Origin: Ruminococcus sp.
GTDB taxonomy: Bacteria; Bacillota; Clostridia; Oscillospirales; Ruminococcaceae
Assembly: GCA_021199305.1 (NCBI GenBank)
Contig: JAJQIH010000043.1
Span: forward strand, 1-38,214
Direction of reading: 5' to 3'
DNA: 38,214 bases
Shown here: positions 1-38,214 of the stretch, in pieces
Position numbering within the stretch: the first letter of the stretch is position 1
How the letters are laid out: each line of letters opens with the position of its first letter
Position numbers and translations under genes: made by a program
Notes under the pieces: generated by a model
Seen by the model: the letters and a program-made list of their open reading frames with translations, nothing else
The model's database searches: none
Told to the model about the DNA's origin: nothing

Positions 1-31
1 AATTTTCAAAAAAGAAATCCTGCAAAATTTA

Positions 32-60
32 TTGCCAAATTCGGTTATTTATGGTATCAT
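32..60 (+). promoter_or_regulatory. Sigma-A promoter of gdhA
   Basis: A -35 box TTGCCA (32-37) and a -10 box TATCAT (55-60) are separated by exactly 17 bp. The predicted transcript start near 67 leaves a leader of about 70 nt before the gdhA ribosome site GGGAGGG (122-128). Seen in sequence; activity is inferred. Confidence 0.7.
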
Positions 61-133
61 AAAAATGCTGTATGAAATGTGATCAAGGTTATTGTCGCAT
101 TTTTACAAAAAATTTTAAAATGGGAGGGCTTAA

Positions 134-1489
<1,356 letters not shown>

Positions 1490-1509
1490 ACAAAATTGCA
1501 AAAATAGCA

Positions 1510-1549
1510 AATCCCATCGTCTTAGACAGACGGTGGGATTTTTTGTTTT
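1510..1549 (+). terminator. Intrinsic terminator of gdhA
   Basis: A 13 bp stem (1510-1522 with 1528-1540, one G-T pair) with a 5 nt loop is followed by a T-rich run. It sits between gdhA and the end of the convergent glycosyltransferase gene, so it may also slow minus-strand transcripts, although the minus-side T tract is weak. Confidence 0.9.
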
Positions 1550-1556
1550 CTGGATT

Positions 1557-2729
1557 TTAACTTCTTGAAGTAAACTCGCTGACATTTACAGGCGTTAAAC
1601 AGCTCTCGTAAATTTTTTCCATACTTTTAGCAAATGTCGAGATTGAAAATTTTTCAGCTGATTTCAAGGCGTTTTCTCTGTATGCCAGTACCTTATCGCT
1701 GTTTAAGAATCTTTCAAGCAGCTCTAGCAGCTCATCCTCTGTGTCGTACATCTCGCCGTTTTCGCCTTCCTCAATTACATCCTTCAGGCAGGCGTCCCGT
1801 CGGCACAAAAGCGGCAATCCTGAAGCTAACGCTTCCATATAGGTAAGTCCTTGAGTTTCGCTTGTAGAAGCGTTTAAAAACAGGTCGCCGATAGAGTAGT
1901 AGATTTTTGTTCTGCTTGGTTGAACCATTCCGGTAAAAATTACCTTGTCCTGAAGTTCTAGCTTTTCAACAAGCTGCTCTAAGTCGCTTCTTATCGGACC
2001 TCCGCCGACAACCAGAAGGGTAATCGGCTTGTCACGAAGTTTTGCGGCAGCGTTTATAAGCTCCTCGCAGTTTTTCTCCTTTGCAAGTCTGCCGAGATAT
2101 AATAGAACCTTGTTAGAAAGCGGCACGCCAAGCTTTTCCTTGACGGCGTTTGCATCGTGAACGACGGAGTCAGGCGAAAACTTTGACAGGTCAATACCAG
2201 TAGGCACGACAAATATCGGCTTTACAACGCCGTAGCTTCTCAAAAGATCTGCTACCTTTGCGCTCGGAACTATCAGGCAGTCGGTTTTGTTTGATATTAT
2301 TCGTGAGAAGGTAGAAACTGCTGATTTTCCGAGCTTTTTGCTGGGGCAAAAGTAGTGAGTGTAGTTTTCGTAAACTGTATGATAGGTGTGAACGATAGGA
2401 ACATTCAGCTTTTTTGCAATGCTTCTCGCTGACAAAAACGTGCTGAATTCGCAGTTTGAATGAATTATATCAGGCTTCCATTCACGAAGCTCAGCCATAT
2501 ACTGCTTTGCCTTGACGATTCGTATTCTGGCGTTCGGGTAAATAAATCCTGCTGGCGCTGAACCGATATAGGTAACGCCGTCCTTTGAATAGGACTTGCG
2601 GTTTCCGGAGAGAGTGAGAATGCGAACCTCGTGGCCTCGCTCTTCAAGTCCCTGCCGCAGATTTAAAATAGACGTTACCACTCCGTTGATTACGGGAGCA
2701 TACCAGTCTGATGTTATTAGAATTTTCAT
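1557..2729 (-). CDS. GT4 family glycosyltransferase (diacylglycerol glucosyltransferase-like)
   Basis: This is a retaining GT-B glycosyltransferase of family GT4, 390 residues. The N-terminal domain opens with KILITSDWYAPVINGVV, the typical acceptor-side glycine-rich loop. The C-terminal donor domain starts near YLGRLAKEKN (211-220) and carries the EX7E motif, Glu291 and Glu299, in ETQGLTYMEA. The sequence resembles enzymes that glucosylate 1,2-diacylglycerol to make membrane glycolipids and lipoteichoic acid anchors, but GT4 members vary widely and the acceptor cannot be read from the sequence. No membrane segment is obvious, which fits a peripheral membrane enzyme. The start has GAGG 7 nt upstream. 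It lies 27 nt downstream of the cysteine desulfidase remnant and probably shares that gene's strong promoter. Confidence 0.85.
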   Translation of the reverse strand: MKILITSDWYAPVINGVVTSILNLRQGLEERGHEVRILTLSGNRKSYSKDGVTYIGSAPAGFIYPNARIRIVKAKQYMAELREWKPDIIHSNCEFSTFLSARSIAKKLNVPIVHTYHTVYENYTHYFCPSKKLGKSAVSTFSRIISNKTDCLIVPSAKVADLLRSYGVVKPIFVVPTGIDLSKFSPDSVVHDANAVKEKLGVPLSNKVLLYLGRLAKEKNCEELINAAAKLRDKPITLLVVGGGPIRSDLEQLVEKLELQDKVIFTGMVQPSRTKIYYSIGDLFLNASTSETQGLTYMEALASGLPLLCRRDACLKDVIEEGENGEMYDTEDELLELLERFLNSDKVLAYRENALKSAEKFSISTFAKSMEKIYESCLTPVNVSEFTSRS

Positions 2730-2756
2730 AGCTTACCTCTATATCTGATGTGAACT

Positions 2757-3083
2757 TTAATTTTCATCAGTCATAATCCTTATGATTTCACGATCGGTTT
2801 CAGCCATTCCGTAGCGAGCGGCACGTCCGACATTGTGAATCGTATTTTCAACGCCCTTTGCAGCAATACCCTTTTTACCACCTGTGTTTGGAACTACAAC
2901 GCTCTTTACATTTTTGACAATGTTTGCGCTCGCCTTTATTTTAACGCTTGCGGGAATACATCCCAGCGCTTTCCTTGCGAGAGCTGCCGCATAAGCGATA
3001 GCAATAGGCTCAGTGCACCCCATAGCAGGTACAAGCTCCTCGTGCAGAGTTTTCAGATATATGTCATACATTTTGTCAGTCAT
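2757..3083 (-). pseudogene. Internally deleted L-cysteine desulfidase / YhaM (UPF0597) remnant
   Basis: The 108-residue product joins the two ends of a family whose members usually have about 420-430 residues. Residues 1-68 match the N-terminus, with LVPAMGCTEPIAIAYAAA and the NIVKNVKSVVVPNTGG segment. Residues 72-108 match the C-terminus, with GVENTIHNVGRAARYGM and ETDREIIRIM. The roughly 320 residues between, including the other cluster and active-site cysteines of the full enzyme, are missing, yet the frame stays open. It has a ribosome site (GGGGAG) and a strong promoter, so it is probably transcribed and may be translated. Cysteine desulfidase activity is unlikely. The alternative, a functional mini-protein of this domain, cannot be ruled out. 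Confidence 0.75.
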
Positions 3084-3106
3084 AAAGCACTCCCCATTAA
3101 ATGTGC

Positions 3107-3166
3107 TTCCCTTAGTGAAAAGGGAACATCTCAATTTAATTATACACGTATCACAAAAAAAGTCAA
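3107..3166 (-). promoter_or_regulatory. Strong minus-strand promoter and leader hairpin
   Basis: On the minus strand a -35 box TTGACT (3161-3166) and a consensus -10 TATAAT (3139-3144) are 16 bp apart. The leader holds a 7 bp hairpin, TTCCCTT with AAGGGAA (3107-3113 and 3120-3126), just upstream of the ribosome site of the remnant gene. The promoter would drive the remnant and the glycosyltransferase behind it. Confidence 0.75.
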
Positions 3167-3280
3167 CAAATGAAGCAATCCACAAATGAAAAAAGAAAGT
3201 AAAAATTAACGACAGAATCTGTGCTTGTATGCGGGATTTCGACAGACATCCTCAAATACAGTCGTCAGCTCAAAAAATAC

Positions 3281-3309
3281 TTGCAAAACAAGGCCTTGTG
3301 TGGTAAAAT
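3281..3309 (+). promoter_or_regulatory. Promoter of the gatCAB operon
   Basis: A -35 TTGCAA (3281-3286) and a -10 TAAAAT (3304-3309) with a 17 bp spacer. It lies about 60 nt before the chosen gatC start. No terminator is visible between this site and the hairpin at 9301, so the four genes are probably one transcript. Confidence 0.7.
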
Positions 3310-3368
3310 ATATATTTAGTATGGGGTTTGTATACCCTTGTAAGTAAAAGATGAAAGGTGAAACTGCT

Positions 3369-3647
3369 ATGGATCTTGAAATGGTAAAGTATCTTGCGGA
3401 GCTTGGAAAGCTTAAGTTTACCGACGAGGAGCTTGAAAAGGTCGGCGAGGATATGACAAGCATTATTGAGCTTATGGACAAGGTTAAGGAAATTGATGTG
3501 GTTTACGACCCATATCTCGATAACAAGAATATATTCTTAAACGATTTGCGTGAGGACAAGAATGCAAAGAGCCTTGATACGCAAAAGCTTCTTTCTAACG
3601 CTAAGAATCAACAAAACTGCTTTGTTGTTCCGAAGGTAGTAGAATAG
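3369..3647 (+). CDS. gatC: Asp-tRNA(Asn)/Glu-tRNA(Gln) amidotransferase subunit GatC
   Basis: This is the small stabilising subunit of the GatCAB amidotransferase, which wraps around the GatA-GatB interface. The product is 92 residues, normal for the family, with the N-terminal helical pattern MVKYLAELGKLKFTDEELEK and the later FLNDLREDK segment that matches the family's conserved LR-D region. The ATG at 3369 is preferred over the one at 3351 because AAAGGTG (3353-3359) is then a ribosome site at correct spacing. The next gene, gatA, follows after 11 nt. Confidence 0.93.
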   Translation: MDLEMVKYLAELGKLKFTDEELEKVGEDMTSIIELMDKVKEIDVVYDPYLDNKNIFLNDLREDKNAKSLDTQKLLSNAKNQQNCFVVPKVVE

Positions 3648-3658
3648 GAGGGGCGTTT

Positions 3659-5110
3659 ATGGATATGAAAAATATAAGTCTTGCAAAGCTCCGTGAAGCG
3701 CTTGACCAGCGAAAGCTTTCAGCAAGAGAAGCTACGGAGTTTTATTTAAAGAGAATAAAAGAGTACGACGCAGATCTTGAGTGCTATATTACAGTAACCG
3801 AAGAAAAGGCGCTTGAGCAGGCGGATAAAGCGCAAAAGAGAATTGACGAGGGAAAGGCAAGCGCACTTACAGGCATTCCGATGGCAATAAAGGACAACAT
3901 TTGTACTGAGGGTGTTCTGACAACCTGTTCGTCTGAAATGCTTGAGGATTTTGTTCCGCCGTATAACGCAACCGTTATGCAAAAGCTTGAGGATGAAAAT
4001 ATCGTAATGCTCGGTAAGGTATCGCTCGATGAATTTGCTATGGGTGGTTCAACTCAGACGTCAGCCTTTAAAAAGACAAAAAATCCTTATGATAAATCAA
4101 GAGTTCCGGGCGGCTCGTCAGGCGGTTCGGCAAGTGCCGTTGGCGCAGATTTGTGTGCGGCGGCATTAGGCTCAGATACAGGCGGCTCGATAAGACAGCC
4201 TTCAAGCTTTTGCGGAGTTGTCGGTTTAAAGCCTACCTATTCGAGAGTTTCGAGATATGGACTTGTAGCGTTCGCTTCAAGCCTCGACCAGATAGGACCG
4301 CTTGCAAGAAGCAGCCGTGACTGCGCCGTTATTTTAAATTCAATCTGCGGCTTTGATATGCACGACGGTACAAGCTCAAGACGAGAGGTTCCTGATTTTA
4401 CAGCAAAAATCGGACAGGATATAAAGGGACTTAAAATCGCCCTTCCGAAGGAATTTTACGAGGAGGGAATTGACGACGAGGTAAGAAAGTGTGTTCTTAA
4501 AGCGGCTGACGATTTAAAGGCAATGGGTGCGACAATTGTCAACTGCTCGATGCCGTCGCTTAAATTTGCGATTCCTGCTTACTATCTGATTTCTTCCGCT
4601 GAAGCTTGTTCAAACCTTTCAAGATACGATGGAATCAAGTACGGCCACCGCTCTGCTGTTGGCGAAAGCTACGAGGACCTTATCAAGAACTCAAGAAGCG
4701 AGGGCTTTGGCGACGAGGTCAAGAGAAGAATACTTTTAGGTAACTACGCTCTTTCAAGCGGATATTACGACGCTTATTACGGAAAGGCAATGGCGCTGAA
4801 GCAGCTTATCAGAAAAGAATACAACGATATATTCGAGCAGTGCGACGTTGTTTTGACTCCTACCGCACCGACAACAGCATATAAGGTTCACGAAAATATA
4901 AGCGACCCTGTAAAGATGTATCAGGCGGATTTCTGCACGGTAACTGTAAATATCGCAGGACTTCCAGCAGTTTCAACTCCTTGCGGATACGACAAGCAGG
5001 GATTGCCGATTGGAATGTCGATAATCGGAAAGCAATTTGACGAGCAGACGGTAATTCAGGTCGCAGACGCTTATGAAGCAAGCTTTGAACGAGTTTTGCC
5101 AAAGCTTTGA
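3659..5110 (+). CDS. gatA: Amidotransferase subunit GatA (amidase signature)
   Basis: GatA hydrolyses glutamine and passes ammonia to GatB, which amidates the misacylated tRNA. The 483-residue protein is full length. The Ser-cisSer-Lys triad of the amidase signature is intact: Lys78 in MAIKDNICTEG, Ser153 in VPGGSSGGSA, and the nucleophile Ser177 in GSDTGGSIRQPSSFCG. The ribosome site is AGGAGGGG ahead of the ATG. It is the second gene of the operon, 26 nt before the fused gatB::aspS2 gene. No missing motif was seen, so it should be active as the glutaminase of the complex. Confidence 0.97.
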   Translation: MDMKNISLAKLREALDQRKLSAREATEFYLKRIKEYDADLECYITVTEEKALEQADKAQKRIDEGKASALTGIPMAIKDNICTEGVLTTCSSEMLEDFVPPYNATVMQKLEDENIVMLGKVSLDEFAMGGSTQTSAFKKTKNPYDKSRVPGGSSGGSASAVGADLCAAALGSDTGGSIRQPSSFCGVVGLKPTYSRVSRYGLVAFASSLDQIGPLARSSRDCAVILNSICGFDMHDGTSSRREVPDFTAKIGQDIKGLKIALPKEFYEEGIDDEVRKCVLKAADDLKAMGATIVNCSMPSLKFAIPAYYLISSAEACSNLSRYDGIKYGHRSAVGESYEDLIKNSRSEGFGDEVKRRILLGNYALSSGYYDAYYGKAMALKQLIRKEYNDIFEQCDVVLTPTAPTTAYKVHENISDPVKMYQADFCTVTVNIAGLPAVSTPCGYDKQGLPIGMSIIGKQFDEQTVIQVADAYEASFERVLPKL

Positions 5111-5136
5111 TTTAAGTCGGAAAGGTATGATGATAT

Positions 5137-8007
5137 ATGAAAAATTCCAAATATATAACCGTCGTCGGACTTGAAATACACTCGGAGCTTTTGACAAATT
5201 CAAAGGTTTTCTGTACCTGTAACGCTGAGTTTGGCGGTGATCAGAATACAAGATGCTGTCCTGTTTGTTCGGGAATGCCTGGAACACTCCCTGTAATAAA
5301 TCAGACGGCGATTGAATATGCAGTTAAAGCAGGCTACGCTTTAAACTGCGAGATAAATAAGTTTTCGGTTTTTGACAGAAAGAATTACTTCTATCCGGAC
5401 CTTCCGAAGGCTTATCAGATTTCTCAGCTTTATTATCCTCTTGTCGGACCTGGAAAGGTACCGATTGAGGTAAACGGCAACAAGAAGGAAATAAGAATAA
5501 ACCATATACACGTCGAGGAGGACGCTGGAAAGCTTGTCCACGACGACTATAACGGAGTTTCGCTCGCAGACTATAACCGTTGCGGCATTCCGCTTATTGA
5601 AATTGTAACCGAGCCTGATATGAACTCCGCTGAGGAGGCTATGGCTTTTGTCGAGCAGGTTTCCTTGCTTTTGCGTTATGCTGGAGTCAGCGACTGTAAA
5701 ATGGAGCAAGGCTCATTAAGATGTGACGTAAACATTTCAATTATGAAGCCTGACGACAAGGAGTTTGGAACCCGTGCGGAGATTAAAAACTTAAACTCTA
5801 TAAAGAGCGTCGGCAGAGCTATTGAATACGAGGAGCGCAGACAGGCGTTGTTGCTGGAAGCTGGCAAGAAGGTTATTCAGGAAACAAGGCGATACGATGC
5901 AAACAGAGATACGACAAAGTCGATGAGAACCAAGGAAAACGCTCACGATTACCGCTATTTCCCAGAGCCTGACATTCTGCAGGTAAACCTTACAGACGAG
6001 CAGTTGGCTGAAATCAAGGCAAAGCTTCCTGAAATGCCACAGCAGCGTTTTAAGAGATACACCGAGCAGTACGGCTTGTCGGCGGTCGATTCGCAGATTT
6101 TAATTAACACAAAGGCGATTTCCGACTTCTTTGATGAAGCGTTAAAAACTCACAACAATCCGAAATCTGTGTCAGCGTTTATTCTGACAGAGTTTATGCG
6201 TAGAGTTAATTTAGGCGAAATTGATATTGACAACATAAAGTTCTCACCATCTGACCTTGCTAAAATTGTAAAGCTTTCAGATGAGGAGAAAATCTCTAAA
6301 AACGACGCCAAGGCTGTGTTCAGAGAGCTTGCCGAAAATGGCGGCGACCCTGAAAAAATTGCTGCCGACAAGGGCTTTATCATAACGATTGATTTGGATA
6401 AGGTCGATGCTGAAATCGATGCCGTACTTGCGGCAAATAACGCTCAGGCCAAGCAGTACGCAAACGGCGAAAAGAAGGTTTTCGGCTTTCTTATGGGTCA
6501 ATGTACAAAAGCACTAAAGGGTGTTGCAACGCCAAAAATCATAAAAGAGCATTTAGAGAGCAAGCTCGATTCTTTAACTCCTCAGCAGGAAAGCGCTGAC
6601 AGCGAGCAGCAGGGCACTCAGGAGTTTACAACCGACAGCCTGACAAAGTACGAAAATGCTGACGCTTACAAGCCAAAGGCGAGCGATGAGTTTTTCTCAC
6701 TTGTCGGCGGTGAAAATGTTCTTTCAGAATTCAAGCTGACAGACGCTACCGAGCATATCGGCGAGCAGATAAGTCTCAGAGCTTGCGTTCATAAGATAAG
6801 AAATATGGGTAAGGTATCGTTTATATACCTCAGAACCGGAGAATATGTTATTCAGGCGGTATATAGCGATAAGTGCAATGATTCTATAAAGGGACTTCGT
6901 GAAGGACATTTCGTTAGCGTAGAGGGAACTGTAAATGAAAATCCAAAGGACCCGATTGGAGTAGAGATTGTTTTAAGCGGCTTGAAGCTTATAAGCGAGC
7001 CGAAGGAGGAGTATCCTCTTAAAATCTCTCAGAAGAAGCTCGATTGCTCGATTGAGGTAAACCTCGACAACAGAAGCGTATCGCTCAGAAATCCTTATGA
7101 GCGAGCGATATTCAAGCTTCAGGAGGGACTCGTTCACGGAATGCACGAATTTATGCGTGCGAACGGCTTTACTGAGATTCACACTCCGAAGATAGTAGCT
7201 CAGGGAGCTGAGGGCGGAGCCAATATATTTAAGATTGACTACTTCCAGAAGCCGGCGTTCTTGAATCAGTCGCCTCAGTTTTACAAGCAGACGGCAGTTG
7301 CGTTTTTCGACAGAGTTTACGAGATAGCGCCTGTTTACCGCGCGGAAAAGCACGCTACAAGCCGTCATATAAACGAGTATATAGGACTTGACTTTGAAAT
7401 GGGATATATTGACAGTATGTACGATGTAATGAACATGGAAATTGCAATGCTTCGTCATATTATGTCATATCTCAAGGAAAACTATCAATACGAGCTTGAG
7501 CTTTTGAATGCGGATGTTCCTGAAATCGGAGAGGTTCCGACAATTAAGTTCAAGGATGCGCTTACACTTTTAAGAGGAAAGAGCGTTAATACAAAGTTTG
7601 ACCTCGACCCAGAGGACGAGGTAAAGCTCGGCGAATACGCAAAGGAAAAATACAATTCAGACTTTATTTTCATAACTCATTTTCCAAGCTCCAAGCCGCC
7701 GTTTTACGCAATGGACAGCAGAGAGGATCCAAGAGATGCATATAAATTTGACCTGTTGTTCAGAGGACTTGAAATAACGTCGGGAGGACAGAGAATACAC
7801 GATTACGATGAGCAGATAGCAAAGCTCAAGCGTCAGGGACTTGATCCTGCTGACTTTGCAAGCTACCTTGAAGCTCATAAGTATGGACTTCCTCCGCACG
7901 GCGGACTGGGAATCGGACTTGAACGTCTTCTGATGAAGCTTCTGAAGCTTTCCAACATTCGTTCGACATCTATGTTCCCGAGAGATATAAACAGATTGCT
8001 TCCATAA
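5137..8007 (+). CDS. GatB fused to archaeal-type, probably non-discriminating aspartyl-tRNA synthetase
   Basis: One open frame of 956 residues encodes two complete enzymes. Residues 1-480 are GatB: the kinase-like catalytic domain with zinc cysteines C26, C28, C41 and C44, the HVEEDAGK segment, and the C-terminal YqeY-like tail ending at GFLMGQCTKALKG. A Gln/Ser/Glu-rich linker spans about 478-525. Residues 530-956 are an AspRS of archaeal/eukaryotic type: an OB-fold anticodon domain, motif 1 near 663-687, motif 2 with Arg735 in VYRAEKH, and motif 3 with Arg930 in GLGIGLER, with no bacterial GAD insertion. His552 and Pro606 sit where archaeal studies place the residues that allow charging of both tRNA(Asp) and tRNA(Asn). 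The inferred role is to make Asp-tRNA(Asn) and hand it directly to the GatCAB site. No stop or restart signal is visible at the junction. Confidence 0.93.
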   Translation: MKNSKYITVVGLEIHSELLTNSKVFCTCNAEFGGDQNTRCCPVCSGMPGTLPVINQTAIEYAVKAGYALNCEINKFSVFDRKNYFYPDLPKAYQISQLYYPLVGPGKVPIEVNGNKKEIRINHIHVEEDAGKLVHDDYNGVSLADYNRCGIPLIEIVTEPDMNSAEEAMAFVEQVSLLLRYAGVSDCKMEQGSLRCDVNISIMKPDDKEFGTRAEIKNLNSIKSVGRAIEYEERRQALLLEAGKKVIQETRRYDANRDTTKSMRTKENAHDYRYFPEPDILQVNLTDEQLAEIKAKLPEMPQQRFKRYTEQYGLSAVDSQILINTKAISDFFDEALKTHNNPKSVSAFILTEFMRRVNLGEIDIDNIKFSPSDLAKIVKLSDEEKISKNDAKAVFRELAENGGDPEKIAADKGFIITIDLDKVDAEIDAVLAANNAQAKQYANGEKKVFGFLMGQCTKALKGVATPKIIKEHLESKLDSLTPQQESADSEQQGTQEFTTDSLTKYENADAYKPKASDEFFSLVGGENVLSEFKLTDATEHIGEQISLRACVHKIRNMGKVSFIYLRTGEYVIQAVYSDKCNDSIKGLREGHFVSVEGTVNENPKDPIGVEIVLSGLKLISEPKEEYPLKISQKKLDCSIEVNLDNRSVSLRNPYERAIFKLQEGLVHGMHEFMRANGFTEIHTPKIVAQGAEGGANIFKIDYFQKPAFLNQSPQFYKQTAVAFFDRVYEIAPVYRAEKHATSRHINEYIGLDFEMGYIDSMYDVMNMEIAMLRHIMSYLKENYQYELELLNADVPEIGEVPTIKFKDALTLLRGKSVNTKFDLDPEDEVKLGEYAKEKYNSDFIFITHFPSSKPPFYAMDSREDPRDAYKFDLLFRGLEITSGGQRIHDYDEQIAKLKRQGLDPADFASYLEAHKYGLPPHGGLGIGLERLLMKLLKLSNIRSTSMFPRDINRLLP

Positions 8008-8023
8008 AAGAAAGGACCAGAAA

Positions 8024-9280
8024 ATGATTAAGAAAATACTTGCTTTATTGCTGTCGGTTATGCTGACATTCACGCTGTTTACCGCTTGCACGGACGACGA
8101 GGATTCGTCAAGCGAAAGCTCCTCATCCTCTTCCGAAGCTGATAGCGATTCATCGGACGATGAGGATACTGACGAAGAGGAAGAAACAACGGAAATAGTT
8201 GAAGCCAGTCTTACAATAGACGGCGAGGAGATTGATACCACAGACCTCGTTATGTTTACGATTGGCGACAACTACGAAGTAACCTTCGACGAGTTCAGAT
8301 ATAACTATTACTACTTTATGTCACAATACGGTTCCAGCTACGGAGTTACCGAAGATGATATGGCTGATCTTACCGAAGAGGAGCAGGACGAAAAGTTCAC
8401 AGTCTTTAAAAACTACCTCGTTCAGTTTATAATGAGCACCTATACCTATCTGCAATATGCAGAGGATAATGGTATAGAGCTTACAGAGGACGAGCTTCAG
8501 GAGTGCGAGGACGAAATTGCCGACCTTCAGGAGGAGCAGGGCGACGATTATGAGGATTACCTCAAGAGCGCCTATCTGACGGAGGATTATCTCAGAAAGC
8601 TTGTAAATCAGTCGCAGATTGCCGACAAGGTAAGAAGCTCCTTCGAGCTTACTGACGACGAGTTTATCGAGATTGCAAAGACGGACCTTTATCAGGTTAA
8701 AACCCTTCTTGTTCCTTACGGCTACGACCTGACGCCAAGTGATGAGGATCTTGAAGAAATGGGAGTTGACGACTTCGATTCGCTTACAAATTCTGTAAAG
8801 ATGACACTTTTGGTTTCCACCTATACTGACCTGTCTGACGATGAGCAGGAGGAGCAAAGCGAAAAGGCTCTGGAGCATATAACAAATCTCGTTGACAGAG
8901 CAAACGACGGCGAGGACTTTGACGACCTTATCGAGGAGTATGGCTTTGACGGCGGAATGACAACCTACAGCGGCGGATATGTAGTTGGAGATTTCTATAC
9001 CTCTTACGGAGATACCTTTGTAGATACGCTGTTTGACCTTGATATTGATGAAATCAGCGAGCCTTATGAATTCACTTATGGCTATATGGCGCTTAAGAGA
9101 GTAGAAATTGACGAGGATTATATCAGAGATAACCTTGAAAACGATACTGACGACGACGATTCGTTCAAGGAAGAATACGAGGACGAATACGAATACAAAA
9201 CTCTCCAGGAAGTTATGGACACAATGAGCATTGAGGAAACTGATATTCTCACCAATTTAAGCTACGGCGATTTAACCTAA
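8024..9280 (+). CDS. Acidic PrsA/SurA-like lipoprotein (putative extracellular foldase)
   Basis: A 418-residue exported lipoprotein. The signal peptide ends in the lipobox LFTAC, with Cys22 as the lipidated residue. A Ser/Asp/Glu-only stretch follows (about 24-56) as a flexible spacer. The rest has the helical N-terminal layout of SurA/PrsA chaperones, including EYEVTFDEFRYNYYYF-like and YLTEDYLRKLVNQSQIA-like segments, and a C-terminal part with GGMTTYSGGYVVGDFY that resembles a degenerate parvulin domain. The whole protein is strongly acidic. A prolyl isomerase active site is not clearly preserved, so it may be a holdase only. It is 16 nt behind gatB::aspS2 with ribosome site AAAGGA, which suggests cotranscription. 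Confidence 0.7.
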   Translation: MIKKILALLLSVMLTFTLFTACTDDEDSSSESSSSSSEADSDSSDDEDTDEEEETTEIVEASLTIDGEEIDTTDLVMFTIGDNYEVTFDEFRYNYYYFMSQYGSSYGVTEDDMADLTEEEQDEKFTVFKNYLVQFIMSTYTYLQYAEDNGIELTEDELQECEDEIADLQEEQGDDYEDYLKSAYLTEDYLRKLVNQSQIADKVRSSFELTDDEFIEIAKTDLYQVKTLLVPYGYDLTPSDEDLEEMGVDDFDSLTNSVKMTLLVSTYTDLSDDEQEEQSEKALEHITNLVDRANDGEDFDDLIEEYGFDGGMTTYSGGYVVGDFYTSYGDTFVDTLFDLDIDEISEPYEFTYGYMALKRVEIDEDYIRDNLENDTDDDDSFKEEYEDEYEYKTLQEVMDTMSIEETDILTNLSYGDLT

Positions 9281-9300
9281 AAAATTAAAAACTTAAAGCG

Positions 9301-9334
9301 AAATCCCCTGAGGGCGAATGCCTTCAGGGGATTT
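9301..9334 (+). terminator. Terminator hairpin between convergent operons
   Basis: A 14 bp stem (9301-9314 with 9321-9334, one G-T pair) and a 6 nt loop lie between two converging genes. The T run after it is short on the plus strand, so this may be a bidirectional, moderately efficient terminator. Confidence 0.75.
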
Positions 9335-9358
9335 GTTATGTACATATTTTAAGCGCCG

Positions 9359-10729
9359 TTACTCGTCGTCATCATCTTCGAGAGCCTTGTACTTTTCTTT
9401 AATAGCTGAAACCTTTTTCTTGCTTCTGCTGTGAACGTATATCAGGAATATACAGGTGTAAACTATAATTATAACAGAGATAACGATAATAGCAATCCGA
9501 AATTGTGTTGACGAGAAGAAATTAGCAGCAACTGTTGCCTTTGCCTTTACGACCGCCTTGTCAACATCAGTTGTTGCGACAAGATTGCTTTCAACAATAA
9601 GCTGCCCGTCGTAGTAAAATTGTATAGTTCCGAGCGTGTCGCCAGCGTAAATCGGGGCGACAATATTGTCGTAAATGGTAATCTTCTTTTCAAGCTCGTC
9701 AATTGACACATCGTTTAACCAGATAGCTGAAATCTCGTCCTGAGCTTTAAGATTTACATATCCGTCGCCGTCAGCATAAGCTACCTCTGTGCTTGTTATC
9801 TCTTCGTTTTCGGCAACAAAGGTCTGATAGGAAAGATTTTCATACGCCCACATATATAAAGCTTTATGGTCGGCGCAGTTATAATAAACTGCATTTCCGT
9901 CGTCGTCATATCCTTCGGCTCCCATTGTTATACAAAGGTACTGATAGCCGTTTTTCTCAGCTACGCTTGCAAGGCATCTTCCTGCGGAATCCAGATATCC
10001 TGTTTTGATTCCGTCAACATAGCCGTAATAGTATTCGCTGCTTGAATCCAAAAGCTTGTTGGTTGTAGTAATAGTTGTGTCGTTGCTCATAGTGTAGCTA
10101 TACATAGATGTTATCTGAGTAAATACAGGGTATGTGTTGATAGCGTATCTGCAAAGAATTGCAAGGTCGGTACAGGTTGTAATGTTAGACTCCTGACCGT
10201 CAAGGTCAAGTCCGTGAGCGTTGTAGTATGTAGTGTTTGTCATACCAAGCTCTTTTGCCTTGCTGTTCATAAGCGTTACAAAGTCATCAATGCTTCCTGA
10301 AACGTCAATAGCTAAAATGTTAGCCGCTTCGCAGGCAGACGGAATCATAAGCGCACAGAGCAGGTCGTAATATGTAAGCTCATCTCCGGCTTCAATTCCA
10401 GCGTTTGAATAGCCTGTATCGTAAAGCTCGGTAAAAGCTGCTTCGGTAGCCGTTACCTTCGTTGTCGTCAGGTCTTCGAGATTTTCTTTGAATTGGTCGA
10501 GAACCAGAACGCAGGTCATAATTTTTGTAAGAGAAGCGGGGACTCTCTTTTCATCAGCTTTTTTGGAGTAGATAACCTCGCCCGTTTCCATATTTTCAAG
10601 GTACGCCGCTTCGCTGTAAATAGTGACGTCCTCAGGCTCAAAGCTATAAGCGTCCGCTTCAACTGAAAACAGCGGAAGCGCAAACGCTGCTATAACGCAA
10701 AATAGTGTGATAATGCTAATTTTTCTCAT
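9359..10729 (-). CDS. D-alanyl-D-alanine carboxypeptidase, S11 family, membrane anchored
   Basis: This low-molecular-weight penicillin-binding protein trims the terminal D-Ala of peptidoglycan stem peptides outside the membrane. It has 456 residues with an N-terminal signal peptide (cleavage near 26), the SxxK nucleophile motif Ser66-Leu-Thr-Lys69, and the KTG motif at 242-244. The position of the SxN motif reads Ser131-Ala-Cys133, so the usual Asn is replaced by Cys. A transmembrane helix near 408-430 is followed by a basic and then acidic cytoplasmic tail, unlike the amphipathic anchor of classical DacA. The ribosome site is CAGGTGA. It is the second gene of a two-gene operon, 30 nt after the upstream gene. 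Confidence 0.92.
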   Translation of the reverse strand: MRKISIITLFCVIAAFALPLFSVEADAYSFEPEDVTIYSEAAYLENMETGEVIYSKKADEKRVPASLTKIMTCVLVLDQFKENLEDLTTTKVTATEAAFTELYDTGYSNAGIEAGDELTYYDLLCALMIPSACEAANILAIDVSGSIDDFVTLMNSKAKELGMTNTTYYNAHGLDLDGQESNITTCTDLAILCRYAINTYPVFTQITSMYSYTMSNDTTITTTNKLLDSSSEYYYGYVDGIKTGYLDSAGRCLASVAEKNGYQYLCITMGAEGYDDDGNAVYYNCADHKALYMWAYENLSYQTFVAENEEITSTEVAYADGDGYVNLKAQDEISAIWLNDVSIDELEKKITIYDNIVAPIYAGDTLGTIQFYYDGQLIVESNLVATTDVDKAVVKAKATVAANFFSSTQFRIAIIVISVIIIVYTCIFLIYVHSRSKKKVSAIKEKYKALEDDDDE

Positions 10730-10759
10730 AATTTCACCTGTATGTATTTATTGTATTCC

Positions 10760-11509
10760 TTATCCGGAAATCTCATCCACTTCGTTGACTTTATAAATGT
10801 ACTTTTTTCCTTGCTTTCCAATTTTTTCCACAAGTCCTAAATAGTTTAAAATGTTAAGGCAAAGTCTTGAACATTCAAGACTTACCCTCGCACTCCTTGC
10901 AAAATCGTCCGAGCAAAACTCGCTTTTCAGTCCGCCTGGAATAAAAACTCTGTAATCGTTCGGACAGGAGAGAATAAGCTCCTCCTCAATATCAAACGGA
11001 ATCTTGTCGCCCTTTGTGTATTTTGATCTTCTACGCTTGCTGATGCTTAAAATTCTGTAATCTCTTACCTTTATAACTGGAATGATAATACGAAGGTTCG
11101 GATTGTCAAGCGTGTACTTAATGCTGTAAAGCTCAAAAATTGCATCGTATATGTTGCCCTTGTAAGGGGATTTTCGTGTTCTTATCGCTTTGCCTTTTTC
11201 ATCGAGCCAGGTAATTACCGTTTCACAGGCAATCGGATGAACTACCGTCACAGGGGAGTAGTCCAAAAAAATGTCAAGCTTTTTCTGTAGCTTGAAAAGC
11301 TGGTGCGACTGAATTTCAATAATACCGTCCTTGCCGACAATATCGGCGTAAAAGCTACCAACCTTTATTTCCTTGTTTATGTCGCTTGGTTCATAATATT
11401 CCTTTAAAACGGCGTGAATGCTTTTTTCGCTTAAAGTACCTATTGAATTTCGCTCGCGGCTTGCACTTAAAATATGCTCGCACGCCAAAAGAAAACGCTC
11501 TCTATCCAT
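10760..11509 (-). CDS. Conserved protein with PD-(D/E)XK-like core and C-terminal winged-helix-like region
   Basis: I do not recognise this 249-residue protein as a named family. Its first half contains the pattern Asp56 ... Glu65-Ile-Gln67 in YADIVGKDGIIEIQSHQ, followed by Lys73 and Lys76, the strand-turn-strand layout of PD-(D/E)XK nuclease folds. A basic patch KRRRSKYTKG lies near 178-187. The last 45 residues (ARSARVSLECSRLCLNILNYLGL, then a KxGKKYIY hairpin) look like a winged helix. A DNA-binding or nuclease-like role is therefore possible but is inference. It has its own promoter and is the first gene before the D,D-carboxypeptidase gene. No signal peptide or membrane segment is seen. 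Confidence 0.65.
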   Translation of the reverse strand: MDRERFLLACEHILSASRERNSIGTLSEKSIHAVLKEYYEPSDINKEIKVGSFYADIVGKDGIIEIQSHQLFKLQKKLDIFLDYSPVTVVHPIACETVITWLDEKGKAIRTRKSPYKGNIYDAIFELYSIKYTLDNPNLRIIIPVIKVRDYRILSISKRRRSKYTKGDKIPFDIEEELILSCPNDYRVFIPGGLKSEFCSDDFARSARVSLECSRLCLNILNYLGLVEKIGKQGKKYIYKVNEVDEISG

Positions 11510-11541
11510 AATTTCTGCTCTCTGTAAATGAACTCAAATAT

Positions 11542-11570
11542 ATTCTAGCATATGCGTGTGATTTTTTCAA
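11542..11570 (-). promoter_or_regulatory. Promoter of the nuclease-like/carboxypeptidase operon
   Basis: On the minus strand TTGAAA (11565-11570) and TAGAAT (11542-11547) are spaced by 17 bp, about 33 nt upstream of the start codon at 11509. Confidence 0.7.
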
Positions 11571-11752
11571 GATGTTTTTCTCTTTTTTACTTTTCACACA
11601 GAGAGTGGCAAAATATCGCTCGTGGGAAGTGAATTTTGTGGCTTTTGTAAATTATTTTGACGAAAATTTCGTGAAATTGCACAAATTTAGTGGCTTTTGA
11701 TTGTGCAAATGGCTGAAAATGAAGGCAAATGCTCAAAAAAGTCCAAAAATGA
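11571..11752. other. Intergenic region with possible operator palindromes
   Basis: This gene-free stretch upstream of the fructose operon holds three kinds of symmetry. A perfect palindrome ACGAAAATTTCGT lies at 11660-11672. An inverted repeat TTGCACAA (11677-11684) and TTGTGCAA (11701-11708) is spaced by 16 bp. A direct repeat GTGGCTTTTG occurs near 11638 and 11690. They lie 45-115 bp upstream of the fructose promoter, a plausible place for an operator of the DeoR-type repressor. Binding is not shown by the sequence. Confidence 0.4.
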
Positions 11753-11781
11753 TTGACAATGACTATTCTAAGTGATAGAAT
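11753..11781 (+). promoter_or_regulatory. Promoter of the fructose PTS operon
   Basis: Consensus -35 TTGACA (11753-11758) and -10 TAGAAT (11776-11781) with a 17 bp spacer. The predicted transcript start near 11788 lies downstream of a possible GTG start at 11782, which supports the ATG at 11821 as the true start of the regulator gene. Confidence 0.85.
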
Positions 11782-11820
11782 GTGATTGAAGTTAAACGGG
11801 CGCAGATTGGAGGTAATACC

Positions 11821-12573
11821 ATGCTGGCACAGGAAAGATACGCAAGAATACTGGACATATTAAAAACAAAAAGTCCTGTAACCGTTACTGAATTAACCAG
11901 AGCTTTGGATACTAGCGAATCTACCATCAGAAGAGATCTGATAAGTCTTGATGAAATGGGAAAACTAAAGAAAGTACACGGCGGAGCGCTGGCGATTGAA
12001 TCGGCGTTTAATATATCAGAGGATGACGTTTTAACCCGAAGCAAGCTTAATGTTGAAGAAAAAATGGCGATAGGCGAGTATGCGGCGACGCTTATTAAAA
12101 ACGACGACTTTGTTTTTATTGACGCCGGAACTACTACCGAGTGCCTGATTGATTATATCGCTTCAAATTCAAGAGCAACCTTTGTCACAAACGGAATTGT
12201 TCACGCAAGGAAGCTTGTTCAGAAGGGACTTAAAGCTTATGTTGTTGCAGGACAGCTAAAGCTTGCGACAGAAGCTATTGTCGGCGCAGAGGGCGTTCTG
12301 AGTATGGAAAAGTACAACTTCTCCAAATGCTTTATGGGTTCAAACGGAGTTTCAATCAAGGAAGGCTATTCCACTCCTGACGCTGAGGAAGCTCTTATCA
12401 AGCGGCAGGCAATGAACAGAAGCTATATGCGCTATATTTTAGCCGACAACTCGAAGTTCGGAAAAATTCACCCTGTGACCTTTGCGGCGATTGAAGCGGC
12501 TTGCATTATTACAGACAGGTGTGACGACGACAGATACAAGGATGTAACTGTGGTTAAGGAGGTTTTAATTTAA
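11821..12573 (+). CDS. DeoR/GlpR-family transcriptional regulator of fructose use
   Basis: A 250-residue DeoR-type regulator. The N-terminal helix-turn-helix (about 17-56) has the family pattern VTVTELTRALDTSESTIRRDLISLDEMGKL followed by VHGGAL. The C-terminal effector domain has the sugar-phosphate isomerase-like fold, with FIDAGTTTECLIDYI and VTNGI motifs. Proteins of this group usually sense fructose-1-phosphate and repress their own operon. The ATG with ribosome site GGAGG is chosen. The stop codon overlaps the fruK start (TAATG), so translation is probably coupled. The link to fructose comes from the gene order. Confidence 0.92.
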   Translation: MLAQERYARILDILKTKSPVTVTELTRALDTSESTIRRDLISLDEMGKLKKVHGGALAIESAFNISEDDVLTRSKLNVEEKMAIGEYAATLIKNDDFVFIDAGTTTECLIDYIASNSRATFVTNGIVHARKLVQKGLKAYVVAGQLKLATEAIVGAEGVLSMEKYNFSKCFMGSNGVSIKEGYSTPDAEEALIKRQAMNRSYMRYILADNSKFGKIHPVTFAAIEAACIITDRCDDDRYKDVTVVKEVLI

Positions 12574-13478
12574 TGATTTATACAGTAAGCTTTAATCCTG
12601 CGTGGGACTATGTTATGGTTGTTGATGATTTTACGCTCGGCAAGACGAACAGGTCGTCGTTTGAAAGCGTAATGTTTGGCGGAAAGGGAATTAACGTATC
12701 CGCAGTTTTAAAGGAGCTTGATCTGACAAGCACAGCTTTAGGCTTCATAGCAGGATTTACAGGCGATGCTCTGGAAAAGGAAATTCAGCAAAAGGGAATA
12801 AAGACTGATTTTATAAAGCTTTCCGAAGGAATGACGAGAATAAATGTCAAGCTGAAAACCGGAAAGGAAACTGAAATCAACGGCAGAGGTCCGAAAATTG
12901 ACGAAGCGGCAATCAAGCTTCTTTTTGAAAAGCTTCAGGCGCTTTCAAGCGGAGATACGCTTGTCTTAGCAGGAAGCATACCAGCGGGAATGCCCGATGA
13001 CATTTATGAAAATATAATGAAAGACTTAATGGGCAAGGGAATAACCGTTGTGGTTGATGCAACAAAGGACCTGCTATTGAACGTGCTGAAATATAAGCCG
13101 TTTCTGATAAAGCCTAACGTCCACGAGCTTGAAGATATTTTTAAAGTCGAGCTGAAAACGGATGAGGAGATAATTCAGAAGGCTAAGGTTTTACAGGACA
13201 GAGGCGCTGAGAATGTGCTTATCTCTATGGGCGGAGATGGAGCAATTCTGGTGGACGAAAACGCAAGTGTTCACAAAATAGGCGTCGCAGAGGGAAAGGT
13301 AATAAATTCTGTCGGAGCTGGCGACTCGATGGTAGCGGGCTTTGTGGCAGGATATGAAAAGTATCATGATTACTCTGAAGCTTTAAAGCTTGGAACAGCG
13401 GCAGGAAACGCAACTGCGTTTTCCGAAGGCTTGGCTAAAAGAGATAAGATTGATGCAATATTAAAAACTTTGAATTAG
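12573..13478 (+). CDS. fruK: 1-phosphofructokinase
   Basis: A PfkB-family kinase of 301 residues that phosphorylates fructose-1-phosphate to fructose-1,6-bisphosphate in the cytoplasm. The N-terminal sugar site shows NPAWDYVM and GGKGINVSAVLKELD, characteristic of 1-phosphofructokinases and tagatose-6-phosphate kinases. The C-terminal signature VGAGDSMVAGF contains the catalytic base Asp251. The start overlaps the regulator stop by one base, and fruA follows 11 nt later, so the assignment to fructose rather than tagatose rests mainly on context. Confidence 0.95.
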   Translation: MIYTVSFNPAWDYVMVVDDFTLGKTNRSSFESVMFGGKGINVSAVLKELDLTSTALGFIAGFTGDALEKEIQQKGIKTDFIKLSEGMTRINVKLKTGKETEINGRGPKIDEAAIKLLFEKLQALSSGDTLVLAGSIPAGMPDDIYENIMKDLMGKGITVVVDATKDLLLNVLKYKPFLIKPNVHELEDIFKVELKTDEEIIQKAKVLQDRGAENVLISMGGDGAILVDENASVHKIGVAEGKVINSVGAGDSMVAGFVAGYEKYHDYSEALKLGTAAGNATAFSEGLAKRDKIDAILKTLN

Positions 13479-13489
13479 GAGGGACTCTT

Positions 13490-15424
13490 ATGAAAATCAC
13501 CGATTTGCTTTCAAAGAAAGCAATCAAGCTCGGCGCTTCACCAAAAGACAAAAACGAAGCGATTGATATTCTGGTATCATTGCATGAAGCTGCCGAAAAC
13601 ATCAGCGACAAGGAAACCTATAAGAAAGGAATCCTTGCAAGAGAAGCGTCTGGTTCAACAGCGGTAGGAGAAGGAATTGCTATTCCGCACGCTAAAAATG
13701 CGGCGGTAGTAAAGGCTTCGCTGTCAGCAATGACAGTGCCAGATGGAGTTGACTACGAGGCGCTTGACGGAAAGCCGTCAAATCTGTTCTTTATGATAGC
13801 GGCCCCTGAAAAGGGCGGAGACGTTCATCTTGAAATGCTCTCTCGATTGACAGTTATGTTAATGGACGCAGAATTCAGAAACAAGCTTTTGTCAGCTTCA
13901 GACGCAGATGAGTTTCTGAAGATTATCGACGAAAAGGAAATTGAAAAATACGGAAAGGAAGAGGAATCAGTGGAAGCAAAGGGCGAAAAGTTTATAGTTG
14001 CCGTTACAGCTTGCCCAACTGGTATTGCTCATACTTTTATGGCTGCTGAGGCACTTGAGCAGGCAGGGGAGAAGCTTGGTATTAAGGTAAAGGTAGAAAC
14101 AAATGGCTCAGGCGGAGCTAAGAATGTAATTACAGCTGCAGAAATTGCAGAGGCTGACGGAGTTATCATTGCTGCAGACAAGAATGTCGATATGCCGAGA
14201 TTCAGCGGCAAGAAGGTTCTGATAACAAAGGTTTCAGACGGAATACACAAGCCAGAGGAGCTTATAAACACAGTATTGACAGGAGATGTTCCTGTATACA
14301 AGGCTGACGAAGCGGCTGTTAAGGCAGCATCGTCGAGCGGCGAAAAAGAAGGTATAGGCAGACAGATTTACAAGCACCTTATGAACGGAGTTTCAAATAT
14401 GCTTCCGTTCGTTGTTGGCGGCGGAATTTTAATAGCTCTTGCGTTCCTGATTGATACAATCGCAGGAAACGCTGAAGCGGGCGATTCGTTTGGTACTGTA
14501 AACGGTGTTGCTGCATGGTTTAAGGGAATAGGAAACTATGCGTTTAACTTTATGCTTCCGGTTTTAGCAGGCTTTATCGCTAAGAGCATAGCTGACAGAC
14601 CTGGTATGATGATAGGCTTTGCAGGTGGTTATATAGCTTCAGTTGGCGCAACATTTAACTTCCACGACACAGATTCGTGGGTAAGCGCAGGATTTTTAGG
14701 CGCATTGCTCGCAGGCTTTATCGGCGGTTACTTAACTTTAGGTCTTGAGAAGCTTGCAGACAAAGTCCTTCCAAAGTCATTGGACGGAATCAAACCAGTT
14801 TTGGTTTATCCTCTGATTGGACTGCTGCTGGTAGCTATTGTAATGTGTGCTATTGACCCGGTTGTCGGTATTATAAATTCAGGACTTAATACATTCCTTG
14901 ACAGTATCGGAACAGGCTCGAAGATATTCTTAGGCTGCGTACTCGGCGGAATGATGTCGATAGATATGGGCGGACCTTTCAACAAGGCTGCTTACACCTT
15001 CGCAACCGTCGGACTTGCGGCGCAAACTGACGCCAGCTTTGAAATTATGGCGGCAGTTATGGTTGGCGGTATGGTACCACCTATCGCTTGCGCAATCGGC
15101 ACAACCTTCTTTAAGAGCAAGTACACAGAGGGCGAAAGAAAGTCGACCGTTGTAAACTACATCTTAGGACTTTGCTTTATCTCAGAGGGCGCAATTCCAT
15201 TTGCAGCAGCTGACCCATTAAGAGTAATACCTTCTTGTATAGTAGGCTCTGCAATCGCAGGCGGTATGTCAATGGGCTTTGGCTGTATGCTGAGAGCTCC
15301 TCACGGAGGATTGTTCGTACTCCCTGTTATTGATAACGCTTTAGGCTACTTAGCTGCTTTGATAGTAGGCTCGGTAGTAGCGGGAGTTATGATGTCGCTT
15401 CTTAAAAGAAAGAAAACAGCATAA
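13490..15424 (+). CDS. fruA: Fructose-specific PTS EIIABC permease
   Basis: A 644-residue three-domain transporter that imports fructose and phosphorylates it at C1. Domain EIIA (1-150) has the phosphorylated His67 in GIAIPHAKNA. Domain EIIB (about 167-265) has the phosphocysteine Cys175 in VTACPTGIAHTFMAAEAL. Domain EIIC (about 285-640) is a polytopic membrane channel with the conserved GGPFNKAAYTF and ISEGAIPFAAADP loops. The order A-B-C in one chain is that of the Firmicute FruA. All phosphorylation residues are intact. It takes phosphate from HPr, encoded next. Confidence 0.96.
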   Translation: MKITDLLSKKAIKLGASPKDKNEAIDILVSLHEAAENISDKETYKKGILAREASGSTAVGEGIAIPHAKNAAVVKASLSAMTVPDGVDYEALDGKPSNLFFMIAAPEKGGDVHLEMLSRLTVMLMDAEFRNKLLSASDADEFLKIIDEKEIEKYGKEEESVEAKGEKFIVAVTACPTGIAHTFMAAEALEQAGEKLGIKVKVETNGSGGAKNVITAAEIAEADGVIIAADKNVDMPRFSGKKVLITKVSDGIHKPEELINTVLTGDVPVYKADEAAVKAASSSGEKEGIGRQIYKHLMNGVSNMLPFVVGGGILIALAFLIDTIAGNAEAGDSFGTVNGVAAWFKGIGNYAFNFMLPVLAGFIAKSIADRPGMMIGFAGGYIASVGATFNFHDTDSWVSAGFLGALLAGFIGGYLTLGLEKLADKVLPKSLDGIKPVLVYPLIGLLLVAIVMCAIDPVVGIINSGLNTFLDSIGTGSKIFLGCVLGGMMSIDMGGPFNKAAYTFATVGLAAQTDASFEIMAAVMVGGMVPPIACAIGTTFFKSKYTEGERKSTVVNYILGLCFISEGAIPFAAADPLRVIPSCIVGSAIAGGMSMGFGCMLRAPHGGLFVLPVIDNALGYLAALIVGSVVAGVMMSLLKRKKTA

Positions 15425-15441
15425 TATAGACTTTCCTTGAT

Positions 15442-15486
15442 ATGCCCGTCAGGTGCGAATAACTCGCACCTGACTCGGGTATTTTA
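15442..15486 (+). terminator. Hairpin between fruA and ptsH
   Basis: A long stem with the perfect 9 bp core CAGGTGCGA/TCGCACCTG (15450-15458 with 15464-15472) and an outer CCCG/CGGG extension is followed only by ATTTTAAAA. It is probably a partial terminator or a processing site that sets the ratio of fruA to ptsHI transcripts. Confidence 0.7.
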
Positions 15487-15519
15487 AAACAACCAAACAA
15501 CCAAAAGGAGTAGAGAATA

Positions 15520-15783
15520 ATGATAACCAAATCGTATAAAATTGTAAATGAGCAGGGACTTCATATGCGTCCTGCAGGACTTGTTGCGGCGGAGCTTGGA
15601 AAATTTCAAAGCGAGGTAACAATTAAGTTTAATGGAAATGATGTAAACGCCAAGAGCATAATGAATCTTATGGCAGCTTGTATCAAATGCGGCTCTGAGA
15701 TTGAGATTATTTTTAACGGAAGCGACGAGCAGCAGGCAAGCGAGAAGTTCGAGGAGCTTTATGCTAACAACTTCGGCGACTAA
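15520..15783 (+). CDS. ptsH: Phosphocarrier protein HPr
   Basis: The 87-residue general PTS phosphate carrier. His15 in EQGLHMRPAGL takes phosphate from enzyme I and gives it to EIIA domains. Ser46 in NAKSIMNLMA is the site of regulatory HPr kinase in Firmicutes, so catabolite control through a CcpA-type system is likely, though the kinase is not in the window. The ribosome site is AAAAGGAG. It lies 95 nt after fruA beyond the hairpin and 25 nt before ptsI. Confidence 0.97.
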   Translation: MITKSYKIVNEQGLHMRPAGLVAAELGKFQSEVTIKFNGNDVNAKSIMNLMAACIKCGSEIEIIFNGSDEQQASEKFEELYANNFGD

Positions 15784-15808
15784 GAGATAAAACAGGAGGA
15801 GTGGGCGC

Positions 15809-17521
15809 ATGAACAAGTTTAGCGGAATTGGAGCGTCAGGTGGAATTGCTATAGGAAATGCGGCGATTGTTAAGGAAGCTGTAGTTTCTTATGAGAAAAA
15901 GGTAATTGACAATCCTGAGCAGGAAATAAAAAGGCTTGAAGCTGCTTTTGAAAGATTCAAGGAAAAGACTGAAAAAATGGCTTTGAGCATTGAAGAAAAG
16001 GTAGGCGAGAAGGAAGCCGAAATTTTGAGAGGACATATTGCCATCGCTTTTGATCCTGCGCTTTCCGACGAAATAAACAAGCTTATAAAAAGTGGAAAAT
16101 GCGCAGAGGAAGCTGTTGACAGCGTTTGCGAGCAGTTTATTGCAATGTTTGCTTCAATCCCTGATGAAATGATGCGCCAGAGAGCAACTGATATTTCTGA
16201 TGTAAAGACAAGGCTTTTACAGATACTCACAGACAACGAGCCGACAGATATTTCGGGACTTGCGCCAGATACTATTTTGGTAGCCGACGACTTGACTCCG
16301 TCGATGACAGCGGGAATTGACAAGGAAAACGTACTGGGAATTTTAACAAAAACAGGCGGAAAAACCTCCCACTCGGCAATTTTAGCGAGAGCGCTTGAAA
16401 TCCCAGCGGTTTTGTCAGCACCTGATGCTGTAGATGCTTTAACCGACGGTGTGGTAGTAATTGTCGATGGTGAAAAGGGAGAGGTAATAATAGACCCCGA
16501 CGAACAGACAGTTGAAAAGTACAAAAAGCTTCGTGAGGAATATATTCAAGCGAAAAAGGAGCTTTCAAAGTTTATTGGCAGGAAGACTCAGACAGCAGAC
16601 GGCGAGAGCGTTATGCTTTTTGGAAATATCGGAAATCCTGAGGAAGCGAAAACTGTTAAGAGCTTCGACGGCGAGGGAGTAGGACTTTTCAGAACGGAAT
16701 TTCTGTTTATGGAAAATTCCTCTGCGCCTACAGAGGAGGAACAGTTCGAAGCCTACAAAGCGGCGGTTGAAGCACTCGACGGCGGTAGCGTTATAATCAG
16801 AACGCTTGACGTTGGCGGAGATAAGGAGATTCCATACCTCGGACTTGAAAAGGAAGAGAATCCATTTTTGGGTTATCGTGCAGTAAGATTCTGTCTTAAC
16901 CGTGATGATATTTACAATACTCAGCTTCGTGCGCTGCTTCGGGCATCAGCTTACGGAGATATTAAGATAATGATACCGTTAGTTACTTGCGTTGACGAGC
17001 TATTAGCTGTAAAGGAAAAACTCTTTACACTAAAATCCGAGCTTGACAGCGAAGGAATACCCTACAACAAGGACATAGAGGTAGGCGTAATGATTGAAAC
17101 TCCTGCCGCTTGCGTGTCAGCGGATATATTAGCTAAGGAAGCGGACTTTTTCAGCATTGGCACCAACGACCTGACGCAGTATACAATGGCGGTAGACAGG
17201 GGAAACGCAAAGGTAGCGTATTTGTATTCTGAATATAATATCGCAGTTTTGCGTTCTATCAAGAGAATCATAGAATGTGCGAAAAAAGAGGGAATTGTCT
17301 GCGGAATGTGCGGTGAAGCTGCTGCTGACCCGAACCTCATTCCACTTCTGATCTCCTTTGGACTTGACGAATTTTCAGTAAGCGCAACCAGCATTCTTAA
17401 GACGAGAAAAATTATTTCACTCTGGTCGAAGGATGATGCTGACGAGCTTGCAAATAAGGCTTTGAGCCTGACTCGTGAGAGCGAAATCTCAGCACTTTTA
17501 AAGGCAAATGCAAGAAAGTAA
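15809..17521 (+). CDS. ptsI: PTS enzyme I (phosphoenolpyruvate-protein phosphotransferase)
   Basis: A 570-residue enzyme I that autophosphorylates with phosphoenolpyruvate and feeds HPr. The swivel domain carries His188 in GGKTSHSAILARALEIPAV. The C-terminal TIM barrel has the PEP-binding segments LFRTEFLFM, IIRTLDVGGDK, and IGTNDLTQYTMAVDR, and the catalytic Cys in GMCGEAAADP near the end. The length is normal. The ribosome site is AGGAGG. As the last gene of the fructose cluster it is followed by a strong terminator. Confidence 0.97.
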   Translation: MNKFSGIGASGGIAIGNAAIVKEAVVSYEKKVIDNPEQEIKRLEAAFERFKEKTEKMALSIEEKVGEKEAEILRGHIAIAFDPALSDEINKLIKSGKCAEEAVDSVCEQFIAMFASIPDEMMRQRATDISDVKTRLLQILTDNEPTDISGLAPDTILVADDLTPSMTAGIDKENVLGILTKTGGKTSHSAILARALEIPAVLSAPDAVDALTDGVVVIVDGEKGEVIIDPDEQTVEKYKKLREEYIQAKKELSKFIGRKTQTADGESVMLFGNIGNPEEAKTVKSFDGEGVGLFRTEFLFMENSSAPTEEEQFEAYKAAVEALDGGSVIIRTLDVGGDKEIPYLGLEKEENPFLGYRAVRFCLNRDDIYNTQLRALLRASAYGDIKIMIPLVTCVDELLAVKEKLFTLKSELDSEGIPYNKDIEVGVMIETPAACVSADILAKEADFFSIGTNDLTQYTMAVDRGNAKVAYLYSEYNIAVLRSIKRIIECAKKEGIVCGMCGEAAADPNLIPLLISFGLDEFSVSATSILKTRKIISLWSKDDADELANKALSLTRESEISALLKANARK

Positions 17522-17527
17522 ATTTTC

Positions 17528-17562
17528 TCCGCCGCAGATATTATTCTGCGGCGGATTTTTTT
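17528..17562 (+). terminator. Intrinsic terminator after ptsI
   Basis: A perfect 11 bp GC-rich stem TCCGCCGCAGA/TCTGCGGCGGA (17528-17538, 17545-17555) with a 6 nt loop and a run of seven T. Confidence 0.95.
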
Positions 17563-17593
17563 ATGTAAAGTCAAAAGGCTTTACAGGCGTCTT

Positions 17594-17660
17594 TGAAATT
17601 GCCCCAAATGACGAAAACTTTATCAATTTAGCGCTTTATCACGTGATTTGGGCAATTTCA
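17594..17660. repeat. Widely spaced inverted repeat
   Basis: TGAAATTGCCCCAAAT (17594-17609) and ATTTGGGCAATTTCA (17646-17660) are inverted copies that differ by one bulged C, separated by 36 bp. They lie 60-130 bp upstream of the surface-protein promoter. They could be operator half-sites or a relic of a small mobile element; nothing decides between these. Confidence 0.6.
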
Positions 17661-17721
17661 ATAAATTCAGGGCAGCGAATTTGTGCAAAATGTAAAAAAT
17701 CATTTTTTGACGTTTTAAAGG

Positions 17722-17750
17722 TTGAACTTTAAAGCGTTTTGTGCTATTAT
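17722..17750 (+). promoter_or_regulatory. Promoter of the large surface protein gene
   Basis: -35 TTGAAC (17722-17727) and -10 TATTAT (17745-17750) with a 17 bp spacer. The predicted leader is about 120 nt long. Confidence 0.7.
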
Positions 17751-17771
17751 TACTGTATAGATATTGTGAGT

Positions 17772-17799
17772 TATTGTCGGTAGTTGTAACCCGATAATA
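17772..17799 (+). other. Leader hairpin before the surface protein gene
   Basis: TATTGTCGG (17772-17780) can pair with CCGATAATA (17791-17799), a 9 bp stem with one G-T pair and a 10 nt loop. It is followed by the direct repeat AATACTATA and a ribosome site AGGAGG. It may protect the 5' end of a long mRNA. No known riboswitch class was recognised. Confidence 0.5.
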
Positions 17800-17876
17800 C
17801 TATAGTAATACTATAATGGTGGGGAAGTTTTCCTACAAAAAAACAGCACAACTATACATTTTAGGAGGTAGATCTA

Positions 17877-20800
17877 ATGAAAAAGAAATGGTACGAGAGA
17901 TTAGGCACATTTCTTGTTTCACTCATCGTAGCAGTAACGACGCTTTCAATGAGCTTCAGCTCGGTAGCGGTTGCTGAAGAGACGACCGACTTAACGCCGT
18001 ACATTACTGACGTTACGTTGATTGTTGATGGAACGGAATATGATGCCAGCACCTCTAGCGGTATCAAGCCGACCTCGTCGCTGAAATTCGTAGTGGATTT
18101 CGCGGAGATCAACACTCAGGAGCAAAGCTTGCAATTCCCGTCTAACGGTGTTATGACATATCAGCTGCCTAATGACGGAACTCTCGTGTACGAAGCAGAA
18201 TCAGGAGTAATTTACAATACTCAGGATGACATTTGGGGCGATACAGTTGGTACATATACAATTACCGCCGATGGATTGGTTACCCTTTACTTTAAGGAAG
18301 GCTATACCGATTATTATCCTAATATTGATGCAAGCTTCTATTTCTACGCAACGCTGAGCGAGAGCTCTTACAACAGCGGCGAAGAAACAACCATCAAGTT
18401 TACAGACGAGGTAAGCGTTACTGTAGAATTTGACCACAACTCAAATCTCGACGTTACCAAGAAGATTGTAAGCTATGATGAAACGACTCATACTATTACT
18501 TATGAGATTGTTGCTTCAAACACAGGAAGCGGTAGTGTAAAGGATATTACCATTACAGATAAGCTTGGCGCTAATTTGTCACTCGTTGGAGCAAGTGATT
18601 TAAGCACAGCCTTCACATCTGTTGCAAGTGGAACTGTTGGAACTATCACTTATGATACAAGTGAGAACGCTTACAACACAGAATACCCGACAAACTACTT
18701 GATCAACATTTCAGAGCTTGGTGCTGACTCAAGTGTTACATTTACATATCAGGCAGTAGTTACTGACGAAGCGTTCTTAAACGCTGACGCTTACGGAAAT
18801 CTCCAGTATGTAAATAATAAGGTTTCTGCAACGGCTACTGACACCAATAAGGAAGAGGGAAGTCAGGATGTCGAGGTTAAGGAAAAGACAGTTGAGTTCA
18901 ACGAGGAAACATACATCTGGAAGAGCAAGGACGCAACAGCTGTTGACGACGATACCATTTCATGGTCGTTTATGGTCAACAATTCCGCAGGTTTTGACGT
19001 ATCAGGCAGCACAGCAAAGGACACATTGAAGTCTGACGCTTTAAGCTATGATACTTCAACTCCGCTTACATTAAACTGGTATGATGCAGAGGGTAACCTT
19101 GTAGGAACTACTACTCTTGCGTGGGACGACGTTCTGGCAGCTGACGGAAGAAGCTTCTCTTACACATTCCCGTCAGGTAGCGGAACTTACGCTTACGAGT
19201 TCGTTTACCAGACAAACGTTGACACTTCCCTGATCGTTGGATCTGGATATGTTTCAAACAGCGGTACTTATGACGGCGGCGGAAGCGGAACAACATCTGA
19301 GTCTGTTGGCGTTGAAGGAGATACAGATTCCGAACTTAAAAAGGAAACAACCGACAGCGGCGACCAGTGGAATACTTTGGGCTGGAAGATTACAGCTACG
19401 GTTACAACTGACGGCGAAAATGATCTTGCCTTCTACATTACAGATACAATAGAAAGCAGTTATACAACTTATAGAGTTTTCAATACATTGGACGAAAGCT
19501 CATTTAAGGTAACAATCAACGACGTTGAAGCTACAAACGGCACAGATTATACATTAGTATATGATCAGGCGTCAGGAACTTTTGCAGTATACTTCAACTC
19601 AACTACTCAGGCAGGCTCGTACCTGAAGGCTTCATCAGATCCTTACGTTATTGTTATTGAATACAATACTATCGTAAATTCTGAGCTTCAGGAAAACGGA
19701 TGGCAGTTCCAAAACACCGCATACTCATATACTGGCGGCGTTAAGGAGCTTACAGCTTCTGCTAAGCAGCTGCTGGTTGATAAAACTATAACTGTCGAAA
19801 AGAAAAATGTATCCAAGAGCAGCGACGGAACTTCGGCAGACTATAGAATTTGCATCAACGATTATATCGACTACCAGAACCAAGGCGGTAAGGATTTAGG
19901 AACCGACCCGATTGTGGTTTACGACTATTTTGATACAGATTTGTTGGAGCTTGTTGACGGAAGCGTTGCAATCTATCACGGTACATCCTGGGATTATGCT
20001 TATTGGAATGACGATGGCACAATGACTGTAACCGTAGAAACTCTCTACGATGATAATAACAACCCAGTAGGACTTAAGTTTACAACAAGCGATATTCCTT
20101 CAACAAACACAACAGATAAGATTTATATCTGCTACACATTAAAGCTCAAGGACGAATATATCAGCGAGGGCGGAAGCTATACGCTGACAAACACTGCTAC
20201 AGTTACTCAGAACAGCACAGAGCTTGGTTCTGACGATGTATCAGTAACATACTCGCCTGATCTTCTCGATAAGAGCTATTCAAGCAAGGCTACAAGCAGC
20301 AACAACTACACAGGAACATTTACAATTGATGTAAATGCAGCAGAAGCAGATCTTTCAAGCGGCGATACAATTACAGTTTGCGACCAGCTTGACGATATGA
20401 TGACGCTTGACCTTGATTCAATCGTTGTAAGAAAAGACAGCGCTTGGGGCGAGATTCTTACAACAGGCGTTACAGAAACTTACGACGCAGATACAAAGCT
20501 TCTGTCAATCACAGTTCCTGATGAAACACACGTTGTAATTACTTATAACGTAACATTCAGAGGCGATGCTGGAACAACCGGAACATTTACCAATAAAGCT
20601 TGGATTGAAGGCAAGACTTCAATTTCAGAAGAGGTAGAAGGCAATGTAACGTTCGATGATCAGGATAGCGGCGCACACGCAGGCGGTTCAACTCCGTTCT
20701 TCTACATTGTAAAGTTTGACGAAGCTGACCTTACAAACAGACTTGCAGACGCAGTATTCGGTCTGTATTATCTGGACGGAACACTGATTGATACAGCAAC

Positions 20801-22919
20801 AACCAACTCAAACGGTGTTGCAGAATTCCAGGGCAATTACGCAGACGGTGATTACTACGTTCAGGAAATTACCGCTCCTTCGGGATATGCGCTTGATCCT
20901 ACAAAGCACTACTTCTCACTTGCAACCGATAGCTCAAACGGCTACCACAAGCTATACTACGGCGATTCTATAAACATCACAAACCGCAAGACTCAGTTTA
21001 CAGTAAACAAGGTTGACGAGAACGGAACTGGCGTAGCAGGAGCTACTCTTGAAATTGTTGATAGCTCAACTGGTGATGTTATCTATACTTACGTTACAAC
21101 AGGCGATTCGATTACAGTAGGTCACATTGTTGACGGAACTTATATTCTGAGGGAAACTAACGCTCCTGCAGGATATGAGCTGGCTGATTCGATTGAATTT
21201 ACTATCGAAGACGGACACCTCAAGGGCGATAGCACAAGCATCGACCTGACAAATTCCATCATCACAATGGTTGATAAGGAAGAGGTAACTACAACAGAAG
21301 CTACCACAGAAGAGGAAACTACAACTGAGGTTACAACTACAGAAGTAACAACAACTGAAGCAACTACTACAGAAGTAACTACTACTGAAGCTACTACAAC
21401 AGAAGCTACTACAACTGAGGTTACAACCACAGAAGTAACTACAACTGAAGCAACCACGGATGAAACTACCGAGGCAACCACCGAAGTAACATACAATCCG
21501 TCACTGAAGAAGGTAGTAAGCGGAAGCACAACAGATGCAGAGTTTACATTTAACATTGCACCGTCAGGCAATAAGCTTGATACAGTAGCAACAATAACTC
21601 TCAAGGACGGAGAGACAAAGGAAATCACAGGCCTTACAAGCGGACAGGAATATGTAATTTATGAGGTTGGCGCAAACGGCTACGATGTAGCATTTGACGA
21701 CGGCAGCAGCGAATATGTATTCACATATGATTCAAGCGTAGAAGGACTTGTATTCACAGCAACAAACACAGAATACTCTGGAATCAAGCTGAAGAAGACA
21801 GTAGTTGAGAACGACATTGTTCAGATTGCAGATCCAAGCGTAACATTCGACTTTGAGATTCAGGATGAACAGGGTAACGTAATCAAGACTGTAACAGTAG
21901 CACAGGGTGACGAGATAAGCATAGACGGTAAGGACTTTACAAACGGAGCTAAGTACATACTTGTAGAAAAGACGCAGAGCAAGTACGAGCTTACAGTAAA
22001 GGTAGACGGAACCGTTTCAGCAGATAACAGCTTCACCTACACAAAGGATACAGTAGTAGAAATCGAAGCAGTAAACGCTTACACAGAGATAATTACAACT
22101 ACTGAAACAGATGTTACTACAACCGATGAAACGACAGATGTAACCACAGACGTAACTACAGACGCTACGACTGAGGAAGAAACAACCACAGAAGTAACGA
22201 CAGATGCTACAACTGAGGAAGAAACAACCACAGAAGTAACGACTGATGCTACAACTGAGGAAGAAACAACCACAGAAGTAACAACTGAAGCTACTACTGA
22301 GGAAGAAACAACCACTGAGGTTACAACAGAAGAAGAAACCACTACTGAAGTAACCACGACCGAAGCTACAACTACCGAAGCTACTACGACAGAGGTAACC
22401 ACAACTGAAGCAACTACAACAACTACTACAACTACAGCAGAAGTTACAACCACTACAGCTGAAGTTACAACTACAACGACAACCACCGCAGAAGCTACTA
22501 CAACAACCACCACAACTGCGGCTGAGGAAACTACAACCACAACCATTACAACAACCGAAGCTACAACTGAGGTTACTACAACCACCACAGCAGAGGAAAC
22601 TACCGAAACCACGACTGAATCTGACAGGGATAAGCTTATCAGATACATCGAGGAGGACTTAAACGAGGGTGATTACACACCTGAGAGCTGGGAGGTTTAC
22701 CAGGAGGTTCTGGAAAGAGCTAAGCTTGTATTGGCAGCTGGCGACGAAAACGAGATATCAGCAATTCTTGAAGAGCTTGAAGAAGCAAGAAATAAGCTTG
22801 TTCTCGGCGCAAGCGTAAATACCGGTGTAGCGTCAGAGGTATCTGTTGGAATATTCGTACTCGCCGGATTGATCGGTGTAGCGGCGATAACCAAGAGAAA
22901 ACGCGACGATGATGAATAA
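17877..22919 (+). CDS. Large cell-surface adhesin with SpaA/Cna-B domains, Thr/Glu stalks and C-terminal anchor
   Basis: A 1680-residue exported protein. The signal peptide covers about 1-33. Residues about 40-930 form serial Ig-like domains of the adhesin and DUF11/isopeptide D2 type (for example EIVASNTGSGSVKDITITDKL). Two SpaA/Cna-B domains follow, with isopeptide-type Lys946 and Lys1045 and the E-T/I-x-AP-x-GY motif in each. The stalk at 1136-1205 is Thr/Glu repeats, two further beta domains lie at about 1206-1405, and a second long stalk spans 1406-1581. A FIVAR-like helical pair (1583-1642) precedes SVNTG (1646-1650), a hydrophobic helix and a KRKRDDDE tail, which resembles an LPXTG sorting signal with a changed motif. 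The inferred role is adhesion or matrix binding on the wall; the ligand is unknown. It is a monocistronic unit with its own promoter and terminator. Confidence 0.85.
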   Translation: MKKKWYERLGTFLVSLIVAVTTLSMSFSSVAVAEETTDLTPYITDVTLIVDGTEYDASTSSGIKPTSSLKFVVDFAEINTQEQSLQFPSNGVMTYQLPNDGTLVYEAESGVIYNTQDDIWGDTVGTYTITADGLVTLYFKEGYTDYYPNIDASFYFYATLSESSYNSGEETTIKFTDEVSVTVEFDHNSNLDVTKKIVSYDETTHTITYEIVASNTGSGSVKDITITDKLGANLSLVGASDLSTAFTSVASGTVGTITYDTSENAYNTEYPTNYLINISELGADSSVTFTYQAVVTDEAFLNADAYGNLQYVNNKVSATATDTNKEEGSQDVEVKEKTVEFNEETYIWKSKDATAVDDDTISWSFMVNNSAGFDVSGSTAKDTLKSDALSYDTSTPLTLNWYDAEGNLVGTTTLAWDDVLAADGRSFSYTFPSGSGTYAYEFVYQTNVDTSLIVGSGYVSNSGTYDGGGSGTTSESVGVEGDTDSELKKETTDSGDQWNTLGWKITATVTTDGENDLAFYITDTIESSYTTYRVFNTLDESSFKVTINDVEATNGTDYTLVYDQASGTFAVYFNSTTQAGSYLKASSDPYVIVIEYNTIVNSELQENGWQFQNTAYSYTGGVKELTASAKQLLVDKTITVEKKNVSKSSDGTSADYRICINDYIDYQNQGGKDLGTDPIVVYDYFDTDLLELVDGSVAIYHGTSWDYAYWNDDGTMTVTVETLYDDNNNPVGLKFTTSDIPSTNTTDKIYICYTLKLKDEYISEGGSYTLTNTATVTQNSTELGSDDVSVTYSPDLLDKSYSSKATSSNNYTGTFTIDVNAAEADLSSGDTITVCDQLDDMMTLDLDSIVVRKDSAWGEILTTGVTETYDADTKLLSITVPDETHVVITYNVTFRGDAGTTGTFTNKAWIEGKTSISEEVEGNVTFDDQDSGAHAGGSTPFFYIVKFDEADLTNRLADAVFGLYYLDGTLIDTATTNSNGVAEFQGNYADGDYYVQEITAPSGYALDPTKHYFSLATDSSNGYHKLYYGDSINITNRKTQFTVNKVDENGTGVAGATLEIVDSSTGDVIYTYVTTGDSITVGHIVDGTYILRETNAPAGYELADSIEFTIEDGHLKGDSTSIDLTNSIITMVDKEEVTTTEATTEEETTTEVTTTEVTTTEATTTEVTTTEATTTEATTTEVTTTEVTTTEATTDETTEATTEVTYNPSLKKVVSGSTTDAEFTFNIAPSGNKLDTVATITLKDGETKEITGLTSGQEYVIYEVGANGYDVAFDDGSSEYVFTYDSSVEGLVFTATNTEYSGIKLKKTVVENDIVQIADPSVTFDFEIQDEQGNVIKTVTVAQGDEISIDGKDFTNGAKYILVEKTQSKYELTVKVDGTVSADNSFTYTKDTVVEIEAVNAYTEIITTTETDVTTTDETTDVTTDVTTDATTEEETTTEVTTDATTEEETTTEVTTDATTEEETTTEVTTEATTEEETTTEVTTEEETTTEVTTTEATTTEATTTEVTTTEATTTTTTTTAEVTTTTAEVTTTTTTTAEATTTTTTTAAEETTTTTITTTEATTEVTTTTTAEETTETTTESDRDKLIRYIEEDLNEGDYTPESWEVYQEVLERAKLVLAAGDENEISAILEELEEARNKLVLGASVNTGVASEVSVGIFVLAGLIGVAAITKRKRDDDE
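21284..21492 (+). repeat. Thr/Glu codon repeat, first stalk
   Basis: Degenerate tandem repeats of ACT/ACA-rich and GAA/GAG codons encode TTEVTT and TTEATT units (about 70 residues). Synonymous variation between units is high, which argues against very recent slippage. Likely a rigid, possibly O-glycosylated spacer. Confidence 0.9.
22092..22620 (+). repeat. Thr/Glu codon repeat, second stalk, with 42 bp tandem units
   Basis: Within this tract a 42 bp unit encoding DATTEEETTTEVTT recurs about four and a half times from 22161, nearly identical in DNA, so length change by recombination is likely. The remainder is TTEATT, TTAEVT and pure Thr runs. All units keep the reading frame. Confidence 0.92.
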
Positions 22920-22940
22920 AGTCTGATGACTTAAATAACA

Positions 22941-22970
22941 AAAAGCTGTCCTTCGGGGCAGCTTTTGTTG
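22941..22970 (+). terminator. Intrinsic terminator of the surface protein gene
   Basis: An 11 bp stem AAAAGCTGTCC/GGGCAGCTTTT (one G-T pair) capped by a TTCG tetraloop, then TTTTGTTGTTT. Confidence 0.9.
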
Positions 22971-22999
22971 TTTACATATCTTAAAAATTGTGGTATACT
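22971..22999 (+). promoter_or_regulatory. Promoter of the DUF5662 gene
   Basis: -35 TTTACA (22971-22976) and -10 TATACT (22994-22999) with a 17 bp spacer, directly after the preceding terminator. Confidence 0.75.
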
Positions 23000-23045
23000 T
23001 ATTTTTAGAAATTTAAATGTGTGTTTTAAGAATCTGGAGGAGCAA

Positions 23046-23630
23046 ATGCAAGTTATAAACCATTTTCTGACAATAACAAGACACCGCCACGAGGTTATAA
23101 AAAATTGCTTTCGTGCGGGAATACCGATTCAGGGATTGCTTCACGATTTGTCAAAATATACGCCGTCAGAATTTATAGTCGGCGCTAAGTATTATCAGGG
23201 AAACAGAAGTCCGAACGAGGGCGAGCGTGAAGAATACGGTTATTCAAAGGCATGGATTCACCACAAGGGCGTGAACAAGCACCACTTTGAGCATTGGACG
23301 GACTACAATCCAAAAACCAAAAAGCTCGAAGGGGTTGAAATGCCGACAAGGTATGTGATTGAAATGTTTTGCGATAGAGTTGCCGCAAGTAAAATTTACA
23401 ACGGCGATAACTACACCGACGCCACAGCCTACAACTATTTCGACAAGGGCAGAAAGACAAGACTTATCAACAAGCGTACAAGCGATATGATAGAATATCT
23501 TTTGCTGATGCTGAAGGAAAAGGGCGAGAGCTATACGTTTGCGTATATAAGGCGGCTTGACAAAAGCCTGCCGCCGAAGTGCTTTAAATATATGTCTGAT
23601 TTTGTTGACAAGCGTCACGCAAAGTGTTAA
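23046..23630 (+). CDS. DUF5662 family protein
   Basis: A 194-residue cytoplasmic protein of unknown function that I place in DUF5662. It has an HD-like pair His33-Asp34 in LLHDLSKYTPSEF and a His-rich stretch WIHHKGVNKHHFEHW near 71-85, which suggests a metal site. Such families are often called HD-like hydrolases, but no substrate is known. The ATG at 23046 follows GGAGGAG, and an upstream in-frame extension to 22965 runs through the promoter and is rejected. The promoter of the following hydrogenase-maturation operon lies inside its last codons. Confidence 0.75.
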   Translation: MQVINHFLTITRHRHEVIKNCFRAGIPIQGLLHDLSKYTPSEFIVGAKYYQGNRSPNEGEREEYGYSKAWIHHKGVNKHHFEHWTDYNPKTKKLEGVEMPTRYVIEMFCDRVAASKIYNGDNYTDATAYNYFDKGRKTRLINKRTSDMIEYLLLMLKEKGESYTFAYIRRLDKSLPPKCFKYMSDFVDKRHAKC

Positions 23631-23633
23631 AAT
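23605..23633 (+). promoter_or_regulatory. Promoter of the hydrogenase maturation operon
   Basis: Consensus -35 TTGACA (23605-23610) and -10 TAAAAT (23628-23633) with a 17 bp spacer, overlapping the 3' end of the DUF5662 gene. The predicted start near 23640 gives a 167 nt leader. Confidence 0.8.
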
Positions 23634-23639
23634 ATATAT

Positions 23640-23797
23640 GTGAGCGGAAGAACCAGCTTTGACCGCAAGCGTTTAACAAATGGTAATTTGCCGAAGGGAA
23701 GGGTTTCCGACCTCAAGGGGATTGTAAATATTACAGCTTAACAAGCTGTATTTGTTTGAGTACATTTCCTTCGGATATTTCCGAAGGATTATTTTTT
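23640..23797 (+). promoter_or_regulatory. Structured leader with terminator/antiterminator, candidate riboswitch or attenuator
   Basis: About 125 nt of non-coding leader ends in a perfect intrinsic terminator (stem 23767-23775 with 23780-23788, then TTATTTTTT), which lies just before the ribosome site GGAGG of the next gene. The upstream segment CCGAAGG (23691-23697) is identical to part of the right terminator arm, so it can pair with CCTTCGG (23768-23774) and prevent termination. Other hairpins are CAAAT/ATTTG (23677-23690), GGAA/TTCC (23697-23708) and the 7 bp ACAGCTT/AAGCTGT (23733-23749). I compared it by eye with the common riboswitch classes and recognised none. Confidence 0.65.
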
Positions 23798-23806
23798 GGA
23801 GGTAAT

Positions 23807-24052
23807 ATGGAGAGCAGAGTAGCTGTAATTGCAATTATTGTCGAAGATATGACAAAGGCGGAAAAAATCAATACCATTCTTCACGACTACGGAGAATACA
23901 TAGTAGGAAGAATGGGAATACCCTATCACAAAAAGAATGTGAGCGTTATATCGGTTGTTATCGATGCGGGAACCGATGTTATCGGCGCTCTTTCGGGAAA
24001 GCTTGGAATGCTTGACGGAGTAAGCGCAAAAACCGTATATTCAAAAATTTAG
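23807..24052 (+). CDS. TM1266-family iron-only hydrogenase system putative regulator
   Basis: An 81-residue ACT-like protein. The family (named for Thermotoga TM1266) is regularly found with [FeFe]-hydrogenase genes and is thought to be regulatory. The pattern VAVIAIIVEDMTKAEKIN, the GRMGIPY motif and VISVVIDAGTDVIGALSGKLG are typical. The ATG at 23807 follows GGAGG, and the 17-residue upstream extension would cross the terminator hairpin and is rejected. It is the first gene behind the structured leader and 26 nt before hydG. Confidence 0.9.
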   Translation: MESRVAVIAIIVEDMTKAEKINTILHDYGEYIVGRMGIPYHKKNVSVISVVIDAGTDVIGALSGKLGMLDGVSAKTVYSKI

Positions 24053-24078
24053 GAAATTAAAAAAGGAGATAGATCACT

Positions 24079-25500
24079 ATGAAGTACGATCCAAAATCGC
24101 TTAAAGCGGAAGAATTTATTAACCATCAGGAAATACTCGACACAATCGAGTATGCAGAGAAGCACAAGGACGACTACGAGCTTTGTATGTCGCTTGCAAA
24201 GAGAGCTATCGACTGTAAGGGTTTAACCCACAGGGAAGCTGCAGTTTTGCTCGAATGTGAAATCCCGGAGGTTCTGGAGGAAATCAAAAAGAGCGCAATC
24301 GCCGTCAAGGAACGCCTTTACGGAGACAGAATTGTTATGTTTGCGCCGCTCTACCTCTCTAACTATTGCGTAAACGGCTGTACATACTGTCCGTACCACC
24401 ATTGCAACAAGCACATTGCAAGAAAGAAGCTTACTCAGGAGGAGATTAAAGCTGAGGTAATAGCTTTGCAGGATATGGGACATAAAAGACTTGCTATCGA
24501 AGCAGGCGAGGACCCGGTAAACAATCCTATCGAGTATATTCTGGAAAGCATCAAAACAATTTACAGCATCAAGCATAAAAACGGAGCTATAAGACGTGTA
24601 AACGTAAATATCGCTGCAACTACTGTTGAGAACTACAGAAAGCTTAAAGAAGCAGGAATTGGTACTTATATACTCTTTCAGGAAACCTACCACAAGGAGG
24701 ACTACGAGAAGCTTCATCCAACAGGACCAAAGCACAATTACGCTTATCATACAGAAGCTATGGACAGAGCTATGGAGGGCGGAATTGACGACGTTGGTAT
24801 AGGAGTTTTGTTCGGACTTGAGCGTTACAGATACGACTTTGTAGGACTTCTCATGCACGCAGAGCACTTGGAAGCCGCACACGGAGTAGGCCCTCACACA
24901 ATTTCCGTTCCTAGAATCTGCTCGGCAGACGATATCGACAAGAGCAATTTTGAAAACGCAGTAAGCGACGAAATGTTTGAGAAAATTGTTTCGGTAATCA
25001 GAATTGCCGTACCTTATACGGGAATGATTATCTCCACAAGAGAATCCAAAAAGGCAAGAGAAAAGGTTTTGAAGCTTGGAATTTCTCAAATTTCAGGCGG
25101 TTCAAGAACGAGCGTCGGCGGCTATGTAGAGCCTGAAACTGAGGAGGATAACTCAGCGCAGTTTGATGTTTCGGATACAAGATCATTAGACGAGGTTGTA
25201 GGCTGGCTCTTGGAACTCGGATATATACCGAGCTTCTGTACAGCATGCTACAGAGAGGGAAGAACAGGAGACAGGTTTATGTCGCTTTGCAAGAGCGGTC
25301 AGATTGCTAACTGCTGTCAGCCTAATGCGCTGATGACGCTGAAGGAATATCTTATGGACTATGCAAGCGAAAATACACGCCGTTTGGGCGAAGCTTTGAT
25401 TGCAAGTCAGCTTGAAAAAATTCCTAATCCGAAAACCCGTGAAATTGCAAGACAAAACATCGAGAAGATTGAAAAGGGCGAGCGTGATTTCAGATTTTAA
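24079..25500 (+). CDS. hydG: [FeFe]-hydrogenase H-cluster radical SAM maturase HydG
   Basis: HydG cleaves tyrosine and builds the Fe(CO)2(CN)-cysteine synthon of the H-cluster. The 473-residue protein has the radical SAM motif CX3CX2C at Cys97, Cys101 and Cys104 in SNYCVNGCTYC, inside a TIM barrel. The second cluster motif, CX2CX22C, is Cys387, Cys390 and Cys413 and separates HydG from the related ThiH. The RTSVGGY and TACYREGRTGD segments are conserved. The ribosome site is AAAGGAG. hydF follows 20 nt later. All key residues are present. Confidence 0.97.
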   Translation: MKYDPKSLKAEEFINHQEILDTIEYAEKHKDDYELCMSLAKRAIDCKGLTHREAAVLLECEIPEVLEEIKKSAIAVKERLYGDRIVMFAPLYLSNYCVNGCTYCPYHHCNKHIARKKLTQEEIKAEVIALQDMGHKRLAIEAGEDPVNNPIEYILESIKTIYSIKHKNGAIRRVNVNIAATTVENYRKLKEAGIGTYILFQETYHKEDYEKLHPTGPKHNYAYHTEAMDRAMEGGIDDVGIGVLFGLERYRYDFVGLLMHAEHLEAAHGVGPHTISVPRICSADDIDKSNFENAVSDEMFEKIVSVIRIAVPYTGMIISTRESKKAREKVLKLGISQISGGSRTSVGGYVEPETEEDNSAQFDVSDTRSLDEVVGWLLELGYIPSFCTACYREGRTGDRFMSLCKSGQIANCCQPNALMTLKEYLMDYASENTRRLGEALIASQLEKIPNPKTREIARQNIEKIEKGERDFRF

Positions 25501-25520
25501 CCTGACAAGGGGGCTTTGAT

Positions 25521-26714
25521 ATGTCGGGACTTAACGAAACACCAAGAGCGAACAGACTTCATATAGGCTTTTTTGGAAAGCGAAACAGCGGTAAATCAAG
25601 CCTTATCAATGCATTTGCAAAGCAGGATATTTCTATCGTTTCGGATGTTGCGGGAACGACAACCGACCCCGTGTACAAGTCTATGGAAATTCTGCCTTTA
25701 GGACCTTGCGTTTTGATTGATACAGCAGGCTTTGACGATATAGGCGAGCTGGGAGAAACGAGAGTAGAAAAAACCAAGCTTGCCGCAGAAAAGACCGATA
25801 TAGCGGTAGTGCTTGTGTCAGGCGATGAGCTTTCAAAGGAAAAGGAGTGGTTTGACTACTTCGTTGACAGGAAAATCCCTGTTATGCTTTGTATCTCTAA
25901 AGCTGATACGCTTGAAAACCCAGAGGAGTATAAAAGCTTCGTCGAAAAGGAATTTAAAGCAGCGCCTATTGTTTTAAGCTCGAAAACAAAGGAAGGATTA
26001 CCTGAATTTAAGGAGCAGCTTTTAAGAAGCCTTCCTGAGGATTTTGAAATGCCGTCAATAACAGGCGACCTCTGCGGTGAAAACGACCTTGTAATGCTTG
26101 TTATGCCGCAGGATATTCAGGCACCAAAGGGAAGACTTATTCTCCCTCAGGTTCAGACAATAAGAGAGCTATTGGATAAAAAGTGCGTTGTAATAAGCTG
26201 TACGACCGATAAAATCGATCAGACGCTTTCAACTCTTAAAAATTCCCCGAAGCTTATAATCTGCGATTCTCAGGTATTTAAGACTGTCTGGGAGAAAAAG
26301 CCTGACGAGAGCCGTATAACCTCTTTCTCGACCTTGTTTGCAGGCTATAAGGGTGATATTGAGTATTATATCGAAGGAGCTGAGAGCATAGATAAGCTTG
26401 ACGAAAGCTCGAAGATTTTAATTGCTGAATGCTGTACTCATGCACCGCTCAGCGAGGATATAGGAAGAGAAAAGCTCCCACGGCTTTTAAGAAAACGTTT
26501 AGGAGAGGGATTACAGGTTGACTTCGTGAGCGGAAGCGACTTTCCTGAGGACCTGACAAAGTACGATCTGGTAATTCAATGCGGAGCGTGTATGTTTAAC
26601 AGGCGTTATGTAATGAGCCGGATTGAACGAGCAAAGGAGCAGGGAGTTATGATGTCAAATTACGGTGTCGTAATCGCAAAGCTCAATAAAATCCTGGATA
26701 AGATAAGCTACTAG
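25521..26714 (+). CDS. hydF: [FeFe]-hydrogenase H-cluster maturation GTPase HydF
   Basis: HydF is the GTPase scaffold that carries the diiron subcluster to apo-hydrogenase. It has 397 residues. The G-domain has a P-loop GKRNSGKS (19-26), the switch AGTTTDP (44-50), DTAG (67-70) and an SKAD specificity motif. The C-terminal cluster-binding signature is C305-x-H307, then 46 residues, then C354-x2-C357. The residue before Cys354 is Gln, where the classical HCxxC motif has His; this position is known to vary. It ends the operon and is followed by a terminator. HydE, needed for the same pathway, is not encoded in the window. Confidence 0.96.
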   Translation: MSGLNETPRANRLHIGFFGKRNSGKSSLINAFAKQDISIVSDVAGTTTDPVYKSMEILPLGPCVLIDTAGFDDIGELGETRVEKTKLAAEKTDIAVVLVSGDELSKEKEWFDYFVDRKIPVMLCISKADTLENPEEYKSFVEKEFKAAPIVLSSKTKEGLPEFKEQLLRSLPEDFEMPSITGDLCGENDLVMLVMPQDIQAPKGRLILPQVQTIRELLDKKCVVISCTTDKIDQTLSTLKNSPKLIICDSQVFKTVWEKKPDESRITSFSTLFAGYKGDIEYYIEGAESIDKLDESSKILIAECCTHAPLSEDIGREKLPRLLRKRLGEGLQVDFVSGSDFPEDLTKYDLVIQCGACMFNRRYVMSRIERAKEQGVMMSNYGVVIAKLNKILDKISY

Positions 26715-26734
26715 AAAGCTTTTAGAAAAAACAA

Positions 26735-26773
26735 AAGCGGCGGAATTTAAATGTTCCGTCGCTTGATTTTTAT
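26735..26773 (+). terminator. Terminator between hydF and the convergent flavodoxin gene
   Basis: An 11 bp stem AAGCGGCGGAA/TTCCGTCGCTT (26735-26745, 26754-26764, one G-T pair), then GATTTTTAT. On the minus strand an A/T-rich run also follows, so it can serve both operons. Confidence 0.85.
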
Positions 26774-26780
26774 GTTTGTG

Positions 26781-27254
26781 TTATGCCTTTTGCGCCCAGC
26801 TTTTAAGCTCGTCTTTGCTGACGTCTGCGCTGAAACGCCTGCCGCTTAATAAATTTGCACCCCTGCAGGAGGGTAAAAGCTCATCATTTGTTCTGCCCAT
26901 ACCGCTGCTTCCTGATGTTGCGAATGGAATGATAGTCTTTCCGCTTAAATCGTACTGCTCCAAAAATGTGTTGATAATTGTCGGTGCGACGTACCACCAT
27001 ATAGGAAAGCCTAAATATATTTTATCGTATTCCGCCATATTTTCGACAGCTTTGGCAACTGGCGGGCGAAACGACTTGTCGTTCATCTCGACGCTGCTGC
27101 GGCTTTTCTTGTTTGTCCAGTCCAAATCCGCTTTGGTGTAAGGCGTTTTCGGCTCAATTTCAAAAATATCAGCGCCGATTGAATCAGCTAAACGCTTTGC
27201 AACAGCGGCAGTAACGCCGCTTGCGGAAAAATATGCTACTAATGCTTTTGCCAT
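26781..27254 (-). CDS. Flavodoxin (long-chain NADPH-type, FMN binding)
   Basis: A 157-residue flavodoxin-like protein that would bind FMN and act as a small electron carrier or quinone-type reductase. The phosphate-binding loop is YFSASGVTAAVA near the N-terminus. The segment GFPIWWYVAPTIINTFLE is typical of the flavodoxin_4 group, and PFATSGSSGMG is the second FMN loop. The ATG at 27254 has GGGAG at good spacing; the TTG at 27278 is less likely. It is the last gene of the MerR-controlled operon. Confidence 0.88.
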   Translation of the reverse strand: MAKALVAYFSASGVTAAVAKRLADSIGADIFEIEPKTPYTKADLDWTNKKSRSSVEMNDKSFRPPVAKAVENMAEYDKIYLGFPIWWYVAPTIINTFLEQYDLSGKTIIPFATSGSSGMGRTNDELLPSCRGANLLSGRRFSADVSKDELKSWAQKA

Positions 27255-27278
27255 AATGTATACTCCCTTCAAAATCAA

Positions 27279-28253
27279 TTAAACCAGGTAGGTGTTAAAG
27301 AATGTCGCTATCTTGTCAAACGGAATAATGTCCATTTTATCGTACAAATCCGTGTGAACGGCGTTTGGAATAATCATAAGCTCTTTGTTGTCGCCAACGA
27401 GCTTTTTGAAAGCGTCACGGCTGAAATAGCAGGAGTGCGCCTTTTCTCCATGAATAATCAAAACAGCATTTCGGATTTCATCGCTGTATTGCAAAATAGG
27501 CATATTCATAAACGACTGACAGCCTGTAACATTCCAGCCGTTGTTTGAATTTAACGAACGTGGGTGGTAGCCACGACTGGTTTTGTAGTAGTCGTAGTAG
27601 TCCTTTACGAAAAACGGAGCGTCGTCAGGCAATGGGTCTACGACTCCGCCGCCAGAAGCATAGCTGCCGTTTTTGTAGTCCTCAATTCTTTGAGCGCAGA
27701 GAGCCTTTCTCTTTTCGTATCTTGCCTCTTCGCTGTCCTCGCTGTCAAAATATCCGTTTGCGTTGACTCGGGTCATATCGTACATAGTTGATGCAACAGT
27801 AGCTTTAACTCTTGTGTCGAGCGCCGCTGTGTTAAGAGCCATTCCGCCCCAGCCGCAAATTCCGAGTATTCCGATTCGCTCAGGATCGACGTTTTCCTGA
27901 ACTGAGAGAAAATCTACCGCAGCCATAAAGTCCTCTGTGTTTATATCAGGGGAAGCCATATAGCGTGGTTCACCGCCGCTTTCTCCGGTATAGGACGGGT
28001 CAAAGGCGATAGTTAAAAAGCCTTTCTCCGCAAGCGTTTGAGCGTATAGACCGGAGGACTGCTCTTTAACTGCGCCAAACGGTCCACAAACGGCAATTGC
28101 AGAAAGCTTACCCTTTGCATTTTTTGGTGTGTATAAATCCGCCGCAAGAGTAATTCCGTAGCGGTTGTGAAAGGTTACCTTCGAGTGATTGATCTTTTCA
28201 CTTTTCGGGAAAACCTTATCCCACTCTGTTGTCAGATTAAGTTTTTCTTTCAT
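27279..28253 (-). CDS. Alpha/beta hydrolase (dienelactone hydrolase-like)
   Basis: A 324-residue alpha/beta hydrolase. The nucleophile elbow is GICGWG near 135, with Cys in the nucleophile position instead of Ser, as in dienelactone hydrolases and many relatives of this clade. The general acid/base His lies in NAVHTDLYD near the C-terminus, and an Asp/Glu candidate sits in VLIIHGEKAHS. The oxyanion region is GPFGAVKEQSSG. No signal peptide is seen. It lies 22 nt after the CMD-cupin gene and 24 nt before the flavodoxin gene, so it belongs to the same operon. The substrate is unknown. Confidence 0.85.
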   Translation of the reverse strand: MKEKLNLTTEWDKVFPKSEKINHSKVTFHNRYGITLAADLYTPKNAKGKLSAIAVCGPFGAVKEQSSGLYAQTLAEKGFLTIAFDPSYTGESGGEPRYMASPDINTEDFMAAVDFLSVQENVDPERIGILGICGWGGMALNTAALDTRVKATVASTMYDMTRVNANGYFDSEDSEEARYEKRKALCAQRIEDYKNGSYASGGGVVDPLPDDAPFFVKDYYDYYKTSRGYHPRSLNSNNGWNVTGCQSFMNMPILQYSDEIRNAVLIIHGEKAHSCYFSRDAFKKLVGDNKELMIIPNAVHTDLYDKMDIIPFDKIATFFNTYLV

Positions 28254-28275
28254 AATAAATAACCTCGCTTTCTTG

Positions 28276-29031
28276 TTACTTCAAGCCGCAATATTGACTG
28301 TCGTCTACTGGTTCAAGCCACTCATTAGAGCTGTTTTCTCCTGGAACTTCGACCGCCAGATGCGAAAACCACTCGTTTGGTGCGGCGCCGTGCCAATGCT
28401 TTACGCCGACTGGAATGTTGATGCAATCTCCCGGCTTCATCTCGACTGCGTCCTTGCCCCACTCCTGATAGTAGCCTCGTCCTGCTACGCAAACAAGAAT
28501 CTGACCGCCGCCATTGTCAGCGTGATGAATGTGCCAGTTGTTGCGGCAGCCAGGCTCGAAGGTTACATTGAAAATACCGACCTGATCGGTTGAAATGGGG
28601 GCCAAGTAGCTTTGACCGATGAAATATTCTGCAAATGCGTCGTTAGGTTCGCCGACAGGGAACACCATCTGTGCAGCGTGTGCGCTTTTAGCGTCGCTGA
28701 CAGGCGCTTCTTCGGACCAGACCTCCTTCGCCATATTAAATACCGCCCAGCCCTTTGGCCAGCCGACATAAAAGGCGGTGTGGGTTACAATCGCTGCGAT
28801 TTCCTTTCTTGTAACGCCCGCATTTTTGGCGTTCTCTAAATGATATTTCAAAGAAGAGTCGGTAATTCCCGACGACATAAGAGCGACAACTGTGATGATA
28901 CATCTTGTTTTGTGGTCAATATCCTGATTGTTCCAGTTTTCGCCGAAAAGCACATCGTCATTAAAATGTGCAAAGTCGGGTGCAAATTCACCAAGAGAAT
29001 TGCGCCCTGCTGTTTGTACAATTTTTTCCAT
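28276..29031 (-). CDS. Carboxymuconolactone decarboxylase-cupin fusion protein
   Basis: A 251-residue two-domain protein. The N-terminal half (about 1-115) is of the CMD/AhpD-like type, with HKTRCIITVVALMSSG and the ENAKNAGVTRKEIAAIVTHTAFYVGWP helices. This copy lacks the paired CxxC of AhpD. The C-terminal half (about 140-240) is a cupin with WHIHHADNGGGQILVCVAGRGYYQEWG and a second motif PVGVKHWHGA, which gives His residues for a metal. Proteins of this layout are often found with oxidoreductases and a MerR regulator; the reaction is not known. The start at 29031 has AGGAGG upstream, and an extension to 29094 would cross the promoter. Confidence 0.9.
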   Translation of the reverse strand: MEKIVQTAGRNSLGEFAPDFAHFNDDVLFGENWNNQDIDHKTRCIITVVALMSSGITDSSLKYHLENAKNAGVTRKEIAAIVTHTAFYVGWPKGWAVFNMAKEVWSEEAPVSDAKSAHAAQMVFPVGEPNDAFAEYFIGQSYLAPISTDQVGIFNVTFEPGCRNNWHIHHADNGGGQILVCVAGRGYYQEWGKDAVEMKPGDCINIPVGVKHWHGAAPNEWFSHLAVEVPGENSSNEWLEPVDDSQYCGLK

Positions 29032-29064
29032 ACAAAAACCTCCTGCTGAAAATTTCAAAAACAG

Positions 29065-29094
29065 TTGACAATTTGTGTCATCTTGTGTTATCAT
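29065..29094 (+). promoter_or_regulatory. Promoter of the merR-family gene
   Basis: TTGACA (29065-29070) and TATCAT (29089-29094) with an 18 bp spacer on the plus strand. It overlaps the -10 of the divergent promoter, so the two operons probably compete or are co-regulated. Confidence 0.7.
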
Positions 29095-29123
29095 TGTAAT
29101 ACCTAAAGCTGACTTTATGTCAA
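29093..29123 (-). promoter_or_regulatory. MerR-type promoter of the CMD-cupin operon (19 bp spacer)
   Basis: On the minus strand -35 TTGACA (29118-29123) and -10 TACAAT (29093-29098) are separated by 19 bp. Centred in the spacer is the dyad CATAAAG-TCAG-CTTTAGG. An overlong spacer with a dyad is the signature of promoters activated by a MerR protein that underwinds the DNA. The regulator gene is divergently encoded next to it. Confidence 0.85.
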
Positions 29124-29164
29124 GATATATTTTGTGAATTTTTTATGAATGGGAGACGGATGCT

Positions 29165-29605
29165 ATGATGTATACAATAGGACAGGTATCGAAGATGTTT
29201 AACCTGCCGATTTCGACGCTCAGATACTACGATAAAGAGGGGCTTTTCCCTGATATGGAGAGAGCGTCAGGAATAAGAAAATTCAGCGACAAGGAGCTTG
29301 AAGCGATCAGAATAATTGAATGTCTGAAAAAGTCGGGACTTGAAATCAAGGATATCAAGCAGTTTATGGATTGGTGTGGCGAGGGGAGTAAAACCTACCC
29401 GCAGCGCAAGGAGCTGTTTGAGAAGCAGATTGAAACTGTCAGCGCAGAGCTTGAACGGCTGAATAAAGTTTTAAAGCTGCTTCAGTATAAACGCTGGTAC
29501 TATGAGCAGGCAATCAAGGACGGAAACGAGCAAAGACTAAAAAAACTAAAACCAGAGTACGTACCAGAAGGGATAAGAGAAGCGTATATAGAGCTGAAGG
29601 AGTGA
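29165..29605 (+). CDS. MerR-family transcriptional regulator
   Basis: A 146-residue regulator. The winged helix at the N-terminus is typical: MYTIGQVSKMFNLPISTLRYYDKEG, then the RKFSDKELEAIRIIECLKKSGLEIKDIKQFM helices. A long dimerisation coiled coil follows, with RKELFEKQIETVSAELERLNKVLKLLQYKRWYYEQA. There is no cysteine pattern of metal sensors (only Cys in IECLKK and DWCGEG), so an organic or redox signal is more likely. It is divergent from the CMD-cupin, hydrolase and flavodoxin genes and should activate them from the 19 bp spacer promoter. Confidence 0.93.
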   Translation: MMYTIGQVSKMFNLPISTLRYYDKEGLFPDMERASGIRKFSDKELEAIRIIECLKKSGLEIKDIKQFMDWCGEGSKTYPQRKELFEKQIETVSAELERLNKVLKLLQYKRWYYEQAIKDGNEQRLKKLKPEYVPEGIREAYIELKE

Positions 29606-29636
29606 GGGGGATTCAACAAAGCAACAGAAAATTTGT

Positions 29637-29668
29637 AAAATGGCTGAGAGCAATCCCAGCCATTTTTT
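29637..29668 (+). terminator. Terminator of the merR-family gene
   Basis: A 10 bp stem AAAATGGCTG/CAGCCATTTT (29637-29646, 29657-29666) with the T run overlapping its 3' arm. Confidence 0.85.
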
Positions 29669-29970
29669 GAGTTTACAGAAGCGATACCTTGCTGGCTTTT
29701 TGCATCACGATTTACAAGGAAGGGAGAAGAAACCCCTCTTGTCGATTTTCCACACACCTCTGTTTACAACCAATTTCAAATATGATATTATTTAATGTGA
29801 AAATATAGTGCCAGATTACAGCCTTTAAAATCGGAAATTCTGAAAATATCGGCAAGTGTCCAATTAAATGTACGAGAAATCGGAACTTCCTGTTGACTTT
29901 GTTTCCATATACTGGTAAAATATAGTTAGCGAGAAAGTTAAATTCAATCAGAAAGGGTTGACAGGAATAT
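29669..29970 (+). promoter_or_regulatory. Upstream region of the cas operon with two promoters
   Basis: No gene is seen here. Two promoter-like sites occur: TTTACA (29763-29768) with TATTAT (29786-29791), and TTGACT (29893-29898) with TAAAAT (29916-29921), each with a 17 bp spacer. Between them AAATCGGAA occurs twice (about 29828 and 29878) and could be a regulator site. The second promoter gives a leader of about 45 nt before cas3. Confidence 0.65.
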
Positions 29971-32418
29971 ATGGAAATATCATATGCTGGTTCTATTGCT
30001 CATATTGCTAAAATAAACGGAGAATCAAGAGTTCAACCTGTATCTGTGCATTGCCGTAATACTGCGAACTATGCAAGGCAATCCGCTCAATGCATCGGGC
30101 TTGGCGAAACAGCGTATTTGGCTGGACTTCTTCATGATATGGGTAAGTGTAAGAGCGAATTCCGAGAGTACATAATAAACTCGTCTGGCGGCGAGAGCGT
30201 CAGGCGAGGAACGGTAAATCATACATTCGCAGGAGTTATTTTTCTGTTTGAAAGATACCATTCTGGCGATGTTCTCAGGCAGCTTACTTGCGAGATTCTT
30301 TCGTTTGCCATTGCTTCGCATCATGGTTTGATTGACGGAGTAAGCCCAGAGTTTGATAATGGCTTTCTTCATCGCCTTGAAAAGGATCGCTCAGAAATTC
30401 ATTATGAGGAATCACGGGACAATTTTTTGAAAGAGTGCGCTGAATCAGACGAGCTTGATAATCTTTTTGACAAGGCTTGTAATGAGGTTACTTTATTATA
30501 CAACGCTGCTACTTCGTATATAGCAAATAGCTCAGATATTGGTAAAAGCTTCAAGGGTAAAACACGGTGCTTCTTTGTGGGGATGATGGCAAGGCTTGTC
30601 CTTTCGTCGGTAATTGACGGAGACAGACGCGATACTGCAGAATTTGATGAGGGTAAGCTACACAAGTTTATTGTAGCTGACAAGCAGTTCTGGCAGGAAC
30701 GATTTGACCACTTTGAAAATAAATATAAAAACGATGTGCTTGAAACGGCACCTGATACGCTGATCAATCGTGTGAGAAGCTATATCTCGGATACAGCGGT
30801 AAAGTTCGCTGAAAAATCTGGCAGTAGCGGAATTTATAGGCTTACTGTCGGTACAGGCTCTGGTAAAACGCTTTCTTCGTTGAGATTTTCTTTAAAGTGC
30901 GCACAAACACACAATAAGAAGCGAATAATTTTTGTTATTCCGTTGCTTTCAATTCTTGAACAAAACGCTGCAGAAATAAAAAGGTTTATCGACCGTAGTG
31001 ATATTGTTCTGGAGCATCACTCTAATGTCATAAAGGAAGGCTTTGCCGATGATGCTGAGCAGTTGAACTCTTATGAGCTTCTTGCTGAAAGCTGGGACAG
31101 CCCAATCATTATTACAACACTTGTTCAGCTTCTTAATGCACTCTTTTCAGGGAAAACTACTGCGGTAAGACGGTTGCAGGCGCTTTGCAATAGCGTAATC
31201 GTAATAGATGAGGTACAATCGGTTCCGAGAAAGCTGATGTATATTTTCAACCTTGCGGTTGATTATCTTGCGAAGTTTTGCGGCTGTACAATCCTTTTAT
31301 CTTCAGCAACTCAACCTTGCTTTGAAAAAATGGAATATCCAATAATATTATCTGAGAACGAGAGCATCGTTGAAGAAACTGAGGAGATGAGAAAGGCTTT
31401 TAAACGCACTGAAATTATTGATAAAGTGGACAAATATGGTATGAGTATAGAAGAGCTTGTGGATTTTGCAAGAGATGTGATTTCTGATTGCTCAAGCTTG
31501 CTCGTTATATGCAACAAAAAGTCTACGGCACAGGAACTTTTCAGTCAGCTTTCTTTTGCGAAAAATGATAACTTTAATCTTTATCATTTATCAACAAGTA
31601 TGTGTATGCAGCACAGGCGAGATACACTGGACAACATTAAAAGCGACCTTGCAGCTAAAGACGGTCGAAAAACGCTATGCGTTTCCACACAGCTTGTAGA
31701 AGCAGGGGTAGACTTTTCTTTTGAAAGCTGTATAAGACTGGAAGCGGGACTTGATAATATAGCACAGGCAGCAGGACGCTGCAACCGAAATGGTGAGTTT
31801 GGTAAGATATGTAATGTATATGTTGTCAGACTGAAGAGTGAGAGCCTTAAAAGACTTCCCGATATATCACAATCACAAACAGCATATAATGCTTTTTCTC
31901 AAGTTTATGTTAACAACAGAGAGGAGTATGGCGATATTCTTTCTGAAAAGAGCGTTGAATTATTTTATAAAAAGCTTATGGATGATGATAATGTGAAGAA
32001 GATTTGCGTATATCCCATCAAAAACTATAAAACCAATATGCTAGAGTTGCTTTCCGATAATTATACATATTCGAAAGGTGAGAGCAAAACCTATCTGAAT
32101 CAAGCCTTTAAGACGGCAGGAAAAGAATTCAGTGTGTTTGAAGACGATACTACCGACGTTGTCGTTCCGTACAACGAAGAAGGGAAGCATATAATCGAAG
32201 AGCTTTTTTCAAGCAGGGCGAAGAACGATTCGGAGTATTTTAAAAAGCTTATCACACAGGCCAAGCAATATACAATTTCGTTGTTTGACTATCAGCTTAA
32301 AAACAAGGATATGTTCTATACGGACGAGGATAATCGCTTTGTCGCTTTAAAGAAGCAATACTATGATAAAAATACAGGCTTTGACGCTAACGGTTCAGCA
32401 GATGAGTCTATATATTAA
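29971..32418 (+). CDS. cas3: Type I-C CRISPR-associated helicase-nuclease Cas3
   Basis: The 815-residue effector that unwinds and degrades target DNA after Cascade binding. The N-terminal HD nuclease domain shows His-Asp at 55-56 in LLHDMGKCKSEF, an upstream His near 28, and HH in ASHHG. The SF2 helicase part has Walker A GTGSGKT (294-300), motif II Asp413-Glu-Val-Gln416, motif III SSATQP and motif VI QAAGRCNRNGE. DEVQ in place of DEAH is usual for Cas3. All catalytic motifs are intact. It is the first gene of the operon, 45 nt before cas5c. Confidence 0.97.
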   Translation: MEISYAGSIAHIAKINGESRVQPVSVHCRNTANYARQSAQCIGLGETAYLAGLLHDMGKCKSEFREYIINSSGGESVRRGTVNHTFAGVIFLFERYHSGDVLRQLTCEILSFAIASHHGLIDGVSPEFDNGFLHRLEKDRSEIHYEESRDNFLKECAESDELDNLFDKACNEVTLLYNAATSYIANSSDIGKSFKGKTRCFFVGMMARLVLSSVIDGDRRDTAEFDEGKLHKFIVADKQFWQERFDHFENKYKNDVLETAPDTLINRVRSYISDTAVKFAEKSGSSGIYRLTVGTGSGKTLSSLRFSLKCAQTHNKKRIIFVIPLLSILEQNAAEIKRFIDRSDIVLEHHSNVIKEGFADDAEQLNSYELLAESWDSPIIITTLVQLLNALFSGKTTAVRRLQALCNSVIVIDEVQSVPRKLMYIFNLAVDYLAKFCGCTILLSSATQPCFEKMEYPIILSENESIVEETEEMRKAFKRTEIIDKVDKYGMSIEELVDFARDVISDCSSLLVICNKKSTAQELFSQLSFAKNDNFNLYHLSTSMCMQHRRDTLDNIKSDLAAKDGRKTLCVSTQLVEAGVDFSFESCIRLEAGLDNIAQAAGRCNRNGEFGKICNVYVVRLKSESLKRLPDISQSQTAYNAFSQVYVNNREEYGDILSEKSVELFYKKLMDDDNVKKICVYPIKNYKTNMLELLSDNYTYSKGESKTYLNQAFKTAGKEFSVFEDDTTDVVVPYNEEGKHIIEELFSSRAKNDSEYFKKLITQAKQYTISLFDYQLKNKDMFYTDEDNRFVALKKQYYDKNTGFDANGSADESIY

Positions 32419-32463
32419 AAATTATATTGACGGGGCTTTGCCCTGTTAAAGGAGGTGCATATA

Positions 32464-33252
32464 ATGCATGAAAATTCAGTTGAGTTTGAGGTGTCTGGAA
32501 ATTATGCTTTGTTTTCAGATCCGATAACTCGAGTAGGAGGAGAAAAGTTTTCCTATCAGGTACCAACTTACGAAGCGCTGAAGGGAATACTTCAATCGGT
32601 TTATTGGAAGCCAACCTTCATCTGGGTGATTGACAAGGTGAGGGTTATGAATTCAATACAAACTGAAACCAGAGGAACCAGACCGTTAAAGTTCAAGGGT
32701 AAAAACGGCGATAATGATCTTGCATATTATACTTATCTTAAAAATGTAAGGTATCAGGTTAAAGCTCATTTTATCTGGAATGAAAATCGCCCTGAGCTTG
32801 AGTGTGACAGAAACGAAAACAAGCATCACAACATTGCTAAGCGAACGATTGAGCGGGGCGGCAGACGTGATATTTTTCTGGGAACACGAGAGTGTCAGGG
32901 ATATGTAGAGCCTTGCATTTACGGTGAGGGGAAAGGCAGCTATGATGAAATAGCAGAGCTTTCATTTGGTACAATGCTACATGGAATTACTTATCCCGAC
33001 GAGGCTTATTCAGAGGAAACGAAAAATATGCTCACGGTAAGGCTACATACTCCTGTTATGAGGTATGGAGAGATTGAATTTTGTAATCAGACGGATTTCT
33101 CTTTGCCAATGAAGAATGTGCTGAGAGAGGTTTATGGTAGCTGTATTCAAAAGCCGATAAGGCATATGGAAATGAAAATTTTTGACAAAAAGCAGAATAA
33201 TTTCAGCGGACTTGACGAATTTGAAGGAGGCGATGCTTGTGTCATGGATTAG
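32464..33252 (+). CDS. cas5c: Type I-C Cas5c (Cas5d) crRNA-processing endoribonuclease
   Basis: In type I-C systems Cas5c replaces Cas6: it cuts the pre-crRNA at the base of the repeat hairpin and stays bound to the 5' handle. The 262-residue protein has the RAMP fold with a glycine-rich segment. Tyr47 and the Lys120-His121-His122 cluster in ENKHHNIAKRTIERGG lie where the Tyr/Lys/His catalytic site of Bacillus halodurans Cas5d is placed. The ATG at 32464 follows GGAGG. The last 14 bases overlap the cas8c start. Confidence 0.95.
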   Translation: MHENSVEFEVSGNYALFSDPITRVGGEKFSYQVPTYEALKGILQSVYWKPTFIWVIDKVRVMNSIQTETRGTRPLKFKGKNGDNDLAYYTYLKNVRYQVKAHFIWNENRPELECDRNENKHHNIAKRTIERGGRRDIFLGTRECQGYVEPCIYGEGKGSYDEIAELSFGTMLHGITYPDEAYSEETKNMLTVRLHTPVMRYGEIEFCNQTDFSLPMKNVLREVYGSCIQKPIRHMEMKIFDKKQNNFSGLDEFEGGDACVMD

Positions 33253-35137
33253 TATGCTTTGCAAAACGTATGATAATAACGCAAGCAAGGCCGGCAGGGC
33301 AGAAGTTGGTGAAAAACCGCTTTCACGAATAGCTCATATGCTTGCTAATGCACAAGTTGAAATTACAATTGACGAAAATGGCAATTTTCAGCGTGCAACA
33401 GAAGTTGACAAGGAAGACAGGCAAACGCTTATTCCCATTACTGAAAAGTCAGGCGGACGATCTTCTGGTATTGCTGCCCATGCATTGTCTGATATGCTTT
33501 CTTATGTGGCGGGAGATTTCAAAGACTATGTGTCAGCACCAAAGGAAGCAGAAAAGGCAGAGAAGAAATTCAACGATTATGAGCAGGGACTTTCTGAGTG
33601 GTGCGAGTCCGATTATGCTCACCCCAAAGCATGCGCTGTTTTAAAATACACGCAAAAGCATCAGACAATTTCAGACCTTGTAAAATCAGGACTTGTAAAG
33701 CTTGATGAGGATGGAAAGTTCGCAAAGGCTAAAATTCAGGGCACCGCTTATGACAAGTGTATGGTGCGGTATAGAGTCATAACGTCAAAGGCAGATGACG
33801 TTTCGTCGGCAACATGGGAGGACGAAACTCTTGCAAACGCTTTTGCGCAATACTATCTTTCCGAGCAGCCGGGTAAAAAGGATATATGCTTCGTGAGCGG
33901 CAAAAATTCAGTAGTGTGTGTATGCCACCCAAAAGGAATTTTAAGCTCAAGTTATAATTCAAAGCTCATATCGGCGAATGATGATAAAGCGTTTACCTAT
34001 TTAGGACGCTTTGAATTGGCGGACGGTACACCCAACCAGGCGTGTACTGTAAGCTATGAAGCGTCGCAAAAGGCACATAATGCACTGTCGTGGCTGGTTG
34101 CAAATCAAGGAGTAAGCTACGGAGGCAGAACGTATATCTGTTGGAATCCAGTTGGCAAGAAATACCCAAATCCTATTGCAGATTTTGGAGCAGAGATTGA
34201 AGGCGATACAGCCGTTCATTTTAAAGAGGAACTCAGACGAGCTTTTTCAGGTGAAGAAAATCAGCTTGAGGATAACGACGATATTGTTATTATGGCGCTT
34301 GACGCAGCGACACAAGGAAGATTATCTATAGCTCTTTATAATGAGTTAAAAGCAGATGAGTTTCTTGAAAACTACAGGACGTGGTGTGAAACTGTTAAGT
34401 GGCGCATTCCTGATTTTACACCAGAGGGGAAATACAAGGAAACTGTGAGAACATTAAGAACCCGTAGAATTATCGAGTATGCTTTTGGTGCGGAGCAGGG
34501 ATCAATAATTACTCTTAATGACAAGATTTTAAAGGACCAGTCACAGAGAATTGTAAATTGTATGATAAGTAAGCAGCGCTTTCCGCAGGATATAGCTCAC
34601 GCTCTTGCAGTAAAAGCGTCAAACCCTGATGCTTATTCAAAAACTATAAACGCCAACCGCGTTTTAGCGTATGCTTGCGGAGCAATAGCAAAATATTATA
34701 ATGAAAGATATAGCAAAGAAGGAGTGGAGTATTCAATGGAACTTGATAACAAGAACAGCAACAGAAGTTATCTTTTTGGCAGATTGCTTGCGATTGGAGA
34801 AAAGGTTGAAAATTTAGCTATGTTCCTTTCGGGAAGCAGTGAGGACAGATCTACAAATGCTGAAAGATTGCGTAGCGCATTTGTTAATCATCCGTTCAGG
34901 ACGTGGTCGGCAATTGACGATGCACTTGTTCCGTATTTTGGAAAGTTGTCCTCAGGCACAAGGAATTATTACAAGGAGCTGATATGCGAGCTGTTAGGCA
35001 GAATCAGCGAAGTTTGTACGATTGACGGCAAGCTAAACGAGGGACTGCTGAACAAACGGCTTGAGGATGTTTATCTTATTGGTTACAGCAACCAATTTAA
35101 TGAGCTGAACAAAAAGACTGATAAATCTAATGATTAA
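33239..35137 (+). CDS. cas8c: Type I-C Cascade large subunit Cas8c (Csd1)
   Basis: The 632-residue large subunit that recognises the PAM and opens target DNA. The GTG at 33239 is chosen: it is 8 nt after AGGAGG (33225-33230), while the in-frame ATG at 33233 would leave only 2 nt. The resulting start, (M)SWISMLCKTYDNN, fits the family. The segment SYEASQKAHNALSWLVANQG is typical of Csd1. The C-terminal helical part (about 500-632) matches the small subunit and ends with DVYLIGYSNQF. An internal start for this part is described separately. Confidence 0.95.
   Translation: MSWISMLCKTYDNNASKAGRAEVGEKPLSRIAHMLANAQVEITIDENGNFQRATEVDKEDRQTLIPITEKSGGRSSGIAAHALSDMLSYVAGDFKDYVSAPKEAEKAEKKFNDYEQGLSEWCESDYAHPKACAVLKYTQKHQTISDLVKSGLVKLDEDGKFAKAKIQGTAYDKCMVRYRVITSKADDVSSATWEDETLANAFAQYYLSEQPGKKDICFVSGKNSVVCVCHPKGILSSSYNSKLISANDDKAFTYLGRFELADGTPNQACTVSYEASQKAHNALSWLVANQGVSYGGRTYICWNPVGKKYPNPIADFGAEIEGDTAVHFKEELRRAFSGEENQLEDNDDIVIMALDAATQGRLSIALYNELKADEFLENYRTWCETVKWRIPDFTPEGKYKETVRTLRTRRIIEYAFGAEQGSIITLNDKILKDQSQRIVNCMISKQRFPQDIAHALAVKASNPDAYSKTINANRVLAYACGAIAKYYNERYSKEGVEYSMELDNKNSNRSYLFGRLLAIGEKVENLAMFLSGSSEDRSTNAERLRSAFVNHPFRTWSAIDDALVPYFGKLSSGTRNYYKELICELLGRISEVCTIDGKLNEGLLNKRLEDVYLIGYSNQFNELNKKTDKSND
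34736..35137 (+). CDS. cas11c: Predicted internally initiated Cas11c small subunit
   Basis: Inside cas8c, in the same frame, an ATG at 34736 follows AAGAAGGAG (34716-34724) after 11 nt. Translation from here gives 133 residues starting MELDNKNSNRSYLFGRLLAIGEK, close in length and position to the Cas11c proteins shown to be made from internal starts in other type I-C cas8c genes. In those systems Cas11c forms the belly of Cascade and is needed for interference. Family knowledge and the site are clear; actual initiation here is inferred. Confidence 0.65.
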   Translation: MELDNKNSNRSYLFGRLLAIGEKVENLAMFLSGSSEDRSTNAERLRSAFVNHPFRTWSAIDDALVPYFGKLSSGTRNYYKELICELLGRISEVCTIDGKLNEGLLNKRLEDVYLIGYSNQFNELNKKTDKSND

Positions 35138-35156
35138 AAACAGGAGGAAAAATTCT

Positions 35157-36023
35157 ATGAGTACGTTAAAAAACAAAATTGACTTTGTTGCACTTGTAAC
35201 AACCGAAAACGCAAATCCAAACGGCGACCCACTTAATGGTAATCGTCCGAGAATTACATCAGAAGGCTTAGGAGTAATTTCTGACGTTTGCGTAAAGAGA
35301 AAGCTTCGCAACAGATTGCAGGATATTGGCGAGGAAATTTTCGTTCAATCAACCGAGCGTGGATACGACGATTATAAGAGCCTTAGCGATCGTGCAAGCG
35401 GCGAAATTATTGATTTCGAGAACGAGGAAGAGTATGCTGCCAAGGCCTGCGAAAGATGGTTTGATGTAAGAGCGTTTGGACAGGTTTTTGCTTTTAAAGC
35501 GAAAGGAAAGGATAAAGATAAGGGCAAAGGCGTATCTGTTCCGGTAAGAGGCCCTGTGACAATTCATCAGGCTACAAGTGTAAATCCGATTGACATAACA
35601 AGCTTGCAAATCACTAAAAGCGTAAACTCGGAAACAACCGAAAATGGTGCTAAGTCGTCTGATACAATGGGCTTAAAGCATATGGTTAAGTTTGGACTTT
35701 ACAAAATCAAAGGGTCTATAAATGTTCAGCTTGCACAGAAAACTGGCTTTTCGGAAGAAGACGCTGAGAAGATAAAGGAATGTCTCAGGACATTATTTAT
35801 CAACGATTGTTCAGCGGCACGTCCAGACGGAAGTATGGAGGTTGTGCGGGTATATTGGTGGAAGCACAACTGTGAAATAGGACAGTATTCATCCAGGAAG
35901 GTTCATGAATCTCTGAAGGTTGAGCTCAAGGAAGGAGCTATATATCCTACCAGCATTGACGACTTTGATATTACGCTTAATAAGCTTGAAGGACTGGAGC
36001 CTGAGGTGTACAGCGGAATATAA
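35157..36023 (+). CDS. cas7c: Type I-C Cascade backbone subunit Cas7c (Csd2)
   Basis: The 288-residue backbone protein that polymerises along the crRNA spacer. The family start KIDFVALVTTENANPNGDP is present, with DVCVKRKLRN and the later VRGPVTIHQATSVNPIDI and SSDTMGLKHMVKFGLYKIKGSIN segments typical of Csd2. The ATG at 35157 follows AGGAGG; an upstream in-frame start at 35130 lies inside cas8c and is less likely. The stop overlaps the cas4 start (TAATG). Confidence 0.96.
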   Translation: MSTLKNKIDFVALVTTENANPNGDPLNGNRPRITSEGLGVISDVCVKRKLRNRLQDIGEEIFVQSTERGYDDYKSLSDRASGEIIDFENEEEYAAKACERWFDVRAFGQVFAFKAKGKDKDKGKGVSVPVRGPVTIHQATSVNPIDITSLQITKSVNSETTENGAKSSDTMGLKHMVKFGLYKIKGSINVQLAQKTGFSEEDAEKIKECLRTLFINDCSAARPDGSMEVVRVYWWKHNCEIGQYSSRKVHESLKVELKEGAIYPTSIDDFDITLNKLEGLEPEVYSGI

Positions 36024-36691
36024 TGTATAACGAAGACGATTTTCTCCAGCTTTCTGGAATACAGCATTTTGAGTTTTGCCGCAGGCAGTGGGCGCTGATA
36101 CATATTGAAATGCTGTGGGAGGAAAATATCCGAACAGTCGAAGGAGAAAGGCTGCATGAAATTTGTCACGACAGTCTTATTTCCGAAAGCAGAGGCAATA
36201 TTATCACTTCAAAGGGAATGCCTGTATTTTCAAGAACTTTAGGTGCTTCTGGTGAGTGTGATGTTGTTGAATTCAGAAAGAGTAAAAGCGGTATAACTTT
36301 GTCAGGACATGAAGGAAACTATATAGTTTATCCGATTGAGTATAAGCGTGGTGAGCCTAAGGACGATGACTGCGACTTGATGCAGCTGGCAGCACAAGCT
36401 ATATGTCTTGAGGAAATGTTTGTTTGCGAAGTAAACAAGGGTGCAATTTTTTATGGCAAAATAAGGCGCAGAACTGAGATTGAAATAACGTCTGAGGTCA
36501 AAAACAAGGTGAGGATAAGCTTTGAACAAATGCACAGATATTTCAGGGAGGGGTACATTCCTAAAGTGAAAACATCACAGAAATGTAGTGCTTGCTCTCT
36601 CAAGGAGCTTTGCATTCCGAAACTTCAAAGGATTACCAGTGTAAAGAAGTACCTGGACGAAAATCTCGGAACAGGTGGTGGTGAGATGTGA
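36023..36691 (+). CDS. cas4: Cas4 exonuclease, spacer acquisition
   Basis: A 222-residue RecB-like nuclease that trims prespacers and sets PAM-side orientation together with Cas1-Cas2. The Fe-S cluster cysteines are Cys19 and, near the C-terminus, Cys188, Cys191 and Cys197. The nuclease core has Asp80 in GECDVVEF, Glu106-x-Lys108 in PIEYKRGEP, and the QLAAQA helix (Gln121). All are intact. Its start overlaps the cas7c stop, and its stop overlaps the cas1 GTG start by four bases, so the genes are translationally coupled. Confidence 0.96.
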   Translation: MYNEDDFLQLSGIQHFEFCRRQWALIHIEMLWEENIRTVEGERLHEICHDSLISESRGNIITSKGMPVFSRTLGASGECDVVEFRKSKSGITLSGHEGNYIVYPIEYKRGEPKDDDCDLMQLAAQAICLEEMFVCEVNKGAIFYGKIRRRTEIEITSEVKNKVRISFEQMHRYFREGYIPKVKTSQKCSACSLKELCIPKLQRITSVKKYLDENLGTGGGEM

Positions 36692-37719
36692 AAAAGCTTC
36701 TTAATACGCTGTATGTAACAACAGAAAATGCCTATCTGTCGCTTGACGGTGAGAATGTAGTTGTCCAGGTTGACGGTAAACCAATCGGCAGACTACCAAT
36801 TCATACAATAGATGGAATTTTCACTTTTGGTTATGTCGGCGCAAGTCCTGCGCTTATGGGCAAATGCTCTGAGCTTAATAAATCGCTTGTCTTTTTGAAG
36901 CCGAGCGGAAAATTCCTTGCAAAGGTAACAGGAAAGTCGTACGGAAATATTTTGCTTCGACGAGAGCAGTACAGAATATGTGACGATGAAGAAAAAGCGT
37001 TCAGCATTTCCAAAAATATTATTTCAGCGAAAGTTTTAAATTCAAGAGCTGTAGTAAGTCGTGCGCTACGTGACCATTCTATGCGGCTTGACCAAGAAAG
37101 ATTTGAAGCTGTATCGGAGCAGTTAAAGAAAGGTTCTATGCTTGCATATAACAGCTCAAATGCGGAAGAGCTAAGAGGTATTGAAGGTGAATGCGCAAAC
37201 GGATATTTTGGTGTATTTGATGATATGATTTTGCAGCAAAAGGAAGATTTTTGCTACAAGACCCGATCTCGCCGTCCGCCAATGGACAATGTCAATGCTA
37301 TGCTATCATTTTCGTATAGCCTGTTGACTTCGATGTGCACAAGTGCGCTCGAGTCGGTAGGTCTTGATCCGTATGCTGGATTTTTTCACACACAACGACC
37401 GGGAAGATGTTCGCTTGCGTTGGATTTAGTTGAAGAATTCCGCGCGGCATTTGCAGATAGGTTTGTCTTAACGATGATAAACCGTAGGCTTGTTTCGCAA
37501 AGCGATTTTACCGAAAAAGAAAATGGCGGGATCATTTTTAAGCCCGAAAGCCGTAAAAACTTTTTGTCAGCGTGGCAGTCTCGCAAACGTGAAACCCTTA
37601 CACATCCTTTTTTGAAAGAAAAGGTGGAATGGGGATTGCTCCCTTACGTGCAGGCAATGTTGCTTGCAAGATATATCAGAGGGGATATAGACGAGTACCC
37701 TCCGTTTGTTTGGAAGTAG
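36688..37719 (+). CDS. cas1: Cas1 integrase (type I-C)
   Basis: The 343-residue integrase that inserts new spacers at the leader end of the array. The metal-binding residues are Glu166 in RGIEGECA, His234 in GFFHTQRPGR, and Asp246 in LALDLVEEFR. The GTG start at 36688 is inferred from the four-base overlap with cas4 and from the normal N-terminus KKLLNTLYVTTENAYLSLDGENVVV. The length is normal. cas2 follows after 10 nt. Confidence 0.96.
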   Translation: MKKLLNTLYVTTENAYLSLDGENVVVQVDGKPIGRLPIHTIDGIFTFGYVGASPALMGKCSELNKSLVFLKPSGKFLAKVTGKSYGNILLRREQYRICDDEEKAFSISKNIISAKVLNSRAVVSRALRDHSMRLDQERFEAVSEQLKKGSMLAYNSSNAEELRGIEGECANGYFGVFDDMILQQKEDFCYKTRSRRPPMDNVNAMLSFSYSLLTSMCTSALESVGLDPYAGFFHTQRPGRCSLALDLVEEFRAAFADRFVLTMINRRLVSQSDFTEKENGGIIFKPESRKNFLSAWQSRKRETLTHPFLKEKVEWGLLPYVQAMLLARYIRGDIDEYPPFVWK

Positions 37720-37729
37720 GTGAATACTG

Positions 37730-38020
37730 ATGCTTGTGCTTATAACTTATGATGTTAATACAGAGAACAAAGCGGGTAAGGCACGCTTGAGAAAAGTCGC
37801 TAAAATTTGTGTTAACTACGGTCAACGAGTGCAAAACTCGGTATTTGAATGTTCACTTGATCCTGTACAGCTATTTTCTGTCAAAGATGCCTTGCTTAAA
37901 GTAATTGATGAAAGTTGTGACAGCTTGAGATTTTATAATTTAGGCAAGAATTATAAAAATCGGATAGAACATTACGGAGCCAAGCAAACTTATTTGCCTG
38001 ATGACCCGATGATTTTCTAG
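37730..38020 (+). CDS. cas2: Cas2 (type I-C)
   Basis: A 96-residue ferredoxin-fold protein that bridges two Cas1 dimers in the integration complex. Asp8 in MLVLITYDVNT is the conserved acidic residue. RVQNSVFECSLDP and the C-terminal PDDPMIF tail, which is used to contact Cas1, are typical of type I-C Cas2. It is the last cas gene and directly precedes the CRISPR leader. Confidence 0.96.
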   Translation: MLVLITYDVNTENKAGKARLRKVAKICVNYGQRVQNSVFECSLDPVQLFSVKDALLKVIDESCDSLRFYNLGKNYKNRIEHYGAKQTYLPDDPMIF

Positions 38021-38181
38021 TATGCGAATGTTAAGCATACATAAAAAAGCCGCATTATTCGCAGAGCGGAAATGTGCAAATCAGTGTATTTTGTTGTTGC
38101 TTTTTGTAGAACCATAGACTCCTCATCAACAAAATGCACAAAAATACGAAGACAACATCTTAAAAAGTTGTTGCTTTCGTA
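38021..38181 (+). promoter_or_regulatory. CRISPR leader
   Basis: This 161 bp A/T-rich stretch lies between cas2 and the first repeat. It has a near-perfect inverted repeat of GTGTATTTTGTTG (38084-38096) with CAACAAAATGCAC (38127-38139, one mismatch). It also has a direct repeat of GTTGTTGCTTTTTGTAG (38093-38109) with GTTGTTGCTTTCGTAG (38167-38182), whose second copy ends on the first base of the repeat. A hairpin GTATGC/GCATAC (38020-38025, 38035-38040) follows cas2. A clear array promoter was not found. Confidence 0.8.
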
Positions 38182-38214
38182 GTCGCCCCTCACACGAGGG
38201 GCGTGGATTGAAAT
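38182..38214 (+). CRISPR. First repeat of a type I-C CRISPR array (cut by window end)
   Basis: A 33 nt unit with the type I-C form: GTCGCCCCTC at the start, a perfect 8 bp hairpin CGCCCCTC/GAGGGGCG with loop ACAC, and the end GTGGATTGAAAT. If Cas5c cuts after the hairpin as known, the 5' handle would be the last 11 nt, TGGATTGAAAT. Only this copy is in the window; its identity rests on the sequence form and the adjacent cas genes. Spacers would follow beyond the window. Confidence 0.9.

Follow-up and report, generated by a model that had tools for sequence, protein, structure and literature searches.

Among the closest described systems to the locus treated here is the Asn-transamidosome of T. 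thermophilus, which is composed of ND-AspRS2, GatCAB and tRNA(Asn) (3kfu), and in the sections of PMC9499178 drawn on here its parts are described as separate proteins held together by the tRNA. T. thermophilus and D. radiodurans also possess AsnRS and GlnRS (PMC4206432), and bacterial GatCAB requires U1-A72 in tRNA(Asn) (PMC4206432, PMC9976931). In PMC4206432, the AspRS and GatCAB of B. bacteriovorus were used in a complementation of JF448, an E. coli Asn auxotroph. Channelling of Asp-tRNA(Asn) in the cell and the ratio of the parts are usually argued from such tRNA-dependent complexes of separate proteins. The locus reported here joins the same two enzymes, with an AspRS of the same archaeal-type family, in one chain, and a natural one-chain version makes both channelling and ratio testable. 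The first-pass annotation of this DNA was not aware of a described GatB-AspRS fusion, and no description was found in the open-access literature searched.

The window, that is, the whole stretch of 38,214 nucleotides that was analysed, comes from a Ruminococcus sp. draft genome of 1.74 Mb in 44 contigs, 99.96% complete. The features of the locus are as follows:

3351..3647, + strand: gatC, 98 aa, the operon's first gene (TIGR00135, Pfam GatC)
3659..5110, + strand: gatA, 483 aa, the glutaminase subunit (TIGR00132, Pfam Amidase)
5137..8007, + strand, stop included: gatB-aspS2 fusion, 956 aa, ATG start, single uninterrupted frame
5137..6573, + strand: GatB part, residues 1-479, catalytic domain and YqeY-like tail (Pfam GatB_N, GatB_Yqey; Foldseek)
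6574..6624, + strand: residues 480-496, variable and probably flexible tether (low column conservation, low pLDDT)
6625..6738, + strand: residues 497-534, strap with conserved L502, T503, Y505, N507, Y511 and P513
6739..8004, + strand: AspRS half of archaeal type, residues 535-956, comprising OB fold and class II core (exceeds the PRK05159 and TIGR00458 cut-offs)
6790..6792, + strand: codon of His552, aligned with Trp of 1b8a
6952..6954, + strand: codon of Pro606, aligned with Lys of 1b8a and unconserved in the family
8024-9280: PPIase-like gene, starting 16 bases past the fusion stop

The uninterrupted frame from GatB into AspRS, on which the first-pass annotation was built, is confirmed as one 956-aa ORF at 5137-8007. 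In Pfam, the protein matches GatB_N at residues 8-290, GatB_Yqey at 330-477, the tRNA_anti-codon OB fold at 546-617 and tRNA-synt_2 at 640-950. The GatB half is complete at residues about 5-479, with both catalytic and YqeY domains present, and is a GatB equivalog in NCBIfam (TIGR00133, 529.8 bits against a cut-off of 314.8; PRK05477.1-2, 615 against 338); the AspRS half also exceeds its NCBIfam cut-offs (PRK05159, 531 bits against 353; TIGR00458 aspS_nondisc, 394 against 368.4), and both of these models bear the name 'aspartate--tRNA(Asn) ligase'. That is to say, both enzymes are complete as the annotation had it, but GatB ends near residue 479 rather than 480, and the synthetase core begins near 535 rather than 530. 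Upstream, gatC scores 54.5 bits with TIGR00135 (cut-off 47.1) and 49.8 bits with Pfam GatC (against 23), while gatA, with AGGAGG lying 5' of its start, scores 616 bits with TIGR00132 (cut-off 481) and matches Pfam Amidase at 24-465. The gene order gatC-gatA-gatB/aspS2 is an operon, and since gatC and gatA lie directly upstream of the fusion, it carries the genes for every amidotransferase subunit, the synthetase being attached to the end of GatB. Searches for a T-box or other Rfam element gave nothing above the gathering score anywhere in the window, nothing in 3100-3400 at E values up to 1, and nothing upstream in ten relatives.

Several other genes were seen in the window. Between a glycosyltransferase gene and gatC lies a 142-aa frame (2757-3185, - strand), which appears to be what is left of a longer gene; its one match, to serine dehydratase alpha, is below threshold (22.1 against 26.4 bits). 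Further on are a PTS enzyme IIA-IIB-IIC protein and, next to it, a PEP-utilising enzyme I-like protein, which form a sugar phosphotransferase cluster (13490-17521); a probable surface protein of 1680 aa that contains SpaA-type prealbumin-like domains (17877-22919); a radical SAM protein with a BATS domain and then HydF, probably hydrogenase maturation genes (24079-26714); and Cas3-like helicase/nuclease and Csd1 genes, probably of a type I-C CRISPR cas operon (29971-35137).

The region joining the two enzymes consists of two unlike pieces. Over 43 fused rows, the tether (480-496) has top-residue frequencies of only 0.19-0.37, and pLDDT is below 50 at 481-496 in the full-length structure model; the six conserved columns of the strap reach 0.74-1.00, and the strap block has pLDDT 85-90 in a model of residues 497-956. 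A Q/S/E-rich linker had been noted, and a linker is present, but its floppy part appears to be limited to residues about 480-496, and the chain from 497 onwards is predicted to be ordered. The strap motif was not seen at the six separate-gene junctions that were read, all of them two-gene arrangements (L131, L159, L162, L160, L145, L168). In Foldseek, the GatB part matches GatB of GatCAB and of the transamidosome entries 3kfu and 4wj3. In the full-length model the AspRS domain is misfolded (about 23 A rmsd to AspRS), and the model was therefore not used for the geometry of the two active sites; the 497-956 model is better than the full-length one.

The linker is translated in the fusion frame, as follows from the codon-position bias of its changes: of the 199 linker base differences counted over eight close pairs (two rows serving twice), 126 are at codon position 3. 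In the same pairs, non-synonymous and synonymous codon changes number 94 and 836 in GatB, 77 and 762 in AspRS, and 65 and 93 in the linker. An internal start for a separate AspRS was considered and rejected for the window, where no in-frame ATG, GTG or TTG occurs between residues 470 and 556 and the first possible start is residue 557. All 43 fused rows have an ATG within the stretch formed by the linker and the 17 codons after it (residue 557 in the window); the anti-SD pairing at these ATGs is mostly weak, reaching about -5 to -7 in a few relatives, so an internal AspRS start may exist in some of them.

The fusion recurs widely in relatives and isolates, as a search for the two-domain architecture showed. 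It had been feared that close relatives might all lack it; in fact 13 of the 15 same-genus genomes (own included) contain it at full length, the closest being G006 at 97% identity, and the matches in the other two end at a contig end. It also occurs in G019 and G023, of two other genera, and in three isolates, namely R. bicirculans 80/3 (complete chromosome), R. callidus ATCC 27760 and Ruminococcus sp. YE71, so that the annotation of the cultured gut species R. bicirculans and R. callidus is concerned. Among 396 same-family genomes, 41 carry an uninterrupted fusion, spread over 14 genus codes, with 3 of the 41 matches lacking the N-end; across 394 order-wide genomes, the only single match over both halves was the window's own (E up to 1e-150). 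A 42nd single match in the same-family scan, with four stops (G532), proved to be two genes when the DNA was read. Large open frames at GatB matches in ten genomes (G016, G143, G408, G253, G329, G088, G611, G722, G625 and G558) were likewise rejected as further fusions, the DNA giving separate frames.

In the AspRS-domain scan, the best 80 named loci of a larger number that matched comprise 42 fused (4 without the N-end) and 38 separate ones. At the 38 separate loci, gatB lies less than 400 bases upstream of aspS2 in 25 and further away in 3, and it is absent from the stretch examined in 10; the two adjoin as separate genes, for example, in g3 (G016, G391) and g22 (G035). On quick trees, the fused label changes at least twice for AspRS (single clade, p 0.022; long branches L170, L172, L175, L179 and L180 dropped) and at least three times for GatB (single clade, p 7e-7; the same five and also L168 and L169 dropped, and the ten loci lacking gatB left out). 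Both trees speak against one fused clade, whereas the shared strap favours a single origin, followed by splits or exchange. The GatB and AspRS halves of L133 and L161 are placed differently on the two trees, a hint that fused and separate genes may have traded halves.

The nearest solved sequence to the AspRS half is T. thermophilus AspRS2 (1n9w/3kfu), which is also its nearest fold. The first-pass annotation had cited His552 and Pro606 as marks of an enzyme able to charge tRNA(Asn). Both residues align with the same residues of T. thermophilus AspRS2, and in 1b8a, which we take to be the T. kodakarensis AspRS, their positions hold Trp and Lys; His at the former position and Pro at the latter are presumably marks of a non-discriminating AspRS. 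Among the matches listed, His is found at the first position in 41 of 43 fused rows (Tyr in two) and in 38 of 38 separate relatives, and this half of the signature stands. At the second position, Pro is found in only 3 of 43 fused rows and 3 of 38 separate relatives, the rest having F, Q, I, Y, R and others; Pro606 agrees with AspRS2 in the window protein, but it is not a signature of the family and is no evidence for it, so that half of the signature fails.

The supply of Asn-tRNA and Gln-tRNA in the host genomes was checked for asnS, a second aspS and a second gatB, as had been proposed. AsnRS stays below its cut-off in 15 of 15 same-genus genomes (two of them incomplete; the own genome is one of the 15) and in all 17 fused genomes of a first set, of which G002, G008 and G023 are less than 90% complete; completeness figures exist for this set only. 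In a second set, covering 50 of the best 80 named loci, 1 of 23 fused genomes has AsnRS over the cut-off (G437), which makes 1 of 39 for both sets together, one genome being common to both, and R. bicirculans and R. callidus gave no AsnRS over the cut-off. Among 27 separate-gene genomes tested, AsnRS is present in 14 and absent in 13, and hence the fusion is not needed for the indirect route. On the tree, with the five long branches removed as for the AspRS clade test, AsnRS is missing from 33 of the 34 fused rows and from 13 of the 24 separate ones, and three separate rows that have it were among those dropped; the link between fusion and AsnRS loss is clear in raw counts, and the tree offers just 2 independent pairs, too few for testing.

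None of the 15 same-genus genomes gave a GlnRS, and AsnA was not found in the own genome, which contains two strong asnB-like genes. The own genome also has two gatB genes, the second with its own gatA, and three D/K/N synthetases over the PF00152 cut-off: the fusion, an AspRS of bacterial type and a frame of 533 aa that is read as LysRS. A fourth match, in a neighbouring frame, is sub-threshold. The bacterial AspRS (own genome, G002, G003, G019) reads RDLG where the P. aeruginosa AspRS(Asp/Asn) reads RDHG; this residue presumably matters for discrimination, and RDLG is taken as discriminating-type. In four congeners, five tRNA(Asn) genes share one sequence, which has U1-A72 and G73; the tRNA(Asn) of the own genome was not recovered by the search pattern used. 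The lack of AsnRS and GlnRS, the RDLG of the bacterial AspRS and the U1-A72 of the congeners together suggest that Asp-tRNA(Asn) is made by the fused AspRS and converted by the GatCAB to which this AspRS belongs.

With a probability of about 0.75, the operon product would be a covalent asparagine transamidosome, in which the GatB of GatCAB bears its own archaeal-type AspRS as C-terminal domain. The AspRS domain, a dimer by homology, would load Asp onto tRNA(Asn); the 3' end of the tRNA would then shift to the active site of GatB within that assembly, and Asp would be turned into Asn there, with ammonia supplied by GatA, before release. The tether would stand in for the tRNA-dependent docking used elsewhere, would set synthetase and amidotransferase at 1:1 and would lower the chance of EF-Tu meeting Asp-tRNA(Asn). 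The merger probably keeps wrongly loaded tRNA from being released. The fusion is probably the only route to Asn-tRNA(Asn) in these genomes, and the second, unfused GatCAB may mainly serve Gln-tRNA(Gln). Non-discriminating charging, channelling, stoichiometry and this division of labour are points that we infer from sequence. The covalent transamidosome put forward in the first-pass annotation is thus strengthened by the near-absence of AsnRS, the lack of GlnRS among the genomes searched, the second gatA-gatB pair, the discriminating-type bacterial AspRS and the congeners' U1-A72, but loses Pro606 as an argument. A fuller reading, to which we would give even odds, is that a large group of gut bacteria obtains all of its Asn-tRNA(Asn) from a self-contained covalent transamidosome, whose floppy tether and fusion-specific strap orient the synthetase for hand-over at 1:1, and which is one of two separately evolved weldings (GatB-AspRS2 and AspRS1-GatC) within the order.

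Other explanations have to be weighed against the covalent transamidosome. Since the window is part of a draft genome in many contigs, a sequencing or assembly error could be imagined to have removed a stop codon or frameshift; the recurrence of the same full-length frame in the same-genus genomes, where the two exceptions are cut by contig ends, its presence in the three isolates and the codon-position bias across the linker make such an error next to impossible. A different case is a fusion of expression only, in which a stop was lost between operon neighbours and GatCAB and ND-AspRS work independently, with a benefit in dosage balance and none in channelling. The close spacing of gatB and aspS2 at most separate loci, often in the same frame, and the variable first part of the linker would fit this, and so would the repeated changes of the fused label on both trees, from which separation may be tolerated or regained. 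The fusion is nevertheless kept across the 14 genus codes, its strap motif is conserved and predicted to be ordered, and order-mates tether the same complex in another way, so we consider a pure expression fusion unlikely.

It might also be that tRNA(Asp) is the only or main substrate of the fused AspRS, while the bacterial AspRS is non-discriminating and feeds either GatCAB. Discriminating enzymes occur among archaeal-type AspRS, that of T. kodakarensis being one, and one of the two cited positions, Pro606, is unconserved; His552, on the other hand, is kept, the bacterial AspRS shows the discriminating-type RDLG, both equivalogs over the cut-off are named for tRNA(Asn), and there is no evident reason to tether an enzyme for tRNA(Asp) alone to an amidotransferase. 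A fused AspRS restricted to tRNA(Asp) is accordingly judged very improbable.

The covalent transamidosome can be compared with several known systems. T. thermophilus, like the fusion host, has both a bacterial and an archaeal-type AspRS, but 3kfu contains 4 AspRS and 2 GatB chains, whereas the fusion forces 1:1. The P. aeruginosa Asn-transamidosome has 4 GatB chains in 4wj3 and 5 AspRS over 4wj3 and 4wj4, so probably 4 to 4, which is the ratio that the fusion would impose; it uses a bacterial-type AspRS and separate polypeptides, while the fusion is archaeal-type and one chain. Because it forces 1:1, the fusion would resemble the P. aeruginosa assembly despite its Thermus AspRS2-type AspRS. 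At the g16 loci L021, L068, L069, L072 and L078, a GatB 57-59% identical to that of the window stands beside a bacterial-type AspRS with RDHG, so the partner synthetase seems to differ there. A Clostridia genome with an additional AspRS and GatCAB tied to Asn supply is also like the fusion host; in the part of that account drawn on, these genes are under T-box control and no fusion is described, whereas the window gave no T-box.

Tethering itself is not unique to this locus, as order-mates have AspRS-GatC fusions, likewise covalent links of AspRS to a GatCAB subunit:

L183, 3078-5357: AspRS-GatC, near gatB
L184, 4694-7009, - strand: AspRS-GatC, near gatB
L186, 4308-6401, - strand: AspRS-GatC, near gatB
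L187, 4142-6379, - strand: AspRS-GatC, near gatB
L188, 4009-6087, - strand: AspRS-GatC, near gatB

These are five of six long frames (L185 left out), of 692-771 aa, with gatC scores of 48.6-92.3 against a cut-off of 47.1; they were picked for length, and five of five is therefore no rate. Their AspRS motif is RDHG in L186 and L188 and RDMG in L183, L184 and L187. All five score below the cut-off of PRK12820, the AspRS-GatC-named model of NCBIfam; the window fusion is not a member either (85 bits against 1379) and has no GatC domain among its Pfam matches. In AspRS-GatC, the AspRS is bacterial-type with GatC at its C-end, while in the window an archaeal-type AspRS sits on the C-end of GatB. Archaeal GatE and GlnRS-YqeY fusions also put synthetase-like and GatB-like modules on one chain, but all that is found in GatE is an insertion domain, and in GlnRS-YqeY the tail domain, whereas both enzymes of the window fusion are complete. 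Covalent joining of AspRS to GatCAB was therefore already known by name; joining through GatB, with an archaeal-type AspRS, appears to be a new form of it, and covalent linkage to GatCAB exists in more than one form within one order.
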